Origin: a virus | Virus record (IMG/VR): IMGVR_UViG_3300021085_003174 | Span: 1 to 55,903 of that record | DNA length: 55,903 nucleotides | Reading direction: 5' to 3' (one strand) | Program-made: the position numbers and the translations under genes | Shown here: positions 1-55,903 of the stretch, one piece after another | Layout: each line of letters starts with the position of its first letter | How positions within the stretch are numbered: position 1 is the stretch's first letter | Notes under the pieces: generated by a model | Database searches by the model: none | Seen by the model: the letters and a program-made list of their open reading frames with translations, nothing else | Told to the model about the DNA's origin: nothing

Positions 1-2
1 TT

Positions 3-1916
3 GATTTAGGTACATCGAACAGTTGTGTTGCGGTGGTAGAAGCAGGAGAACCAAAAGTGATAACCAACTCAGAGGGAGCAAGAACTACCCCAAGTATAGT
101 TGGATTTGCAAAAGACGGACAACGACTTGTAGGTCAGGCCGCAAAAAGACAAGCAATCACTAATCCAGAGAATACAATTTTTTCTGCGAAACGTCTTATA
201 GGACGAAAATACAAAGAGATAAAGAAAGAAGTTAAAAATCTTCCTTATTCTGTTGTATCTGGTAAAAACGGAGATGCATACATTAAATGCAAAGATGGTG
301 ACGAAGAAAAAGAATATGCACCTGAGTTTATTGCAAGTGTTGTTCTTGGTAAATTAAAAGCAGATGCAGAAGCATATCTTGGAGAAGAAGTAACACAGGC
401 AGTTATCACTGTACCTGCTTACTTCAATGATTCACAACGACAAGCAACGAAAGATGCAGGTGAAATTGCAGGACTAGAAGTATTGCGTATCGTTAATGAA
501 CCAACAGCTGCATCTCTTGCATATGGGTTAGAAAAGAAAAATGAAGAAACCATTGCAGTTTACGACCTTGGTGGTGGAACATACGATGTATCTATTCTTG
601 AAATAGGTGACGGAGTATTTGAAGTTAAATCTACCAACGGTGACACTCAACTGGGTGGTGACAACTGGGACGATACTCTCATTGACTATTTAGTATCTGA
701 GTTCAAATCAGAATCTGGAATTGATTTGCAAGAAGACGGACAAGCAATGCAACGACTTAAAGAAGAGGCAGAAAAAGCAAAAGTTGCGTTATCATCAAGT
801 GCGTCCACCACAATAAATCTTCCATTTATTACGGCAGATGCAAGTGGACCAAAACACTTAAACATTGATGTTACTCGTAGTAAGTTTGAACAAATTTGTG
901 ATTCTTTATACCAACGAACAAAAGAACCTTTTGAAAAGTGCCTTGATGATGCGGGTATCACCATGAGTGATGTTAAAAACCTAATTCTTGTTGGTGGAAT
1001 GACTCGCAGTCCTAAAGTTGTTGAAATAGCAAAAGAACTTGCAGGTGGCAATGATCCACACCAAGGAGTCAATCCCGATGAGGTAGTTGCACTTGGTGCA
1101 GCCATACAAGGTGCTATATTAGCAGGAGACGAAGGTGTAAGTGATGTTTTGCTATTGGATGTAACTCCACTTACCCTTGGAATAGAAACGCAGGGTGGTG
1201 TGTCCACACCCATGATAGAGCGTAACACTACAATTCCAACAAAAAAGTCACAGATATTCACAACTGCAAGTGATAATCAACCAGAAGTAGACATTGTTGT
1301 GCTTCAAGGAGAACGAGCAATGTCTACCGACAATAAGAAACTTGGTAACTTCAAGTTAGATGGAATACAACCTGCTCCAAGAGGAACACCTCAAGTTGAA
1401 GTTACATTTGATATAGACGCAAATGGTATTTTGAATGTAAGTGCAACTGATAAAGGAACTGGTAAAGATCAAAAGATTACTATTAGTGATTCGAGTGGTC
1501 TTGATAAAGATGAAGTTGAAAAGATGAAAGCAGATGCGGAAAAGTATGCAGATGAAGATAAAAAGAAGAAAGAAGGAATAGAACTTCGCAATCAAGTAGA
1601 TTCAGGTGTTTATCAAATAGAAAAAATGTTGGAAGAAAACAAAGAAAAAATTCCAGAAGATGAGGTTAAGTCAACTAACGAACTTCTTGAAACTACTAAA
1701 AAAGAACTTGAAGATGCAACAATTGAACCCTCTAAGTTGACCGAATTGTCAAAAACCTTAATGGATCATGTACAAAAACTAATTCCATATACACAACCAA
1801 CCGAAACACAGGAAACTACTGAGGGTAATGCAGAATCACCTACCAATAATGAAGAAGATGTAGTAGATGCTGATTTTGAAGTTGTAGATGAAGAAGAAGA
1901 AAAAACTTCTAGTTAA
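3..1916 (+). CDS. dnaK: Molecular chaperone DnaK (Hsp70), 5' end outside the window
   Basis: This is an ATP-dependent Hsp70 chaperone. The reading frame is already open at base 3 and begins with [13 protein letters not shown], the first phosphate loop of the ATPase, so only a few residues are missing. An internal GTG at 33 is not the real start. Further actin-fold motifs follow: [44 protein letters not shown] and LVGGMTRSP. The interdomain linker [13 protein letters not shown] leads into the substrate-binding domain and lid. The tail is acidic ([14 protein letters not shown]), as in bacterial DnaK, and the roughly 640-residue length is normal. DnaK is uncommon in phages. With the Hsp20 gene at 54039 it suggests a phage that brings its own protein-folding support, perhaps for virion assembly; that role is inference. 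Confidence 0.97.
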
Positions 1917-1934
1917 AAATAATAAATTTATTTT

Positions 1935-1966
1935 AAGGTGAGGATTCGTTCCTCACCTTTTTTTTA
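1935..1966 (+). terminator. Rho-independent terminator after dnaK
   Basis: A 10-bp perfect stem, AAGGTGAGGA (1935-1944) with TCCTCACCTT (1950-1959), encloses a 5-nt loop. An uninterrupted T run follows. It lies 18 nt past the dnaK stop codon and should end that transcript. Confidence 0.93.
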
Positions 1967-2003
1967 GCTTAAAATATAAATATAAATATAGATATATATC
2001 TAT

Positions 2004-2192
2004 ATGAGTAACCCATTGACCGTTCCGTGGAAAACCTGGATAAAAGAAAACCTTAAACTGGGAGTTCCACCTACTAAAATATTCGGAATTCTGATTAATA
2101 ATGATTTTGATTTAAGTGAAATTCTGGAAGAATTGAATAAATTGAAAAATATCAAACATTCTACTGATTTACACGAAAACACCTCAGTATGA
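2004..2192 (+). CDS. Small protein of unknown function (62 aa)
   Basis: The product is not recognised. It has a helical pattern (KTWIKENLKLGVPPTKIFGILINNDFDLSEILEEL) that reads like a compact three-helix fold with a conserved-looking W-x2-x-N-L-x-x-G core. No SD sequence precedes the ATG; the upstream DNA is an AT-only stretch with TATAAATATAAATATA at about 1976-1990. It is followed by an inverted repeat at 2194-2213 (AAGTCTA/TAGACTT) that lacks a T tract. Confidence 0.6.
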   Translation: MSNPLTVPWKTWIKENLKLGVPPTKIFGILINNDFDLSEILEELNKLKNIKHSTDLHENTSV

Positions 2193-2268
2193 TAAGTCTA
2201 TCTATGTAGACTTGATCATATAATTTAAATAAAAAAGTTATTCATAAATTATAAAAACTATTTTTTAT

Positions 2269-2277
2269 AATATTTAT
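2269..2277 (+). promoter_or_regulatory. TATATTTAT-type box (AATATTTAT variant)
   Basis: AATATTTAT lies just ahead of the small gene at 2276/2282. It is one base from the TATATTTAT box found upstream of several virion-type genes in this window. Its position overlapping the first ATG argues for the second ATG if it is a promoter. Confidence 0.4.
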
Positions 2278-2476
2278 GAACATGGGATATGATGATACTG
2301 ATATTGTAGTGCGTATAAAATCGCAAGTGTATAAATTAAAACACAGACGGATTGAAGGTTTTGTTGATAAATCGTTGTTATCTGCGTGTTTAATAAATGA
2401 AATTAAATATTTATTTTCATTATTAGGTAAAGATTTACAAAAAGAAATATTAAAACAACCATGGCTAGACGAATAA
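2276..2476 (+). CDS. Small protein of unknown function (66 aa)
   Basis: No family is recognised. It is a basic, mostly helical small protein. Two starts are possible: ATG at 2276, or the third codon ATG at 2282. An AATATTTAT box (2269-2277) overlaps the first ATG and ends 4 nt before the second. That matches the box-to-start spacing seen at several other genes here, so 2282 may be the true start. The 3' end overlaps the phosphomannomutase-like gene by 16 bp, suggesting coupled translation. Confidence 0.6.
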   Translation: MNMGYDDTDIVVRIKSQVYKLKHRRIEGFVDKSLLSACLINEIKYLFSLLGKDLQKEILKQPWLDE

Positions 2477-3159
2477 ATTATATATTTGATGTAGACGGAA
2501 CTTTAACTCCGAGTCGTTTAAAGATGGATAACGAGTTTGAGAAGTTTTTTAGGAACTGGATCAAAAACAAAAATGTATATCTATTAACTGGTTCCGACCA
2601 TGACAAAACAATAGAGCAGGTTGGAGTAGATATATGGAAAGAGGTGACTGAATCACATCAGTGTGGCGGTAATGTTGTTTTTAGAAAAGGTGACATGATA
2701 GAAGTAAGTAAATGGCAACCTAGTAAGAGTCTACTTGACACCTGCAAAAACTTAATTGATATCAGCAAATATTCTGTTAAAGCAGGAAACCACATAGAAG
2801 AACGAGTTGGTCTTCTTAATATAAGTGTTGTTGGAAGAAATTGTACTCAAAAACAAAGAGAAGAATACTACGAATGGGATAAAATTAACAAAGAACGAGA
2901 GTTTATTTGTCAGGCAATAAACAAAATGTTTCCAGAGTTGGAAGCAAGTGCAGGAGGTCAAATTAGTGTAGACATTCATAAGTTTGGTAAAAATAAGTCT
3001 CAAATAAGAAGAAAAGTTGAAGGGGATATTTGGTTTTTTGGTGATAAAACAATGGAAGGTGGAAACGATTACCCAATCGCAAGTATGCTCAAAGAACCCG
3101 ATAAGGTGTTTCAAGTTGATGATTGGGAACATACATATAAACTTTTAAAACAAATTTAA
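2461..3159 (+). CDS. Eukaryotic-type phosphomannomutase-like HAD phosphatase
   Basis: This is a HAD-superfamily protein (232 aa) with the cap-type layout of eukaryotic phosphomannomutase, which interconverts mannose-6-P and mannose-1-P. Motif I is FDVDGTLTPSR (nucleophile D10, acid D12). The cap carries EERVGLLNISVVGRNCTQ (about 114-130), very like the substrate-binding segment of PMM. Then come GGQISVDIHKFGKNKS (about 165-180) and the magnesium motif FFGDKTMEGGNDYP (about 192-205). The substrate is not proven and a related sugar phosphatase is possible. The next gene follows after 2 nt. A mannose-6-P isomerase-like cupin is encoded at 36224, so GDP-mannose-type precursors are plausible. Confidence 0.88.
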   Translation: MARRINYIFDVDGTLTPSRLKMDNEFEKFFRNWIKNKNVYLLTGSDHDKTIEQVGVDIWKEVTESHQCGGNVVFRKGDMIEVSKWQPSKSLLDTCKNLIDISKYSVKAGNHIEERVGLLNISVVGRNCTQKQREEYYEWDKINKEREFICQAINKMFPELEASAGGQISVDIHKFGKNKSQIRRKVEGDIWFFGDKTMEGGNDYPIASMLKEPDKVFQVDDWEHTYKLLKQI

Positions 3160-3161
3160 TT

Positions 3162-3611
3162 ATGACAGATAAACTTATCAAAGGATTTACTTGTGGGGCA
3201 ATGGACGTATTTCATGCGGGTCATGTGCTTATGATGGAAGATTGTAAACGACATTGTGATTATTTGATCGTAGGATTGCACACCAATCCACAATTAGATA
3301 GAGCAGACAAAAACAAACCAATTCAATCGGTTGTAGAACGATATATACAACTTCGTGGAAGTAAGTTCGTTGATGAAATCATTCCATATGAAACTGAATC
3401 AGATTTGATTGAAATTCTCAAAGGTATTGATTATGATGTTAGGTTTGTGGGTGACGATTGGAAAGACAAACCATTTACTGGTCACGATTTACCAGGACAT
3501 CTTGACAAGGTGTTGTATAATTCTCGTAAACATGATTATAGCAGTTCTGGATTAAGAAGAAGAGTTGCGGATGGTGAAAAAATAGAAAAGAAAAAGAAAA
3601 CTCAAAGTTAA
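3162..3611 (+). CDS. Cytidylyltransferase-family protein (TagD-like)
   Basis: This 149-aa nucleotidyltransferase has the HxGH active-site motif HAGH (18-21) within TCGAMDVFHAGHVLMMEDCK. VGLHTNP and FVGDDWKDKPFTG follow, and the conserved C-terminal YSSSGLRRRV resembles the second signature of glycerol-3-phosphate cytidylyltransferases. It would transfer a nucleotide to a phosphorylated sugar or polyol. It starts 2 nt after the phosphomannomutase-like gene, so the two probably act together in making an activated sugar or polyol. The exact substrate cannot be read from the sequence. Confidence 0.85.
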   Translation: MTDKLIKGFTCGAMDVFHAGHVLMMEDCKRHCDYLIVGLHTNPQLDRADKNKPIQSVVERYIQLRGSKFVDEIIPYETESDLIEILKGIDYDVRFVGDDWKDKPFTGHDLPGHLDKVLYNSRKHDYSSSGLRRRVADGEKIEKKKKTQS

Positions 3612-3623
3612 TAAAATATATAT

Positions 3624-3633
3624 TATATTTATA
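3624..3633 (+). promoter_or_regulatory. TATATTTATA box upstream of the 156-aa gene
   Basis: TATATTTATA occurs in sense orientation 38 nt before the ATG at 3672, one of the exact copies of the recurrent box. The leader between them has no strong SD. Confidence 0.5.
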
Positions 3634-3671
3634 TTCAAATAAAGGTTATATTCACTTAATGATGATGTGAT

Positions 3672-4142
3672 ATGAACTTTATTTATTTTATTTGTCCAGA
3701 AAACCAACAACTCGCAAAATATTGCGAAGGATTCTATAACTATTTAACATACGGATATAAAACTTGGAGTCGTGATAGGTATGTTCAATCTTCTCCGAAG
3801 GAAAAGGTGGGTCAATCCCGGATGTTAATGAGAAAAGATGCCCCTCAAACTGAAGAAATGAAAGCAGGTGATCCGGTCCTCGACAGAATATACCAAAAGG
3901 TAATTACAAGTGATTGTTATGAACACTCATATAGCAGACTAACTGACTTAGATATACACAAAAGTGAATTGATGATATTTATCACATCGAGTAAGAATCC
4001 CAAACGACCTCCTGCTTATTTATATACCAAAACCAACTCAGTTGTTGTTTGGAAGGTATCTAACGTAAATACATTAAGTTCAAACAAGTATCAACTACTT
4101 GAGTCGTTAATTAGAAAAATGGCAAAACCAAATCAATCGTAA
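3672..4142 (+). CDS. Protein of unknown function (156 aa)
   Basis: No family is recognised. The protein has aromatic-rich ends (NFIYFICPENQQLAKYCEGF) and a basic middle; no membrane segment or catalytic motif is evident. Its stop codon lies inside the convergent metalloprotease-like gene, a 10-bp tail-to-tail overlap at 4133-4142, and no terminator separates the two. Transcription from the two sides may interfere. Confidence 0.7.
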   Translation: MNFIYFICPENQQLAKYCEGFYNYLTYGYKTWSRDRYVQSSPKEKVGQSRMLMRKDAPQTEEMKAGDPVLDRIYQKVITSDCYEHSYSRLTDLDIHKSELMIFITSSKNPKRPPAYLYTKTNSVVVWKVSNVNTLSSNKYQLLESLIRKMAKPNQS

Positions 4143-6865
4143 AGATTTTCTACAAGTTCTCCGAAGTTACGCATAATAATACCGGCACACGCATTTGCTT
4201 CGTTCTCTATATCACTTCCTGTTTCACCACTATCCACTTCAAGAACTCCAAGTTCATTTTGTTTTTGATGCACCATTTCATGTGCTAAACTTCTACATAC
4301 ATCTGGAAATGCTCTGCCTTTTGTATATATAGAAATCTCATTTGTGTTTGGATCATAACAAGCAGCTGTCATATGCTCATGTCTTTGTGTTAAAAGTTTA
4401 ACCGATACCTTTTCTTTTAATTGCAATGCTTTTCTTGCAAACTTGATAAACTCTTGAACATTGTCTTTGTTCATTGCGACTTCGTTTAATGATTCTTTTG
4501 TATATTTCATATCTGGATGTTTGGTATCTGAATTGTTTTTGGAAATTATTTTATCATTAGAAAAGGATTCCGCAGGAATGTCATTACCAAGATACATTTC
4601 TTTGAATTCCTTAAACCATTGGCCAAAAGTAAAATCACCGATTCTTAATCCATAATCGTGAATGGTTTGTTCTTTAAAGTGATTTGCAACTCCACCTATA
4701 AAGTGATAATAACTTCCACTCTTCTGTACTTTCACATTCGGAAATCCTTTGTCTTTTAACATTTTGGAAACTTGTGCACCAGATTTAGGTGATGACTTCA
4801 TATTGATTTCTTGTATTTTCATTTCGTTTATATTTGCTCCACCTGTTCTGACAATTTCACGAAAGAACCAACGAGTCCACTCTCCGAGTTTGCCTGGTCC
4901 TTTTACTATATATAGTTTAAATGCTTCTGCAAATGCTTCTTCCGGATTTGTATTTCCGTAATTAGTAATATGTTCAATTGGAATTTCTTTACCAGGTCCA
5001 ACCCACCTATCTGCTAATTTTGTTACAACTTCTTTTTTATTTTCTGCTGACCAAACAGATGTCATTTGCAATGCTTTGAACTTTGCTTTGGTCTCGGCGT
5101 TGGTTTCTTTTTTATCAATGACTTTCAATCCTGCTCGTCTTTTATGTATCTTGCTTCCATTCTTATCAAAATACTTTTCTACATAATCCTCTACATCTTT
5201 ACGTTCAATAGATACCTTCTTGCTTTTGATTGTATCTTGCCAATGCTTCTTTGCATTAGATGGAACGTTGCGATACCAAAAACGATGTCCGAGTTCGTGG
5301 GTAAATGTATCTTGAGTCATTCCACATCCGTACAACTTGAGCATATCTTTATTCATATAATACTCACCATTAACCATATCGTTGCTATTATCGGATGTTA
5401 ATCCAAAATCTAAATCAACGGTTAATCCTTCTATACACTTTCCGAATCCTGCTTTTTGAATTTTCTTTGACCAACCTTTAATTCCACTTACTAAATCCTT
5501 GAAACTTTTTTCACGACTTGCTTCTCCTTGAGGACTTCCTCCTTTTCTTTTGAAGTTGTGAATAACCAACTTGACTGGTCCTATTTGTGCTTGCTCAATT
5601 GGTTTTTCTCGTTCTTGGTCACCTTCTATTGCTATGTATTGAAGAAGTGCTTTTATTCCCAAACGGAATTCTGCACGATACCTTCGAATATTTGTTTCTC
5701 GTTCTTTAGCAAGTCTACTTGGACTCACCTTGTGCTTTTTATCTATAAAGTCCCACATCTCTGGAAAGTTTCCACCAAGACCCGTAACTGCTCTCCAGCA
5801 TTTTTCACGAACTTCCTTTTCCTCCCAAGTTTCCATTTTATCACTGGCACCTTGCCATTTGTACTGCAAAAAGAATTTGTAAACCCATTGTTCAAAGTTT
5901 TCTTGGAATGTACCAAATGCTCTTCTTACTTTCTTAAAGTCTTTGATTGTCTGTGGGTCTTCACTATTATCACCAATTGATTTGTATGCTTTAGTAAGAG
6001 CTCTTAAATCCTTTGCCCACTTCTTTACTGAGTTGCTATCAACCTTTACTTTGCTTTCTGAAATGATTTCCGACAGATTACCTTTTTGTATATACATATA
6101 TAAACCTGCTAATCGTTTCTTAAACTTCTTGAGATATTTACTGTTGATATATGTAAGAAAGTCTTTATCAAAAAACTCTACATCAATTGCCCAATCTTGA
6201 AATGATTTGTAACTTTCTAATTTCTTCTTTTTAAAGTCGGCAAGAAATTCCGGACGATGTGCGAACCGATCAGATAGATTTTTCCATACACGAACTATCT
6301 GAGATTGTCCTGCTTGATAATATGCATTAAATTCTTCTGGTGTGTTGTAATATCCTTCTATATCTTGTGTATCTAAGTACTTGGCACTTGTTTTTCCTAA
6401 ACCACGACTACGATACCTCAAATGATCAAGAAAGTGTATATATTCGTGAATGAATGTATCTTTATCAAGACGAGTATCCATATACTTGCCATTGTAATCA
6501 CCAAGTAGATTAGCATTTACAATTACACCTTTAAATGATATTCCACCGACTTTCAAACTTTTGTTTGTGAAACCACCTGCGATTGTTACTCCACCACGTG
6601 ATGAACTTTTTGTTGGAATGAAAAATAATACTACCTCACTTAAAGACGGAAAGTTTTTATCTATGTCTGTTCCTCTAAGAGCAACACCTTTCCATTGTGT
6701 AAGTGGTATAAATGGTTTGTTGACTATACTATTCTCACCTTCACCTTCTAATTTATCTTTATGTTTAGTTAAAAACCGCACCACTTTATCATATGCTTTT
6801 TCGGCAATTCCTGTGTAATACATATCTTGCTCTACATTTGCTTCTTTTATATAGGTGCTATTCAT
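4133..6865 (-). CDS. Large protein with three HExxH metalloprotease-like modules
   Basis: The product is about 910 aa. Counting from a TTG one codon upstream of the chosen ATG (subtract 1 for the ATG), zinc-protease helices occur at HEYIH (141-145), HELGH (524-528) and HEMVH (863-867). Each is followed by a candidate third ligand: TPEEFNAY (about 177-184), NPEEAFAE (641-648) and ENEANA (about 888-893). The first two resemble the gluzincin HExxH...PEE-F/AE pattern; the third is a compact HEMVHQKQ...E-N-E-A type. Linkers are lysine-rich and helical. No signal peptide is seen. ATG at 6865 is preferred over TTG at 6868 because TATATTTAT-type boxes lie just upstream. It is probably a virion or injected protein, or one acting on host or capsid proteins; no substrate is evident. 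Confidence 0.85.
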   Translation of the reverse strand: MNSTYIKEANVEQDMYYTGIAEKAYDKVVRFLTKHKDKLEGEGENSIVNKPFIPLTQWKGVALRGTDIDKNFPSLSEVVLFFIPTKSSSRGGVTIAGGFTNKSLKVGGISFKGVIVNANLLGDYNGKYMDTRLDKDTFIHEYIHFLDHLRYRSRGLGKTSAKYLDTQDIEGYYNTPEEFNAYYQAGQSQIVRVWKNLSDRFAHRPEFLADFKKKKLESYKSFQDWAIDVEFFDKDFLTYINSKYLKKFKKRLAGLYMYIQKGNLSEIISESKVKVDSNSVKKWAKDLRALTKAYKSIGDNSEDPQTIKDFKKVRRAFGTFQENFEQWVYKFFLQYKWQGASDKMETWEEKEVREKCWRAVTGLGGNFPEMWDFIDKKHKVSPSRLAKERETNIRRYRAEFRLGIKALLQYIAIEGDQEREKPIEQAQIGPVKLVIHNFKRKGGSPQGEASREKSFKDLVSGIKGWSKKIQKAGFGKCIEGLTVDLDFGLTSDNSNDMVNGEYYMNKDMLKLYGCGMTQDTFTHELGHRFWYRNVPSNAKKHWQDTIKSKKVSIERKDVEDYVEKYFDKNGSKIHKRRAGLKVIDKKETNAETKAKFKALQMTSVWSAENKKEVVTKLADRWVGPGKEIPIEHITNYGNTNPEEAFAEAFKLYIVKGPGKLGEWTRWFFREIVRTGGANINEMKIQEINMKSSPKSGAQVSKMLKDKGFPNVKVQKSGSYYHFIGGVANHFKEQTIHDYGLRIGDFTFGQWFKEFKEMYLGNDIPAESFSNDKIISKNNSDTKHPDMKYTKESLNEVAMNKDNVQEFIKFARKALQLKEKVSVKLLTQRHEHMTAACYDPNTNEISIYTKGRAFPDVCRSLAHEMVHQKQNELGVLEVDSGETGSDIENEANACAGIIMRNFGELVENLYD

Positions 6866-6870
6866 CAAGT

Positions 6871-6896
6871 ATAAATATTAACTACCTATAAATATA
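6871..6896 (-). promoter_or_regulatory. Two tandem TATATTTAT boxes ahead of the triple-HExxH gene
   Basis: Reading the minus strand, TATATTTATA (6896-6887) is followed by AATATTTAT (6879-6871). The second ends 5 nt before the ATG at 6865. No SD sequence is present. Both are in the orientation of transcription. Confidence 0.55.
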
Positions 6897-6914
6897 TACA
6901 TTTTATATAAGTAC

Positions 6915-6946
6915 AAAAAAAGAACCAATCCTAGAATTGGTTCTTT
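6915..6946 (-). terminator. Rho-independent terminator of the clamp/clamp-loader operon
   Basis: AAAGAACCAAT (6919-6929) and ATTGGTTCTTT (6936-6946) form an 11-bp perfect stem with a 6-nt loop. On the minus strand it runs into seven or more T residues (complement of 6915-6921). It separates the replication operon from the metalloprotease-like gene, which therefore needs its own promoter. Confidence 0.9.
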
Positions 6947-6968
6947 AATATAACCTTTGGTTTTTGTA

Positions 6969-7085
6969 TTACTCGTTACCGGTGAGGATGTACCAAACCT
7001 GCAAACAAATAATAAAACTAAATGCAACTATTCCACCAAGTAGTTCATAAACTGCGTATAACCTATCTTTTAGAGTCTTATTCAT
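6969..7085 (-). CDS. Hidden 38-aa single-pass membrane protein
   Basis: A short gene reads MNKTLKDRLYAVYELLGG, then a hydrophobic helix (IVAFSFIICLQVWYIL, about 19-34), ending TGNE. Its ATG overlaps the clamp-loader stop as ATGA (7085-7082), the classic arrangement for coupled translation, and it lies upstream of the operon terminator. It occupies the place where T4-like phages carry the small clamp-loader subunit gene, but it is far too short and hydrophobic to be that. A small inner-membrane protein is the safest description; the function is unknown. Confidence 0.7.
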   Translation of the reverse strand: MNKTLKDRLYAVYELLGGIVAFSFIICLQVWYILTGNE

Positions 7086-8038
7086 AGTGTTTGAACAATT
7101 TGTGCAATGGTTGACGCAAATGTAATTTCTTTATCAACCACCAAACTATCGTGGTAAGTTTGCTGATCAAGCATAATAACAATGTTTGCACTTTTACCAG
7201 GAGCATACTCATCTACATTATCAAACAAAAACTTGTAAACATCCGTGAAGTCATTTATTTTTTCATTTGCAATAAGTTGACGAGCAGTTAACCAAGCATT
7301 CTTTTTGTCTTTACTTGCATTCTTTAGAATGTCTAACAACTTTAACTTATAGTCACCTTCAATAAGGTCTTCTTTGATAATCTCAAGAGTACCATGAATG
7401 CTATTTTGTTGAGCATTATTGATCACCTTACGGATATCGGGATACCCTTTGTTTACAATCAATGCAATATCATCTGGTTGTGCTTTGATGCCTTGTTTGG
7501 CAAGAATCTTGGCAAGATGAACTGCAACATCTTTACGATTAGGAGGAACGATGTTGAATGTTTGACAACGACTGACAATCGGTTCAATGATTTTTTCGTG
7601 GTAATTACAAGTAAGAATAAAACGAGTAGTCATACTAAACTGCTCCATTAAATTTCTTAAAGCAGCCTGAGCATTGCCTGTAAGAAAGTCACACTCGTCA
7701 AGCAATACAACTTTAAGATCATTGAATCCCATACTGCTTGCGAACGACTTAATCTTGGTACGAACAGTATCAACATTGTTTTCGTCACTTGCATTGATAT
7801 ACAAATGATCACACGGAATCTGCTTGGTTATTAATTTACCAAGTGTAGTTTTACCGGTACCTGCTTTTCCATACAAAAGCAAATGTGGAATGTCTTTAGA
7901 CTCAATCCACGAAGCAGCTCGTTTCTTCAAAGGTTCGTTTCCAATGTAATCAGATAAGTCTTTGGGTCGATATTTCTCAACCCAAAGACTATTTTCCGAT
8001 TCAACTGGAGACTTTGTTGCTTCTTCTAAAAAATTCAT
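7082..8038 (-). CDS. 44: Clamp loader ATPase subunit (T4 gp44 / RFC small-subunit type)
   Basis: This AAA+ ATPase (318 aa) opens the sliding clamp and places it on primer-template DNA. It has the RFC N-terminal box LWVEKYRPKDLSDYIG (18-33), Walker A GKAGTGKT (57-64), Walker B VLLDECD (111-117), sensor-1 region FILTCNYH and the arginine-finger SRC motif (156-158). Its start overlaps the clamp stop by one base (TAATG), the gp45-gp44 order of T4. No small clamp-loader subunit (gp62) is recognisable nearby. Confidence 0.95.
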   Translation of the reverse strand: MNFLEEATKSPVESENSLWVEKYRPKDLSDYIGNEPLKKRAASWIESKDIPHLLLYGKAGTGKTTLGKLITKQIPCDHLYINASDENNVDTVRTKIKSFASSMGFNDLKVVLLDECDFLTGNAQAALRNLMEQFSMTTRFILTCNYHEKIIEPIVSRCQTFNIVPPNRKDVAVHLAKILAKQGIKAQPDDIALIVNKGYPDIRKVINNAQQNSIHGTLEIIKEDLIEGDYKLKLLDILKNASKDKKNAWLTARQLIANEKINDFTDVYKFLFDNVDEYAPGKSANIVIMLDQQTYHDSLVVDKEITFASTIAQIVQTL

Positions 8039-8763
8039 TAATCGGTTGTTTGAATTTCAACCAAGTAATAACTGCTACGGAAGTCACCGACTTCAAACTC
8101 AATGCTTGCAATTCCCTTGGAACTGACATTGAGGACACTCTTTTCAGAGTCACTATTTGCATTAAGAATTTCCTTGAAATACTTCGAGGAAAAACTAATG
8201 GGGTCTGCGAGAGTACCGTTACCCTCGTTGATCGCACTTAAAGAAACACGATTACTATTGATTGTAGAATAACCAATTACCAACTGAATTCCGTCCTTGG
8301 ATGGAACGATGGTAAAGGTATCACAATCACTTAACGCACTTGCAGAACGAACAAACTTCTTTGCGAAGTCGTTGCTAAAAGGAATTTGCAGATCATACTC
8401 TGGTAAATCCTTTAATGCAGGAACATTAGGAATAACTGCTAAGTCAGCAAGCATGAAGTTTACACTTGTTGTATCATCTGATACATTAACACTAACGTTC
8501 TTTTCGTTCTTTTCAACGACCTCAACATTAATGTCATCTCCAACTACTGACAATAGTTGCTTTAACTTTGCAGTATCATAAACACCAATTTCACCTTCAC
8601 CAAGTTCAAAGTCCTTTGTAGAAACTTTGCCGAGGACACTTTTATCATCGGTAATGAAGGTGGTTTCGCAAACGTTGTCTCCGTTGGTATTCCATTTAAC
8701 TGATTCCACGTTACCATTTAGGTTGTAACGAGAAATGAATTGTAGTACTTTATCTTTTTTCAT
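8038..8763 (-). CDS. 45: DNA polymerase sliding clamp (T4 gp45-like)
   Basis: This is the ring-forming processivity factor (241 aa; T4 gp45 is 228). The T4-type N terminus MKKDKVLQFISRYNLNGNVE is followed by VESVKW, TKDFELGEGEIGVYDTAKLK and a C-terminal strand-rich half ending in SSYYLVEIQ. It is first in an operon with the clamp loader and the 38-aa membrane protein. In T4 the clamp also ties replication to late transcription; whether that holds here is unknown. A strong sigma70-like promoter places the start codon almost at the predicted transcription start, so the mRNA may be leaderless. Confidence 0.93.
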   Translation of the reverse strand: MKKDKVLQFISRYNLNGNVESVKWNTNGDNVCETTFITDDKSVLGKVSTKDFELGEGEIGVYDTAKLKQLLSVVGDDINVEVVEKNEKNVSVNVSDDTTSVNFMLADLAVIPNVPALKDLPEYDLQIPFSNDFAKKFVRSASALSDCDTFTIVPSKDGIQLVIGYSTINSNRVSLSAINEGNGTLADPISFSSKYFKEILNANSDSEKSVLNVSSKGIASIEFEVGDFRSSYYLVEIQTTD

Positions 8764-8770
8764 AGTTTAT

Positions 8771-8799
8771 ATAATATTATTTTAATTGTTATTTGTCAA
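8771..8799 (-). promoter_or_regulatory. Sigma70-like promoter of the clamp operon
   Basis: On the minus strand TTGACA (8799-8794), a 17-bp spacer and TATTAT (8776-8771). Only 7 nt separate the -10 box from the ATG at 8763, so transcription is expected to start at or within 1-2 nt of the start codon. Confidence 0.8.
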
Positions 8800-9052
8800 T
8801 GTTTGTTTTGTTATTTTCAGTAAAATTTTGTTTTATATCATATCCGTCTTCTTTATTTAAACTTTTGTGAATGAGGGTGCTGACATATTCTCCTAATTCT
8901 TCCTGTGTTAATTCTTCTTTTTGTAATTCAAATTTAGCATAATCAAGAAATTCGTCACACACCTCAAATTCAACATTAAGTTTTCCTGTTTCATCTGTAT
9001 CCATTCCTAAGATTTTTATCTTAGGGAGGTCTGTATTAACTGACTGTTCCAT
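8789..9052 (-). CDS. Protein of unknown function (87 aa)
   Basis: An acidic small protein with an apparent beta-strand start (KIKILGMDTDETGKLNVEFEV) followed by helices. It is not recognised. It overlaps the upstream 126-aa gene by 17 bp, suggesting coupled translation, and its 3' end overlaps the clamp promoter -35 region. Confidence 0.7.
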   Translation of the reverse strand: MEQSVNTDLPKIKILGMDTDETGKLNVEFEVCDEFLDYAKFELQKEELTQEELGEYVSTLIHKSLNKEDGYDIKQNFTENNKTNIDK

Positions 9053-9416
9053 CTGTAATCATGCTCCTGAGTTGTGCGGGAATTAACTCCACTTTTTCAT
9101 TTTTTGTGTTAACTAGAACAAGAGAGTGGTTCTTGATTTCTGCGTTCATTAAACTGTCTATATCAAAAAAGTGAATAATATTCTTATATGATATTTCTAA
9201 TATTCTGTCAGAAGGTTTCATACTCTTAATGTCGTATAATGTATGTTCATACATTTGATTTTTAATCATAATAACATGACACTCGGTTATTGCAGAATAC
9301 AATCCGTAGAACTTTTTTTCTTTTTTGAGATCAAACATAGAAGAAAACCTAGATGCGTACTTTTTGTATCTATCATCTTGTTCTTCTTCTATATCAAATA
9401 AGTCTTCGTAAAACAT
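9036..9416 (-). CDS. Protein of unknown function (126 aa)
   Basis: A soluble protein with an acidic N terminus (FYEDLFDIEEEQDD) and a strand-rich C-terminal half (ILEISYKNIIHFFDIDSL, SLVLVNTKNEKVELIPAQL). It has no recognised family. It is the first gene of a two-gene unit placed just upstream of the clamp operon. No similarity to gp62 or RegA could be seen. Confidence 0.7.
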   Translation of the reverse strand: MFYEDLFDIEEEQDDRYKKYASRFSSMFDLKKEKKFYGLYSAITECHVIMIKNQMYEHTLYDIKSMKPSDRILEISYKNIIHFFDIDSLMNAEIKNHSLVLVNTKNEKVELIPAQLRSMITDGTVS

Positions 9417-9439
9417 TTTTAATTTTTATATATGTATAT

Positions 9440-9468
9440 ATTATATTATATATGTATATATAGGTCAA
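9440..9468 (-). promoter_or_regulatory. Sigma70-like promoter of the 126-aa gene
   Basis: Minus strand: TTGACC (9468-9463), 17-bp spacer, perfect TATAAT (9445-9440). It leaves about 23 nt to the ATG at 9416, so a short AT-only leader of roughly 16 nt without an SD. Confidence 0.75.
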
Positions 9469-9471
9469 CCA

Positions 9472-10590
9472 TTATTTCAATAATTGATCGGGATTGAGTG
9501 GAATTAAATCGTTAACAACGAACTCTCCGTCTTTACGAATAAGTTCATCATCAAAGTAAATTTCACCTCCACCATAATCGGGTCTCTGAATTTTAACCAT
9601 ATCCCAATGAACTTGCGAATCGTTGCCATTACTTGCATCGTCATAACATTGACCTGGTGTAAAGTGAAAACTTCCACCAATCTTTTCATCAAATAAAATG
9701 TCACGCATAGGTTGAACAACATACGGATTGAATCCAATAGCAAACTCACCAATGTATCTTGCTCCATCATCACTATCAAGAATTTCATTTAGTGCTTCTG
9801 TGCTTGCATCACTATTTGCAATTGCGTCCACAATCTTTCCGTTTTTGAATTCCAACCGAATTCCGTCAAAGTCTGTTCCACGATAAATTGTGGGAGCATT
9901 AAATTGAATGTGTCCTTGAACACTATCCTTGATTGGACAACTGAATACTTCTCCATCCGGAATGTTGTGAGTTCCTCCACACGCAACTGCACCTATATCT
10001 TTGATAGAGAAACGCAAATCTGTGTCATCTCCTTTGATGTGAACCTTGTCTGCGTTTTGCATTCTTGTTTGAAGGTTACTCATACCCGGATTAAACTTAG
10101 AGTAATCAAAGGTGCATACATCAAAAAAGAAATTCTCAAATGCTTCGGTACTCATATTTGCTTGTTGTGCCATTGCAGGGGTGGGCCATCTTAAAATACA
10201 CCACTTGGTTTCATTTACACGATAATCAAGATATGGTTTAGTTACCTTAGACATCATCGTTTTGATGTCTGCATCTACATCACTTGTTTCGTATATATTG
10301 TTTGAACCTGCAATAGCAATGTAAGCATCCATTTCTTGAATCTTGGGCATACTGAATTTCATAAAGATTTCCATTTGCTCTTTGGTTGCGTGTTGCATAA
10401 TCTCACGACCAATACGACTTTGTGAAGTTTGCACAAACGGAATTCCACCATATTCACGAACTGCACGGACAAGTGCAATCGTCATATTGGCAGGCACTTC
10501 TGTGTTGTCTATTAATACTTTTTCTCCTTTTTGCAAAGACACACTGTGTCTTATTAAAAGGTCTGCTAGTTTTGTGTAATTTTGTTCCAT
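9472..10590 (-). CDS. M29-family metallo-aminopeptidase (AmpS/PepS type)
   Basis: This 372-aa protein resembles thermophilic-type aminopeptidases of family M29, which remove N-terminal residues with two metal ions. All five expected metal ligands are visible: E214 in NIPDGEVF, E282 in [10 protein letters not shown]309 in GSFHFTPGQ, and H328 and D330 in VHWDMV. The length is close to the usual ~400. It is unusual in a phage. It ends in an AT-rich intergenic region and follows a three-helix membrane protein gene by 3 nt. It may recycle peptides or process phage or host proteins; that is inference. Confidence 0.9.
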
Positions 10591-10593
10591 AAG

Positions 10594-10860
10594 TTATGCC
10601 ATCATTGCCATACCAACTATCAAAAAGAATACAACCATCAATGCAGGAATTGCTCCTACAATAGTCGCAAGTGTATTTTTGCTTGTAAGTCCGAGTATAG
10701 TTGCAACCGTTGATACGAAAAAATTCAATATCAAAATTATCCCCCCTAGTTGTGGAGCTCCAAAGCACAATAAGAATCCAACCACAAACATTACCGCACC
10801 TACGTTTGATAATGTTCCTGCTAGTTTATAGTTTTTATTTTCTGTTTCTTTTTCTGTCAT
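10594..10860 (-). CDS. Small membrane protein, probably three transmembrane helices (88 aa)
   Basis: A short polar N terminus (MTEKETENKNYK) leads into three hydrophobic stretches: about 16-34, 38-58 and 64-87, the last ending VVFFLIVGMAMMA. Glycine-rich helices and small size are compatible with a holin or an envelope protein, but no lysozyme gene is adjacent, so no lysis role is claimed. The aminopeptidase gene follows after 3 nt. Upstream, TATAAT-like sequence lies just before the ATG, with a weak TTGCAT -35. Confidence 0.75.
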   Translation of the reverse strand: MTEKETENKNYKLAGTLSNVGAVMFVVGFLLCFGAPQLGGIILILNFFVSTVATILGLTSKNTLATIVGAIPALMVVFFLIVGMAMMA

Positions 10861-10896
10861 ATTATTATATTATATATTTATATACATATATGCAAG

Positions 10897-12327
10897 TTAA
10901 AATGCGAAGAACTCGTTGCTTTTGTTTTTCTCGGAAGGTTGATTCGGAGATTCGGCATCTTCAACTCTTGTTTTGGCAATGATTGCATAATCCTTTTCTT
11001 TTTCTATTCCGATGTATTTTCTATCAAGCATCTTCGCCGCAATACAAGTTGTTCCACTTCCAACAAAAGGATCAACCACAACATCATTCTCACGACTTCC
11101 AAGTGTTATTAAATAACTCATTAGTTCAATGGGTTTAACGGTTGGATGAACATTTTGTTTTTCCGTGACAAATCTACCAGTAACATCGTGGTCGATTTTG
11201 CTATTGCTCATATCTTCTGCATTTCTTCTTCCTGGCATTGAAGAACTTTTCTTTTTAGGAAGATGTTCAAGACCTTTGTTTTTTTCTGCTTTGCTTGCTT
11301 TTGCAACAATCATAAAAGGAAAAGTCTTTTGAACACTTTCAGGCAATTTATGTATTTGTGATTTCCACCAAGAATCCAAATCGTAAAAACGAGAAAATGA
11401 TCCTTCGTCTCCGTAAGTTCTTCCGGCGGGTTTGCCGGTACTTTCTTGCCAAATACCACCAGATGCACTTCCACTATCTGTGTGTTTTCCTTTGCTTCGT
11501 TTTACTCCGTCATTAAGTACATCATCTTGTACAATCAAATTGGCTGCGAATCTTCCGTCTGGTTGTTTATATTCTCCTGCACCACCTCGTTCAAAGCACT
11601 TGGTTTCTTTTTTTCTGTCGGAAGTCCACATATCTTTTCCTTCACGTGGTGTTGGATTTTTTGCATATGCTCCACCATCTAAACTTTCATCTGTTGGAAT
11701 TCTACAATCGTCCAACCAAGTAATTCCTTTGCCATTTTTCATTGCTTGTTCAATGGTGGTTTTTTCTATAATTGGTTTCATTGCAACAAGTACAACTTCT
11801 ACCGCAGGTTTCGGTTGATAACCTACATAAGAACCTTCAAGTGCTTTTGCTTCATCGGATGCAGGTTCAGTTATATCGGGTGTTCTTCTTTCTTGCGTGT
11901 CACTATCCTTCCAATTGTTATATGTAGTTAGTTCTTGGTTGCCTTCGGGAGTTTTGTATTTTCCAATAACTTTTCTTTTTTTACCAAGTTGTTTGTCCAC
12001 CGTCTTTGCCACATTATGTGCTTTTGGAAATCCTGTTGCGTATGTCCAATAAATCGGAGTGAATCCGATATTGAATCCTGCATCTTCTAAACGAACCATC
12101 ATACGACTTTGTACATCTGAACGAGGTGCTGACATAACGAAGCAGAATCCTCCTGGTTTCAAAACTCGTAAACACTCTTGCCAAATTTCTAATGCAGGAA
12201 CTGCTTTGTCCCAATCACGATTCATAAACGAGTATCCATAAGGTGGGTCTGTGCAGACCAAGTCTACCGATTCGTCCTTAAGTTTCTTGAGAACTTTCAA
12301 ACTATCTCCATTTATTATTTTATTCAT
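10897..12327 (-). CDS. Site-specific DNA methyltransferase (beta-type motif order)
   Basis: An amino-methyltransferase of adenine N6 or cytosine N4 type, 476 aa. The catalytic TDPPYGYSF lies near the N terminus (DPPY at 27-30) and the AdoMet-binding VVVDPFVGSGTT near the C terminus, giving the beta-class order. A central insertion of about 250 residues may be the target-recognition region. The ATG at 12327 is chosen over an upstream in-frame start because homology-like sequence begins at NKIINGDSLKVL; it overlaps the preceding gene by 8 bp. No restriction endonuclease is nearby, so it probably protects or marks phage DNA. Confidence 0.92.
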   Translation of the reverse strand: MNKIINGDSLKVLKKLKDESVDLVCTDPPYGYSFMNRDWDKAVPALEIWQECLRVLKPGGFCFVMSAPRSDVQSRMMVRLEDAGFNIGFTPIYWTYATGFPKAHNVAKTVDKQLGKKRKVIGKYKTPEGNQELTTYNNWKDSDTQERRTPDITEPASDEAKALEGSYVGYQPKPAVEVVLVAMKPIIEKTTIEQAMKNGKGITWLDDCRIPTDESLDGGAYAKNPTPREGKDMWTSDRKKETKCFERGGAGEYKQPDGRFAANLIVQDDVLNDGVKRSKGKHTDSGSASGGIWQESTGKPAGRTYGDEGSFSRFYDLDSWWKSQIHKLPESVQKTFPFMIVAKASKAEKNKGLEHLPKKKSSSMPGRRNAEDMSNSKIDHDVTGRFVTEKQNVHPTVKPIELMSYLITLGSRENDVVVDPFVGSGTTCIAAKMLDRKYIGIEKEKDYAIIAKTRVEDAESPNQPSEKNKSNEFFAF

Positions 12328-13216
12328 AACTAAAAAACTTATTTGAGTTAACACGAAGTTCGTCTTGCTCACAATAATCTGGAATTTGATATTCACCTTG
12401 TTTGCGGAAAACCATAATATATTCGTGTATTTTACTTGTGTATCGTTTGCTTGCTACTTTCGCACATTGAACATAAGCAAACGGACTAAGATTCTTCATA
12501 ATAATTGTATCGTGATGAGTCATACCTTCGTTTACAAATGCAGTAATCAAGTCCGAATGAAAACTACGAAGACCACTGCCTGTCATATCTCTCCAATCTG
12601 AAACAACCCATACACAAAATGCTCCTGGTTTCAAAACACGATTTATACTGTGACCACATTTTTTAATTTGTGTCATAAACTCTTCGTATGTTCCACAATC
12701 ACTTAATTGATTTTTCGTACTTTCATACTTTTCAAGATTATGATACGGAGGACAAGTAAACACCAAATCAGCAGTTTCATTTTGTGTGTGAAGCATTTCT
12801 GTTCCATCACAATTAAAAAGTTTAGGGGATACCTTGAACTTTTCAAAATGCTTCATACACCGTGTATATGTTTGTTGTGATACTTCGTAACCTTGATAGT
12901 TGCGACCCAGTTTACAAGCAACCATAGCACGGGTAGCACGACCTGCAAATGGGTCTACGACTACACTTCCACGCATACTCCAATAATTAAGTATTTGTTC
13001 TGCTACACCTGCGTGAAACTCACTAAACCTAAGACCGGGAAGATTCTCTGCATCTTTACTTCGTTTTGTTTCACGGATGCCATCATCAAGATATGCTTCC
13101 GGCCATTGTTCACGATGATCACGACTTGGTTCTAATACACTCAAAGGCAACCAACCGAATTGTTCATCAATTCTACAATCTTTTCTGATTGGAAGTATTT
13201 GATTATAGTTTGCCAT
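12320..13216 (-). CDS. DNA methyltransferase-like protein (permuted, TCPPY)
   Basis: A 298-aa AdoMet-dependent methyltransferase fold with the motif order reversed relative to its neighbour. The AdoMet motif VVVDPFAGRATRAMVA (85-100) comes before the catalytic FTCPPYHNLEKY (153-164), and LKPGAFCVWVVSDW follows. It replaces the usual DPPY with CPPY. Its start overlaps the DNA polymerase stop by one base, and its end overlaps the next methyltransferase, so three genes form one coupled unit. Confidence 0.88.
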   Translation of the reverse strand: MANYNQILPIRKDCRIDEQFGWLPLSVLEPSRDHREQWPEAYLDDGIRETKRSKDAENLPGLRFSEFHAGVAEQILNYWSMRGSVVVDPFAGRATRAMVACKLGRNYQGYEVSQQTYTRCMKHFEKFKVSPKLFNCDGTEMLHTQNETADLVFTCPPYHNLEKYESTKNQLSDCGTYEEFMTQIKKCGHSINRVLKPGAFCVWVVSDWRDMTGSGLRSFHSDLITAFVNEGMTHHDTIIMKNLSPFAYVQCAKVASKRYTSKIHEYIMVFRKQGEYQIPDYCEQDELRVNSNKFFSYE

Positions 13217-15723
13217 TAGAATGCAAAAAACTTTTGTGCAGTCGCAAGATTCTCACTTGCAAAGTCCCAATCGAGAGCATCGTAGAAATCACGCAACTTG
13301 CCTTCAAGTTCTCGTTCAAACAATTTATCTTTGTCTGCGTACTTCTCAATAAACTCCATAAGTTCTGGTGGGTCTTCGTATCCACGAAACGCAAGAGCAT
13401 CTAAACCAAGTTCATTGTTCTTGAGATATATCCACTTGATTTTCTCTCCATTACGAATGGGTTCTGCCTGAATCTTAAACTTCTTGATAAACTGATTATG
13501 AATGATACTTGCTTTAACGTGAGCAGGTGTACTCTTCGCACACTCACCCACAACTGCACCCTTGTCCATCATCTTCAAATACTTGGTTACGTTTTTAACT
13601 GCACTTGTTTTTGCAATGTCTTGAACAGATTCGTTTTTGACTTGTCGTTTAAGGGCAACGATTTTGTCATCAATTTCTTCTTTCGGTGTATCTTTCAAAA
13701 TGTCTTTGAGGATTTCTGTCATAAACGCACGAAATCGTGTAGGAAAACTACTACGAACAACGTCAAGTCCTTTAACTTCCAATTCATCACAACCAACACC
13801 GTTGTTGTTGATAATCCATTGTGCGTATCGTTTCTTTGCCAACCAAATACTTGCTTTGGAAATAACTTCTTGTTTAATGTCATACCGATGTTCTTCAATG
13901 TTAAAGAAACGTTTTGCCATCACATCATAACTTTTATTGATAAAGGTTTGTACATTATCTGCGACTTCAAGAATCGCAGTTGCCATTTCATCGTCATTTT
14001 TTACATCAACATTAGGCATCGTTTTTTCTACGATAGGTAGTGCTGAAAAGAATACCGAGTCGGTATCAATGTAAATACAATGATCTTCGGTATCACCAAG
14101 AGTTTTGTTGTAATAGTGATTTGCAATCTTGCGACTAAACTTAATCACGGACACACCTGTGGTTGTAACTGCTTCTGCATTATCTACATCATAAAAACGA
14201 AAGATGGGTAAACCTAGAACACCATACAAAGAATTAAGAAGAATCTTTTGCACGTGTTGTCTTCTTTTATAAAACACATACTTGGCATCATTACCTGCGT
14301 TACCATATTCCTTCATTTTATTCTTGAACTCAACACGTTGATTAAACCATTGATCAAGAATCGCAGGAATAAGTCCGACCTTTTCTTTTGTATACATTAC
14401 ACCATTGCTACTAATAGCAAGATTGTTTTCCTTCAAAAATGTTTTGAACTCATCTGCTGAATAAGTGTCACCACGAAATCCCACTTCGGTTTGCTCTCCG
14501 TCACAAAACTTCTCAGGACTCCAATTATCAACAACACCCACTTTAGTTTCAGGTGATATATTTGTTGACATAATGATTGATGGATACAGAGATGTCAAAT
14601 CCAAATCAAACACCCACTTGTATTTACCAGGTGTAGGAGCAGCCACATACGCACCACTAAACTTTTTTGATCCATCTCCTTTAATTTCATTGAATTTGTC
14701 ACGACCATCTGGATCTTTGTTTGGTGCAACTAAATTATGTCTACGAAGATAAGTAAGCAACGCACCTTCAAGATAACGAGACGAAAACAATATGTATTCA
14801 TATGGAACGTGACCCACGTGACAAATACTACGAGTTAACTCAATGAGTTCCATCTTTTTGTCAATCTCCACAACAATCTTTACGTCATTCAAATTGTATT
14901 CAATAAACTTCTCAATATCCGAAGAAAACAAATCATCAAGATTACCTTCGTATTCAATTTTTCCGATGCCGACTTCTTTACGACCAATAGCATCCAAACG
15001 ATATGTTGGTTCAACCGAGTATGTAAAGTTTTTGTACAACACAAGATAGTCTAAACAACTTACACCTGCAATCACGATTCGTTTCTTGAACGGATGAAAA
15101 TATGCGTGGCCAATCGGACTCAAACGATTTGCTTCTTCTTGTCCTAATACTCTTGCAAGTCTGCGATACAAATAAGGAACGTCAAATCCATCAATGTTCC
15201 AACCTGTCAATATTGTCGGACTAATCTCTTGATAAAAATCAAGAAAATGAGAAAGTAATGCTCGTTCATTATCATAAGAATAAACTGATACTTCATCATT
15301 AGAGTAATCGGTTATTTTATTCTCTTTATCAAGAATCAACACCACATAATTGTTGGTGCAACTATCGTGCCATGCAATAGCAGTAACAGGATTGTTTGCT
15401 TTTTCTGTATCAGGTAAATCACCTTCCATGCTTACCTCAATATCAAAGTTCATAACGCAATGACCGGTGCTTGGTTCATCATCGTCTTCGTACAAATCAA
15501 TTAGATTACGAGTTTCAATTGGTACATCCGATTCAAATAAACCTGCATCTTCATACCGATATCGTGTTACCTTTTCTAACTTGTCACCATACATACTGCG
15601 ATACATTCCATTAGGAGACTTTTTGTATGCGTATGGTTTATTCTTGAATGTTACGAGACCTTTTTTATCGTCCCACAGATAGACCGTATGATCTTTTTTA
15701 TTTACGAATATGTTTTGATACAT
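13216..15723 (-). CDS. 43: Family B DNA polymerase (T4 gp43-like)
   Basis: The replicative polymerase, 835 aa. The 3'-5' exonuclease motifs are FDIEV (93-97), GWNIDGFD (174-181) and YNLNDV (276-281). The polymerase motifs are DLTSLYPSI (375-383, motif A), KILLNSLYG (493-501, motif B) and YIDTDS (551-556, motif C). All catalytic acidic residues are intact, and no intein or split is seen. It ends in LATAQKFFAF, a short hydrophobic tail of the kind that binds sliding clamps. It heads a coupled unit with two DNA methyltransferases. Confidence 0.97.
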   Translation of the reverse strand: MYQNIFVNKKDHTVYLWDDKKGLVTFKNKPYAYKKSPNGMYRSMYGDKLEKVTRYRYEDAGLFESDVPIETRNLIDLYEDDDEPSTGHCVMNFDIEVSMEGDLPDTEKANNPVTAIAWHDSCTNNYVVLILDKENKITDYSNDEVSVYSYDNERALLSHFLDFYQEISPTILTGWNIDGFDVPYLYRRLARVLGQEEANRLSPIGHAYFHPFKKRIVIAGVSCLDYLVLYKNFTYSVEPTYRLDAIGRKEVGIGKIEYEGNLDDLFSSDIEKFIEYNLNDVKIVVEIDKKMELIELTRSICHVGHVPYEYILFSSRYLEGALLTYLRRHNLVAPNKDPDGRDKFNEIKGDGSKKFSGAYVAAPTPGKYKWVFDLDLTSLYPSIIMSTNISPETKVGVVDNWSPEKFCDGEQTEVGFRGDTYSADEFKTFLKENNLAISSNGVMYTKEKVGLIPAILDQWFNQRVEFKNKMKEYGNAGNDAKYVFYKRRQHVQKILLNSLYGVLGLPIFRFYDVDNAEAVTTTGVSVIKFSRKIANHYYNKTLGDTEDHCIYIDTDSVFFSALPIVEKTMPNVDVKNDDEMATAILEVADNVQTFINKSYDVMAKRFFNIEEHRYDIKQEVISKASIWLAKKRYAQWIINNNGVGCDELEVKGLDVVRSSFPTRFRAFMTEILKDILKDTPKEEIDDKIVALKRQVKNESVQDIAKTSAVKNVTKYLKMMDKGAVVGECAKSTPAHVKASIIHNQFIKKFKIQAEPIRNGEKIKWIYLKNNELGLDALAFRGYEDPPELMEFIEKYADKDKLFERELEGKLRDFYDALDWDFASENLATAQKFFAF

Positions 15724-15731
15724 TGAATATT

Positions 15732-15760
15732 ATAGTATCGCAATTTATATAAAAAGTCAA
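15732..15760 (-). promoter_or_regulatory. Sigma70-like promoter of the DNA polymerase gene
   Basis: Minus strand: TTGACT (15760-15755), 17-bp spacer, TACTAT (15737-15732), then 8 nt to the ATG at 15723. A perfect TATAAT also occurs at 15734-15729 with 20-bp spacing. Either way the predicted start site is at the start codon. Confidence 0.65.
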
Positions 15761-16284
15761 GCACCGGTGCTTCCGAATCCACCTTTTCCACGATCAGTCT
15801 CTGACAACTCTTCTACGATTTCAAATTCAACTTTGTGAGTTTCTGCAATTACAAGTTGTGCGATGCGTTCACCCTTTGTATAAATTTTATCCATATTAAC
15901 ATTTGTTAGAATTGGAACGTGTGTGCAATGTCCTTTTATCTTTGCGTAAATATCTTCTGGTTGTGTAATGTACTTGAAACGAACCAACAACTCACCACGA
16001 TAACCACAATCAATTAATCCAATTGAATTTGCAAGTACAAGATTTTTATTACTGATACTGCTTCTTGGAAAAATGTTAGTATGATAAACTTTATCATCAA
16101 CACACGGTTCTATATATAAGTCTGTGTGGTATTGTATATAATCTATTCGTGACCAAGCCTGTGCTTCTTCATTGTATTCACCCGAAATTGCTGGATGAGA
16201 CGATGCAACTAAATCATAACCGACATCGTATTGCGTTAAATTTTTTGGTACAATAGTTCCAGTATTTTTTATCTTAATTTTCAT
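15757..16284 (-). CDS. dut: dUTP pyrophosphatase (trimeric dUTPase family)
   Basis: It hydrolyses dUTP to dUMP, keeping uracil out of DNA and feeding dTMP synthesis. The family motifs are in order: YDVGYDLVA (19-27), FPRSSISNKNLVLANS (72-87), GLIDCGYRGEL (89-99), GERIAQLVI (138-146) and the nucleotide-closing tail RGKGGFGSTG (165-174). The 175-aa length is a little long because of an insertion at about 33-55. It overlaps the upstream gene by 11 bp. Confidence 0.96.
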   Translation of the reverse strand: MKIKIKNTGTIVPKNLTQYDVGYDLVASSHPAISGEYNEEAQAWSRIDYIQYHTDLYIEPCVDDKVYHTNIFPRSSISNKNLVLANSIGLIDCGYRGELLVRFKYITQPEDIYAKIKGHCTHVPILTNVNMDKIYTKGERIAQLVIAETHKVEFEIVEELSETDRGKGGFGSTGA

Positions 16285-16741
16285 TCAAATATAATACCGC
16301 ATCTTCAAAGGTATTGACAACCTTAATATCATTTTCTTTTGCTTCGTGTTCAAGCATTAATCTCCAAAATTTTATTGTTCCCCACATATGATTTTGATTT
16401 ATTTCCAACAAATTTTGTTTATGTCGTTCTTCATCAATGGTAACAAGAACATTGGGTTTAATTGGCCATTCCCAAAAACTTCTTGCACTCCACACCTCGG
16501 ATATGCCGATAATTTTTTCGTTACAATTTTTAATAACACTCCAAGAGTCACGTGAAAATTGTAACATTAATTCATGTTCATCAATTATAGGAGAAGAGTA
16601 TATATTATTTTTAAATTCTTTTTTATTTAAATGTAATGGCCATCCAATTTTATTAGCAACGAGTTCTTCTGCGTCTGAAAAGTTTTGTGATTTACTATGA
16701 TAAGATATCCCAGAATGTCTAACTGCTGATAATATTTTCAT
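16274..16741 (-). CDS. Protein of unknown function (155 aa)
   Basis: Not recognised. It is a soluble mixed alpha/beta protein with a tryptophan-rich centre (IGISEVWSARSFWEWPIKPN) and an ending that resembles a Rossmann-like strand-helix (IKVVNTFEDAVLYLNE). It overlaps genes on both sides (10-23 bp) inside the dUTPase operon, so a nucleotide or DNA metabolism role is possible but unproven. Confidence 0.65.
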   Translation of the reverse strand: MKILSAVRHSGISYHSKSQNFSDAEELVANKIGWPLHLNKKEFKNNIYSSPIIDEHELMLQFSRDSWSVIKNCNEKIIGISEVWSARSFWEWPIKPNVLVTIDEERHKQNLLEINQNHMWGTIKFWRLMLEHEAKENDIKVVNTFEDAVLYLNEN

Positions 16742-17078
16742 CTGAATAATACTTGTTTATCAATTTTACGATGACATCTCCGTGGCAAGGTTTGGGTTTG
16801 CACCAACAACCAAGTATTTTTCCTTTGAGTGTTTTAAGTTCTTCGATAAGTTGAGGCTGATTTTCAATCCACTCTTCGTAACTTTGAATTGCTTCTGATT
16901 TACTTGCAACACGGAACTTTGCAAGGGTTTTATCTTTTGACGAAAACGGATTACCCCACAAAGAAGGCCTTCCGATGTAGACGTCATATTCTGATTTCTT
17001 ACAATGGACTATTTTAGTTGTATTTGTGTTTATTTCTAAGTTAGAATAAAATGATAAATTAACTTTTGGTTGTGTCAT
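16719..17078 (-). CDS. DUF4326-like protein (119 aa)
   Basis: The pattern YIGRPSLWGNPF, a central helix, and KGKILGCWCKPKPCHGDVIVKLIN matches the small DUF4326 family often found in phages. The invariant CWC-x-P-x-x-CHG is present and suggests a metal- or nucleotide-binding site. The biochemical role is unknown. It overlaps both flanking genes (20-23 bp). Confidence 0.8.
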   Translation of the reverse strand: MTQPKVNLSFYSNLEINTNTTKIVHCKKSEYDVYIGRPSLWGNPFSSKDKTLAKFRVASKSEAIQSYEEWIENQPQLIEELKTLKGKILGCWCKPKPCHGDVIVKLINKYYSDENIISS

Positions 17079-17394
17079 CCAAATCTATATCTTTATCAAT
17101 GTCTTCTATATTGGAGAATAATTCGTTAACAAAGTCAAACTCAAGTTGCTGATTTTGAAACTCTGGATGATTTACTTCAGAGTAATTTACATCAGTTGAA
17201 TGATTATCTTCGTTTACGAATTCAAGGTGGCCATCAAAGTGGAAACCAGAACCTCTTAGAAACAACTCAAATGCATTTAATACTTCACCTAAAGTTTCTT
17301 CTGACGTGGAGTGTCTTGTTCTTGATACAAGATTATCATCAGAATCTCTCCATGTGTAATCAAATGTGAATTTTGCTGTATTGTCGTATTTCAT
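17059..17394 (-). CDS. Protein of unknown function (111 aa)
   Basis: An acidic, apparently strand-rich protein (KFTFDYTWRDSDDNLVSRTRH) with an acidic disordered C terminus. It has no recognised family. It is the first gene of the dut-containing run. A TATATTTAT box ends 6 nt before its ATG and no SD is present. Confidence 0.65.
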   Translation of the reverse strand: MKYDNTAKFTFDYTWRDSDDNLVSRTRHSTSEETLGEVLNAFELFLRGSGFHFDGHLEFVNEDNHSTDVNYSEVNHPEFQNQQLEFDFVNELFSNIEDIDKDIDLDDTTKS

Positions 17395-17400
17395 ATATAC

Positions 17401-17409
17401 ATAAATATA
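17401..17409 (-). promoter_or_regulatory. TATATTTAT box upstream of the 111-aa gene
   Basis: Minus-strand TATATTTAT followed by GTATAT and the ATG at 17394. Spacing and orientation match the other box-before-start sites. Confidence 0.45.
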
Positions 17410-17436
17410 TACAATTAAACCTCAAACGTAAAGTCT

Positions 17437-17643
17437 TTATTTTTTTTGAGAACCTAGTAAAACAGCCTTTAACACTATTTGCGTATATAGTTGGATAAAA
17501 ACTATACTTAACCAGTTAAAAAATGTATACTCAATTTGTAAATTTAAAAGTGTGTTAAAAGACCAAATTAATCCAAGTGGTAAAAATATTAAACCAGTTA
17601 TTCCTAGAAATAATGTAGTTAACTTTGATGTATCTAATTCCAT
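17437..17643 (-). CDS. Small membrane protein, two predicted helices (68 aa)
   Basis: Two hydrophobic segments, about 9-33 (TLFLGITGLIFLPLGLIWSF) and 41-62 (FFNWLSIVFIQLYTQIVLKA), end in a basic tail GSQKK. It is holin-sized but has no linked endolysin. It starts 4 nt after the stop of the 96-aa gene. Confidence 0.7.
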   Translation of the reverse strand: MELDTSKLTTLFLGITGLIFLPLGLIWSFNTLLNLQIEYTFFNWLSIVFIQLYTQIVLKAVLLGSQKK

Positions 17644-17647
17644 TATC

Positions 17648-17938
17648 TTACTTTCGTATTTCGCAAATTTTTTCGTGCAATAACTTTAAATCATCATATG
17701 TTAGTCCAAATATAGCCTCCACACCCTCAACCATTTTTTCAAAAGAAACTATTACTCCTACTTCTGCTGGATCTCCTTCTGATTCTGTGATTTTGTATTT
17801 TAAATCAAGTGTATCGTCTTGTATTTCTTGAAGTTTGCATATTGTCATGTGTTCGTACAATGCGACAAAGTCATCTACAGAGCAAGTTGTTAGAAAGTCT
17901 AATGATTCTTGTTCAATTCGGTTTTCTTCAGATTTCAT
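17648..17938 (-). CDS. Protein of unknown function (96 aa)
   Basis: An acidic, soluble protein with helix-strand alternation (SLDFLTTCSVDDFVALYEH, LDLKYKITESEGD). It is not recognised. TTGACA-N16-TATATT at 18001-17974 could be its promoter, and a TATATTTAT overlaps that -10 region (17979-17971). The leader has no SD. Confidence 0.65.
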   Translation of the reverse strand: MKSEENRIEQESLDFLTTCSVDDFVALYEHMTICKLQEIQDDTLDLKYKITESEGDPAEVGVIVSFEKMVEGVEAIFGLTYDDLKLLHEKICEIRK

Positions 17939-17997
17939 TTTATATTATTGATTTAAGGTTATGTATCTATATAAATATATATTATAGTTTGAAAATG

Positions 17998-19215
17998 TCA
18001 ATTCTTTTTCCATATCCAGATGGGTTCTGCGAATGCTACATTTTTTGTTTCTTCGGTAATTTCTTTGAGGTCTTCCGAGAAATATTCACTTTTTGCATTA
18101 CCTGCTCCACCTGAGTTGAATCGTTTCGTCATTTCCATTCCGATGCAACCTTGGTATTGCAGTCCACATGATTTAATAAAGTCGTTCATTGGATTGGTGA
18201 TTTCTACATAGTCGTTGATAGGAGCATTAAATACATCTGCGATATTGACTGCGAGAATTCCACCTGACTTTAATGTGGGAATAAGTTTCTGAATAGTTGC
18301 GTGTAAAAAGTTAACATTCCAATCATCTATCTTTTTATATCGTACCCACGATTGAGTGTCATCTTCTGAATATTTCTCTGTATTAAAATAAGGTGGACTT
18401 GTAAAAATGGTATCAAAAAAGTTTTCGTATTTAGAATAGTCTACATCCTCCGCAGGACTATCAATCAACTCAACTTCCCTATTCTGTTCAAAGAAGGTTG
18501 AGTATTTTTTGTAGAACTCAACTTGCTTTTTGTAATTGGGGTGGTTGTTGCTATTGGGGTCAATGCCCACATAATGTTTGGTAGTTTCACCTGTGTAGAA
18601 TCCTGCCAACCTATCTCCCCAACCTGCACTAAAGTCTAACACGTTCTTGCTTTGAAAGTGATCGTAAAATGCTTTTGCTACTGCCGGTTTGAATTGTGAT
18701 GCGACATACTTACGAAGAGTCGTAGCAACACGGAGAGTATTAACATCAACACGATTGAGAACTTTATCTAATGTCCAATAAGCACGAACGATTGTTTTGA
18801 TTCCTTTGACTGTTTGCCAAGTTTTCCAACCACTTGGTGTTCGTGTCCAATCTACTTTCCAACGATTTTCCACATGAAACGGATTGGAAGCATTGTTACC
18901 CGAGTTGTTTCTTTTTAACAGAAACTGAGAATCGTTGTAGTTCAAATGATAGTTGCTTTTTCTTTCGTTGCGAGGAAACCACCGTTTTTCAACGAGAACA
19001 TCGTTGTGCTTGATTCCTTTTAATTTGTTTAAACTATCAAGAGTTTGTTTATCTGTAATCTCTGGTAACGGAGCAGGATAGGTGTGCAATACTTTTGCCA
19101 ACTCTTCCACGACATCTTCTTTTTCATATTTTTGCATGATGTCTTTCCACTCATCTTCTTCAATGAGAAGATATGGTTTCATATCGTAAAACTTTTTAAA
19201 ATGCTCTTTTAGCAT
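17998..19215 (-). CDS. DNA methyltransferase-like protein (SAGWG/TSPPYFN family), copy 1
   Basis: A 405-aa protein with an AdoMet-binding motif NVLDFSAGWGDRLAGF, an acidic VGIDPNSNNH, then the catalytic-type FTSPPYFNTEKYSEDD and a strand motif LKSGGILAVNIAD. The N-terminal half is basic and may recognise DNA. It shares SAGWG-x-R and TSPPYFN-x-E-x-YS-x-D with the gene at 28638, making the two paralogues. ATG at 19215 is preferred over an in-frame TTG at 19233: it lies one base past the previous stop. Confidence 0.85.
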   Translation of the reverse strand: MLKEHFKKFYDMKPYLLIEEDEWKDIMQKYEKEDVVEELAKVLHTYPAPLPEITDKQTLDSLNKLKGIKHNDVLVEKRWFPRNERKSNYHLNYNDSQFLLKRNNSGNNASNPFHVENRWKVDWTRTPSGWKTWQTVKGIKTIVRAYWTLDKVLNRVDVNTLRVATTLRKYVASQFKPAVAKAFYDHFQSKNVLDFSAGWGDRLAGFYTGETTKHYVGIDPNSNNHPNYKKQVEFYKKYSTFFEQNREVELIDSPAEDVDYSKYENFFDTIFTSPPYFNTEKYSEDDTQSWVRYKKIDDWNVNFLHATIQKLIPTLKSGGILAVNIADVFNAPINDYVEITNPMNDFIKSCGLQYQGCIGMEMTKRFNSGGAGNAKSEYFSEDLKEITEETKNVAFAEPIWIWKKN

Positions 19216-19216
19216 T

Positions 19217-19942
19217 TTAATTTTTTGACTCAACCTGGTAATTGTCTGGAAGATTACCTCGTTCTGCGTCTCGTTTTGCTCTATGTGATTTTATATGCTC
19301 AAGAACTTTCGGATCAACAATTTTAGTCTCATTCTGACTACCATCTGCCTCTTTTACAATTTTATTAACAGGTTGAAGTCCATGTTCTAAGTCTATTGAT
19401 GACGCAGAGTTTTCGGTGGTTTGCTTTGTGTCGGAGTATCTTGTTTGTGTGGGTGGCATACTTGCCTCGGTTATTTTTTCTGGATTGATCTGTAAATCAG
19501 ATGTCGTTGCAATATTTTCTACTGTATCGTGAATATCACTATATTTTTTTTGAGAATAAACCTCATTGTCTATTGTAATATTCTTTTTTGTTTCTGTGTT
19601 TATGGTGCGTTTGTCAGTCACCTTAATCAAAGACTCAATTTCTTCTTCAGTAACTTTTTCAACTGGATTTTCAGTTGTAGTTGCTTCTGTTGTAGTTAAA
19701 TCTACAGTCCTAAATTCAGTATCTGATTCAGTTTCTTCTGTTGATTTAATCTTATTTCTAAGATGGTTCTCAAAAACTGATAGTAACCCCGATACAGGTT
19801 TTTTATCAAATGACTCTTCATATTTATCTTTTTCTTGTAAAGAATCTACTGACATTTCCTGTGCTGGATCAACTTTTTTATTTTTTTCTGAGAATCCTTT
19901 TGCTACTTTTTTAAACTTTTCGTCTATATTATCTAATGACAT
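19217..19942 (-). CDS. Acidic, low-complexity protein of unknown function (241 aa)
   Basis: Rich in Glu, Asp, Lys, Thr and Ser with few aromatic residues, so probably largely disordered (for example ATTTENPVEKVTEEEIESL). No domain is recognised. A good SD (AAGGAG, 8 nt before the ATG) precedes it. The methyltransferase-like gene follows within 1 nt. It could be a scaffold-like or DNA-mimic protein; this is speculation. Confidence 0.7.
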   Translation of the reverse strand: MSLDNIDEKFKKVAKGFSEKNKKVDPAQEMSVDSLQEKDKYEESFDKKPVSGLLSVFENHLRNKIKSTEETESDTEFRTVDLTTTEATTTENPVEKVTEEEIESLIKVTDKRTINTETKKNITIDNEVYSQKKYSDIHDTVENIATTSDLQINPEKITEASMPPTQTRYSDTKQTTENSASSIDLEHGLQPVNKIVKEADGSQNETKIVDPKVLEHIKSHRAKRDAERGNLPDNYQVESKN

Positions 19943-19976
19943 TATTTACTCCTTATTGTCACGAGAATCTCGTGTG

Positions 19977-20225
19977 TTAACCAATGCGTTCAAACAAAAG
20001 AGTTGGTCTACCAATTTCTCCTTCAACTTTTCCTGCGGTTTTTATAGTTCCTTTTTCAAGTGCTTTTTTAACTCGAAACCGAAGAGTAATTGGAACGGCA
20101 TCGGGATGACTTTTTTCTAAATCAGATATACTGAATTTTCCGTTTGGCCAATTCACTACTAACTTCTTTTTGTTTGGAAGTTTTAGTTCTGTTTCAACTT
20201 TAATAGTATTATTTGTATTTTTCAT
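19977..20225 (-). CDS. Possible winged-helix DNA-binding protein (82 aa)
   Basis: A basic small protein. Residues about 30-80 (GKFSISDLEKSHPDAVPIT, then RFRVKKALEKGTIKTAGK and GRPTLLFERIG) read as helix, helix, recognition helix and beta wing, like small wHTH proteins. The family is not identified. It has a strong sigma70-like promoter and no SD. A gene regulator or nucleoid protein is possible. Confidence 0.65.
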   Translation of the reverse strand: MKNTNNTIKVETELKLPNKKKLVVNWPNGKFSISDLEKSHPDAVPITLRFRVKKALEKGTIKTAGKVEGEIGRPTLLFERIG

Positions 20226-20231
20226 AATTAT

Positions 20232-20260
20232 ATTATATTAAATTGAAAACAATCGGTCAA
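20232..20260 (-). promoter_or_regulatory. Sigma70-like promoter of the wHTH-like gene
   Basis: Minus strand: TTGACC (20260-20255), 17-bp spacer, perfect TATAAT (20237-20232), then 6 nt (ATAATT) to the ATG at 20225. It is the cleanest example of a promoter that predicts a leaderless mRNA. Confidence 0.8.
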
Positions 20261-20445
20261 TCTTTTTTTGATTCTGCTACTGATGCCTTTCTGTAATCTG
20301 TTGCCAGTTTTTTAATTTCACCGATTGCTTTTCTAGCTCTGGTTCCCGATGCTTTTGTGCCTGACTCTGCGTTTTGGTTGTGATTTTCATCAAATGCTTC
20401 GTATAAAGCCTTGATTTGTTCATATAGGTCTGTTGTATTACTCAT
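20257..20445 (-). CDS. Histone H1-like protein (Hc1 type, 62 aa)
   Basis: The segment GTKASGTRARKAIGEIKKLA followed by TDYRKASVAESKK closely resembles the chlamydial Hc1 histone-like domain (GNKAAAQRVR...KLYRKES). It is a short basic helical protein likely to coat or bend DNA. Its C terminus overlaps the promoter of the following gene. It may organise phage DNA or interfere with host nucleoid proteins. Confidence 0.8.
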   Translation of the reverse strand: MSNTTDLYEQIKALYEAFDENHNQNAESGTKASGTRARKAIGEIKKLATDYRKASVAESKKD

Positions 20446-20511
20446 AATTTTATATTTAAGGGTTAATGTTAATATATTATATAATGTTTGGAATTAATGC
20501 AAGAAAAAAAG

Positions 20512-20931
20512 TTAAGCAAATAAAATAGTATAAGAGTCTTCATCAGATGTTACATTCATAAAAGAAAACACCCACCTTTGATTTTTCATGTGTTGAATGA
20601 ACTCTGCGTATGCTTTTTCTGTTTTTTCTATTTTAAATAAACGACCTGCAACTTGCACGACCTCGTATTTGTCTAGAAATGTGGTCCAATTGAGTTCACT
20701 TTCATTTGCAAGTAGATATTCATGTAAATATTTTTTTAAAGATTCCTCATTATGTGCGAATAAATTTTGTAAGTGGTCTTGGTTTTCTGAACTAGGAGTT
20801 TCTATTAACCGTGTAATTACTCCGTGTAGTTCTTTGAAATTCCCCGCTAACTCTTTTACAAATTTTTTGGAAGTAAATGCAAGTTCTACGAAAATTAGAG
20901 AGGAATATGTGTTGAATTTTTCATTATCCAT
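20512..20931 (-). CDS. Protein of unknown function (139 aa)
   Basis: A helical soluble protein (LAFTSKKFVKELAGNFKEL, LQNLFAHNEESLKKYLHEY) ending in a strand (SDEDSYTILFA). It is not recognised. It is the outermost gene of the leftward block and is preceded by a TTGACA promoter 6 nt from its ATG. Confidence 0.68.
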   Translation of the reverse strand: MDNEKFNTYSSLIFVELAFTSKKFVKELAGNFKELHGVITRLIETPSSENQDHLQNLFAHNEESLKKYLHEYLLANESELNWTTFLDKYEVVQVAGRLFKIEKTEKAYAEFIQHMKNQRWVFSFMNVTSDEDSYTILFA

Positions 20932-20937
20932 GCATTT

Positions 20938-20966
20938 ACACTATTGTTATATTTTCAAAATGTCAA
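20938..20966 (-). promoter_or_regulatory. Sigma70-like promoter at the head of the leftward gene block
   Basis: Minus strand: TTGACA (20966-20961), 17-bp spacer, TAGTGT (20943-20938), then 6 nt to the ATG at 20931. The -10 is weak (3 of 6), but spacing to both the -35 and the start codon matches the stronger sites. Confidence 0.5.
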
Positions 20967-20993
20967 ACAATTTAACATTGATTTTTTTAAAAA

Positions 20994-21620
20994 ATGTTTT
21001 ATTATAGAGTTATGTATCAATATGTAAGTGGTTCTGATAACTTGGTTCTTTTGTTAACGCACTATTGGACCCCTCTGAATGTAACATCTGTAAAAGAGGG
21101 ATTAAAAAAGCTAATGGGTGCAAAAGAACGATTTCACAAAACAAGACCAAAGGTTATGGCAGTTGCAAGTGATGGAACTACGTGTGATTGGGATACTTGG
21201 ATTGAATATAAGCATGGATTTTATCCAAACCAACCATTTGTTCGTTCTGTTAATCATGTTATACCCGTTCCAACTATATTATTAACAACTGCAAACTTTA
21301 CATATAATACGAAACGAAAACCTTCTTTAAAATATCTGTATAAAAAATATGAAGGGTTGTGCCAAATATGTGGAAACCACTTTCCTCAAAATCAATTAAC
21401 TATAGAGCACATCAAACCCAAGAGCAAGGGGGGTGACAATGACTATTTTAATTTGACACTTACCTGTGTTAAGTGTAATTCACGAAAAGGAAGCATATTT
21501 CCTTATTATGATTACAAAGGAGATATTTTAAAGGCATTACCACCGAAACCATTTTATGAAGTGGGTGGTGTTGGTCGTGAAGAATGGAAACCATTTCTTT
21601 TTAAAAATTCGTCTTTTTAA
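20994..21620 (+). CDS. HNH endonuclease
   Basis: A 208-aa protein with a C-terminal HNH nuclease: CQICG (C123, C126), IEHIKPKSKGGDNDYFNLTL (H139, N153) and TCVKCNSRKG (C158, C161). The N-terminal 110 residues may bind DNA. It sits alone on the plus strand between a leftward gene block and the tRNA cluster, typical of a free-standing homing endonuclease. A second in-frame ATG at 21012 is an alternative start. Confidence 0.9.
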   Translation: MFYYRVMYQYVSGSDNLVLLLTHYWTPLNVTSVKEGLKKLMGAKERFHKTRPKVMAVASDGTTCDWDTWIEYKHGFYPNQPFVRSVNHVIPVPTILLTTANFTYNTKRKPSLKYLYKKYEGLCQICGNHFPQNQLTIEHIKPKSKGGDNDYFNLTLTCVKCNSRKGSIFPYYDYKGDILKALPPKPFYEVGGVGREEWKPFLFKNSSF

Positions 21621-21623
21621 TTG

Positions 21624-21652
21624 TTGACATTTCTTATAAAAATAAGTATAGT
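21624..21652 (+). promoter_or_regulatory. Sigma70 promoter of the tRNA cluster
   Basis: Perfect TTGACA (21624-21629), 17-bp spacer and TATAGT (21647-21652). A leader of about 95 nt precedes the first tRNA. It contains a CCTATGT/ACATAGG hairpin (21672-21690) and no gene. Confidence 0.88.
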
Positions 21653-21752
21653 AGCAACATAATCAAATCTTCCTATGTAGATAACATAGGCAAAAGGTCT
21701 AATAAGAGGTGTCCAATCCATATTTAATGAGAGGGGCAAAGGTTACTTTTAC

Positions 21753-21828
21753 GCATCGGTGGCTCGAATGGTGAGGCAAGGGACTGCAAATCCCTATTAT
21801 GCAGGTTCGAGTCCTGTCCGATGCTCCA
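21753..21828 (+). tRNA. tRNA-Cys (GCA)
   Basis: The acceptor stem GCATCGG/CCGATGC, the anticodon stem AGGGA/TCCCT around loop CTGCAAA (anticodon GCA), T arm GCAGG-TTCGAGT-CCTGT, and an encoded 3' TCCA. Confidence 0.95.
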
Positions 21829-21842
21829 TAATCAATTTTTAT

Positions 21843-21918
21843 GCCACCTTAGCTCAGTTGGTAGAGCACCTCACTTGTAATGAGGATGTCGTCAGTTCGA
21901 CTCTGACAGGTGGCTCCA
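21843..21918 (+). tRNA. tRNA-Thr (TGT)
   Basis: Acceptor stem GCCACCT/AGGTGGC, anticodon stem CCTCA/TGAGG around loop CTTGTAA (anticodon TGT), standard D and T arms, encoded CCA. Confidence 0.95.
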
Positions 21919-21927
21919 CTTTTGTGT

Positions 21928-22004
21928 CGGGATATAGCGTAGCTTGGTATCGCGCTTGCTTTGGGAGCAAGAGGTCGCAGGTTCAAATCCTGCTATCCCG
22001 ACCA
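21928..22004 (+). tRNA. tRNA-Pro (TGG)
   Basis: Acceptor stem CGGGATA/TATCCCG, anticodon stem CTTGC/GCAAG around loop TTTGGGA (anticodon TGG), T loop TTCAAAT, encoded CCA. Confidence 0.95.
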
Positions 22005-22018
22005 TAGTTTTATTGTTT

Positions 22019-22093
22019 TGCTCGGTAGCTCAGTGGCAGAGCAGGTGACTGTTAATCACTTTGTCGTTGGTTCGACCCCAACCCGAGCAGCCA
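22019..22093 (+). tRNA. tRNA-Asn (GTT)
   Basis: Acceptor stem TGCTCGG/CCGAGCA, anticodon stem GGTGA/TCACT around loop CTGTTAA (anticodon GTT), T arm GTTGG-TTCGACC-CCAAC, discriminator G and encoded CCA. Confidence 0.95.
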
Positions 22094-22100
22094 ATTTTAT

Positions 22101-22177
22101 CTCCTCATCGTCTAGTCAGGTTAGGACACATGGTTTTCATCCATGCAACCGGAGTTCGAATCTCCGTGAGGAGGCCA
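22101..22177 (+). tRNA. tRNA-Glu (TTC)
   Basis: Acceptor stem CTCCTCA/TGAGGAG, anticodon stem CATGG/CCATG around loop TTTTCAT (anticodon TTC), T arm CGGAG-TTCGAAT-CTCCG, discriminator G and encoded CCA. Confidence 0.94.
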
Positions 22178-22212
22178 TTTTTTTATATAAAGACATACAT
22201 ATACTTTAGTTG

Positions 22213-22288
22213 GGGGACGTAGCTCAGTTGGAAGAGCATCTGATTTGCATTCAGAAGGTCATCGGTTCGATCCCGTTCGTCTCCACCA
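22213..22288 (+). tRNA. tRNA-Ala (TGC)
   Basis: Acceptor stem GGGGACG/CGTCTCC has a G3-U70 wobble pair, the alanine identity element. The anticodon stem TCTGA/TCAGA encloses TTTGCAT (anticodon TGC), with encoded ACCA. The T stem ATCGG/CCGTT carries one T-T mismatch. Confidence 0.93.
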
Positions 22289-22307
22289 ATTTTAAAGGAG
22301 CATAATT

Positions 22308-22493
22308 ATGAAAGTAGAAATAGATAAAGAAACTAACGAAGTTATCATTCGTTTGCCGATAGAAACAGAACCAAAAGTCTCTGCAAGTGGGAAGACAAAA
22401 ATAATTGCATCATCAAGTGGTCGCAATGTTACAACCGAATCGTTTGAGGGTAAGCAACTCATGGTAACTGCAAGTGTTTATTATAAACCATAA
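22308..22493 (+). CDS. Protein of unknown function (61 aa)
   Basis: A beta-rich small protein (VEIDKETNEVIIRLPIET, LMVTASVYYKP). It has a strong SD (AAAGGAG, 22294-22300) and begins 19 nt after tRNA-Ala, so it is probably read from the tRNA promoter. No family is recognised. Confidence 0.72.
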   Translation: MKVEIDKETNEVIIRLPIETEPKVSASGKTKIIASSSGRNVTTESFEGKQLMVTASVYYKP

Positions 22494-22510
22494 CTTTTTT
22501 GTAATAGATA

Positions 22511-22520
22511 TATATTTATT
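22511..22520 (+). promoter_or_regulatory. TATATTTATT box upstream of the 307-aa gene
   Basis: TATATTTATT followed by GTTT and the ATG at 22525; no SD. Essentially the same arrangement occurs before the genes at 23487, 25426 and 27012. Confidence 0.55.
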
Positions 22521-22524
22521 GTTT

Positions 22525-23448
22525 ATGAAGTCCGAAAATATTGTTTGTGAAGAGTGGAGAGGGTATAAACCTAATATGCCTGTTCAAGTTGTTGGTGTTA
22601 AAAACGGAAAAATTACTGGTAACGGTGGTGGAGTAGAAGTATTTAAAAACCTCAAAGACGCACAACGCAGATATGATGATCTTGATCCCGAGGAAAATTC
22701 AATGAGATTTACTTGGGTAACCAAAGGAGAAGTTAATGGAAAAGATGCCGGACGATTTGAAACATGGAGAGCATACAAAATGTATTCTATGGAAGAACAA
22801 GTGTTCCAAGATACAATGAAAGAAGCAAAATTTAATGCTCGTATTCTTCCTGCTAATGTAGAAGACCTTGAAATGAAAACTTTAATCGTTGCTATCGGAA
22901 GTGCGGTTGTTGGGTTATTAGATAAAATTAAAAAGAACACAGGTTCTAATGCTAATCCAGTAAGTTTGCAAGTAATAAAAGGTGGAGATGCTATCAAGTC
23001 TGCACTTAAAAGTAAAATAGATTTAAAAGGTAAAGAAGCACTTGTAGCATTTTTTAAAGAAACAAACAAGCATTTTGCAGGAAATGCACCCGTAATATCA
23101 AGTATAGTGAGGAAATATAAATTGAAATCAGATAAATATAGTGGTAAGGTATTTGCAGAACAAGAAACAAAATTACGTGAACTTGTTCGTGGTTATTTAA
23201 AAAATAAACTTAATATGAACGAAGCAAAGAAAAGTAAAATGATTCCTATGGAAAAATATGGAGCTGCGTTCATGGTTGATAACGGACATCTTATGTCGGT
23301 TGCTATGAATCGGGATGGTAGTCTTGAAACATTTGATGGTGACTTGGATTGGGGTGAAGTAACTGCTCCCGAATCTCAGAAGTTTCTTGATGACATTAAT
23401 AAAAAATTTAAGACGAAGTTTAAAATGGATGACTTTGCAGGACGATAA
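22525..23448 (+). CDS. Protein of unknown function (307 aa), probable virion or late protein
   Basis: Not recognised. The N-terminal strand-rich region (MPVQVVGVKNGKITGNGGG) is followed by long helices. The segment LRELVRGYLKNKLNMNE resembles the amphipathic motif seen in several myovirus structural proteins. An in-frame ATG at 22474 would overlap the preceding gene; 22525 is preferred because the TATATTTATT box ends 4 nt before it. It sits in a run of plus-strand genes sharing that box, which suggests joint late expression. Confidence 0.75.
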   Translation: MKSENIVCEEWRGYKPNMPVQVVGVKNGKITGNGGGVEVFKNLKDAQRRYDDLDPEENSMRFTWVTKGEVNGKDAGRFETWRAYKMYSMEEQVFQDTMKEAKFNARILPANVEDLEMKTLIVAIGSAVVGLLDKIKKNTGSNANPVSLQVIKGGDAIKSALKSKIDLKGKEALVAFFKETNKHFAGNAPVISSIVRKYKLKSDKYSGKVFAEQETKLRELVRGYLKNKLNMNEAKKSKMIPMEKYGAAFMVDNGHLMSVAMNRDGSLETFDGDLDWGEVTAPESQKFLDDINKKFKTKFKMDDFAGR

Positions 23449-23473
23449 ATTTCTATAAAAATCATGTTTATCG

Positions 23474-23483
23474 TATATTTATA
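23474..23483 (+). promoter_or_regulatory. TATATTTATA box upstream of the 108-aa gene
   Basis: TATATTTATA, then GAC and the ATG at 23487; no SD is present. Confidence 0.55.
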
Positions 23484-23486
23484 GAC

Positions 23487-23813
23487 ATGGCAGATAAAAA
23501 AGAATTTAAAGGAAAACCCTTTTCAAAGGAAGATAGAGAACAATCATTGAAAGACATTGTTCCATCTAATATGGATGATAAAAGAACTGTATGTAATGTT
23601 GTTCGTTTGATATTTGAAAATTCCCAAGACGAAGCATATAATCTTGGAGCAATTCGTGAATTGGCATTAGAAGCAATGTGGATGGGTAAACGAATGAACG
23701 ACAAACTTACTGAGTATCGTCAAGCAGAAATGTACGAAGAATATCTTGATCAAAAAGATAGTCATTTAAATTCCAACTACGATATGTATCCTGCTCAGGG
23801 TAATTGGGACTAA
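23487..23813 (+). CDS. Protein of unknown function (108 aa)
   Basis: A charged helical protein (DEAYNLGAIRELALEAMWMG) with a basic start and an acidic, tyrosine-containing end (NYDMYPAQGNWD). It is not recognised. Its promoter-like box and position group it with the probable late genes on either side. Confidence 0.7.
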   Translation: MADKKEFKGKPFSKEDREQSLKDIVPSNMDDKRTVCNVVRLIFENSQDEAYNLGAIRELALEAMWMGKRMNDKLTEYRQAEMYEEYLDQKDSHLNSNYDMYPAQGNWD

Positions 23814-23844
23814 ATGTACAACATTCTAATATGTATATATTGGA

Positions 23845-25398
23845 ATGACTAAACTTAAGTGTACAAAAAAATCATGCTTGTATCCAGAAACGTGTGACTG
23901 GAACAATATGTGCATGATGGAACAACTTGAAATAAGTAATTCCGCAAGACTAAGTGAAACCTCAATTGATAAGATTGGGGTTCTTTTGTGTCATGGATTC
24001 CTGTCCAAACATGAACAAATGGTACCGTTGAGCAATTATATATACGAAACCCTTGGTTGGGAAACTAGTTTAGTTGAATTAACTGGACACGGATATGATC
24101 AAGAAAATATTGCAACTGCAACTTGGAATAATTGGGTTGATGATGTAAAAGAAAAGTATTTAAGTTTGCGTAAACGATGCGATAAAGTTTATATGATTGG
24201 ATTTTCTTTGGGTGGTTGTATATCTGCATATGTTGCAAGTTTAAAAAGCATACGACCAGAAGGATTGATTGTTGTAAATGGTGTGTTTGGTGTTAAGAAT
24301 GTTTTCAACAAACTTCTTCCTGGTGTAATGATCTACAACAAAGTATGCAGTAAATTGAAACTTCAAAAAATTATGTTGGAATCTATAACTAATGACAGTG
24401 AAGATCCTGATTTGAATCAACCTCTTGTGAATTTGTCGGCAACAAACGAATTGCGTAAAATGTCTAAAATAGCAGGTACTATATTACAAGATGTTAAATG
24501 TCCTACCTTTTTGATTCAAGAATACAACGATCCAACTGTATTTTATGGAAGTGGAAAACGAGCATTCAAAAAACTCGGTGCTACTTTCAAACGATTTTAT
24601 ACAACTAAACTAAATACTCATCTTACAATACATGACAAGGGAATGGAATGTAGTGTGTTTTGTAAAATATTGGAATTTCTAAAAGATGTAGAAAAGGACG
24701 ATTTCGTTAATATTGCTCATCGTGGAGCAAGTGGTGACTTTACTGAAAACACCTTGCAGGCATTTGAAGAAGCAATTGATCGTGGGTGTAATGCAATAGA
24801 ATTTGATGTACAATCAATAGGAAATCGTTTTAGAATTTTTCACGATACAAACTTTAAGAGAATGTTTGGGCTTGATTTAAAAACCAACGAAGCATCTGAA
24901 TTAGATGTAAGTAAACTAACTTACACCAATCTTGAAAAACTTCCTACCTTACAAGAAGCACTTGATTGTATAAATGGTCGTGTTGACGTTAACATTGAAA
25001 TCAAAAGTAATCAAGTTGCTGTAAACATTGCTAATATAGCAGAATCATATTTAGAAAAACCAGAGTGGAAAAACAAAAGCATTACTTTATCGTGTTTTAG
25101 TTTTGCTACTGTAAACACACTGTATAGATTCCGAAAAAAAGCACAACTTTCATATTTGTTGTACGATCAGTATTGTAATTTAGAAGAAATCAAACGACTT
25201 AAAGATGATTACATTAAATATAATATTCATTCTTTGAATCTTCCACTTGAAAGTATTTCCAAGCAAATCATTGAATATTGCAACGACAACAACATTAGAA
25301 TATATGTATATACCGTAAATGAAATCAAACAAATTCGTTATTTACGAGAGTTGGGTGTTAATGGTGTATTTACCGACTTTCCTAAATTGATACGATAA
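23845..25398 (+). CDS. Fusion: alpha/beta-hydrolase (lipase/esterase-like) plus glycerophosphodiester phosphodiesterase
   Basis: This 517-aa protein joins two enzymes. Residues about 43-285 are an alpha/beta hydrolase: LLCHGF (oxyanion region), TGHGYD, the nucleophile elbow GFSLGG (S121), with a likely acid D229 in QEYNDPTV and base H259 or H263. Residues about 287-517 are a GDPD TIM barrel: NIAHRGASGDFTENT (H292, R293), IEFDVQ (E319, D321), FHDTNFKR (H333) and VNIEIKS. Together they could deacylate a lipid and then cleave the glycerophosphodiester. An early Cys-rich patch (CTKKSCLYPETCDWNNMC) is distinctive. A variant box (TATATATTGGA) lies directly before the ATG. Confidence 0.92.
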   Translation: MTKLKCTKKSCLYPETCDWNNMCMMEQLEISNSARLSETSIDKIGVLLCHGFLSKHEQMVPLSNYIYETLGWETSLVELTGHGYDQENIATATWNNWVDDVKEKYLSLRKRCDKVYMIGFSLGGCISAYVASLKSIRPEGLIVVNGVFGVKNVFNKLLPGVMIYNKVCSKLKLQKIMLESITNDSEDPDLNQPLVNLSATNELRKMSKIAGTILQDVKCPTFLIQEYNDPTVFYGSGKRAFKKLGATFKRFYTTKLNTHLTIHDKGMECSVFCKILEFLKDVEKDDFVNIAHRGASGDFTENTLQAFEEAIDRGCNAIEFDVQSIGNRFRIFHDTNFKRMFGLDLKTNEASELDVSKLTYTNLEKLPTLQEALDCINGRVDVNIEIKSNQVAVNIANIAESYLEKPEWKNKSITLSCFSFATVNTLYRFRKKAQLSYLLYDQYCNLEEIKRLKDDYIKYNIHSLNLPLESISKQIIEYCNDNNIRIYVYTVNEIKQIRYLRELGVNGVFTDFPKLIR

Positions 25399-25411
25399 AG
25401 TTGTTTTAATA

Positions 25412-25421
25412 TATATTTATT
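25412..25421 (+). promoter_or_regulatory. TATATTTATT box upstream of the 518-aa gene
   Basis: TATATTTATT, then CATC and the ATG at 25426; no SD. Confidence 0.55.
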
Positions 25422-25425
25422 CATC

Positions 25426-26982
25426 ATGGATGTTGTCCAACATTATCTATCTGAGATTGATTTAACTGATGTTCCATCTGAACTAGGAATATTGTTGAGT
25501 GAAGCTGCCACTACAAATGCTTCGGATGCCGAAGTTGCTATTTGTGTTGCGTACAACATCAAACAAGGTAAGAAAGAGGCAGATGCTCTTAAATCAGCAG
25601 GTGTAGACAAAGCAACTTGGAAAAAGATTAAAGCAAATAAGTTAGTATATAGTGCAGGTAAAAAAGTTGCGAAAGGATTAAAAAACATTGGAGGTACTTT
25701 GATATGGTCAGGAAAAACATCTGCATCTACATTTTACAAAAACGGAAAAAAAGAAGCATCAAAAGCAGACTTAATAGGAAACAATCGTAATCGTTTGTCG
25801 GTAAAACAAACAAGCAGTTCGGCAAAAAGTGCTCAACTTGTAAGTGGAACTTCGGGAGAAGCAATCGGAGTATTTGAATTTGCCGTTAAACATTTAGAAG
25901 CAAGTGGTGGAAAACTTGCGAACGATTCAGAGATTAAAGAGTTGTTTGATATCTTTGAAAAAGAAATGTCAAAAGCAATTCGTACTGATATAAATGTGGA
26001 AGTTGGAAAAGGTAAAAAAGATTTTCGTGATTGGGTTATATCGGACAGTGGTCGTTTTGATGTTGTTAAATCAAAAGCAAAACAAGCAACGGACGATGAA
26101 ATAAAACGACATATTCGTGCAGAGTTGGCAGTTAATAATGCTATATCAAATGCAGATGCTCCCAAACTTGAAGGAGATTACATTAAAGGAGTTAAACCAT
26201 TAACTGCAAAACAAATCAGCAAGATGCGTTCTGATTATATTGCGTCTGATATGAAAATCGGTGATGTTACAATTGCTAAAGATTATCTTGAAAAAGCAGA
26301 TGTACCTTCTGATTTATTAACCAAGGAAGCACTAAGAACTCAAATAATGGATTTGATTGATGTAGCATTAAAAGCAGATACTTGGAAAAATCGTATTCGT
26401 GAAATTATACAAAACAACACCGAACTTAAAAAGTGGATTGTGTATGAAGCTGCAAGTGGTCTTGGTAAGTTTACCGGCAAAGCATCTAAAGGAGGAAACT
26501 ACTTTGGTGATAATACTGCGGTTGCTAACAAGATATTGGTATTTGATTCTAAAGGTGTAAAGAAAGTACACGATTTATTCAAGTGGTCACAAAGCAATGG
26601 TAATCTTTGCAATAATGTAGATATTAGTTTCAAAGGAAGTGGTCGCAGAAAATTCATTAAGTTTGGATTGGCTGCTGAATCTATTAATCACAACATAGAA
26701 AACATCATAACCGAAGAATACAACAAACTTGAAGATCAATTAAAACTACTCAACGAAGGTAAAATTTGGGACACCATAAAAAGTGGATTTGATTCTGCGT
26801 CAACTTGGGTTAAAGCATCGTATGATAAAATTGAAGTTTTACTTTTGCAGTTTTATGAAAATGCTATAAAGAAGGTTCTTGATTACTTTTGGGAACTATT
26901 TCAAAAAGGATTGAGTCCTGTGCTTGAAAAAATGGGATTCATTATGGAAGGTGTATGTTCGTTATCTGTTCCCGTTTGGTAA
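25426..26982 (+). CDS. Probable virion protein, paralogue A (518 aa)
   Basis: The function is not known. It starts MDVVQHYLSEID, contains VYEAASGLGKF at about residue 339 and a following VDISFKGSG, and ends in long amphipathic helices (SFDSASTWVKASYDKI-like, FYENAIKKVLDYFWELFQKG). The same plan occurs in the next gene, so they are diverged duplicates. [LI]-x-E sites (YLSE, LLSE, LLNE) resemble T4 prohead-protease cleavage sites. A lysine-rich, soluble, box-controlled protein fits an internal head or injected protein; this is inference. Confidence 0.75.
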   Translation: MDVVQHYLSEIDLTDVPSELGILLSEAATTNASDAEVAICVAYNIKQGKKEADALKSAGVDKATWKKIKANKLVYSAGKKVAKGLKNIGGTLIWSGKTSASTFYKNGKKEASKADLIGNNRNRLSVKQTSSSAKSAQLVSGTSGEAIGVFEFAVKHLEASGGKLANDSEIKELFDIFEKEMSKAIRTDINVEVGKGKKDFRDWVISDSGRFDVVKSKAKQATDDEIKRHIRAELAVNNAISNADAPKLEGDYIKGVKPLTAKQISKMRSDYIASDMKIGDVTIAKDYLEKADVPSDLLTKEALRTQIMDLIDVALKADTWKNRIREIIQNNTELKKWIVYEAASGLGKFTGKASKGGNYFGDNTAVANKILVFDSKGVKKVHDLFKWSQSNGNLCNNVDISFKGSGRRKFIKFGLAAESINHNIENIITEEYNKLEDQLKLLNEGKIWDTIKSGFDSASTWVKASYDKIEVLLLQFYENAIKKVLDYFWELFQKGLSPVLEKMGFIMEGVCSLSVPVW

Positions 26983-26998
26983 TAAAACATCTTTGATA

Positions 26999-27008
26999 TA
27001 TATTTATT
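26999..27008 (+). promoter_or_regulatory. TATATTTATT box upstream of the GTG-start 541-aa gene
   Basis: TATATTTATT, then GTC and a GTG start at 27012; no SD. The box-to-start spacing supports the unusual GTG start. Confidence 0.55.
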
Positions 27009-27011
27009 GTC

Positions 27012-28637
27012 GTGGATATAGTAGAACATTATATTAAAAACATAGATACTTCTTTTGAAGTTGATGATATATTATGTGAACTTGCATTGCACGATTTGTT
27101 TAAACGAGATAACAAGCAACGATTCATTGACAAAGTTGATGGTAACGAAGTTCTTGATGATAAAAACAACCCTCTTAAAATTAAAAGTGGTACTACTGCT
27201 TTATGGAAAGATATGAAGAAGCAACTTTTATCTGCAACAGACAAAGATGGGATTGCTGATTGGGGTGGTCGTGGTGAAACCAAGATAAAACAACTATTTG
27301 GTGTTCCTATTAGTAAAATAGGCAAATCTCAGAATGATATGAGTGGGGGAGCAAGTAGTGGAAATCCAAGTGGGGAAGATTGGGAAGCAATGATTGCTAT
27401 TGGTCTTGCTACTATTGAAAAGAAAGACCCATCAAAAGAAGTACCTGACGAATGGTCAAGAATAGAACGAAAGGGTTTTTGGGATAGTGAATTTAATCGT
27501 GACATCGCAGAAAAGATTGCAAGTGCATTTAAGAAAAACGGATATGCACCCATTTCGCAAACTGGTAGTGGAAAGGGTGGTGTGGGTGTATCAAGTGAAT
27601 GGGGAGAGATATTCAAAGAATACGGAAGTGGTAGTATGAACAAAACTCCAAAGACTGACCTCAAGGGAGGTTCAAAGAAAATTTCATTAAAAAAAGCAGG
27701 TGGTTCTCAAGCAATGAGTGCCAAGCAAGCTGAAGCAGCTTCTACATTCGGAGCAGCTGTTAGTATGTATGGTAAAAATTATCCAAGTAGTGTAAATAAA
27801 ATCTTAGATTCATTTAAGAGTTCAATTCTTGATTTATCTGAAAGTGGTTACCGTGGTAGTATATCTGCTCTTGAAAAAGACATCAAAGCAAGTGAAGGTG
27901 ATCCAAAGAAAATGAAGAAACTTAAACCAGTAGTTGATAATTTGAAGCAAGCAAGAGATGATGGTAAGTTTATTACATCGGAAATGAATCGTTTGTTTTT
28001 AAGTGATTCAAAATTCAAAGACTTGTTTGTATTCGAGGCTGCTACCGGTTCTGTTAAGTTTGGGGATTCTTCGGAAAGTCGTGCTGATACTATGGTGGAA
28101 ATTGATACTGATAGTGGTAAAATTACATCACAATACAAAATGAATTCTCCAAGTGATATTTCTTCACTAGCAAGTCAATACAAGTTTTATTTGTCATTCA
28201 AAACAAGTGGTAATAGCACTCCTTATATGGCACTTAGAGGAAATATGGAACAAGACCCAAAGAAGGTTACTGCGTGGATGAAGAAGCAGGTTGTAGAAAA
28301 TAAAAACTTTTCAACGATATGTCCAACATTTTCTAGTATTATTCAAGAAGGTTTCAAACAAGACGATTTTGGAAAAAGATTATTAACTGAATCAAGTTAT
28401 CAAAATCTAAATGAATGGCAATTACTTAAAAAGGTTCGTGACGGAATAACATCTGTTAGCAACAAGGTAAAAGACCGTTTTGTTAAAATATGGAATTGGA
28501 TTTCCGAACGAGTTTCTGTTGCATTTGATTGGTTAAAGAAGCAAGGAGCAAAAGCACTTGTTTATCTTCAAAAGTTTTTTGGAGTGAAACTTGACAAGTG
28601 TGGAATAAATGGAAAGATAGAACTTTTCTCTGCTTAA
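27012..28637 (+). CDS. Probable virion protein, paralogue B (541 aa, GTG start)
   Basis: A diverged copy of the preceding gene. It opens (M)DIVEHYIKNID, matching MDVVQHYLSEID. It has VFEAATGSVKF at the same position (about 339), then YLSFKTSG, and ends in amphipathic helices (VRDGITSVSNKVKDRFVKIW, WLKKQGAKALVYLQKFFG). The middle is Gly/Ser/Lys rich. A GTG start is supported by the alignment with its paralogue. LLTE and LNE sites near the C terminus again resemble prohead-protease sites. It ends directly against the convergent methyltransferase gene. Confidence 0.75.
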   Translation: MDIVEHYIKNIDTSFEVDDILCELALHDLFKRDNKQRFIDKVDGNEVLDDKNNPLKIKSGTTALWKDMKKQLLSATDKDGIADWGGRGETKIKQLFGVPISKIGKSQNDMSGGASSGNPSGEDWEAMIAIGLATIEKKDPSKEVPDEWSRIERKGFWDSEFNRDIAEKIASAFKKNGYAPISQTGSGKGGVGVSSEWGEIFKEYGSGSMNKTPKTDLKGGSKKISLKKAGGSQAMSAKQAEAASTFGAAVSMYGKNYPSSVNKILDSFKSSILDLSESGYRGSISALEKDIKASEGDPKKMKKLKPVVDNLKQARDDGKFITSEMNRLFLSDSKFKDLFVFEAATGSVKFGDSSESRADTMVEIDTDSGKITSQYKMNSPSDISSLASQYKFYLSFKTSGNSTPYMALRGNMEQDPKKVTAWMKKQVVENKNFSTICPTFSSIIQEGFKQDDFGKRLLTESSYQNLNEWQLLKKVRDGITSVSNKVKDRFVKIWNWISERVSVAFDWLKKQGAKALVYLQKFFGVKLDKCGINGKIELFSA

Positions 28638-30227
28638 TTACTTCTTGTAAAACACAAAGATAGGTTCGTACTTTTGCAACTCTCCGTTTATCTTGCAACA
28701 ATTCTTAACCGTTTCTGCTTTAACGCCACGCATTGTTGTCATAAGCATTTTAAGAGTTTCAACATACTCAAGTCCGTATTCCGCAAGAATATCACGACTA
28801 TCTTTTTCTAATGGCATAAATCCATCTCCATCTGCAATGTCTGCGATATTCCAAAGCAAGTATCTATCGTTCTTTAAATACTCGGCAGCCGTCTTTAAAG
28901 TAGGACGAAGAAAGTTGTCTCTCCAATCTGCATACTCTGGAAACTTTTTGAAACTCTGAGATTCATCTGCTGAATATTGTTCACGATTAAAATATGGTGG
29001 ACTTGTAAAAACCAAATCAAGTTTGCCTTTGTATTTTTGGAAACTTGGATTGTTGGAAATTTCCTCACTTCCGTCTTGGTAAACATCATAAGTGTTACGG
29101 TGGCCAAAGAACGGATTACCTCCGTTTGTTTTATCATTAAAAAAGTCGGCAAGATATTCATAACGACTTTTACCAAGTTCATCAATATAGTTGTCGGTGT
29201 TTGGATCAGTTCCGATATAATGAATCTGTCTATCGTGTACTGACATAGCACCAAGAATACGACCACCCCAACCTGCACTTGGATCATATATATGAAGATT
29301 GCTTTTATCTTCAACATGGTCTGTATACTTCTGATATATGTACTTTGCAGTCAACGGAGGAAAGTTAACCGCAGGTTGACTCAACCCCAACTTGAATGCT
29401 TCCATTGCTGATGGAAATATTCTTGAGTTCTTGTTGTAGTAACGAATACTAAAACGAAATTCTACTTCTTTTTCGTCTTCTATAATTACATCATTTATAT
29501 TTTCTATATCATCACCGAAGTTTGCAGTTCTTTCTAAATTTCTGATGTTGTTTATTTCAAGCAAACCTTCTTTGTGTAATTTCTTTATTTGCTTTGCAGT
29601 AAGCATCAAACTACTTTCTTCATATGAATCAAACTTCTTTTCGGTAAACAACTCAATAATCCAAAAGTCATTGTGTGGGTGAAGGTGTTTTTCTTTGACA
29701 AAGTTACGAACCCACTCTTCTGCGTTTTCGGTTGGGCATGGAACGTCATAATCATTTTTCTTGATTGTTCTTCCATGAGCATAAAACGAATCTCTTCGTA
29801 CCGTTCTTCTCATACAGGTGTGAAAACTTTCTCGTTTCTCTGGATTAGCAAAGCAATCGTAAACACTCCAAGATGTATGCTTACTTGAACCTATTTTAGT
29901 TTTAAGCATTGTTGGAAAAAACTGATCAACTACGGTTGCGAACTTGTTAAAGTTTTTGACGATGGTATTTGTTCCGTCCATTTCGTCTTTGTGCTGAAAC
30001 TTATATACATTGTATCCTGATAACTTATTTAAATTTGCTATGATGTCTTTTTCGTTTTTACCTGTTCTTGGTGGAAGACCCTCATTGTCCCAAGTGTCTA
30101 CAATATAAGTTCTAAGTTCATCAATCCACTCGGTTAACTCTGCACCATTCTTTTGTAATAGTTCGTGGAATGTAATATTAACCTTACACTCTGTTAAATT
30201 ATTCTTTTCGTAAAAGTATTTTTTCAT
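28638..30227 (-). CDS. DNA methyltransferase-like protein (SAGWG/TSPPYFN family), copy 2
   Basis: A 529-aa protein. The C-terminal half holds the AdoMet motif IYDPSAGWGGRILGAM, IGTDPNTDN, the catalytic-type FTSPPYFNREQYSADESQ and YLLWNIADI. The N-terminal ~280 residues are specific to this copy and may recognise DNA or another substrate. The family matches the gene at 17998. ATG at 30227 is chosen: it overlaps the PLP-enzyme stop as ATGA, and an upstream in-frame start has no support. Its stop (TAA) abuts the convergent gene's stop. Confidence 0.85.
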   Translation of the reverse strand: MKKYFYEKNNLTECKVNITFHELLQKNGAELTEWIDELRTYIVDTWDNEGLPPRTGKNEKDIIANLNKLSGYNVYKFQHKDEMDGTNTIVKNFNKFATVVDQFFPTMLKTKIGSSKHTSWSVYDCFANPEKRESFHTCMRRTVRRDSFYAHGRTIKKNDYDVPCPTENAEEWVRNFVKEKHLHPHNDFWIIELFTEKKFDSYEESSLMLTAKQIKKLHKEGLLEINNIRNLERTANFGDDIENINDVIIEDEKEVEFRFSIRYYNKNSRIFPSAMEAFKLGLSQPAVNFPPLTAKYIYQKYTDHVEDKSNLHIYDPSAGWGGRILGAMSVHDRQIHYIGTDPNTDNYIDELGKSRYEYLADFFNDKTNGGNPFFGHRNTYDVYQDGSEEISNNPSFQKYKGKLDLVFTSPPYFNREQYSADESQSFKKFPEYADWRDNFLRPTLKTAAEYLKNDRYLLWNIADIADGDGFMPLEKDSRDILAEYGLEYVETLKMLMTTMRGVKAETVKNCCKINGELQKYEPIFVFYKK

Positions 30228-31153
30228 TGTCTCCAAAAGTGTGATGCACAAGCACCACCAAGATTATAGAATAGTACATCTCCGTCTAATTTGCAACCAT
30301 TTTCTTTTAACCAATCCCATGCTTTTTTGTCCCAATTACCATTACAAGGAAATGGAGTATATACTTGATCCAGATCATCTGCAAACTCATGTGGGGTTTC
30401 GTGGATTTCGGTTACGTGGTTATGCTTTCCGTTTTTTGCATAGAATACACCCCACGATGTTAACTTAGTTTCAATGGAAGACTCTGATGCAGTTGTTATG
30501 AGATGTGCTTTCTTTATGTCACTTTGATGTAATTGAAACTGTCTTTCTCCGAAAAAACCCTGAAGTAGTCCCGATGGTGTTACTCCACTACCTGCATTTA
30601 CAACAAGGTGTTTAATGTTTTTGTCTGAGTTCTCTTCGAGTAGAGTTTGCATTCGTGTTTTGAAATAATCTACATAATCTGGATGATCAAACGCATATGG
30701 CATCATTTGATATCCGTTTTTGTTTGCAAGAATATTAACCGAACTTGTTACTATACTAAGAATGTTTGGTTTCATTGGGACCAACTCTGCCCCAAGACTT
30801 TCTATTTTTTCAAGTGCTTTTTTAGGATAGTCTTTCGTATTAGGGTATGCAATCTTAATATCAAATCCAAGTTCACGACCCATATATGCCAATGCCCAAC
30901 CACTATAACTTACAGCAACTGACAAATGGATTATAGGTTTGTTTCTTGTAAGTTTTTCAACCGAGTATGTCTGATTCTTGTTATTGTCATCAGTAAATGC
31001 CCCATCACTTTCAAGGACTCTACGAATGCCTTCTAACTTTGCCCACGGTGGTAAATCTAAATTTCCGTTTAGCAAATCGTCACGTTTTACGTAAACTTTT
31101 TTTTCTCCACATAAATGTTCTTCGAGTGGAGTATCAAAATTAAAGGAGAGCAT
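30224..31153 (-). CDS. PLP-dependent enzyme, fold type II (cysteate/ACC-deaminase-like)
   Basis: A 309-aa protein of the tryptophan-synthase-beta fold. KRDDLLNGNLDLPPWAKLEG contains the likely PLP lysine K39. HLSVAVSYSGWALAYMGREL resembles the ring-stacking substrate segment. The phosphate-binding loop is GSGVTPSG (188-195). Closest by eye to ACC deaminase and D-cysteine desulfhydrase, so it would act on an amino acid or amino-acid adduct. It is coupled at both ends: 14-bp overlap with the oxygenase gene and ATGA overlap with the methyltransferase gene. Confidence 0.85.
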   Translation of the reverse strand: MLSFNFDTPLEEHLCGEKKVYVKRDDLLNGNLDLPPWAKLEGIRRVLESDGAFTDDNNKNQTYSVEKLTRNKPIIHLSVAVSYSGWALAYMGRELGFDIKIAYPNTKDYPKKALEKIESLGAELVPMKPNILSIVTSSVNILANKNGYQMMPYAFDHPDYVDYFKTRMQTLLEENSDKNIKHLVVNAGSGVTPSGLLQGFFGERQFQLHQSDIKKAHLITTASESSIETKLTSWGVFYAKNGKHNHVTEIHETPHEFADDLDQVYTPFPCNGNWDKKAWDWLKENGCKLDGDVLFYNLGGACASHFWRQ

Positions 31154-32345
31154 CTAAGTGTTTTTGTTCACATTCAATATCCATTATTACATGGAAACGA
31201 TAATTCTCTGAGTTGTTTACAACCCAATGAGGTTTTCTTTTATCCATATAATAATATTCTCCCGTTTTCAAACGAAAGTCTTCTGTTTCACCATCAAGTC
31301 CGACTTGAGTGAATATACATTCTTCGTCAACTTGAATGGGAAAGTGAATTCTTAACGAACGACCAAGTTTTGGTCCATTCTTTGTTTGGTAATCCCAACT
31401 ATCGTGACCAATATCGGTATGTCTTTGAATAACTCCGTTTTTTGGTTCTACTCTGGTGATAACCAACCAAGTGCATTTATCAACTGATGTAATTTCGTTT
31501 ACTACCTTTGCTAGTTTAGGAATCTTTTCAAGAATAGTATAATCAACTTCACTATTAGGATTAATCGGTACAACTTCAACCGTGTACCAAGTCTTTTCGG
31601 GTCCTCCATAGTTTCCATTGATTCCATCGTAACTCCAGGGATTAACTGCTTCTTTGTAATCTTTAATTTCTTGAACAAGTTCTGCACATTCTTTTTTGTT
31701 GATAGAACTCAACTTCATTTTCTGAATCTTAATATCTTCATACTTTGAAACACCTGGTTGTTTCAACTCACCACTATACCAAATACCACGAACCTCAGAA
31801 CCAACCGCAGTTACTTTACTGCTTAACCAAGTTGCTTTTATTGCTTTGCAAAAATCTTTATCTTGTTTCAGTTCCATATTAACATCTGTTAAAAACAAAT
31901 CGCACTTGGTATCAAACAAATCATTTTCTAATGTTCGTTTACTTTCAATATCTGCTATTAAGTCTTCTAGGTGTCCATCAACATAAGCGAATCTTGTTAT
32001 CTGTAAATCACCGGTCTTGATTGTTCCTACTACATCTTCTGCTACATCTTTTATTCCACGATTAGATTTACATTCTGAACAAATATATGCCCACAAAAGT
32101 TTGCCATAAAATGTTTTATGAAAGAATCTACCTTTTTGATCTGCTTCATATAAATTCTTCCAGTTTATTTTTTTGAATGGATCAAGGTTTGGTTCTTTGC
32201 AGGCAATGGGTTGATTTTTCCATTGTGGTGGAACATCATACTCTTGGAAGAATTTTGCGTACTCTTTATACTTGTCTTTTATTTCATCTGAAATTTCGTC
32301 TTTGACTTTTACTTTTTTTGTTTTCTTTTCTTTTACTGAAACCAT
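31140..32345 (-). CDS. Fe(II)/2-oxoglutarate oxygenase-like protein (Asp/Asn beta-hydroxylase type) with unknown N-terminal domain
   Basis: The C-terminal ~110 residues (about 290-395) match the aspartyl/asparaginyl beta-hydroxylase cupin: RHTDIGHD (H309, D311), [28 protein letters not shown] (H373) and a YRFHVIMD strand with R383 for 2-oxoglutarate. The first 280 residues are not recognised and include a CSEC pair (89-92). It would hydroxylate a peptide, nucleobase or small molecule. It overlaps both neighbouring genes by 13-14 bp, so it is part of a tightly coupled four-gene cassette. Confidence 0.82.
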
Positions 32346-33142
32346 TTGTTTTCTTGCCTTTCTAAAATTGCATTATTCACTTTATTTTCTAAACAATTCT
32401 CTATAATTTTTTTTAAGTTTTCGTGATCGTTTTTTTCTCCAAGGAAATCCCACGATGTGTGGTTGTAATAAAATGCTTTGTTTGTTTGTAGTAATTCTTC
32501 ACGTAAATCTGTTCCTAGTGTATCTATATGTGCAGTTGCTATATTACCACCGTTTATTAAAGATAGCAAGGCTGCATTGTCGTGGCAATCTGATCTAGAT
32601 ATTGATACAAAGTTTATGTTTCTACAATTTTCAAATAATTTTTCATTGAACATATTTTTTGTGGAATCATTTAATGATACGGTTGCAATGACATTCTTTA
32701 TATTAGATGATGACATAATCTGTTGAATCGTTGTTTCATCTGTTTTTGAATCAACAACAGAAATAAAATGTTCAACGATACCTTGAACTTTTTTAGAAAT
32801 GACACCATTACCAAATATAACACAATCACCATCTACAAGTTTATCTTTGATCCAATAAGCACATCCGTTTGTATTTGGACTAGTTGCAACTACACCTATA
32901 TTGTGTTTTTTGCACAACTTTAAGTTTACTGAATCTACTCCGTGGCCACGATGAACCACCCACTCAAGGTTTGGATACCGATCAAGTGTAGTTTTTCCTA
33001 CTTTACTGAACTTAGTTGAGATAACCTTAATTTCATTTGAAGGAATTCCGTCTGCTTTTTGCATTGCACCCAGAATGTGGGCATTGGGAATAAACTTCTC
33101 TATATCAGCAAGATCGGATTTATCTTTTATTAAGGTATTCAT
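32333..33142 (-). CDS. D-2-hydroxyacid dehydrogenase-like protein, apparently reduced
   Basis: A 269-aa protein resembling phosphoglycerate-dehydrogenase-type enzymes: [33 protein letters not shown], a degenerate nucleotide loop [35 protein letters not shown] and [13 protein letters not shown]. It is shorter than the usual 310-400. The glycine loop and the catalytic R-E-H set are poorly conserved, so it may be catalytically changed or non-enzymatic. It is first in the four-gene cassette. The upstream region has a TATAGT-like -10 but no convincing -35. Confidence 0.75.
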
Positions 33143-33197
33143 TTTTTGTATACTATACTAAACGAATACCAACCAAATATCAAGTATATAATATAAT

Positions 33198-34844
33198 TTA
33201 TGCTAACTCGGTAACTTTGATTCTCGCAGATACGTGACCAAGATTTCTATTTAAATATTCCGTTGGAACTTTGTTTTCAATGAACAACTCGTTAAAGTAT
33301 TGATCAATAGTATCTTGTTCTTTTTTAAGATAATCTGTATGACATCCTTGTTGAAATGTTTTTTTGGGTCTCCAGAGCAACTCATCTGAAATTTCTCCTT
33401 CAAATGCTTTTCGCAAAACATATTTCATTATGTTTCCTTTACCATCTGCTTCATCTCTGTATCTGGTTGGAATTCTTAAACCAAAATCAATAACTTCTTT
33501 ATTAAGAAAAGGAGTTCTTAGTTCTACCTTACCACCATACATCATTGCTTTGTTGGTTCTAATAAGATTATTTTTGTGAAGGTTGTTTATGAGGTTAACT
33601 CGTTTTTGATGCCAAGCAAGTGGATCAGGCCAACAAAATCTTTTGACATCTCCATAACTAGCAAATATTTCATCTGCTCCTTCTCCACCAAATACGACTT
33701 TATATCCTTTGTCTCGGATTTCCCAAGATAGAAATAATTGAGCAACTGCGGGTGATACTTGTGTCCATTTGTGAGTTTCTGATGCCCATATACTTTCTTT
33801 TAGATTATTCTGAATATCTTCCTTACTTACATTAACTTCGTGCAATCTAACACCCAATTCTTTTGATGCTATTTTAGCATAATACAAATCATCTTTCAAA
33901 GTTTGCTTACGATTAGATGTTACATTTACAACAAATGCTTCAATGTTTGGATTTTTCTTTTTAAGTAAATAAGTAATAATAGTGCTATCTATACCACCAC
34001 TCAAAATTGTACAAATCGGAGTATCACTTATTAGTTCATCATCAACTGCTTGTTCCAACCGTTTTCTAAATTCGGATGCGTAGTAATCAATTCCTTTATC
34101 TTCTTTCTCAAATAATTTTAAGTCTGTTTCTGATCGTGTATATAAAGTTGGATTCTCTGGATTAAACTCTGGTTTGAAATCGTTCCATCTTTTAATCTCA
34201 CAATTTGTTACTCCGATTAAATTTTCGGAAACCGTTACAATTGTTCCAGGTTCTACTACTTTTATTTTTTCTTCTTCACCGTCTGGTGCTTTGCGATTTC
34301 TATCAACATTGAAAAATTTAAGGTTTGGTGTTGCTGATTGCAATCCTTTAACTTCACTTGAAAAAACAATCTTTTCATTTTCAAATGCATAATACAATGG
34401 AAGTCTTCCGATAAAGTCTCTTCCTAATGTTAACTGATTTCGGTCTACATCATAAAAAGCAAAACAAAACATTCCATCAAGATTTTTCATTGCTTCTAAA
34501 ATATTATCACGATTATCTATTAAGTAATACAACAACAACTCCGAATCACTTCTTTCAGTCTTGAAATTGTATTTCTTTCTAAGTTTGTTGTTAAACTTTC
34601 TGAAAAATGGTTTCCACATTTCTCCGTTGAATGCCAGCACAAATTTTTCATTCTCTGAAATAAGTGGTTGATTTGCTGACTCTGATAAATCTTGTATAGA
34701 CAACCTATTATGACTCATATAAAAATCGTTCTTCTCAAAATGAAATATAACATTGCCATCTGTTCCACGATGCATAATTGATGCAAGACCATTCTTGACT
34801 TCTTGAATATCGTTAAAATTATTTCCGCCTAATATACCGCACAT
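33198..34844 (-). CDS. asnB: Asparagine synthetase-like amidotransferase (AsnB)
   Basis: A 548-aa glutamine-hydrolysing enzyme. The N-terminal glutaminase has the catalytic Cys2 (MCGILGG), IMHRGTDG and FNGEMW. The C-terminal ATP-pyrophosphatase has the P-loop SGGIDS (282-287), FGGEGADEIFASY and RTPFLNKEVIDFG. It would transfer an amide nitrogen to aspartate or, as in O-antigen clusters, to a sugar carboxylate. It lies between the PLP/oxygenase cassette and nucleotide-sugar genes, so either use is possible. Confidence 0.95.
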   Translation of the reverse strand: MCGILGGNNFNDIQEVKNGLASIMHRGTDGNVIFHFEKNDFYMSHNRLSIQDLSESANQPLISENEKFVLAFNGEMWKPFFRKFNNKLRKKYNFKTERSDSELLLYYLIDNRDNILEAMKNLDGMFCFAFYDVDRNQLTLGRDFIGRLPLYYAFENEKIVFSSEVKGLQSATPNLKFFNVDRNRKAPDGEEEKIKVVEPGTIVTVSENLIGVTNCEIKRWNDFKPEFNPENPTLYTRSETDLKLFEKEDKGIDYYASEFRKRLEQAVDDELISDTPICTILSGGIDSTIITYLLKKKNPNIEAFVVNVTSNRKQTLKDDLYYAKIASKELGVRLHEVNVSKEDIQNNLKESIWASETHKWTQVSPAVAQLFLSWEIRDKGYKVVFGGEGADEIFASYGDVKRFCWPDPLAWHQKRVNLINNLHKNNLIRTNKAMMYGGKVELRTPFLNKEVIDFGLRIPTRYRDEADGKGNIMKYVLRKAFEGEISDELLWRPKKTFQQGCHTDYLKKEQDTIDQYFNELFIENKVPTEYLNRNLGHVSARIKVTELA

Positions 34845-34854
34845 TATAGGATAT

Positions 34855-34883
34855 ATTATAGTGTAATTGGTGTTTTAGGTCAA
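34855..34883 (-). promoter_or_regulatory. Sigma70-like promoter of the AsnB gene
   Basis: Minus strand: TTGACC (34883-34878), 17-bp spacer, perfect TATAAT (34860-34855), then 10 nt to the ATG at 34844. The predicted leader is about 3 nt. Confidence 0.78.
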
Positions 34884-35789
34884 TTACTTTCCTGCAACTA
34901 TTTTAGCAATATAATCTTCCAACTTTATTTTTGCTTCCCATCCAAGGTGCTGATATGTTAACGATGGAATTGCTTTTCCATAAAATCGTTCACCACGACG
35001 TTCTGGAATCATAATGTGTTTGTGATTAAACATTTTTGCTACGTCAATAATTTTATGTGAAACTCCTGTACCAAGAGGATATTCTCCTTGTTGTCCCTTT
35101 TCGGCAGCCAACACCACACCACTTACAATATCGTTGATGTGAGTAAAATCTCTTGATTGTTTACCTGGTTCTACAACTGTAAGTGGTTCTCCGTTTGCAT
35201 ATTGTTCTTCAAAGATTCCTATTACGGTTGCATAATCACCTGTTCTAACTTGTCCGGGTCCGTACGCATTATAGAAATATGTAATTTCAAATTTAAGATC
35301 AAACCAATCTGCATAATTGTTGATAAGTTCAACCATTTTTGCTTTCATCCACGCATACGGAGAAAGGTTTTCGTCTTTGCCATCGTTTCCGAATTTACTT
35401 GAACTTGCTGAGTAAATTAACTTTGCCTTCTTTGATATACAATAATCAAGAACCATTTTTGTTCCTTGCATATTATAGTCCCAACAATTGTCAAATCCAT
35501 CAAAACTTGTTACGATTCTTGAAAACTCACCAAAATGAAAAACAACCTCGGGTTCAAATACATCAGCAACATCCGACTTTGTGTTACTCGCATCAAAATT
35601 TTTCGGAATCAAGTTCTGAGTATCCTTAACTATATATGTAACCTGTTTGCTTTTAATGTGATTGCTTTTACAACCACTACTATAATTGTCAATACTTACT
35701 ATCTCTATGGTTGGATGCTTTTCAAGAAGTCGTTTGATTAATGCAGTTCCAACGAATCCTGCACCTCCTGTGATTAATACCTTTTTCAT
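34884..35789 (-). CDS. NAD-dependent sugar epimerase/dehydratase
   Basis: An extended short-chain dehydrogenase (301 aa) acting on nucleotide sugars. The Rossmann motif is GGAGFVG (8-14). VFHFGEFS follows, then a catalytic Ser region SASSSKFG (127-134), Y145 and K149 in SPYAWMKAK. YFYNAYGPGQVRTGDYATVI and SRDFTHINDIV are typical of UDP-glucose 4-epimerase relatives. It is part of the sugar island; the substrate is not known. Confidence 0.93.
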   Translation of the reverse strand: MKKVLITGGAGFVGTALIKRLLEKHPTIEIVSIDNYSSGCKSNHIKSKQVTYIVKDTQNLIPKNFDASNTKSDVADVFEPEVVFHFGEFSRIVTSFDGFDNCWDYNMQGTKMVLDYCISKKAKLIYSASSSKFGNDGKDENLSPYAWMKAKMVELINNYADWFDLKFEITYFYNAYGPGQVRTGDYATVIGIFEEQYANGEPLTVVEPGKQSRDFTHINDIVSGVVLAAEKGQQGEYPLGTGVSHKIIDVAKMFNHKHIMIPERRGERFYGKAIPSLTYQHLGWEAKIKLEDYIAKIVAGK

Positions 35790-35811
35790 GTTTATATATA
35801 TATATACAGAC

Positions 35812-36219
35812 TTACTTCTTTTCTTTCAATCCAGTTAACTCACTTGAACTTCTTATTTTGTCGCCGAGACCATCAACCATTTCTATTTTATGTTTCTTGC
35901 AAACAACACTTTCTGGAACTTCACCCGTACTTCTATCTCCACCATTTGCAAAAATGTCGGGTTTGATTGCATCAAGAGAAGCACACACACTTTTGTCTTG
36001 ATCAATGCTGAGAAAAACTTCATCAACGATTTTAAGTGCTTCTACGATTTTTACTCTATCTGCTTCATCCATAAATGGTTTGCCTTTTTTAAGAACACAC
36101 TGATGGTTGTTGTTTACGATTACAACAAGACGATCACCAAGTTGTTTTGCCATTTCTAAATATTCCAAATGTCCTACATGAATAGGATCAAAGTATCCAC
36201 TAACTGCTACTGTTTTCAT
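35812..36219 (-). CDS. Nucleotidyltransferase of the RfaE/TagD type
   Basis: A 135-aa cytidylyltransferase-fold protein: SGYFDPIHVGHLEYL with HxGH (14-17), VVIVNNNHQCVLKKGKPFM, FANGGDRSTGEVPE and RSSSELTG. The GGDR and C-terminal serine motif resemble heptose-1-phosphate adenylyltransferases. ATG at 36219 is chosen because the family N terminus MKTVAVSGYFDP begins there. It follows the isomerase-like gene by 4 nt. Confidence 0.88.
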   Translation of the reverse strand: MKTVAVSGYFDPIHVGHLEYLEMAKQLGDRLVVIVNNNHQCVLKKGKPFMDEADRVKIVEALKIVDEVFLSIDQDKSVCASLDAIKPDIFANGGDRSTGEVPESVVCKKHKIEMVDGLGDKIRSSSELTGLKEKK

Positions 36220-36223
36220 AATG

Positions 36224-36595
36224 TTACTCTGATTTGTGTTTTTCTGGACGATCATAATCGTCTTGGACTCTAACAATATCATCTTCACCAAAATAAGTTC
36301 CGGTTTGGACTTCTACCAAAATCATATCTTCTGAATCACTTGGGTTTGCCATTCTGTGTTTTGCTCCAAGTGGAATCAACACGGTTTCACCTGGTTTGTA
36401 ATCTTCCGTGACATCATCTAAAGTTATTCGTGCAATCCCACTAACAACCGTCCATGCTTCTTGTCGTTTGTGATGATACTGATAACTAAGTCTTTGTCCT
36501 GGTTTCACAAAAATACGTTTAACTTTGCAGTAATCTGCGTCTAAGAGAATTTCATAATTTCCCCAAGGTCTAATGCTTTCGTCTGTTTCACTCAT
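36224..36595 (-). CDS. Cupin, mannose-6-phosphate isomerase type II-like
   Basis: A 123-aa single cupin: RPWGNYEILL, VKRIFVKPGQRLSYQYHHKR, EAWTVVSGIARITLD, PLGAKHRMANPSD and VEVQTGTYFGEDDIVRV-like. This is the C-terminal isomerase domain of ManC-type proteins standing alone, with the metal-binding histidines present. It should interconvert fructose-6-P and mannose-6-P. ATG at 36595 is preferred because an SD-like AGGTGGGG lies about 10 nt upstream, inside the small gene before it. Confidence 0.9.
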   Translation of the reverse strand: MSETDESIRPWGNYEILLDADYCKVKRIFVKPGQRLSYQYHHKRQEAWTVVSGIARITLDDVTEDYKPGETVLIPLGAKHRMANPSDSEDMILVEVQTGTYFGEDDIVRVQDDYDRPEKHKSE

Positions 36596-36600
36596 ATTTT

Positions 36601-36729
36601 TTATCCCCACCTATCTGCTAAATCTTGTGCAGATATTTGATTATTGTTTTTATTTTGTTTAATAATTTTTAATTTATTCGGTAAAATTATTGTACTATTT
36701 TTTATGATTTTAGTAAAGTTAATTTTCAT
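36601..36729 (-). CDS. Hidden 42-aa basic small protein
   Basis: A short gene reads MKINFTKIIKNSTIILPNKL and ends NNNQISAQDLADRWG. Its ATG overlaps the DHH-gene stop as ATGA (36729-36726), and its stop lies 5 nt before the next start, so it fills what would otherwise be a gap in the operon. It is lysine- and isoleucine-rich with a helical C terminus. The function is unknown. Confidence 0.65.
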   Translation of the reverse strand: MKINFTKIIKNSTIILPNKLKIIKQNKNNNQISAQDLADRWG

Positions 36730-37679
36730 TTTCCATAAACTCCTTCAAACTTTTCAATAAATTTATTCAACTCCGACTTTGGTAATTCATTAACACCGGC
36801 TGCTTTTTCTCTTCCTCCTCCGGTTGGAAACTGCAATGCAAGTTTGCTTGCTCCGTATGGATTTGTTTTTGGTGAACGAATGCTTACACGATAGTTTTCT
36901 TCGTCTATTGATGTTAATATAGCAAATGCTTTATCTGGATCATCGGTTGTTTGCTGGTTGCTATATATACCTGAATAACGAACTGATGCTTTAGTGTTAG
37001 GAAGTAATATCACTTTACCTGTGTTGGTATCATGTAAAATTTCGGAAGAACTTAGTTCTGATTTATCCGAAATCATCTGTGTGTGAATCTTGTTGTAAAT
37101 TTCCGATTTTTTTCTGTATTGAAATGGGGATGTATATTGATGCAAATCAAGATAAACATCTTTTGGATCAACTGTTAAATCCGATAATTCGTTTCCATAT
37201 CCATTGTAGTTTAATGTTTCACCTATTTCTTTAAGTTCTAGCATTATCATTTCATTGAAGCATGGATTAAGTTTTTCTGCCTGTTCGTGTAAATTATCTC
37301 CATATGCTCCACATATAGTCCAAGGCCTATGTAACCCATCTACATATTTATCAACTAATATATTTGTGCAACAATTTGGGTCTGCATCTACTCTTATTGA
37401 AAAATTATCACCGAGGTCTGTGTCACCTGTTTCGTGGTGATCAAACCATGAAACTTTATTGTTGTTTTTTAGTACCCCACCTATATAGTCTTTATTAGAC
37501 AACAATGAAATATCAAAAACAGAAAGTGTTGAGTTTTTAATATCAACTGCGTGTCGTAAAAGTTTTACATCTCGTTTGACTCCTGTGAAAACTTCACTTT
37601 TTTGTGGAAATTGTAAACGATACTGATGTAGACTAATAATTCCGTCTGCATCTCCGTTAAAAAAATCGTAGTACTTCAT
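36726..37679 (-). CDS. DHH/DHHA1 phosphoesterase-like protein
   Basis: A 317-aa protein with DHH motifs: FFNGDADGIISL (D10, D12), SVFDIS, WFDHHETG (D80-H81-H82) and GAYGDN. A C-terminal DHHA1 signature is PTGGGREKAAG. This superfamily cleaves small phosphodiesters or short oligonucleotides (RecJ, NrnA, c-di-NMP hydrolases). A role in recycling pGpG, pAp or cyclic-nucleotide signals is possible. It is coupled to the 42-aa gene by an ATGA overlap. Confidence 0.88.
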   Translation of the reverse strand: MKYYDFFNGDADGIISLHQYRLQFPQKSEVFTGVKRDVKLLRHAVDIKNSTLSVFDISLLSNKDYIGGVLKNNNKVSWFDHHETGDTDLGDNFSIRVDADPNCCTNILVDKYVDGLHRPWTICGAYGDNLHEQAEKLNPCFNEMIMLELKEIGETLNYNGYGNELSDLTVDPKDVYLDLHQYTSPFQYRKKSEIYNKIHTQMISDKSELSSSEILHDTNTGKVILLPNTKASVRYSGIYSNQQTTDDPDKAFAILTSIDEENYRVSIRSPKTNPYGASKLALQFPTGGGREKAAGVNELPKSELNKFIEKFEGVYGK

Positions 37680-37680
37680 T

Positions 37681-38523
37681 TTACTCCTCTGCTACTGCAC
37701 GACCTTTATCTGCTTTCCAATCTTGCTCAGGACGATCTATTTCTTCGTTTCTTTTAATAACCGCATCTAAAATTGGTGATTCGGTATTATTTTGTTTTGC
37801 AAAGTTTGCTAATGCGTTTGTGTCTTTCGGAAAACAAGTTCCACCAAATCCTCTTTTACCGTCATGTCCAGGTACTTTAGTATGACCTGTTCCAATTCTC
37901 GCATCCTGTGTTGCGATGCAACGAACATTTTCATAATTAATACCCACATCTGAACAAATGCTTTCTAGTTCATTGAAGAAACCAACCTTAACACTAAGAA
38001 ACACATTCTTTAAATATTTAATCATTTCTGCTTCACTTGGTTTGCACTGAATTACTTCTTTGTTAACAACTGAACCAATTCCGTTGTTATATGCCAATTC
38101 AAACATACGTTTCATTTTTTCATATAAAAACGGATCAGTAGAACCGAGTATCCATTGATCGCAATTCTTAAAATCTTCTTCCCAATTTTTCTCGGTAAGA
38201 AATTCAGGCATAAAATTAACATCAAGTTCTTCACTTGTTCCAGGTGGTACTGTAGAACGCAATACAATATACTTGCTATCATCTATTTCTTGTATTTCTT
38301 CGCATACTGAACGAACAATATCAAGATTTGCACTTCCATCTGCATTCATTGGTGTAGGAACTGCAACAAAAATAATTTCGGACTCCTCTACAAATGTTTC
38401 AATATCCAATGTTTTAGGATCTCTCTTTTCGGGAACTACATCCCATACCAGTACTTCTACGTGTGGTCTAAGCAATGTCATTGCATGACCCACGAAACCA
38501 TTACCAACTACTCCAATCTTCAT
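37681..38523 (-). CDS. UDP-glucose/GDP-mannose dehydrogenase family protein, shortened
   Basis: A nucleotide-sugar 6-dehydrogenase-like protein of 280 aa: GVVGNGFVGHAM (NAD loop), VAVPTPMNADGS, LRSTVPPGTS, SEAEMIKYLKNVFLSVKV and the catalytic cysteine in GFGGTCFPKD (C230). Family members usually exceed 380 aa. The C-terminal sugar-nucleotide-binding domain is missing, so the substrate or oligomer state must differ. The start at 38523 is set by SD GGAGG (38537-38533). Confidence 0.88.
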   Translation of the reverse strand: MKIGVVGNGFVGHAMTLLRPHVEVLVWDVVPEKRDPKTLDIETFVEESEIIFVAVPTPMNADGSANLDIVRSVCEEIQEIDDSKYIVLRSTVPPGTSEELDVNFMPEFLTEKNWEEDFKNCDQWILGSTDPFLYEKMKRMFELAYNNGIGSVVNKEVIQCKPSEAEMIKYLKNVFLSVKVGFFNELESICSDVGINYENVRCIATQDARIGTGHTKVPGHDGKRGFGGTCFPKDTNALANFAKQNNTESPILDAVIKRNEEIDRPEQDWKADKGRAVAEE

Positions 38524-38588
38524 ATAACGCAACCTCCATTAAATTAATGCGATATAACCTTTTATTATAAGTATTACTTTATTTAGTT

Positions 38589-39203
38589 TTAACTTACTTG
38601 ATATCGTCTAAGTTGCCAAAAAAACCAAACAAATACTCTTGGTATTTTTAGTATAAAACCATGGCCACGTTTAATTGGTGTTTGTGAATATAATCTTCTT
38701 GATATTATTTTTTTGTACCAACTTACATTTTCAAATGTATAGTCTATTATATACACATCCTTGGTTTTTGGTAAATCATCTATATCATAATCCGACCAGT
38801 TTCCCAAATCTACAAATGCTCCGTCTATGAGTTTATTAAAGTCATTTACAAAAACACAATCTTTTATGGTTATGTTTGATACTTGACACTTTATGGTAAA
38901 ATGATGTTTGGTGTTTTTAGATACAAACCGACAATTTTCAAATAACATAAATCCACCACGAACTATATCTACGCAATCCTCAAACCCACCTATAATTGTG
39001 CAATCTTTTACAACAACATTGTGGCAATAAGATAACTTCAATCCTTCTGCAACGGGGCCTGCGTCTATTGTGCAATTTTCAATTCTTATTTTTTGCTTCG
39101 GCATACCGGGTCTCCACATGAACCCAAGTGCATTGCTCTGTATGCCGTTTTTTAAATCACCTTTAAATGATTTTCCTTTAATGAGTATTTCATTCACTTC
39201 CAC
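38589..39203 (-). CDS. Right-handed beta-helix protein (204 aa)
   Basis: Repeating strand-turn units typical of parallel beta-helices: IRIENCTIDAGP, VVVKDCTIIGG, FMLFENCRFVS, ITIKDCVFVND and VYIIDYTFENV. The stacked C-T/C-R/C-V positions resemble pectate-lyase-like folds of tailspikes and polysaccharide lyases. It lacks a trimerisation tail. The neighbouring glycan genes suggest carbohydrate binding or modification. Confidence 0.8.
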   Translation of the reverse strand: MEVNEILIKGKSFKGDLKNGIQSNALGFMWRPGMPKQKIRIENCTIDAGPVAEGLKLSYCHNVVVKDCTIIGGFEDCVDIVRGGFMLFENCRFVSKNTKHHFTIKCQVSNITIKDCVFVNDFNKLIDGAFVDLGNWSDYDIDDLPKTKDVYIIDYTFENVSWYKKIISRRLYSQTPIKRGHGFILKIPRVFVWFFWQLRRYQVS

Positions 39204-40003
39204 TTTCTCTTTATGCGATCAATTGCATTTTTATCAGAAACATTGGTGGAATTTCCAAGTGATGATCCAAAAATATTAAGAACTTCGTTTTTGCTGAGTT
39301 TTTTCTCATCATCAAGTGACTTTACTCGTTCTTTGGCGTCGTGGACACCTTTGATGATATTGCTTGTCATTTGACTACTTGTAATTCCTAACCAAGTTAT
39401 TAGTCCTGGTATTTTTCCCACTAACCAACCGAATAGTTGGGTAATTATTGGTAATAATGCAGGACCTGCAATAACACACACCGCAATTGCTCCTATTAGT
39501 CCGAATGTACCGGTTAACCATGCCCATAGAGATGAAAAGAATCCATCCTTTTCCTCCTTTGCTTTTAATTCACCTAAACTAATTAATTTTTCTTCGGTAT
39601 CTTTTAAATCGTGTCCTAGAATTTCCTTTCGTCTACTTAATTCTATTACATCAACATCCCTATCTGTTAGATTTTCAATTGCAATCTCATTATTGTTTAT
39701 TACATCTTCTATGTGAATCTTGTCACCCGGTTGAGGTAACCCTACAATCTCTTGTGCTTTTTGTGCAAAGTTAAGTGCAACTAAATCTTCTTTTGATTTG
39801 TCTTCTGATATTGATAATGCGTCTACCGCACCTGATACAAACGCACGGGTGTGTCTTTCCAACTCTCCTTCTTTTCTTGTTATTTCTCCTGCAATTTCTT
39901 GTCTGCTTTCTTTCAGTCCCCAGTTTGGGAATGTTACGCAACTAGATGTAAACATAACTAAGGTAAATAAGATCGCAGTAATTATATTTTTTTTAACTCT
40001 CAT
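39194..40003 (-). CDS. Probable lipoprotein with central membrane segments (269 aa)
   Basis: A basic N terminus and hydrophobic stretch (KKNIITAILFTLVMFTSSC) look like a lipoprotein signal with C22 as the lipidated residue, though the -3 residue is Thr rather than Leu. A long helix (about 30-150) is followed by hydrophobic segments around 155-210 and a charged tail. An envelope-spanning protein, including a unimolecular spanin, is possible, but the mid-protein membrane segment is not the usual spanin layout. Confidence 0.7.
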   Translation of the reverse strand: MRVKKNIITAILFTLVMFTSSCVTFPNWGLKESRQEIAGEITRKEGELERHTRAFVSGAVDALSISEDKSKEDLVALNFAQKAQEIVGLPQPGDKIHIEDVINNNEIAIENLTDRDVDVIELSRRKEILGHDLKDTEEKLISLGELKAKEEKDGFFSSLWAWLTGTFGLIGAIAVCVIAGPALLPIITQLFGWLVGKIPGLITWLGITSSQMTSNIIKGVHDAKERVKSLDDEKKLSKNEVLNIFGSSLGNSTNVSDKNAIDRIKRKWK

Positions 40004-40856
40004 TTATATTATATATATCTCGGTTTACTCTTTTTTTAAAATTATTATACTCGGCAATCACATGACGATTACCAAGTTGTCTGAAATTATTTATTTTTAT
40101 ATAGTTTTTATTCTTGTTTATAAGTGTGCGATCTTCACATACTACATTATTTAGTAAAGTAAATTGTTGTACTTTTATTTTTCTACTTTTCATATAACCA
40201 CAACAATGCATCATAAATGTATCATCATGACCATATCCAACAAACACATCAGGTATTCCTATGTACTTCGCAAGTTTAGCAGATATACAAGTGAACCAAC
40301 CACCCGCCCATTTAAACTTTTCACATTTTACTAATCCAGATTCTCCGTGAGTTTTTTTCAAAACTTTACATATGTCTACATTTTCACAAAATCCAATATT
40401 TTCTTTTTTATAGTTTTCATTAACTATGATGTCCCATGTTGAATCCCATAACCTAACCACCTGTGGTGTTATTATATAATATTCGTTAGGAATATTTTTT
40501 AACTCCGATAGTATGTTAGTAAGCAGTTCGTTGTTGAAGTGTAGGTCAACATCTAGGAATATTAAATTATCGTTTATATCAGCATCGTTTATACAAACCC
40601 GGCGGTGTTCATTGACACCAAAATATTCAGTTGTTACTAGACTTTTTATTTTTCCATTGAACGTGTGTGATACTGCGTTAAAAATTGAAATTTGTTTTTC
40701 AAGTTCCGTGTTATGTTTGATTACACTTTTATTGATGTTTAATACACTTTTTATTTCAACATTAGATGTGTCGTATATAGACTCTTCAAGTTGATTGATA
40801 ACACGTTTATAGTTTTCAAGTTCATGTGGGAATATATGTATGGATATGGTGTTCAT
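39993..40856 (-). CDS. Glycosyltransferase (GT-A type)
   Basis: A 287-aa protein with a metal-binding DxD in IFLDVDLHFN and an acceptor-side motif KWAGGWFTCISA followed by GYGHDDTFMM, like galactosyltransferase-type folds. It is preceded by a larger glycosyltransferase with an ATGA overlap (40853-40856) and overlaps the lipoprotein gene by 11 bp. It probably extends or decorates a glycan. Confidence 0.85.
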   Translation of the reverse strand: MNTISIHIFPHELENYKRVINQLEESIYDTSNVEIKSVLNINKSVIKHNTELEKQISIFNAVSHTFNGKIKSLVTTEYFGVNEHRRVCINDADINDNLIFLDVDLHFNNELLTNILSELKNIPNEYYIITPQVVRLWDSTWDIIVNENYKKENIGFCENVDICKVLKKTHGESGLVKCEKFKWAGGWFTCISAKLAKYIGIPDVFVGYGHDDTFMMHCCGYMKSRKIKVQQFTLLNNVVCEDRTLINKNKNYIKINNFRQLGNRHVIAEYNNFKKRVNRDIYNINES

Positions 40857-43090
40857 TGAAATAAACTGTAAAATGCGAATTTTAACATATATTCTTCTCT
40901 GTCAGGAGAACGTTTGTATTTGGTGAGGACGGAAGCATAAAAAGATATAGGTTTTTTGTATATAACAGTTCTTGGTATGGAAAAACACGAACCCACGAAT
41001 GTTTTATATTTTTCGTGATATGTTTTATTCATAGTTTCTTTATACCAGACTCTGGGTGTCTTATAATTTTTTATTTTTTTATGTTGATCTATGTTTAATC
41101 CAAGTACCTTTCCGATTATTGGATTGAATTCTGTATAATTATCTTCGCATATGTGTGTGAAAGTTGAATGTAAGTCTATGTTTGTTTGATTGTGGGTGAA
41201 ATATATTACACTTGGAAGTTCTTCATAAAAAGTGCATATAAATTGTAAGAATATCCCAAACGGTCCGTAATTTTGGAAATTGGTAAAGGAATTTAAACAA
41301 GGAGATACATTACCATCAATTAGTATCTTACACGATATTGGTATTCTGTTTATTGAAAACAATGTTTCCGTAGAACGCACGGCAACTAACATTTTTTCTG
41401 TGTTGGTTATTATAAAGTCGGATAACTTATTTTTTATATGCGTATTGTTTATATATGAGTATATTTCATTCTGAATAAAATCTAAACTCGAAGTTAAACT
41501 CGTCTGTTTTATTTTATTTATCAATTCTAACTCAGCATAAGTTAAATTAACATCTTCGTTTCTATTAAAAAAATAATCAGAAATTTCTTTTTTTATTGCT
41601 TTGTTTTTTATTTGATATATTTTCTCTTTTGTTGATAAGTCGGTTGACGGATTATATCTATTTTTACTTAATATAAGTTCACGTGATACATACTTTCTGT
41701 CTGATTTATTCCCGTGAAACAATACGGTGATATCTAAGTTTGCATATCCAATTCCATTTACAATTTTTTTATTTCGTTTACACCAATCTACATAGGTTTG
41801 CTTAAACTCATCTGTCATATTAGAAAAGACACGGTCATTGAGTATAGTTTTGTGTGTCTGTTCGTTATAGTAAAACCCGATTAAATTTAAGATATCACCT
41901 CCTCCTATGATTGATAGATCATATAAATTATTTTTTTCAAGAAAGCTTCTATGGTAGCAGTGACCGTATCCAGGTTCGTTTTTTCGTGATAATATAATTT
42001 GCAAATCATGTTCTACACTTGTATGTGATAGCATATATGCAGACGAATGTTTGTGTTGAAGTGTGGGTGCTACTCTTTGCTTGACCGAGTTTGCAAATAT
42101 CTGCACTACTCCATAAAATTTCGTAGCAATTATAACTTGCTTCCACCAATCATTTTCGTTAAAGGTTATATCTGCATCAACCCATGCTATATACTCGTAG
42201 CTTTTCTTCAATAGTGCATCAATTCCTATATTTAATAATTGTTCTTTTTTCCAGAATATGGAATCAGTTTTAATTGATATAATATTGTCTGTAAGTTTAT
42301 ATATTCTATGTAATGAGTTATCTGAGTAGGTTTCTATTACAAGTGGGTTAATTCCGGTTGCTTTTATTGAGTTTAAAAATTTTACAAAATTTAAAAATTT
42401 GCTTTTATAGTTACACGGGTTGAAGTAGCAACACACAACTCCGAGTGAGCTTATTGGTGGGTTGTAATTAATTAAGTTTTTGTATAATGTTTTACTTTTT
42501 TTAAGATTATTCTTTGTTTTAGTGTGTGTTATGTAATATCCATCTGAGTATTTTAACTTTTTACTATTAGTGGCTCCGTTTATTTGTTCGTGTAATTTTT
42601 TCTTCCACTTTAGTTTTTTATCATTACGATATATTCTACCTTGATAATCTGGAAAGTTAACTGCATTGTTTTTATCTTTATCAATACTCATTCCCATTTT
42701 TTTTATTTCACCATCACTAACTCCCGTAAAATAATTTAACCGAGGAATCCAAAATAAATCAGAACTTGTTTCCATAACCAAGTTGTGTATGTTTTTTATC
42801 AAAGATTCTGATGGTAGTTCATCTGAATCTAAATTAAATATATATTCATTCTTGCACAATGCAAAGAATATATTTTTATGTGAAGCAAAATCATTTAATA
42901 ATTTCCTGAATATATGTTTATCAACTTTTTTAATATATTCCTTTATTATTACCGACTTGCTAAAATCTGAAATTACAACAATTTCGTCTCCTGCTTTTTT
43001 ATACTTATTTAAAAAGTCAATCAATTCTACAAATGAGTGTGATTCCTCACCAACACATATTGCAAAACTTATTTTAGGTTTTACTTGCAT
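40853..43090 (-). CDS. Large multidomain glycosyltransferase
   Basis: A 745-aa protein with at least two GT-A modules. The first has ISFAICVGEESHS and FNLDSDELPS (DxD). The second has VVCCYFNPCNYKSK, FWKKEQLLNIGIDALLKKSY and AWVDADITFNENDWW (DxD). The C-terminal ~250 residues are not assigned. ATG at 43090 is chosen: SD AGAGGA lies about 9 nt upstream, and the family-like sequence begins there. It is coupled to the following transferase by ATGA. Confidence 0.88.
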   Translation of the reverse strand: MQVKPKISFAICVGEESHSFVELIDFLNKYKKAGDEIVVISDFSKSVIIKEYIKKVDKHIFRKLLNDFASHKNIFFALCKNEYIFNLDSDELPSESLIKNIHNLVMETSSDLFWIPRLNYFTGVSDGEIKKMGMSIDKDKNNAVNFPDYQGRIYRNDKKLKWKKKLHEQINGATNSKKLKYSDGYYITHTKTKNNLKKSKTLYKNLINYNPPISSLGVVCCYFNPCNYKSKFLNFVKFLNSIKATGINPLVIETYSDNSLHRIYKLTDNIISIKTDSIFWKKEQLLNIGIDALLKKSYEYIAWVDADITFNENDWWKQVIIATKFYGVVQIFANSVKQRVAPTLQHKHSSAYMLSHTSVEHDLQIILSRKNEPGYGHCYHRSFLEKNNLYDLSIIGGGDILNLIGFYYNEQTHKTILNDRVFSNMTDEFKQTYVDWCKRNKKIVNGIGYANLDITVLFHGNKSDRKYVSRELILSKNRYNPSTDLSTKEKIYQIKNKAIKKEISDYFFNRNEDVNLTYAELELINKIKQTSLTSSLDFIQNEIYSYINNTHIKNKLSDFIITNTEKMLVAVRSTETLFSINRIPISCKILIDGNVSPCLNSFTNFQNYGPFGIFLQFICTFYEELPSVIYFTHNQTNIDLHSTFTHICEDNYTEFNPIIGKVLGLNIDQHKKIKNYKTPRVWYKETMNKTYHEKYKTFVGSCFSIPRTVIYKKPISFYASVLTKYKRSPDREEYMLKFAFYSLFQ

Positions 43091-43769
43091 CAAAGTCTTC
43101 CTCTGATTCAATTCCCGGTTGATCTACAAAACTTTTTATATCACTTAGCATTTCATAAAATGCAGCTAAACTGCCAAATCTATCTATTATTAGTTTTTTG
43201 AATCTTGCGTTGTTTAAATTTGAAATATCTTGCTTTAATATTTTATTCAACAACAACTTACTTTGCTTTACCTCGGTTAACGTCTCGGTTTTTGTTATGA
43301 TGGCAGCTGAGTGTGTTGTATTATCGAATATTTTTAACCTCTTCCAGTCTAACATATATAATTTTGGTTGTTTGATTTCATACATTTTATATGTACGATA
43401 GCAATCAAATTCAAGCAAATTGTTTTTTACATATTTTGAATAAAATGATCTAGGTCTATCAATTAATTGCGAAAATGGTCCTTTTAGTTCATATTTTCGT
43501 TTTATCAATGATAGGGTGTCTTTTATTATTACTCGTTTTAAAAACGCATATAACTTAGACTCAGGGATATATTCTATGTTTAATCCATGCAAAAGCAAAC
43601 TTCCACCTTTGTTAAACTTACCAAGAACCAAGACTAAACGATTTAATTTTCTACGGGAAGCTTCACTTCGGTATCTAAATGATATTATTTGTCCAGGTTC
43701 TATTTTCGGTCGAGCAACAGAAACATTTCCTCCGATTAGTCTTTGTAAGTACTTAGCATAGTAGGTCAT
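43074..43769 (-). CDS. Protein of unknown function (231 aa), possible myovirus core protein
   Basis: A basic protein with RPKIEPGQIISFRYRSEASR and LLLHGLNIEYIPESK. The GLN-x-x-YIP pattern recalls a conserved T4-like virion/DNA-handling protein, but this is from memory and weak. A TTG at 43781 is less likely than the ATG at 43769. It lies within the glycosyltransferase operon and overlaps the next gene by 17 bp. Confidence 0.6.
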   Translation of the reverse strand: MTYYAKYLQRLIGGNVSVARPKIEPGQIISFRYRSEASRRKLNRLVLVLGKFNKGGSLLLHGLNIEYIPESKLYAFLKRVIIKDTLSLIKRKYELKGPFSQLIDRPRSFYSKYVKNNLLEFDCYRTYKMYEIKQPKLYMLDWKRLKIFDNTTHSAAIITKTETLTEVKQSKLLLNKILKQDISNLNNARFKKLIIDRFGSLAAFYEMLSDIKSFVDQPGIESEEDFDASKT

Positions 43770-43788
43770 AATAATATACAAGTGTATA

Positions 43789-44916
43789 TTATATATATGA
43801 TTTTATTACTTCTTTATAGTGTGCTTGGATGGATTTCTTATTGTGACTTATTTTTAAATTCTTAGATACGTTCTCAATTCCAGTTTTATATGTTTCGTAA
43901 TTTTCAATCACATCACTTATCTTTTCTGAAAATTTTTGTGTATCAATATCAATCCAGTTTTGAGTTTCTGTTTTATTTCCACTGACCAAAAACATAGGAT
44001 CATCTATATACTCTCGAATTGATGGAATGTTTGTTGTTAGTACTGGTGTACTGTTTAGTGCAGATTCAAATATACTACGAGAAAAGCTTTCATATCGTGA
44101 TGCTGAGATTGTTGCTTTTATACACGGGTGTTTGTATAGTTCTTTTGTTTCGTTGCTTGTGAGATGACCGTGTATTAGGTATATACTCGGATTGGTAACA
44201 TGACTATCTTTTAATATACTGGATATAGTGTCGTGTATTTTTATGTATTCCGATCTACTGTAATTTGTTGTTTCAGTTTTTAATATAAGTCCGGGTTTGA
44301 TTTTGTGTCTAGTTGATGCGAGAATAAATGATCGTATAAGTGTTTCCACATTTTTCTTATCACCCAACTGACTTGATAGTGGATTCCATGATCCTTTATA
44401 TAAAAAGCAAAACTCTTCTTTAATTGTATTTATGTGCGATTTTAATTTTGAAATGTCACTTACAATAGATTGTTGTACATGAATACATTGTGGAATTGTA
44501 GATGTTTTGGGATTTATCTGAGACGATATAATATCCCGGTGATAGTTCGTGGGAACAATTACATGATCCATTTTGTTATATGAATCAACGTCTTGTTTAG
44601 AAATTTCATCTGTGTTTATTTCACTAACCACCCCTATGTTATATTTTCCTATTTTTTTAAACTGGTTAGGTTCTCCTAGTTTAATATAAACAAACACACT
44701 TTCAATCTGCGATGAATCCATTTTCTTCTTCAGAATATTCTGAATTACTTCACTTTCCATTGTCAGAATGCTTTGGGTGTTGGGTATTGGTGTATCTATA
44801 AAGTATATTTCATATTCCGAGTTTAGAACACATATATATTCCGCAACTTCACGTGCATGATCTCCTATATCTCCGATAGATGTTATAGGTGAGTCGTATA
44901 TTAAAATAGGTTTCAT
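43789..44916 (-). CDS. Glycosyltransferase, GT4-like (GT-B fold)
   Basis: A 375-aa protein. The C-terminal nucleotide-sugar site has the EX7E pattern RYESFSRSIFESALNSTPVL (E276, E284), preceded by YLIHGHLTSNETKELY. The N-terminal domain is the acceptor half. It overlaps the next GT4 gene by 4 bp (ATGA), so two related transferases are made together. Confidence 0.9.
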   Translation of the reverse strand: MKPILIYDSPITSIGDIGDHAREVAEYICVLNSEYEIYFIDTPIPNTQSILTMESEVIQNILKKKMDSSQIESVFVYIKLGEPNQFKKIGKYNIGVVSEINTDEISKQDVDSYNKMDHVIVPTNYHRDIISSQINPKTSTIPQCIHVQQSIVSDISKLKSHINTIKEEFCFLYKGSWNPLSSQLGDKKNVETLIRSFILASTRHKIKPGLILKTETTNYSRSEYIKIHDTISSILKDSHVTNPSIYLIHGHLTSNETKELYKHPCIKATISASRYESFSRSIFESALNSTPVLTTNIPSIREYIDDPMFLVSGNKTETQNWIDIDTQKFSEKISDVIENYETYKTGIENVSKNLKISHNKKSIQAHYKEVIKSYI

Positions 44917-46151
44917 TTTATTTTTTCAAATTTGTATCTACTCGGAGGTTCATATGAGTTGATGGTTTTATCTACTTGGTCGCATACTGATTTACACATA
45001 TCATCAGTTGTGAACTTATTTTCTTTTAAGAACTCAAGATACGAATCCATTGATGGGGGTTCGTTTTTGAATGCAGACATTATGGCATCGGATGTGGATT
45101 CAACACTCACGTAGTCTGAATGTATGTATGGTGTCTTTTGAGTGCCTCTCATTAAGCTAAAATCAGGTGTTATTGAGTAAGTCCACTTTTCGTTTATTTG
45201 ATCAATTAATCCTCCCGTTTTGTTTACTATTATAGGAGTTTTGGTAGCAACCGACTCTAGTGTAGAAAGTCCAAATCCTTCATTTGACGATATATTGATT
45301 ACGCAATGTGACAGATTATACATATTATTTAACACTTGCTCATTAACAATTTCATCTGATAGTAGAACCGGAAGATCGACATATAAATCGTCCAGTAACG
45401 CATTTATATTGACTCCACGTGACGATGTTGAATTACTGTGTATTAGTAAAGTGACTGTTTTTTTATCGTCTGTATTTAACTTATGGTAAAAATCATTAAA
45501 TCCAGCGATAATGGTTGTAATTTCCTTTCTTGGTATGTTTGTTCCATTGAAAAATAAAACAAATTCATAGTCGTGTCCCAAAAAATCTTTTCTATTCTTT
45601 TGTATTGTAGATTCGGTCTGAGGTTGATATATTTGTGTATTCACTCCATGTGGAGTATAAAAAACACGTGGGTGGTTAGGTACTACTTTATTTACACATT
45701 CTAGGGTCAGTTTGCTAATACAACTAATTGTATCACAACTATCGTAATATTTTTTTAGGAAATGTGGATATGGTTTATTATCCCAAACATGATAATAAAA
45801 GATAGGACATAGACTTCTAATTTCATGTTCTGAGTTGAATAACCACTCAAATTTGTGTGGGTCGGTCATTATCAGTATGCAATCAACCGTCTCGGATTTA
45901 ATTACATTTCTTAATAGTTCAAGTGATCCATACTCATGTGTTCCGTATAACTTGAAATATACCGAATTATTTCCAGTCACTTTACTTACTGACTCGGATA
46001 GATCGATTACTTCATTTGGTGGAAGACCCGCAGCGATTTGTACAATATCGTACTTATTGGATAGTTTTAATGATATTGACCTTAGTATATTTCCCACTCC
46101 TGTGGGTTGTCTTATATCATCTCCTATTAATATTATTTTTTTATTTTGCAC
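44913..46151 (-). CDS. Glycosyltransferase, GT4 family (GT-B fold, GTG start)
   Basis: A 412-aa retaining transferase: IGDDIRQPTGVGNILRS (GxGN acceptor loop), FYTPHGVNTQIYQP, FNGTNIPRKEI and the EX7E motif NEGFGLSTLESVATKTPIIV (E291, E299). The GTG at 46151 is supported by a promoter whose -10 ends 6 nt upstream. It is the first gene of the glycosyltransferase operon. Confidence 0.93.
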   Translation of the reverse strand: MQNKKIILIGDDIRQPTGVGNILRSISLKLSNKYDIVQIAAGLPPNEVIDLSESVSKVTGNNSVYFKLYGTHEYGSLELLRNVIKSETVDCILIMTDPHKFEWLFNSEHEIRSLCPIFYYHVWDNKPYPHFLKKYYDSCDTISCISKLTLECVNKVVPNHPRVFYTPHGVNTQIYQPQTESTIQKNRKDFLGHDYEFVLFFNGTNIPRKEITTIIAGFNDFYHKLNTDDKKTVTLLIHSNSTSSRGVNINALLDDLYVDLPVLLSDEIVNEQVLNNMYNLSHCVINISSNEGFGLSTLESVATKTPIIVNKTGGLIDQINEKWTYSITPDFSLMRGTQKTPYIHSDYVSVESTSDAIMSAFKNEPPSMDSYLEFLKENKFTTDDMCKSVCDQVDKTINSYEPPSRYKFEKIK

Positions 46152-46157
46152 ACTTGT

Positions 46158-46185
46158 ATAGTATGCTATAAAAAACGATTGTCAA
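46158..46185 (-). promoter_or_regulatory. Sigma70-like promoter of the glycosyltransferase operon
   Basis: Minus strand: TTGACA (46185-46180), 16-bp spacer, TACTAT (46163-46158), then 6 nt to the GTG start at 46151; no SD. Confidence 0.7.
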
Positions 46186-46188
46186 CAA

Positions 46189-46386
46189 CTAATATTTATT
46201 GTCGTTATCAAATATTTTTGCTTCATCAAGTTTCTTTTCAAACTTCTCATCATTCAGATACTGCTCAATTGCACGATTTACTAACTTTTGCAGAGTCATG
46301 GGTGAGTCTATTGTCTTTAATTTAAACTTAGAATAGTTGTCAGACAGAACCTTAACGGTTGTTAACTTGTAATTTGCATCATTCAT
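46189..46386 (-). CDS. Possible ribbon-helix-helix regulator (65 aa)
   Basis: The segment TTVKVLSDNYSKFKLKTI followed by MTLQKLVNRAIEQYLND fits a short beta strand and two helices, as in Arc/CopG repressors. It is not identified further. An AATATTTAT box ends 5 nt before its ATG. It lies just upstream of the glycosyltransferase promoter, so local control is conceivable. Confidence 0.6.
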   Translation of the reverse strand: MNDANYKLTTVKVLSDNYSKFKLKTIDSPMTLQKLVNRAIEQYLNDEKFEKKLDEAKIFDNDNKY

Positions 46387-46391
46387 TTATG

Positions 46392-46400
46392 ATAAATATT
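46392..46400 (-). promoter_or_regulatory. AATATTTAT box before the RHH-like gene
   Basis: Minus-strand AATATTTAT, then CATAA and the ATG at 46386; no SD. Confidence 0.4.
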
Positions 46401-46428
46401 ACCTTACACAAAAAAAAAATTATAAAAA

Positions 46429-46782
46429 TTAAATTTCACTTGACCACTTGGGTGGGTTTAGTGGACATTTGCTTGTAGATAATAGTAGCTTGCCACTACT
46501 GCACCCACATTTTAAACAACGAGCAACCTTCGTTTGTTTTATCTCTTGCCAAAACTCACACCCTCGGCAAATGGATAGTCGTTTATTCCATTGCTCACTA
46601 CTAACAACTGGACGACCTGCTCGTTGCCATTCAACTAATGCTTTTGATAGATTGTTGGCCAAGTCAAAGAAACCAACATTTGATTTAGGTTTTTCTGCAT
46701 TAGTGTTCTTTGAAGTTGATAAGTCTGCTTCTTGTGTATCATCTTCAAGTTTTTTGTATCTTTTAAAAAATCTTCTAGCCAT
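46429..46782 (-). CDS. Cysteine-rich zinc-ribbon-like protein (117 aa)
   Basis: The C-terminal half has CRGCEFW (C72, C75), CLKCGC (C89, C92, C94) and SKCP (C106), a likely structural zinc site of a kind common in marine T4-like phages. The N terminus is basic (ARRFFKRYKK). The exact role is unknown. Confidence 0.78.
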   Translation of the reverse strand: MARRFFKRYKKLEDDTQEADLSTSKNTNAEKPKSNVGFFDLANNLSKALVEWQRAGRPVVSSEQWNKRLSICRGCEFWQEIKQTKVARCLKCGCSSGKLLLSTSKCPLNPPKWSSEI

Positions 46783-46809
46783 AATTCTTCGTAATATTAT
46801 TTAATTAAA

Positions 46810-46819
46810 TATACTTATA
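46810..46819 (+). promoter_or_regulatory. TATACTTATA box upstream of the 96-aa gene
   Basis: A one-base variant of TATATTTATA, followed by GAT and the ATG at 46823; no SD. It lies in the 40-bp divergent gap that also serves the zinc-ribbon gene. Confidence 0.42.
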
Positions 46820-46822
46820 GAT

Positions 46823-47113
46823 ATGGATAATACAACTTTTCAAATCCCAAAAGACAATAATTCTCTTAAAAAAGATATTAGTAAGCGAAAGTATGAATAC
46901 ATGAAGCACATATATGAATGTTTTAAGCAAATAGACAAAAATTCTATTCCAGATAAAATAAACATTTTCTCTTTTAAAAGCACTAATTTAGAAATTGTAG
47001 TTAAAAAAGAAAGTTACGAAATTAACTTGAAAAATTTAATAAAATATTTTAGTGATATAGAAGAGTACGAAATTTGTACAGTTCTTAGTAATAAGCTTAA
47101 ATCGCTTAAATAG
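46823..47113 (+). CDS. Protein of unknown function (96 aa)
   Basis: A basic, lysine-rich helical protein (KRKYEYMKHIYECFKQID) with two short strands. It is not recognised. It is the first gene of the rightward virion block and precedes phoH. Confidence 0.68.
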   Translation: MDNTTFQIPKDNNSLKKDISKRKYEYMKHIYECFKQIDKNSIPDKINIFSFKSTNLEIVVKKESYEINLKNLIKYFSDIEEYEICTVLSNKLKSLK

Positions 47114-47177
47114 AATAATAATAATATAGACTTATAAGTATAAGACAACAATACTGTCATAACGTGGAGAAAAAACG

Positions 47178-47933
47178 ATGTCAAGAAAAAAAACCAAAAC
47201 TGTAAATAAGAATCTACTTGCCAATGCTCATATAGAGGAGGAGATGCAGGAAAACCAACTCACTCCATTAAGAAAGCTTAAAATAAAATTAAATAAGAAG
47301 TTTACTGCAAAACAAGAGGAATTAAATAAGATTGCATTAGAAGAAGATACTAAACTTATTTTCATAGATGGACCCGCAGGCACTGCAAAAACATGGTTAA
47401 GTGTTTATTGTGGATTGGAACTATTTCAAAACCAACGAATAGAGGAAATGATATATGTTAGAAGTGCAGTAGAAAGTTCGGATCAGAAACTTGGATTTCT
47501 ACCAGGAGCTCAAGATGACAAAATGGCTCCCTACCTAGAACCGTTTAAAGACAAGCTTGAAGAATTACTTAATCCAATAGACATTAGATATCTTCAAGAA
47601 GAAGAACGGATATATGGAATTCCCGTGGGTTTCCTTAGAGGAGCATCTTGGGAGAATAAATTCATACTTGTAGATGAAGCACAAAATTTGTCAGAAAAGG
47701 AAATGATTACTATTATGACTAGAATTGGAGAAAACTGCAAAGTATTTATATGTGGTGATGCAATGCAAAGTGACATTGGAAACCGGAGTGGGTTTAATAG
47801 TATACTTAACTTATTTGAAGATGAGGCCTCGAAAAACCACGGAATTCACACATATAAATTCACAGAAGAGGATATTGTGAGAAGCAAATTGGTAAAATTT
47901 ATAATTACTAAGTTAAAAAGTTTATCAAAATAA
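47178..47933 (+). CDS. phoH: PhoH-like ATPase
   Basis: A 251-aa P-loop ATPase with IDGPAGTAKTWLS (Walker A, 65-72), VRSAVESSDQKLGFLPG, ILVDEAQNLS (Walker B) and FICGDAMQSD. It matches the PhoH family common in marine phages; the cellular role remains unclear, probably RNA-related. SD TGGAG lies 8 nt before the ATG. Two TATATTTAT boxes lie downstream for the next gene. Confidence 0.95.
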   Translation: MSRKKTKTVNKNLLANAHIEEEMQENQLTPLRKLKIKLNKKFTAKQEELNKIALEEDTKLIFIDGPAGTAKTWLSVYCGLELFQNQRIEEMIYVRSAVESSDQKLGFLPGAQDDKMAPYLEPFKDKLEELLNPIDIRYLQEEERIYGIPVGFLRGASWENKFILVDEAQNLSEKEMITIMTRIGENCKVFICGDAMQSDIGNRSGFNSILNLFEDEASKNHGIHTYKFTEEDIVRSKLVKFIITKLKSLSK

Positions 47934-47970
47934 TATTTATAGAACATAAAACAATATATGTATATTTATA
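47932..47970 (+). promoter_or_regulatory. Two TATATTTATA boxes upstream of the first adhesin gene
   Basis: AATATTTATA (47932-47941) and TATATTTATA (47961-47970), both in sense orientation, 26-55 nt before the ATG at 47997. Confidence 0.55.
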
Positions 47971-47996
47971 GATTCACCGACTTTTAGAAATTTCAA

Positions 47997-49892
47997 ATGG
48001 CCAACCAAAAGATAACAGACCTAAATAGATTAAACAATCTAGATGCAGACGACCTGTTTATAGTTGTTGACACCGACTCCAAGTCCAACTCAGCGTCCCC
48101 TACAGGCGAGACCAAGGGAATATCGGCTGGATCACTTGCATCGGAGTTAAACAAGATAGCAAATAACGAAGTAGGCATTGACTTTAAACACTTACGTGAT
48201 GTACCCGATACATACGAAGAAAACAAAGGAGGTTACATAAAGATCAACAATGATGGGACGGGTATAGAGTTCACAGATTCACCTGGTGCATCAGAGCAAG
48301 TATTTCCAGGTTCGTTCCTTGAAGATCGCATCAACGGTCAACTACAAGAATATCTGATTGGGGATATTTTATATGTATCTAGTAACAATAAGTTTTCCAA
48401 ATCAAGTTGTACAAGTTTGGATACGTCGGAGGCGGTGGGTATCATACGCAAACTAAAACACACATCAAATTCTACAGATTCCAACAAACTAATAGAAAAA
48501 GTTAGTGTAGTATTTAATGGGTATATAGAATTTGAATGGGATACTAGTGTCTTGGGTGGTCCTATATCAATAGAGATGAGACCAATTGATCCAGACGATA
48601 CATCAATAACACGTGTATATAACAACCAACTACTTGAACCCGGAAAAACATATTTTCTAGGAACATCGGGAAGTTTAATGAATCTAGATCCTGCTGAATT
48701 GGTTAGTTTAGACACAACTGTATCCAAACCAATGTTGGTCGCGACATCGAAAACAACAGGTATACTTATGAATTATCGTGGACTTGTATGTTCATCAGAT
48801 GAGCAATCAAACAAGTTTGTAATATACGAACCATCGGCGTGTAACAGTATAAAAACAGGTGATATTCTTAGAATAAAACGAAGTAAAGTACGCACTTCGG
48901 TTGACAACTTTATAGTATCATCCGACTATGATGATTCGTTGCTATCGGAAAATGTACTACCTAACTTTCTTGGAAGAGAAAGTGGAACAACCGATTACGC
49001 ATTATGTAATTCAGCATCTCAGCAAAAGACAACAACAACTGCTGACAACCAGAATCCACCTGTTGAAGATGACAATTACGGATGTGATATGCTCGGAGTT
49101 GTAATAAACTCAACGAGTGACTTTTTTGAAATACAGACGAGTGGTATGGTTGAATTCACACCACCTGAATATCAATCAAACGAAACACTCACTTTACCAA
49201 GTGGGGATACTCAGTTCGTAAATCGTGAAATACAAGAAGGTCTTTTCAAAACTGGATATACATATTACGTTGAATCGTTTCCGATTAATAGTGATCAACT
49301 TGCATCAACTAATCAAACCACGGAATTAAGAAACTCTGTGTATGATTATGCTCCCGAGGAACTTAGTGAATACTATACATCGGGTGATGGAGGCAACTTA
49401 TCAGTCCTTGGTCAGAAGTTAAAACCAATATTAAACGGAACTTCTCCGTTTAGAAATACAACAATCATAGACCCGTTTGTACGAGACCACACAACCGGAA
49501 AAGTAGTATCATATTCCAAACCAGCATTTTACGCTGTGTCACCAAATAAAATTTTAATACTTAATCAACCTGCGTATCCCAACCCAAAAGACCGATGTAA
49601 CGCAGTCGATCCAACCACATGGACTCCATGTACCTACGAGGCAAGGGACTCACAGAGTTATACAATAAATCGTCCAAAAGAATTTACAGGTCAAACTGAA
49701 CTTGAAAAATTTTCAAGTGATTTCCTTAAAATCGCATGGCCTGAAGCAGGTGCCAATGACAGAAGTGTAATAACCTTCATAATTGAATATACCGAAAACA
49801 ACGAAGCAATTACTAGATTTGAATCACACGAATTAATAAAAATTGACTCGGTAGATGGTTCTAACTGGAACTACGTAAGGAAATTATCATAA
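47997..49892 (+). CDS. Adhesin or tail-fibre-like virion protein A (631 aa)
   Basis: Begins with KITDLNRLNNLDADDLFIVVD, a start often seen in phage tail-fibre proteins. Strand-rich, Ser/Thr/Asn-rich sequence follows. At about 210-255 it contains LEPGKTYFLGTSGSL and TVSKPMLVATSKTTG-ILMNYRGL. The same segment recurs in the gene at 50298. The C-terminal half is not assigned. It ends on a TAATG overlap with the next gene. A role in host attachment is inferred. Confidence 0.78.
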   Translation: MANQKITDLNRLNNLDADDLFIVVDTDSKSNSASPTGETKGISAGSLASELNKIANNEVGIDFKHLRDVPDTYEENKGGYIKINNDGTGIEFTDSPGASEQVFPGSFLEDRINGQLQEYLIGDILYVSSNNKFSKSSCTSLDTSEAVGIIRKLKHTSNSTDSNKLIEKVSVVFNGYIEFEWDTSVLGGPISIEMRPIDPDDTSITRVYNNQLLEPGKTYFLGTSGSLMNLDPAELVSLDTTVSKPMLVATSKTTGILMNYRGLVCSSDEQSNKFVIYEPSACNSIKTGDILRIKRSKVRTSVDNFIVSSDYDDSLLSENVLPNFLGRESGTTDYALCNSASQQKTTTTADNQNPPVEDDNYGCDMLGVVINSTSDFFEIQTSGMVEFTPPEYQSNETLTLPSGDTQFVNREIQEGLFKTGYTYYVESFPINSDQLASTNQTTELRNSVYDYAPEELSEYYTSGDGGNLSVLGQKLKPILNGTSPFRNTTIIDPFVRDHTTGKVVSYSKPAFYAVSPNKILILNQPAYPNPKDRCNAVDPTTWTPCTYEARDSQSYTINRPKEFTGQTELEKFSSDFLKIAWPEAGANDRSVITFIIEYTENNEAITRFESHELIKIDSVDGSNWNYVRKLS

Positions 49893-50284
49893 TGGGATCA
49901 TTATACGACATAGGAAACTTTAGATACAAGCACTTTACATTTTTTTCTTGTAAAACGGACAATAGTGATGGGTGTGACGGTTCTCCACCAAACTCAATTG
50001 ATGATAACGGAAATGATGTAGACGAGATTATAGGATTTTTAGACAGGGTGTGGCCACACAAAGGTATATTTATAGGAGATAGTTCAGAGGGAGACTATTG
50101 TTTTGTTACCTATGTAACACAAAACTCTGAAAAAATAGAAGTTAAGCAAATTTATGTATATAAACGTGTTCGTGCGGTAAATGTTTCGGAGAGTACCGCA
50201 TCGGCAACTAAGTATGTATTACAATGGGAACGTGTAATTGATCCCGTGAGGTCACTAAAACCGGGTATTACACAAAACATTTAA
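49892..50284 (+). CDS. Protein of unknown function (130 aa), virion block
   Basis: A strand-rich small protein (FRYKHFTFFSCKTDN, CFVTYVTQNSEKIEVKQIYV) coupled to the preceding adhesin by TAATG and placed just before the second adhesin. It is probably a structural partner. No family is recognised. Confidence 0.7.
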   Translation: MGSLYDIGNFRYKHFTFFSCKTDNSDGCDGSPPNSIDDNGNDVDEIIGFLDRVWPHKGIFIGDSSEGDYCFVTYVTQNSEKIEVKQIYVYKRVRAVNVSESTASATKYVLQWERVIDPVRSLKPGITQNI

Positions 50285-50297
50285 GGAATAAAAGGTT

Positions 50298-52523
50298 ATG
50301 TCAAATTCAGCATTTAATATGTCAAAGTGTGGATCAAGTGGAGGTCGTGGTGGTGCGTGTAACCCAAGTGGTTGGGCAACAATACAACCCACAGATGGAA
50401 ACGAAATAACAGTCGTATCTGACGATAAGTTAAGAAGTGCACTTAGAGAAATCCATAAAGAGTACTACGGAGACAACAAAGAGGTGGGTGGATTGAGTTC
50501 AGTAAAAGATCATGTTGACCTAGTATACGATTGTCCAAAATCAGGTGATGCAATTTATTATAACCCAATCAAAAACGGATGGGACTTAGCATCTGCTGAG
50601 TTAGATAACTCAAATTATTTTGATACAGAAAGACTCATTGAGTCACTTGCAATAGTAGAAAAAGTGTTAGTTGAATGTAAACAAGGTGACACCGAAAACA
50701 ACAGACATGAAGCACGTGTTGTGTTTTTCGGAAAAGTCACCTTTCCTGAGGACTCTACTAAACTACAACCTGGTATAGTTTACTATCTAGCAGACACCCT
50801 AGCACTCTTAAATGAAGCACAAGAAACAAACAGACAATCGGTTACATCGGGGTTAGTAGACACCGGAACATGGAAACGCATCGGATCAAATGTCGTACAC
50901 TCCAATTACGAACCAACAATTAGCAAGCCTGTTTTTGTTGCAACTGGTGAGCACACCGCAATTGTCACAAATTACAGACCACTCACGGGATCACCAACGG
51001 GTGGACGGGAATTATCAGAAGAATACAAGATTAGAGTTGATCCACATATATATACCGAATCCGATTCTGGTGATATCCTATACACAGGATGGAAAATTAG
51101 AGTTGAAAATACAGGAACAGTTACAAGTAGAAATAACCTAGTTCTTGAAATTGCGTATAATAAACTAGAAGGACCTCAAGAAAAACGTGAATATGGAGAC
51201 GGAAATGAAGCACATCCAACATTAATGGGGGCAGAAACATATGTTTATCATATAGATATCGGAGTCTTGCATAATGAAGCAGAGGCAAACGTGAAAGATG
51301 ATGACACAATTGTTTCATTTAAAATTATCGACTTTATTCCAACTGCATTTACAGAAAACACAGGTATAGGAGATGTCAACGTAAAACTCAAAGTAATGAC
51401 ACAATCAACTGCAAACATAGGCTTCAGTGATCGTTATAGTGCTCCTGAAGTTTTACTTGCTAATCAAGACGAAATAAAAACAAGCAGACTTGTACCCACA
51501 CTTGAATGGACCGGTAGTTGTGCAGACAATTTACAAAACAACAACGATATCTATGTTAAGGGAAATACTATACTACCCGCAAATGATGTAGAGTACGAAG
51601 AGGGTTCGGTATTTGAAATCAAACTCGTTGACTCAACAACACCATCAGTTGGTAGTGACGATGTATATGAATTTAAAGTTCCTATGCCATATAACATTGG
51701 ATTTAAAATTGATTCCTTGATAGAAAATAGTGAGGGTGATTATGAAAACGATGACCAGTGGACTGATGTAACAGGAACATTTAAACTATCACTACCAAGT
51801 AAAGAAATGATTGAAATAATTCCGGTTAGTTCGGGTGGTCAAACCGTTGTTGAGAAGATATTAAGAATTTCTGCGGTGTCTCTCGACGGAAAAACATTAT
51901 CAGACACACACTGGGCAAACTTATACTCTACAAGTCAACTTAAAAACAACAGAGTGGTTTGTTTATCAAATTCATGTTGTATTGATGAGTTTGAGCAGTT
52001 TATTCCTGAAAACGCTGCGAGTATTGAAAAAAGTATCACCTCAATTTTAACCAATGGAGATTCTCAGTTGTTAAACAATCTAGGGGGAGCAACATTTTAC
52101 AGTAAATCTATCAATGCACAATCTTGGCAAGGTTCTAAATCCAGACTTGCAATCTCTTGGAAAAACTTCAGAGAAAATGTAGTATTCTGTTACCCTCCAG
52201 TAGACACCGGAACTGAGGCTTCGTTTATGACAATATATGCAGATGAAGCACGTACAATAGAGTCTATTGAAAATCATGAAAAGACAGACAACGAGTCGGC
52301 ATTTTATGACCCACGATACACACTAATGGAAGTTGGTGCTCAAGATACACTAAACGGTCAGTTAGTACGTGTCACTGTAAACTCAGGATCTAAGGTTTCA
52401 GATGCACCAGAAACTTGTTTTGTCTTTAAGTTTGCTGGTAGTTTAAAAGGTACACATTTTACCCTCAAAGAATTAAAACACTTTGATACAGCATACTCCG
52501 AGCGGCAAATAAACAAGACATAG
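50298..52523 (+). CDS. Adhesin or tail-fibre-like virion protein B (741 aa)
   Basis: A large strand-rich protein. Residues about 155-225 share with protein A the segment LQPGIVYYLADTLALL ... TISKPVFVATGEHTAIVTNY (gap between the two parts), so the two are related by duplication. The N terminus is Gly/Ser/Cys rich. AAAGG SD precedes the ATG at the standard distance. It may form part of the adsorption apparatus. A glycosyltransferase gene follows after 5 nt. Confidence 0.78.
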   Translation: MSNSAFNMSKCGSSGGRGGACNPSGWATIQPTDGNEITVVSDDKLRSALREIHKEYYGDNKEVGGLSSVKDHVDLVYDCPKSGDAIYYNPIKNGWDLASAELDNSNYFDTERLIESLAIVEKVLVECKQGDTENNRHEARVVFFGKVTFPEDSTKLQPGIVYYLADTLALLNEAQETNRQSVTSGLVDTGTWKRIGSNVVHSNYEPTISKPVFVATGEHTAIVTNYRPLTGSPTGGRELSEEYKIRVDPHIYTESDSGDILYTGWKIRVENTGTVTSRNNLVLEIAYNKLEGPQEKREYGDGNEAHPTLMGAETYVYHIDIGVLHNEAEANVKDDDTIVSFKIIDFIPTAFTENTGIGDVNVKLKVMTQSTANIGFSDRYSAPEVLLANQDEIKTSRLVPTLEWTGSCADNLQNNNDIYVKGNTILPANDVEYEEGSVFEIKLVDSTTPSVGSDDVYEFKVPMPYNIGFKIDSLIENSEGDYENDDQWTDVTGTFKLSLPSKEMIEIIPVSSGGQTVVEKILRISAVSLDGKTLSDTHWANLYSTSQLKNNRVVCLSNSCCIDEFEQFIPENAASIEKSITSILTNGDSQLLNNLGGATFYSKSINAQSWQGSKSRLAISWKNFRENVVFCYPPVDTGTEASFMTIYADEARTIESIENHEKTDNESAFYDPRYTLMEVGAQDTLNGQLVRVTVNSGSKVSDAPETCFVFKFAGSLKGTHFTLKELKHFDTAYSERQINKT

Positions 52524-52528
52524 GGAAC

Positions 52529-53254
52529 ATGGACATAAGTCTTGTGATACCTATATTTAATTTGTGTGAATATAGACTACGAAATCTTGCGTTCATCTTG
52601 CATCATATTACCAACTCGGGACTATCTCGTAATATAAGTGTGATCGAACAAGAAACAGAAAACATACACTCACATAATATCACAGATAGATTTCCAAATG
52701 TAAGCCATATAAAATACAATCTAAACCAAACCAAATTTAATAAGTCAAAATTATTAAATACACATATTCAAAAAATAAAATCCGACTACATTTGGGTGTA
52801 TGACGTGGACGTATACTTAGATGTAGATTATGTATTGTCCCAAATTCCAAGTGACATACAACTTGTCAGGCCGTTTGAGTTCATAATTCATTTAAACGAA
52901 CATGAAAGCACCTATTTATTCAAATCAAGTCTCATAAAAACAAAAAAATCTGAAAATAAACTTAACTATGCGTTTGGAAAGTATAGTTTCATATTAAAAA
53001 CAAACCAGTTCAGACAAATAATGGGATATGACGAGAGATACGAGGGATGGGGGTTTCAGGATCTTGATTTAATCTCAAGATTGCCAAAGAAAATCTATTC
53101 AGGGTATACTAAAAATATAGCATTTCATTTGTATCACCCAAGTGCATCAAGAGAAAACTACAAAAAAAATAAAGAATTGTTTAGTAAAAAAGGAAACTTT
53201 AAAAAACTTATACCAAAAAAGAAAAAAGTGCTTGATAAAAAAACAAAACTATAA
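52529..53254 (+). CDS. Glycosyltransferase (GT-A, galactosyltransferase-like)
   Basis: A 241-aa protein: SLVIPIFNLCEYRLRNLAF, WVYDVDVYLDVDYV (DxD) and the GT7-type motif GYDERYEGWGFQDLDLISRL. The C terminus is lysine-rich. Its position directly behind an adhesin gene suggests that it may modify virion proteins or the cell-surface receptor; unproven. The TTGATA -35 of the next promoter lies in its 3' end. Confidence 0.87.
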   Translation: MDISLVIPIFNLCEYRLRNLAFILHHITNSGLSRNISVIEQETENIHSHNITDRFPNVSHIKYNLNQTKFNKSKLLNTHIQKIKSDYIWVYDVDVYLDVDYVLSQIPSDIQLVRPFEFIIHLNEHESTYLFKSSLIKTKKSENKLNYAFGKYSFILKTNQFRQIMGYDERYEGWGFQDLDLISRLPKKIYSGYTKNIAFHLYHPSASRENYKKNKELFSKKGNFKKLIPKKKKVLDKKTKL

Positions 53255-53260
53255 TATAAT
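53232..53260 (+). promoter_or_regulatory. Sigma70-like promoter of the HD-domain gene
   Basis: TTGATA (53232-53237), 17-bp spacer, perfect TATAAT (53255-53260), then 8 nt to the ATG at 53269; no SD. Confidence 0.7.
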
Positions 53261-53268
53261 TTGGTATT

Positions 53269-53940
53269 ATGAAAAAATATACCGAATCACAACTAGAAGA
53301 AAACTACAAATCCTTTTTAAAATTCATTGAAGACACATTCACCGGAGAACGAAAAGAAAAATTATTACATATGTTTGGTACGGACGATGGGTGTCTTGGA
53401 CTCCGTGCGTTGCTTTCTCCTGCATCTAGTATAGATAGATTTCACAACGCGTATGACGGTGGTTATATAGATCATGTTATGGGAGTCTGTAAAACTGTCC
53501 GCGGGGTAAAAGTACTACTACAGAGTATAGGTGCACATATAGATTTTACCGATGACGAAATGATGTTCGCAGCGTTTAATCACGATTTAGGTAAACTAGG
53601 TTCTATTGACGGGGAGCAATATGTTCACAATGAAAGTGAGTGGCATCGTAAAAACCAAGGAAAGTTGTATAATATCAACCCAGATATACACTGGATGTCA
53701 GTTACAGACAGAACAATTTGGTTACTACAACACTTTGATATCAAGATTACCGAGAAAGAATTTCTAGGAATCAAGTTATCTGACGGAATGTACGATGAAT
53801 CCAATCCACAATATCTAAAGGCCTTTTCAAAAGAAGTTGGGTTAAAAACCGAACTACCACGTGTAATTCACTGGGCAGACCACATGACTTGTCTAGCAGA
53901 GAAATCAAACATGGACGATATAATGAAATTTGAACCATAA
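53269..53940 (+). CDS. HD-domain phosphohydrolase-like protein (223 aa)
   Basis: Metal ligands fit the HD superfamily: H69 in GGYIDHVMGV, H105-D106 in AAFNHDLGKLG, H155 in WLLQHFD and D204 in HWADHMT. It may hydrolyse a nucleotide or cyclic dinucleotide; the family contains 5'-nucleotidases, (p)ppGpp and cyclic-dinucleotide hydrolases. The substrate is unknown. Confidence 0.82.
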   Translation: MKKYTESQLEENYKSFLKFIEDTFTGERKEKLLHMFGTDDGCLGLRALLSPASSIDRFHNAYDGGYIDHVMGVCKTVRGVKVLLQSIGAHIDFTDDEMMFAAFNHDLGKLGSIDGEQYVHNESEWHRKNQGKLYNINPDIHWMSVTDRTIWLLQHFDIKITEKEFLGIKLSDGMYDESNPQYLKAFSKEVGLKTELPRVIHWADHMTCLAEKSNMDDIMKFEP

Positions 53941-53953
53941 TTTCAATTAACTT

Positions 53954-53963
53954 TATATTTATA
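53954..53963 (+). promoter_or_regulatory. TATATTTATA box upstream of the Hsp20 gene
   Basis: An exact box 75 nt before the Hsp20 ATG. The predicted leader contains a possible 12-codon frame (53981-54019) and, near the gene, AAAGGA as an SD. Confidence 0.52.
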
Positions 53964-54038
53964 TACAGAACAATGCTCGTATGAGGTTGTTTAACGAATG
54001 CCCAATCTGGGATTTGTAATTAAAAAAGGAAAAGTAAA

Positions 54039-54536
54039 ATGAAAAACTACGGATTAAATAAGTCCTACGGAACAGGACTAAATAAACACGTTCCAACTAT
54101 GCGAGACGAGTTTTTAACTCCATTTGACTCCATATTTGACAAAATGGTTAACCAGGCATTTCCAAATTTCGGCCAAGAGTTTGGTGTAAATTTCTTTGGA
54201 AATAGTTCATATCCACGGGTAAATGTAGCAGATACCAAAACCGAAGTAAGAATTGAAGCAGAAATAGCCGGACTAGGAAAGGATGATGTGTCAGTTGAAT
54301 ATGAAGATGGTATGCTCACTATCGCAGGAGACAAAAAGACTGAAATTGAAGATCCTGATGTAAAGTATGTGTATCGTGAACTTAAACGATCTTCTTTCAA
54401 ACGGTCATTTAAAGTAGACGAATCAGTCCTTCAGGTCGGCAAAATTACAGCCAAGTTTGACAATGGAATATTAAATGTAACCATACCGAAAAAAGAAGTC
54501 ACGGAAACTAAGTCAAAAAAAGTAAAGATAATGTAA
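54039..54536 (+). CDS. Small heat-shock protein (Hsp20/IbpA family)
   Basis: A 165-aa ATP-independent chaperone. The N-terminal phenylalanine-rich region is followed by an alpha-crystallin domain: YPRVNVADTKTEVRIEAEIA, VSVEYEDGMLTIAGDKK and a SSFKRSFKVDES-like strand, ending DNGILNVTIPKKE. Common in marine T4-like phages. A strong terminator follows. Confidence 0.95.
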   Translation: MKNYGLNKSYGTGLNKHVPTMRDEFLTPFDSIFDKMVNQAFPNFGQEFGVNFFGNSSYPRVNVADTKTEVRIEAEIAGLGKDDVSVEYEDGMLTIAGDKKTEIEDPDVKYVYRELKRSSFKRSFKVDESVLQVGKITAKFDNGILNVTIPKKEVTETKSKKVKIM

Positions 54537-54560
54537 TAGTGTCTATAAATTTAACAACAG

Positions 54561-54593
54561 AAAAGGAGGTAATTAAGTTTACCTCCTTTTTTT
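54561..54593 (+). terminator. Rho-independent terminator after Hsp20
   Basis: A 12-bp perfect stem, AAAAGGAGGTAA (54561-54572) and TTACCTCCTTTT (54579-54590), with a 6-nt loop and a T run. Confidence 0.94.
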
Positions 54594-54603
54594 ATAATTA
54601 TAT

Positions 54604-54613
54604 TATATTTATA
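54604..54613 (+). promoter_or_regulatory. TATATTTATA box upstream of the membrane coiled-coil gene
   Basis: An exact box 47 nt before the ATG at 54661. A palindrome TACGAT-G-ATCGTA (54619-54631) lies just past the expected start site, and an AGGAG SD is at 54644-54648. Confidence 0.55.
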
Positions 54614-54660
54614 GAAAGTACGATGATCGTATAAAGTTTAATGAGGAGATATATATTATT

Positions 54661-55755
54661 ATGAAAACATTTACAGCAATTATAGGTTTTCTTGCCCTTG
54701 CGGTGGCTGGTACAGCTGCTTTCTTTTCTGTCCGTGGTATTGGTTTATTATTCGCAGGTGCGGCTATCGCAGCTATGGTAATGGCTGGAGTTTTAGAAGC
54801 AGGTAAACTTGCTATGACTTCATTTTTATATCGGTATTGGGAAAGAATTCCACGAATGTTGAAGTGGTATTGTACTGTATCTGTTGTTGTTTTGATAGGA
54901 ATAACTTCACTTGGTATTTATGGATTTTTAAGTGATGCTTATGACGATACACGTTCTCGGGTAGAAATGCACGAAAGTAACATCGAAACACTAAACAAAG
55001 AAATAGTTGTAATAGAAACTGAAATTGAAACACTAAAAAACACAGATGTAACCGTAGAAGATAAAAAGACAGAAACAATTGCAGGATTTCAAAAAATTTA
55101 TGACGATTATGTCGCAGATAGAAGAGCAAGACAAGATGCATTATCTTTACGCAATAAAAGTGATACTGAAGCAAGAACCACTCGCAGACAACAATTACTT
55201 GATCGTCTTTCTGTATTAGACTCTACAAAAACTGCAATAGAGTCTAAGGGTGGTGGGTTATTTTCAAGCAATAAAAAGAAACTTGAAGAACTAAGAGTTG
55301 CTCAACAACCAGAACGAGATTCAATTGCATCTTCTATGTCATCTATTTCAGAAGAAGAAACATCCGCAACAAAACGATACAATGATACACTTGCAAAAAT
55401 AGATGAAGAGATTTCAACGGAATATGATAAATTTGTGGAAAAAGTAAACGGACTTCGTGATACAACAAACGATTTAGATAATGTATCTGTTATTGAAGAC
55501 AAATACACCAAGATAAAATCAAACCAAGCAGAAATACTAAAAGAAAAAGAAGGAATCCGTGCAACTGATATTGGAAGCTTCCGTTTCATTGCAGAGTCTT
55601 TTGGTATGCCAGTCGATCAGGTTGTCAAGTGGTTTATTATCGTTATTGTTTTAGTTTTTGATCCAGTTGCAGTTGCACTTGTGCTTGCTTATAATATTAT
55701 GGTAGGTGGAAAAATGACTCTTGGGGAAGAGTTACCGAAAAAAAAAATTGGATAG
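54661..55755 (+). CDS. Membrane protein with long coiled coil (364 aa in frame 0)
   Basis: N-terminal hydrophobic segments (about 5-50 and 72-92) precede a long charged coiled coil (about 95-300). Then comes another membrane segment (WFIIVIVLVFDPVAVALVL, about 326-346) and a short tail ending ELPKKKIG. A good SD (AGGAG) precedes the ATG. It ends at a stop 5 nt after an A10 run where the -1 frame is open, so a longer product is likely. Similar membrane coiled-coil proteins occur in other large marine phages; the function is unknown. Confidence 0.85.
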   Translation: MKTFTAIIGFLALAVAGTAAFFSVRGIGLLFAGAAIAAMVMAGVLEAGKLAMTSFLYRYWERIPRMLKWYCTVSVVVLIGITSLGIYGFLSDAYDDTRSRVEMHESNIETLNKEIVVIETEIETLKNTDVTVEDKKTETIAGFQKIYDDYVADRRARQDALSLRNKSDTEARTTRRQQLLDRLSVLDSTKTAIESKGGGLFSSNKKKLEELRVAQQPERDSIASSMSSISEEETSATKRYNDTLAKIDEEISTEYDKFVEKVNGLRDTTNDLDNVSVIEDKYTKIKSNQAEILKEKEGIRATDIGSFRFIAESFGMPVDQVVKWFIIVIVLVFDPVAVALVLAYNIMVGGKMTLGEELPKKKIG

Positions 55756-55903
55756 ATAACCTACCATTTGCCGATACGTTGCAAAAAGACGGTGACTTTG
55801 AGGAGGACGAATATGTTGCTATATTAGAAACACCCACCCCAACCCCAGAACCACCAACTCCCACTCCATCGCCAACTCCCACCCCCACTCCAACACCAAC
55901 ACC
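55738..55903 (+). other. -1 frame extension with Pro/Thr repeat, continuing past the window
   Basis: From the A10 run (55738-55747) the -1 frame has no stop to the end of the window. It encodes an acidic linker (NWIDNLPFADTLQKDGDFEED) and then a Pro/Thr-rich repeat (TPTPTPEPPTPTPSP and on). It contains no ATG or GTG start. It is therefore best read as the 3' part of the upstream gene, joined by ribosomal or transcriptional slippage. Confidence 0.6.

What the first reader, a model, noticed from the sequence alone, without database searches (positions are those of the whole stretch)
4133..6865. One protein with three separate HExxH zinc-protease motifs
Seen: HEYIH, HELGH and HEMVH, each with its own downstream acidic third-ligand candidate (TPEEF, NPEEAFAE, ENEANA), spread over ~910 residues. 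The first two modules look alike, the third differs. Known: HExxH plus a distal Glu defines gluzincin-type peptidases. Inference: a duplicated and then fused protease, perhaps carried in the virion, expressed from TATATTTAT boxes.
Basis: partly seen in the sequence, partly recalled or inferred. Interest (0 to 1): 0.8.

Follow-up and report, generated by a model that had tools for sequence, protein, structure and literature searches.

The report
Three-protease phage polyprotein with cut sites
A T4-type bacteriophage makes one long protein that joins three unrelated predicted zinc proteases, and the joints carry the short signal that the phage's own head-maturation protease cuts, so the protein is probably loaded into the virus head, cut into separate enzymes and injected into the host.

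Summary
Window 6865→4133 (-) encodes a 910-aa protein with HExxH at aa 140, 523 and 862; seven 87-94% identical relatives keep all three. Each keeps HExxH plus a downstream Glu across divergent homologues. Models place both on helices for modules 1 and 3; module 2 could not be modelled.

The new point is at the joints. [I/L]xE, the published cleavage signal of T4 prohead protease gp21, lies at all four module borders (5 of 20,000 shuffles do so). Of 24 other fused proteins carrying module 3, 22 have it just upstream, against 1-12 for decoy motifs. Standalone module genes often begin with a short tag ending in [I/L]xE, resembling T4 capsid-targeting sequences. Relatives encode gp21 and gp23.

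Best reading: a packaged cargo polyprotein, cut apart by gp21 in the prohead and injected (confidence 0.7). Phage proteins with several metallopeptidases are known (PMC5512222); punctuation with prohead-protease sites and fusion of tagged cargo genes were not found in the papers searched. Packaging, cleavage and protease activity are inferred, not shown.

The parts
4133..6865 (-). 910-aa three-metallopeptidase polyprotein gene (ATG 6865, stop 4133)
   Evidence: ORF; seven relatives
6888..6896 (-). TATATTTAT promoter-like box just upstream of the ATG; same place in relatives G004 and G007
6842..6865 (-). N-terminal tag MNSTYIKE (aa 1-8), ends in I-K-E; candidate capsid-targeting propeptide
6068..6841 (-). 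Module 1 (aa 9-266), zincin-like metallopeptidase; standalone gene in LR756508, Salicola phage SCTP-2 and others
6434..6448 (-). HEYIH, module 1 (aa 140-144)
6332..6334 (-). E178, invariant third-ligand candidate of module 1, in NTPEEFNAYYQ
6056..6076 (-). Border 1/2: L-S-E / I-I-S-E (P1 Glu at aa 266 and 270)
4823..6055 (-). Module 2 (aa 271-681): helical N-terminal region plus zincin-like metallopeptidase; separate gene in L153-L155, L157 and LR745208
5285..5299 (-). HELGH, module 2 (aa 523-527)
4925..4942 (-). EEAFAE (aa 642-647), third-ligand candidates of module 2
4808..4831 (-). Border 2/insert: I-N-E / M-K-I-Q-E (P1 Glu at aa 681 and 686)
4511..4807 (-). Optional insert (aa 687-785), present in window, L002 and L006, absent in L003, L004, L005, L007 and L008
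4481..4510 (-). Internal start-like tag MKYTKESLNE (aa 786-795), ends in L-N-E
4136..4480 (-). Module 3 (aa 796-910), small zincin-like metallopeptidase; at least 570 matching stretches in viral contigs, alone or fused
4268..4282 (-). HEMVH, module 3 (aa 862-866)
4205..4207 (-). E887, invariant third-ligand candidate of module 3, in ENEAN

Best explanation
The protein is a head-cargo polyprotein of a T4-type phage. Shown: it joins three unrelated metallopeptidase-like modules, each with conserved HExxH and a downstream Glu, and the published T4 gp21 cleavage signal [I/L]xE lies at the N-terminal tag and at every module border. Inferred: it is made late; its N-terminal tag puts it into the prohead core; gp21 cuts at the [I/L]xE sites during head maturation and frees three proteases; these stay with the DNA and are injected, where they cut host proteins early in infection (targets unknown). 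Inferred evolution: each module was once a separately tagged cargo gene, and head-to-tail fusion kept the tags, which now serve as internal cut sites.
For: One ORF with all three motifs in seven relatives. Only 12 [IL]xE in 910 aa, and all four borders have one; 5 of 20,000 shuffles match this. Borders were placed from homologues: module 1 stands alone and ends near aa 266; a separate module-2 gene starts MKLKRYLNE at about aa 270; module 3 stands alone as MNYKQFLRES... in phage B23. 22 of 24 non-redundant fused proteins have [IL]xE within 26 aa upstream of module 3; decoys 1-12 of 24; none inside the domain. In 14 giant relatives [IL]xE is 1.43 per 100 aa in linkers and 0.36 in domains, a fourfold ratio; decoy ratios are 0.65-1.23. 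Module-2 homologues carry four different C-terminal tails after GGANIKE, three of them behind an internal M[DN]LI[DE]KYLGE peptide of a type that also begins neighbouring separate genes. The five relatives over 130 kb encode S77 gp21 and gp23, as do 11 of 12 long records in the first set of other records with these modules. gp21 and gp23 of relative G007 carry [IL]xE at the expected places. T4 IPIII begins MKTYQEFIAE and IPI has ITE after its tag. gp21 specificity and targeting sequences: PMC9026906. Late-type box upstream.
Against: No proteomic or biochemical data. The gene lies among replication genes, not in the head cluster. [IL]xE is a weak motif: 36% of neighbouring ORFs have one in their first 22 residues, against 10 of 14 for module 1, so a single site proves little. 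Module 2 could not be modelled, and most of its distant homologues are in records without a detectable S77 protease. A few [IL]xE sites lie inside the modules.
Confidence: 0.7

Rival explanations
1. Self-processing polyvalent protein: the metallopeptidase modules themselves cut the chain, before packaging or after injection, as proposed for other phage polyvalent proteins (PMC5512222); gp21 plays no part.
For: Polyvalent proteins with one to five metallopeptidase domains, with proposed autoprocessing, are described in PMC5512222. Residues for activity are conserved.
Against: The border motif is the gp21 motif and is enriched also in fusions of other domains with one metallopeptidase; separate single-module genes carry it at the N-terminus too.
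Confidence: 0.13
2. Uncut multidomain enzyme: packaged or made in the cell, it works as one chain, and [IL]xE in linkers is incidental helical composition.
For: Short motif; neighbouring ORFs also have it often. N4 virion RNA polymerase is packaged unprocessed (PMC5512222).
Against: Decoys of similar composition are not enriched at borders; the modules occur as separate genes; tails are exchanged just after the sites.
Confidence: 0.12
3. Intracellular early or middle enzyme with no link to the virion; the gene sits beside the clamp loader and near DnaK.
For: Gene position near replication genes.
Against: TATATTTAT box shared with terminase, tail and other structural genes and not found before the polymerase or clamp-loader genes of the relatives; targeting-like tag and gp21 sites.
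Confidence: 0.05

Closest known systems
Phage polyvalent proteins (Iyer et al. 2017, PMC5512222)
   Same: Large multidomain phage proteins with one to five zincin-like metallopeptidase domains, presumed injected; some have more than one such domain.
   Different: Here the modules are separated by T4 prohead-protease sites and begin with targeting-like tags; that paper proposes metallopeptidase autoprocessing. Membership in its 12 metallopeptidase clades was not tested.
T4 internal proteins IPI-IPIII and Alt (capsid-targeting sequence, gp21 processing)
   Same: Short N-terminal peptide ending in [I/L]xE, phage with gp21 and gp23, accessory head cargo.
   Different: T4 cargoes have one functional unit per gene; here three predicted enzymes are in tandem with internal sites. 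No homology to the internal proteins or Alt was found.
phiKZ and SPN3US ejected head proteins
   Same: Many head proteins cut C-terminal to Glu by a prohead protease, large ejected cargo (PMC9026906).
   Different: Different cleavage motif (S/A-x-E in phiKZ) and different cargo.
Minimal metallopeptidases: selecase (4qhi), M78/IrrE-like, DUF6782
   Same: Module 3 model matches selecase at Foldseek probability 0.90-0.96; sub-threshold Pfam hits to DUF6782 and M78.
   Different: Foldseek E-values are weak (about 0.5) and Pfam cut-offs are not reached.

Membership tests
Zincin metallopeptidase, module 1 | HExxH plus downstream Glu, conserved and on helices | tested here: met
   H140, E141, H144 and E178 invariant in 14 sequences, 12 of them 19-33% identical to the window; model puts HExxH on helix 135-151 and E178 on helix 176-195, block pLDDT 77-93 with dips to 52 and 67
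Zincin metallopeptidase, module 1 | Overall fold match to a solved zincin | tested here: inconclusive
   Foldseek no significant hit; VIA lists collagenase G/H, PPEP-1/2 and lethal factor only at Z 2.1-3.2
Zincin metallopeptidase, module 2 | HExxH plus downstream Glu conserved | tested here: met
   HE[LM]GH and NxEEAFxEA conserved at 25% identity; further homologues
Zincin metallopeptidase, module 2 | Motifs on helices facing a shared site | tested here: inconclusive
   pLDDT about 24-31 in this part of the model
Zincin metallopeptidase, module 3 | HExxH plus Glu; N-terminal helix, three strands, two helices | tested here: met
   Invariant residues; model helix, three strands, HExxH helix, Glu helix, block pLDDT 65-92
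Zincin metallopeptidase, all modules | Zinc binding and peptidase activity | not testable with these tools
   needs biochemistry
Pfam ATLF, Reprolysin_3, Peptidase_Mx (module 2) | Score above the curated cut-off | tested here: not met
   14.5, 13.1 and 14.2 bits against 27.4, 22.4 and 27; Reprolysin_3 21 bits for the whole protein
Pfam DUF6782 / Peptidase_M78 (module 3) | Score above the curated cut-off | tested here: not met
   DUF6782 19.3 bits against 27 for the window; M78 19.5 against 22 in the B23 homologue
Polyvalent protein | Phage-encoded multidomain protein with metallopeptidase domains | tested here: met
Polyvalent protein | Delivered into the host | not testable with these tools
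   no proteomics
T4-type gp21-processed head cargo | N-terminal propeptide ending in [I/L]xE | tested here: met
   IKE at aa 6-8 invariant in relatives; homologues have LFE, LLE, INE, LNE
T4-type gp21-processed head cargo | Phage encodes gp21 (S77) and gp23 | tested here: met
   5 of 7 relatives; the two negatives are 61- and 76-kb fragments; the window itself is a fragment
T4-type gp21-processed head cargo | Sequence homology to T4 internal-protein targeting peptide | tested here: inconclusive
   Similar in length and pattern to MKTYQEFIAE; too short to show homology
T4-type gp21-processed head cargo | Presence in heads and cleavage in vivo | not testable with these tools
   needs virion mass spectrometry
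   E = 0.13 over 12 residues

The most novel reading that the evidence does not exclude
T4-type phages known mostly from metagenomes have a cargo-polyprotein system: genes for unrelated enzymes, each once bearing its own capsid-targeting tag ending in [I/L]xE, fuse head to tail, and the prohead protease turns the chain into a set of separate injected enzymes. The three-protease protein of this window, the 1,400-2,100-residue nucleotidyltransferase/metallopeptidase/ligase-like giants and the module-2 fusions would all be members.
Probability: 0.6. Interest if true: 0.78.

Novelty: new variant of a known kind. Interest (0 to 1): 0.64.

Why it matters
If true, sequence alone predicts which unknown phage proteins are injected and where they are cut: look for [I/L]xE tags at N-termini and domain borders in phages with gp21. 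That would turn many hypothetical proteins of environmental T4-type phages into a testable list of injected effectors, and would offer a second answer, besides metallopeptidase self-cleavage, to how multidomain injected phage proteins are processed.

Tried and rejected
Duplication of module 1 to give module 2: BLASTP shows only the motif. Assembly artefact or chance fusion: rejected, since seven independent contigs keep the ORF. Pfam, NCBIfam or PHROG families for the whole protein: nothing above a cut-off. PDB by sequence: no match; profiles of modules 1 and 3 gave only chance hits. Foldseek against PDB for module 1: no significant match. The module 2+3 model is poor except for module 3; its helical-bundle matches say nothing about the peptidase. 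N-terminal [IL]xE frequency alone is a weak test because neighbouring ORFs have it in 36% of cases; genome-wide N-terminal enrichment in G007 and G004 was modest (71 against 54.5, 83 against 48.8). Insert aa 687-785: no match in phage records nor elsewhere in the loci held. Papers on T4-type polyproteins cut by prohead protease: none found with the searches made, which is not proof of absence.

Full report
WHAT IS THERE. The ORF at 6865-4133 (-) encodes 910 aa, starting at the ATG at 6865, one codon inside the TTG that the ORF list gave. HExxH occurs at aa 140, 523 and 862; shuffles of the same composition never gave three. Seven IMG/VR contigs encode relatives 87-94% identical to it, all uninterrupted. 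Two arrangements exist: with (window, L002, L006) or without (L003, L004, L005, L007, L008) a segment of about 100 aa between modules 2 and 3.

THREE SEPARATE FAMILIES. Module 1 (aa 9-266) is found as its own gene in an uncultured 484-kb phage (LR756508), in Salicola phage SCTP-2 and in other viral contigs; 14 sequences keep H140, E141, H144, E178, N180 and Q184. Module 2 (aa 271-681) is a separate 454-aa gene in LR745208 (E = 3e-10 in a pairwise comparison) and, at 36-38% identity, a gene in L153-L158. Module 3 (aa 796-910) is a large family in viral contigs, at least 570 stretches, as genes of about 125-146 aa or inside proteins of 300-2,100 aa.

ARE THEY PEPTIDASES. AlphaFold2 places HEYIH of module 1 on helix 135-151 and E178 on helix 176-195. 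The module-3 part of the second model shows helix, three strands, HExxH helix and Glu helix, and Foldseek ranks selecase, a minimal metallopeptidase, third to fifth (probability 0.90-0.96, E about 0.5). This is the arrangement described for phage metallopeptidases in PMC5512222. Module 2 was not modelled with confidence; its HE[LM]GH and NxEEAFxEA are conserved. No curated Pfam cut-off is reached by any module. Activity is untested.

THE JOINTS. T4 prohead protease gp21 cuts after L/I-X-E (PMC9026906). The 910-aa protein has twelve [IL]xE, and sites lie at the N-terminal tag (aa 8), at the module 1/2 border (266, 270), at the module 2/insert border (681, 686) and just before module 3 (795). 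Having a site in all four windows happened in 5 of 20,000 shuffles. The windows were set after seeing the sites, although the borders themselves come from the homologues, so this number is indicative only. The other tests are stronger. Of 24 non-redundant proteins with module 3 inside a longer chain, 22 have [IL]xE in the 26 aa before it; decoy motifs reach 1-12 of 24, and a stretch inside the domain has none. In 14 giant relatives [IL]xE is four times denser in linkers than in the nucleotidyltransferase, metallopeptidase and ligase-like domains (174 in 12,137 aa against 30 in 8,415 aa; composition predicts 121 and 67), while seven decoys differ by less than twofold. The rows are related, so these are not independent trials; decoys measured on the same rows are the control.

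TAGS. Separate module-1 genes begin MKTFGNWLLLE, MKKFSKILLE, MLLRDLFE, MKLTHLFE and the like; module-2 genes MKLKRYLNE; module-3 genes MNYKQFLRE or MKRFTQYLTE. T4 IPIII begins MKTYQEFIAE. In L154, L155 and L157 near-identical peptides M[DN]L(V/I)xKYLGE begin several neighbouring genes whose further sequence differs, and a peptide of that type occurs inside module-2 fusion proteins after GGANIKE, in front of different C-terminal tails. In L154-L157, 15 of 36 ORFs have a [KRDE][YF][LM]..E tag in the first 22 residues (0 in shuffles; 1 of 71 in the loci of S77-negative records). This tag pattern was written after looking at these loci, and their contigs are fragments of 7-38 kb in which no S77 gene was found. 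The internal MKYTKESLNE before module 3 in the window protein fits the same picture: a tagged gene fused in frame with its tag.

PHAGE TYPE. Five of seven relatives encode S77 gp21 and gp23; the two without are 61- and 76-kb fragments. In the first set of other records carrying homologues of module 1, 2 or 3, 11 of 12 of at least 130 kb have both; the exception is LR745208, which was brought in by module 2. In the second set, brought in by module 2, only one of 13 has S77. Hand-scored, N-terminal [IL]xE is present in 11 of 12 S77-positive and 1 of 8 S77-negative long records (Fisher p = 0.0008). Two S77-positive records with doubtful start codons were left out, and the negatives are all module 2, so family and phage type are confounded in that test. 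gp23 of G007 has LIDE|G, and gp21 has INE|S near the N-terminus and IHE|ILGE near the C-terminus.

EXPRESSION. TATATTTAT occurs 16 times in the window against 2.3 expected. In G007 and G004 most sites are intergenic; they stand before terminase, tail and other structural-type genes, and one stands 23 bp before the polyprotein gene. This fits a late promoter but does not show one.

MECHANISM. Best supported: late synthesis, tag-directed loading into the prohead core, gp21 cleavage into three proteases, injection with the DNA, cutting of host proteins. Steps from loading onwards are inferred from T4 (PMC9026906, PMC9958956). The main rival is self-processing by the metallopeptidases, as proposed for polyvalent proteins (PMC5512222).

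NOVELTY. Multi-metallopeptidase polyvalent proteins are known, and so are gp21-processed T4 cargoes. A chain of cargo enzymes punctuated by prohead-protease sites, with tags captured on fusion, was not found in the papers searched. I rate it a new variant of a known kind.

Noticed in passing
L160 4281, L161 4464, L164 4308, L170 4320, L173 4557: Module-2 homologues in large contigs without S77 protease share another N-terminal pattern, RxVAxR[FY]L-like (6 of 71 ORFs of these loci, 0 in shuffles); possibly a tag of a different packaging system.
   Followed up: partly
L026 15450-17978 (-), contig G007: A second candidate polyprotein (842 aa) in a relative: tag ending ELLNE|S, cytidylyltransferase-like domain, later IITE|GG before a KLDG ligase-like region; lies a few kb from the terminase gene.
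   Followed up: partly
L074, L105, L118, L138, L140 and similar: Giant proteins of 1,400-2,100 aa with NMN-adenylyltransferase-like, metallopeptidase and KTDG ligase-like domains; domain order differs in L140 (metallopeptidase, ligase-like, adenylyltransferase-like).
   Followed up: partly
window 25426-26982 and 27012-28637 (+): Two proteins of unknown family with similar N-termini (MDVVQHYL.., VDIVEHYI..), each behind a TATATTTAT box; the first has LLSE and a G007 relative of the second has LLNE early, so they may be packaged too.
   Followed up: no
window 9472-10590 (-): Phage-encoded M29-type aminopeptidase (Pfam E = 2.5e-54).
   Followed up: no
window 33-1916 (+): Nearly full-length Hsp70/DnaK encoded by the phage; G007 also has a DnaJ-like gene behind a TATATTTAT box.
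   Followed up: no
window 23845-25398 (+): Fusion of an alpha/beta hydrolase with a glycerophosphodiester phosphodiesterase domain.
   Followed up: no
L009 3947 and 5750: Two module-1 genes within 2 kb in LR756508.
   Followed up: no
L061 4050-5396: Module 1 fused behind another domain with an internal MKTFKQFLMKES peptide, again tag-like at the joint.
   Followed up: no

Follow-up and report, generated by a model that had tools for sequence, protein, structure and literature searches.

The genes described here probably form a phage pathway for DNA base hypermodification, in which an amino-acid-like substituent would be placed on an exocyclic amine and would shield the DNA. We consider this the best reading because the genes are linked with replication genes, because their PLP enzyme is homologous to gp52 of Pseudomonas phage M6, and because a relative of this enzyme is fused to a methyltransferase in other phages. 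The link of the module to DNA is well supported, and the target amine is probably N4 of cytosine. For these phages, the reading is drawn from the genes themselves.

The window, i.e., the full 55,903-nt stretch of IMG/VR record IMGVR_UViG_3300021085_003174 (positions 1 to 55,903), is a fragment of a virus genome; the source is a virus of bacteria. The module genes and their context are as follows:

28638..30227, minus strand: MT, DNA amino-methyltransferase-like, with an N-terminal domain of ~280 residues; AGWGGR motif I and TSPPY motif IV
30224..31153, minus strand: PLP, fold-type II PLP enzyme of the phrog_7093 family; Lys39 and GSGVT; full-length relative of M6 gp52
31140..32345, minus strand: OX, Fe(II)/2-oxoglutarate oxygenase, Asp/Asn hydroxylase-like; PF05118, H309-x-D311...H373...R383, family-specific N-terminal domain
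32333..33142, minus strand: DH, short D-2-hydroxyacid dehydrogenase-like protein; R183 and H228 kept
33198..34844, minus strand: ASNB, asparagine-synthetase-like amidoligase; Gln-hydrolysing domain (Cys after the start Met), PP-loop SGGIDS, altered aspartate-site motif
17998..19233, minus strand: MT4, second SPPY amino-methyltransferase-like protein, related to MT; orthologues lie inside the module in other phages
13216..15723, minus strand: DNA polymerase B (context only); adjoins the module in many related phages

The original prediction described a minus-strand cassette of four overlapping genes at 28638-33142, and all four open reading frames (DH, OX, PLP, and MT) and their overlaps were confirmed. 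DH and OX overlap by 13 bp, OX and PLP by 14 bp, and PLP and MT by 4 bp (ATGA); the last value presupposes that MT starts at a conserved ATG (30227) with GGAG in front of it, rather than at the TTG at 30251 given by plain ORF finding. The four frames span 269-537 aa, whereas no open frame exceeded 187 aa when the region was Markov-shuffled 200 times. These genes are real and linked, but the set is not limited to four: the earlier list left out ASNB, a glutamine-dependent ligase gene located 55 bp upstream of DH that is no less tightly linked than these four, and the cassette has a modular make-up. The operon runs on upstream into sugar-nucleotide and glycosyltransferase genes, namely those for an epimerase, a UDP-glucose dehydrogenase-like protein, and a glycosyltransferase.

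Pfam matches and conserved catalytic residues agree with the enzyme folds and motifs earlier claimed for DH, OX, PLP, and MT, though MT matches PF01555 below the cut-off. PLP exceeds the cut-off for PF00291, and an alignment of its relatives shows no variation at K39 and very little in the GSGVT loop; judged by this retained PLP lysine and glycine-rich phosphate loop, it is a fold-type II PLP enzyme. It is homologous over its full length to M6 gp52 (29%, E 8e-21; profile search E 3.8e-27), the neighbor of gp51, an amino acid:DNA transferase by Pfam. The M6-like thymidine-modification cassette includes a PLP enzyme (PMC9476957). Moreover, in the Erythrobacter phages ZS04 and R6L, a PLP relative is embedded in a single N4/N6 amino-methyltransferase chain, where it separates motif I (DPFAGG) from motif IV (SCPPY), and this fusion protein also has a ParB-like front.

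The GWGGR and TSPPY motifs of MT are conserved in 25/25 relatives on a class I fold, and the top viral fold matches are N4-cytosine-specific DNA methylases. Its AlphaFold model is usable (mean pLDDT 77.5), with generic class I folds as PDB matches. On these motifs and fold matches, MT is predicted to be an SPPY-type DNA amino-methyltransferase (N4-C/N6-A).

OX exceeds the PF05118 cut-off, and its H309, D311, H373, and R383 are invariant in 20/20 divergent relatives; these provide the HxD...H iron triad and the distal Arg for 2-oxoglutarate. Its fold matches are of the AspH type and include Cpz10. DH exceeds the cut-offs for PF00389/PF02826, with R183 and H228 invariant and the GxG loop of the NAD Rossmann fold kept; the usual catalytic Glu is not evident. 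Its catalytic Arg and His and Rossmann fold suggest a D-2-hydroxyacid dehydrogenase-like protein. The extra domains of about 280 residues that were noted as unknown in OX and MT fared differently: the MT domain is still without assignment, and the OX domain proved common to distant OX relatives, with no known relative found. Because the AlphaFold model of OX is poor (mean pLDDT 58), its N-terminal domain receives no assignment from the model. Sequence searches returned no convincing close solved relative for PLP, MT, OX, or the thymidylate-synthase-like protein described below, and a genome scan found no cellular source of OX.

For ASNB, the best solved relative is E. coli AsnB (1ct9), and the N-terminal Cys, PP-loop SGGxDS, and GEGxDE are invariant in the alignment of relatives. 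The T-T-I-R of E. coli AsnB is lost, with T-Q-V-S instead in the window; it lies at residues 322-325 (Thr-Thr-x-Arg), which we take to be those that bind aspartate. Plain asparagine synthesis is an unlikely role because this motif is changed, and we rejected it. Amide ligation on a DNA base has been proven for CmoY, an AsnB-like ligase (PMC12783734).

The same genes recur side by side in other phage contigs, in many different orders and lineages and usually overlapping. This outcome of the search for the gene set elsewhere supports the earlier claim that they form one functional unit. Orders seen include ASNB-DH-OX-PLP-MT, MT-ASNB-..-DH-OX-PLP, PolB-MT4-PLP-DH-ASNB-OX, ASNB-DH-PLP-MT4-OX-PolB-clamp-MT, and TS-like-ASNB-PLP-MT4-PolB-clamp-MT. 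Adjacent module genes overlap in 202/236 pairs, compared to 304/777 other same-strand pairs. Partners were counted at 41 distinct PLP loci flanked on each side by at least 3 kb; related loci in this set are not independent. MT or MT4 occurs in 36, ASNB in 28, OX in 19, and PolB in 16. DH occurs in 28 of them, a count that is inflated because part of the loci came from a DH query; OX is never found without DH in this set. PLP is present in all 13 contigs with ASNB, and one of two PLP types in 13/14 MT-bearing contigs of at least 70 kb. In two contigs (L011 and L012), OX occurs with no other gene of the module, a point against the proposed reading. The module often lies beside genes for DNA polymerase B, clamp, clamp loader, dUTPase, and ribonucleotide reductase (RNR). 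Sister phages keep MT but have a different PF05118 oxygenase and a different PLP enzyme in place of its partners.

In the pathway that we infer from these genes, DNA would be the substrate, and base and atom, donor, product, order of steps, and protective role are all part of the proposal. MT and the related MT4 would flip out a base, most likely cytosine, and act on its exocyclic N as DNA amino-group alkyl- or methyltransferases. PLP, paired with MT, would supply or reshape the amino-acid-like substituent on the base, by analogy with M6 gp52, Mur24/Cpz13, and Mur23. ASNB would convert a carboxylate of the substituent to an amide with nitrogen from glutamine, DH may tailor it further through keto/hydroxy-acid redox chemistry, and OX may hydroxylate one of its carbons, in the manner of Cpz10, whose target is an amino acid attached to a nucleoside. 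So modified, phage DNA would be protected from host nucleases or bacterial defenses, and swapping of tailoring genes around a constant MT could change the product rapidly. The earlier inference of one modification pathway thus holds in that DNA hypermodification is the best reading, but we found no evidence for its proposed order of hydroxylation, conjugation, and methylation.

A more specific version is speculative and on balance unlikely: by analogy, PLP and the SPPY transferase might put the 3-amino-3-carboxypropyl group of SAM, rather than its methyl group, on a DNA base amine, after which ASNB would amidate it and DH and OX would oxidize and hydroxylate the chain. This resembles Mur24, which acts on a nucleoside amine. 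SAM-lyase-family genes lie near PLP in some module carriers; these and the Cpz10-like fold of OX fit such chemistry without proving it. If true, an alpha-amino-acid side chain would be attached to the DNA at N4-cytosine or N6-adenine, a chemistry that to our knowledge is known in no DNA.

The module resembles several known systems in part. The thymidine hypermodification cluster of phage M6 and its relatives comprises a TS-type hydroxymethylase, a kinase, a PF18724 transferase, a radical SAM enzyme, and the PLP enzyme gp52. Both have PLP enzymes homologous over their whole length, amino-acid chemistry, and nearby replication genes; in contrast, the present module adds an SPPY amino-methyltransferase, an AsnB-like ligase, DH, and a PF05118 oxygenase. 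The M6-type amino acid:DNA transferase route was rejected, with PF18724 over the cut-off in 0/40 records; the pathway does not appear to be that of M6, since the window, itself a fragment, contains neither such a transferase nor a thymidylate synthase. CmoA-CmoX-CmoY of Synechococcus phage S-B43 makes 5-carboxymethylcytosine and its glycine amide (PMC12783734) and likewise pairs a DNA base alkyltransferase with an asparagine-synthetase-like amide ligase; a Gln-hydrolysing domain, like that of ASNB, is present in one CmoY cluster. However, the present module has an SPPY amino-type transferase, with PLP, DH, and OX in addition. The Cx-SAM synthase CmoA was found in 0/21 contigs and a C5-cytosine methyltransferase (SPPC) in 1/21, outside the cassette; the CmoA/Cx-SAM route was rejected on these counts, the absence of CmoA setting the module apart from CmoA/CmoX/CmoY. 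The authors of that study sought N6- or N4-carboxymethyltransferases with CmoA and found none (PMC12783734). Muraymycin and caprazamycin tailoring, through the SAM-using PLP transferase Mur24/Cpz13, the Asp/Asn-hydroxylase-like oxygenase Cpz10, and the PLP decarboxylase Mur23, shares PLP chemistry and a PF05118-like hydroxylase acting on a nucleoside-attached amino acid. The likeness is one of logic alone, as those substrates are small-molecule nucleosides, the PLP subfamilies differ, and there is no DNA methyltransferase. The Erythrobacter fusion likewise joins a PLP relative and an SCPPY amino-methyltransferase, but as a single protein annotated only as a DNA methyltransferase, with no ASNB, DH, or OX seen beside it. 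We found no description of this gene set in the open-access literature searched.

Other explanations account for parts of these observations. MT and MT4 might be ordinary N4-cytosine or N6-adenine methylases, co-transcribed with auxiliary amino-acid metabolism genes (PLP, ASNB, DH, and OX), which are all of families with metabolic members. Several isolated phages have an MT relative but none of these partners, and one such relative is annotated as an N4-cytosine methylase; in phages of Staphylococcus, Vibrio, and Bacteroides, related methylases lack an annotated PLP neighbor, and no PLP enzyme was found in three MT-bearing contigs (L023, L024, and the 115-kb G016). Because of such occurrences, MT may simply methylate. 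We nevertheless regard this explanation as distinctly unlikely, given the lost aspartate-site motif of ASNB, the relationship of PLP to M6 gp52 and its fusion to a methyltransferase in other phages, and the inheritance and reshuffling of the genes as a group. We attach a small probability to modification of nucleotides before replication (a modified dNTP) with the methyltransferases acting separately. Many relatives have a divergent TS-like gene immediately ahead of ASNB and genes for dUTPase and RNR in the vicinity, and TS-like genes are present in more distant module carriers; however, no TS-like gene was found in the window (a fragment) or any sister contig searched, and the ParB-like front of the PLP-methyltransferase fusion points to work on DNA.

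Similarly small is the chance that the pathway modifies RNA or protein, or makes a small peptide-like molecule. PF05118 oxygenases do take proteins and amino acids, free or bound, as substrates, and AsnB-like and PLP enzymes are found in natural-product clusters, but we saw neither a carrier protein nor a peptide precursor nor an RNA-binding domain, and the partners are DNA amino-methyltransferases and replication genes. Tailoring of a cell-surface or virion glycan with the adjacent sugar genes, with ASNB amidating a uronic acid, is very improbable: while the window operon does continue into those genes, the module is found next to polymerase, clamp, and RNR genes in most other lineages, and sister phages keep the sugar genes with the module swapped or absent. 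Since other lineages have the module but no sugar genes with it, the earlier suggestion of a sugar substrate loses weight.

Known routes to hypermodified phage DNA proceed through hydroxymethyl pyrimidines, carboxymethylcytosine, deazaguanines, and Mom-type adenine, and we know of only few. If DNA hypermodification is the true function, an amino-group transferase acting with a PLP enzyme, an amidoligase, and an oxygenase would be a new chemical entry point. The module is directly testable because its fused version occurs in cultivated Erythrobacter phages. It is also common in aquatic viral contigs, where this reading would offer a role for proteins that now carry the labels threonine dehydratase, asparagine synthetase, or auxiliary metabolic gene.

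The four tightly coupled genes of the original prediction are genuine, successive genes overlapping by 13, 14 and 4 bp at their start and stop codons. They are considered here with an upstream amidoligase and a second methyltransferase-like gene:

28638–30227, minus strand: MT, SPPY DNA amino-methyltransferase-like protein
30224–31153, minus strand: PLP, fold-II PLP enzyme
31140–32345, minus strand: OX, PF05118 Fe(II)/2-oxoglutarate oxygenase
32333–33142, minus strand: DH, D-2-hydroxyacid dehydrogenase-like protein
33198–34844, minus strand: ASNB, asparagine-synthetase-like amidoligase
17998–19233, minus strand: MT4, related SPPY methyltransferase-like protein

The last overlap is ATGA, preceded by GGAG, because the conserved MT start is the ATG at 30227 and not the TTG at 30251. 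All 20 OX representatives, with identities down to about 22%, share the iron/2OG residues (H309-x-D311, H373, R383), and OX is therefore constrained as an enzyme. PLP retains K39 and the GSGVT loop, DH the catalytic-type R183 and H228, and all 25 MT relatives GWGGR and TSPPY. ASNB, located 55 bp upstream of DH, retains the glutaminase Cys, PP-loop and GEGxDE. It has WTQVS where E. coli AsnB has VTTIR, whose Thr322, Thr323 and Arg325 serve aspartate; ASNB probably amidates another substrate.

Relatives were retrieved with OX, MT, PLP and DH queries and their gene content was scored by HMMs.

Module gene orders in the window and in contigs of related phages (L plus number; TS, thymidylate synthase).
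Window and sisters: ASNB-DH-OX-PLP-MT
L009, L120: MT-ASNB-..-DH-OX-PLP
L006, L007: PolB-MT4-PLP-DH-ASNB-OX
L013: ASNB-DH-PLP-MT4-OX-PolB-clamp-MT-clamp loader
L214 group: clamp loader-MT4-PLP-DH-MT-ASNB-..-OX
L204: DH-OX-PLP-..-MT4-MT4
L128, L151; L139 with extra genes: TS-like-ASNB-PLP-MT4-PolB-clamp-MT

Overlaps occur in 202 of 236 adjacent module gene pairs versus 304 of 777 other same-strand pairs. The 41 PLP loci that are non-identical and flanked on each side by 3 kb or more contain MT or MT4 (36), ASNB (28), DH (28) and OX (19, never without DH). These counts are not fully independent, owing to the relatedness of many loci and the use of DH as a query. The stronger argument is that divergent lineages have the genes in reshuffled order. 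The full cassette was not found in any isolate of the phage collection. Two contigs carry OX without any other module gene (L011:7995-9161, L012:6803-7969), and in one locus ASNB and OX are separated by a GmrSD_N/HNH-like protein (L225:6574-8022) that may be a modification-dependent nuclease. A 308-aa AsnB-like PP-loop protein replaces ASNB at L132:2254-3180 and L126:7075-8001; it has no full Gln-hydrolysing domain match and therefore may use another amine. Directly before ASNB or this stand-in, many module carriers encode divergent TS-like proteins of 228–236 aa (L139:5796-6494, L158:5820-6506, L132:1547-2257) that retain the Cys of the PC motif and have an altered substrate motif.

The cassette is swapped among sister phages. 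In L017, L020 and L022, with 94–97% identity in MT, the ASNB-DH-OX-PLP block between the epimerase gene and MT gives way to another PF05118 oxygenase, which is 22% identical, together with a 156-aa protein and another phrog_7093 PLP enzyme. Nothing separates epimerase and MT in L024, and L023 appears alike; in L057, a third pair, oxygenase and PLP-like protein, precedes MT with DUF7831. One of the two PLP types occurs in 13 of 14 MT-bearing contigs of at least 70 kb. MT and a PLP enzyme thus form a near-constant pair, with variable tailoring genes. Some sister phages have MT in tandem duplicate, the copies 70% identical (L016:8001-11188).

Several observations tie the module to DNA. Full-length homology links PLP to gp52 (hhalign E 3.8e-27), the PLP enzyme of the phage M6 thymidine-hypermodification cluster; Pfam assigns the adjoining gp51 as an amino acid:DNA transferase, and an M6-like cassette including the PLP enzyme has been described in phage SN1 (PMC9476957). 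In Erythrobacter phages ZS04 and R6L, a PLP relative lies within a protein annotated as DNA methyltransferase (812 aa in ZS04), with motif I DPFAGG near residue 340, the PLP domain at about 395–640 and SCPPY near 660; its N-terminal stretch reads as ParB-like from the sequence and the Mae-JY30 annotation. Module genes are located with polymerase B, clamp (phrog_223), clamp loader, RNR and dUTPase, and the MT fold matches N4-cytosine-specific DNA methylases. CmoY, an AsnB-like ligase of the carboxymethylcytosine system, makes an amide on a DNA base (PMC12783734). Separately, a SAM-lyase-family protein (PF23780) lies between dUTPase and methyltransferase/polymerase genes near the PLP gene (L066:3367-3996, L036:2214-2861), which is odd given the several SAM-dependent methyltransferases of the same phages.

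With respect to chemistry, ASNB needs a carboxylate, and DH calls for an alpha-keto or hydroxy acid; fold-II PLP enzymes require an amine or amino acid, and PF05118 oxygenases often need an amino-acid-like carbon. A single amino-acid-like substituent would satisfy all four. Fold matches to the low-confidence OX model include Cpz10 (7v4m, TM-score 0.61 on target), which hydroxylates a nucleoside-borne amino-acid side chain; the PLP enzymes Mur24/Cpz13 transfer the SAM aminocarboxypropyl group to that nucleoside's amine, and Mur23 decarboxylates the product (PMC9814697, PMC10491745). By analogy, we infer that the exocyclic amine of a base would receive a substituent that MT and PLP build and that ASNB, DH and OX trim. 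Plain methylation by MT is also possible, because MT relatives in other phages occur without these partners. An M6-type route was set aside, since no amino acid:DNA transferase of the M6 kind (PF18724) was over the cut-off in 40 records, as was a CmoA-type route, since none of 21 contigs has CmoA and a C5-methylase occurs in only one of them. Nor is the module merely part of the adjoining sugar operon, as it travels without that operon elsewhere.

The window, a fragment of 55.9 kb with about 34% GC, encodes HSP70, PhoH, a clamp-loader-like ATPase, dUTPase, six tRNAs and a family-B polymerase. Among isolates, the polymerase is matched best by Microcystis phage Mel-JY01 (46.9%). Two more N6_N4_Mtase genes adjoin PolB (10897–12396, 12320–13216), and the virus therefore encodes at least four amino-methyltransferase-like proteins. 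Alpha/beta hydrolase and glycerophosphodiester phosphodiesterase domains are joined in a single protein (23845–25398). The phage carries chaperone genes for HSP70 (33–1916, starting at the window edge) and HSP20 (54039–54536), and the sole match of a 911-aa protein (4133–6868) is a weak one to Reprolysin-like metallopeptidase.

Follow-up and report, generated by a model that had tools for sequence, protein, structure and literature searches.

The T6SS gene tssM of Citrobacter rodentium carries a run of 11 A's (A11) at which transcriptional slippage takes place at a level of 20–25%; both forms of the protein and their ratio are needed, and the A11 run is found in C. rodentium and Y. pseudotuberculosis (PMC4256274). 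In dnaX (tau/gamma) of Thermus, Chlorobi and E. coli, recoding at a poly-A run or at A_AAA_AAG yields short and long isoforms, and direct as well as mirrored layouts occur among the relatives (PMC3711429, PMC5009743). In phages, a −1 shift near the 3' end of the gene gives rise to the lambda-type gpG/gpGT pair and is conserved for the product ratio, and frameshifting adds Ig-like domains as C-terminal extensions to a fraction of a phage protein (PMC5009743).

Here, we describe a gene of T4-like phages that compares with these systems as follows. As in tssM, the product is an inner-membrane protein (in our case predicted), the poly-A run lies shortly before the frame-0 stop, and a minor fraction of the product would gain a C-terminal part; however, tssM is a bacterial secretion gene of unrelated sequence with a run of A11, and its C-terminal part is periplasmic, whereas that of the phage protein is predicted to be cytoplasmic. 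With dnaX it would share the two isoforms and the presence of both layouts among relatives, but dnaX encodes a DNA polymerase subunit, is unrelated in sequence and, in its E. coli form, uses an SD and a stem-loop. The likeness to gpG/gpGT lies in the phage origin and in a putative −1 shift near the end of the gene; in contrast, gpG/gpGT is a tail-assembly chaperone with a different slip site, and the present gene encodes a membrane protein and has Hsp20 and a gp55-like sigma as neighbours. Finally, the Ig-like cases are virion proteins that receive an Ig fold, whereas here a membrane protein would receive a Pro/Thr (P/T) tether and a short conserved domain. The kind of mechanism is already known (dnaX, tssM) and the gene family is new to that kind; in the part of the literature covered, we found no paper on this phage membrane-protein family.

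The stretch of DNA analysed (the window) is a whole IMG/VR virus record of 55,903 bases, a fragment of a T4-like virus that ends within the P/T repeat and encodes a phage DNA polymerase of PHROG 262 as well as Hsp20 (Table 1). The frame-0 product of the gene under study is here called the head. Ten A's near its end are read in frame 0 as AAA AAA AAA A(TT) GGA TAG, and the slip site lies 27 codons 3' of the start of an FDPxA motif. The preliminary description had placed the run and the stop correctly, and its −1 frame, open from 55695 to 55903 with neither ATG nor GTG, was found as described, with the addition of a single TTG at 55779. A second A10 in the window (46410–46419) is intergenic and has no frameshift layout.

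Table 1. Features of the membrane-protein locus; coordinates refer to the window.
Feature	Coordinates	Strand	Basis
Hsp20 gene, directly 5' of the head gene	54039..54536	+	profile search
Frame-0 ORF, 364 aa (head, short isoform), ends PKKKIG-stop	54661..55755	+	sequence
Last membrane helix, with family motif VVKWFIIVIVLVFDPVAVAL	55612..55707	+	sequence, alignment, AF2 model
SD-like GGGGAAGAG, ends 6 nt 5' of A10; kept as GGAGAAGAG in the main clade only	55723..55731	+	relatives
A10 slip site, CCG AAA AAA AAA ATT GGA TAG, contains in-frame A_AAA_AAA	55738..55747	+	sequence
−1 frame, conserved tail start NWIDNLPFADTLQKDGDFEEDEYVAILE	55746..55829	+	relatives; synonymous fraction
Frame-0 stop TAG, 5 nt past A10, kept in all group I relatives	55753..55755	+	sequence, relatives
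−1 frame, Pro/Thr repeat, cut by the record end	55830..55903	+	sequence, relatives

The AlphaFold2 model of the head is all helical (mean pLDDT 79.7). From hydrophobicity and basic loops, we predict three N-terminal membrane helices, a long coiled coil outside the cytoplasm, a fourth membrane helix and a C-terminus inside the cell; the prediction that the product is a phage inner-membrane protein is part of the best explanation of the locus. The head had no match above the curated cut-offs in Pfam or NCBIfam, no clear match in PHROGs and no PDB match at E ≤ 0.001 in the fold search; profile and fold searches returned only uncharacterised phage proteins and weak coiled-coil matches (an Rz-like spanin PHROG, DUF4407). 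Gene order is conserved as HD-domain gene, Hsp20, head gene, small membrane coil protein and gp55-like sigma, and is common to group I (the close and mid relatives, see below), group II and several in-frame relatives; the small membrane coil protein, the gp55-like sigma and, outside the window, the HD-domain gene were named by eye. A role in lysis was considered and rejected: peptidoglycan genes adjoin some distant relatives, but inconsistently, since the neighbours in group I are the Hsp20 and gp55-like sigma genes. The best-supported statement of function is that a single gene would supply a membrane protein in two versions, with and without the tail, at a set ratio.

For close and mid relatives, a protein scan of viral contigs provided 40 loci (group I), to which later profile scans added L155–L158. 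These relatives span three deep clades, with heads 64–99% identical to that of the window. All contigs long enough to include the junction (about 40, from 37 metagenomes) show a run of exactly ten A's and retain the frame-0 TAG in the context TTGGRTAG; exact A10 was present in 22 of 22 distinct slip-site contexts, and the positions flanking it vary on both sides while the run itself is invariant. The pattern CCG-A10-TTGG occurred in 38 stretches of a 2.9-million-contig viral collection, 37 of them in the head gene and one unrelated, and the exact slip pattern did not occur in the bacterial and archaeal genomes searched. L157 and L158 read CCC-A10-CTGG.

Beyond the run, the −1 frame of the relatives encodes a tail of 180–360 aa that starts with EKKNWIDNLPFAD..., includes NWIDNLPFA, continues as a P/T repeat whose length varies widely and closes with a conserved end of about 60 aa (STPMYD...GPYYVPWKK..M...GST.GNV). 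Over 27 distinct 45-nt stretches past the frame-0 stop, codon pairs with a single difference were synonymous in 62% of cases in the −1 frame, as opposed to 22% and 12% in frame 0 and the third frame, respectively, and on the strength of this comparison the −1 frame is under protein-level selection. The change from ATT to ACT after the run in L155–L158 is likewise synonymous in the −1 frame (AAT to AAC) and nonsynonymous in frame 0. A search of annotated phages with the conserved segments of the group I tail, joined together, gave no match. Two relatives (L032 from 4083 and L034:4092-5162) carry within the P/T tail a cysteine-containing, folded-looking domain of about 110 aa (YSGEY...WQGKPAWVKRCEGSCSDEY...), for which no relative was found in annotated phages. 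L025:300-1396 has the N-terminal part of its head out of frame (the match length of 1097 is not divisible by 3), probably through an indel. The window and six other contigs (L005, L006, L012, L014, L017 and L021) end within the P/T repeat, where assembly breakage is thus frequent and leaves the tail unseen.

Among the more distant relatives surveyed, a run followed by a −1 extension also occurs with other tails. All members of group II have A9 in the site TTA AAA AAA AAG TC, which ends in A_AAA_AAG, and their −1 domain reads DxDGDGSIDG...WINDQNAVNYW; group III has A10 or A11 directly 5' of the stop and a −1 tail with ...LYWEKDD.NPNQ..YDL; and in L212, A10 is followed by G and TAG. Sister genes (L252, L260 and L256 among them) carry the group II tail domain in frame, with identities mostly of 63–74%, and L295 does the same for the group III tail, which indicates that these tails belong to the same protein, reached either in frame or via −1.

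A mirrored arrangement was observed in 28 heads with in-frame tails, which retain A9–A11 at the junction in a codon phase that leaves the tail in frame (L260, TTA AAA AAA AAC; L228, GAA AAA AAA AAC, A10; L229, GAA AAA AAA AAA, A11). In most of these sisters a −1 slip meets a stop within 1–5 codons, so slippage would give the short form. Among the matches listed, whose frequencies are not population estimates, 119 distinct heads comprised 43 with a run and a −1 extension, 28 with an in-frame tail and a run, and 48 with an in-frame tail and no run; the switch is therefore not essential to the family. On a quick, approximate tree of the 119 heads, in which L212, L338 and L175 are long branches and tail recombination is possible, the extension state changes at least nine times, eight of these changes being forced by well-supported branches. 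Of the cultured distant relatives checked, those carrying the FDP motif had the tail in frame and lacked runs of nine or more A's. Head homologues also appear in bacterial genome records (L345–L419; Verrucomicrobia/Opitutales, Bdellovibrio, Pseudoalteromonas), many of them extending much further at the C-terminus, and the run-plus-extension layout was not seen among them. In two relatives from other large phages (L202 and L204), a T9 run about 20 nt 5' of the head stop, near the start of the next gene, is possibly another slip point.

As a control, runs of nine or more A's were counted in the family and in its neighbours. There were 59 in 120 kb of family coding sequence versus 12 in 595 kb of non-family ORFs from the same loci; five of the 12 turned out to lie in family genes that the filter had overlooked, and the corrected figures (about 64 in about 125 kb versus about 7 in about 600 kb) give a density some 40 times higher in the membrane-protein family. 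Similarly, KKK was written AAAAAAAAA at 28 of 78 family sites versus 4 of 161 in the control, where at least two of the hits come from family genes that are cut short; the share of AAA among Lys codons was 77–78% in family and control alike. On these figures, such runs are avoided by the neighbouring genes and kept by the membrane-protein family.

Taken at sequence level, these observations make it very probable that the A10 is a site of programmed poly-A recoding, by a polymerase or a ribosome route, that yields a short and a long isoform. The proposal of two products from one gene, made in the preliminary description, gains strong support from the conservation of the A10, the frame-0 stop and −1 coding across three deep clades, from the same layout with other tails and from the in-frame homologues of those tails; the comparison of homologues brought out both a conserved slip site (group I) and in-frame fusions (sisters of groups II and III). 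Ordinary decoding would stop just past the last membrane helix (PKKKIG*) and give the short form, and at the A10 a fraction of expression would shift to −1, adding the disordered P/T tether and the conserved peptide of about 60 aa, an end that is predicted, from the inferred topology, to face the cytoplasm. The likeliest course is slippage of RNA polymerase on the run, whereby some mRNAs would carry 11 A's and give the long form by normal translation; slippage of ribosomes on A_AAA_AAA may add to this or be the principal route. By analogy with dnaX and tssM, the run would set the ratio of short to long. That the slip takes place in vivo, at what level and by which route, we infer from sequence.

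With respect to the route, we lean slightly towards RNA polymerase as the first choice over ribosomal −1 frameshifting, because no conserved RNA structure was found and the SD-like motif is kept in one clade only. All runs that precede a −1 extension have 9–11 A's, and polymerase slippage calls for about 8–9 or more A/T; in E. coli reporter assays of three poly-A cassettes, longer runs gave higher efficiency, with 63% for 11 A's, 40% for 9 and 10% for 7 (Antonov et al. 2013, PMC3711429). Together with the slippage known in tssM, the loss of the SD and the lack of a 3' structure, run length and these reporter figures modestly favour the polymerase. Purely ribosomal frameshifting at A_AAA_AAA, or at A_AAA_AAG in group II, on a homogeneous transcript and with an SD-like stimulator in the main clade, is nonetheless quite possible; it concerns the route only, and its probability is included in that given to recoding as a whole. 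The heptamer is in frame in all extension cases, so this route fits equally; group II ends in the heptamer of dnaX, and the tail is always in the −1 frame, a uniformity of direction that slightly favours the ribosome. The slippery heptamer proposed in the preliminary description is present, although a run of 9–11 A's, never the minimal 7, fits polymerase slippage at least as well. The upstream SD-like motif proposed there also exists in the window and the main group I clade, where pairing reaches about −5.5 to −6.6 kcal/mol, but as a conserved helper it did not hold beyond that clade: pairing is near 0 to −3 kcal/mol in several others and absent in L029, L032, L241, L293 and L280, so that the upstream stimulator is not conserved across clades and groups and would be at most accessory. 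No conserved downstream stem-loop was found among 20 sequences (consensus −1.77 kcal/mol, covariation term 0), which also argues against a ribosomal route. The invariance of the run does not by itself choose between the two, since every A is constrained by overlapping codons.

If the run were instead altered by slipped-strand replication, the tail would be toggled between phage individuals by DNA phase variation. Poly-A tracts can vary, and the run of L302 in group III (about 4445–4454) is A10 where the near-identical L300 and L301 have A11, the sole variant seen in that group; its frame 0 would enter a third frame and would not reach the tail by −1, and it may be a sequencing error, a true variant or a broken copy. 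We consider phase variation improbable, given that no A9 or A11 variant occurs among the group I contigs and that the mirror sisters with 9, 10 and 11 A's have their codon phase adjusted.

A sequencing or assembly error, in which the true run would have 11 (or 8) A's within one ordinary ORF, had been raised in the preliminary description; homopolymers are error-prone and L302 differs from its sisters by one A, but an identical A10 in so many metagenomes despite many other differences, the retained TTGGRTAG and the same layout in independent extension groups contradict it and leave it very improbable. The recurrence of the arrangement in distant relatives points to a real genetic switch and not to a sequencing mistake. 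It is just as improbable that the P/T frame is translated as an independent gene from a start codon of its own, since the one available TTG is not kept in the relatives, the −1 frame of L155 runs for 131 codons without ATG, GTG or TTG (in L157, the first is met 120 codons downstream), and sister genes join the tails of groups II and III to the head in one frame.

As to how the proposed recoding may have evolved here, we tentatively suggest, as an idea with less in its favour than against it, that the membrane-protein family, widespread in T4-like and larger phages, keeps a poly-A slip point to switch its cytoplasmic tail at the level of RNA, that it moved repeatedly between encoding the short form, with the long form made by slippage, and the reverse, that the sequence of the tail was replaced meanwhile, and that the ratio may answer to the phage-modified RNA polymerase in the course of infection. 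The mirrored layouts of sister genes amount to a natural experiment in which to ask whether the isoform ratio is under selection, and they make polymerase and ribosome slippage directly testable. Standard annotation would call such genes short and miss 180–360 aa of conserved coding sequence. If the proposed recoding is true, a large and recurrent phage family, outside the capsid and tail genes, would join the small set of well-supported examples of poly-A recoding.
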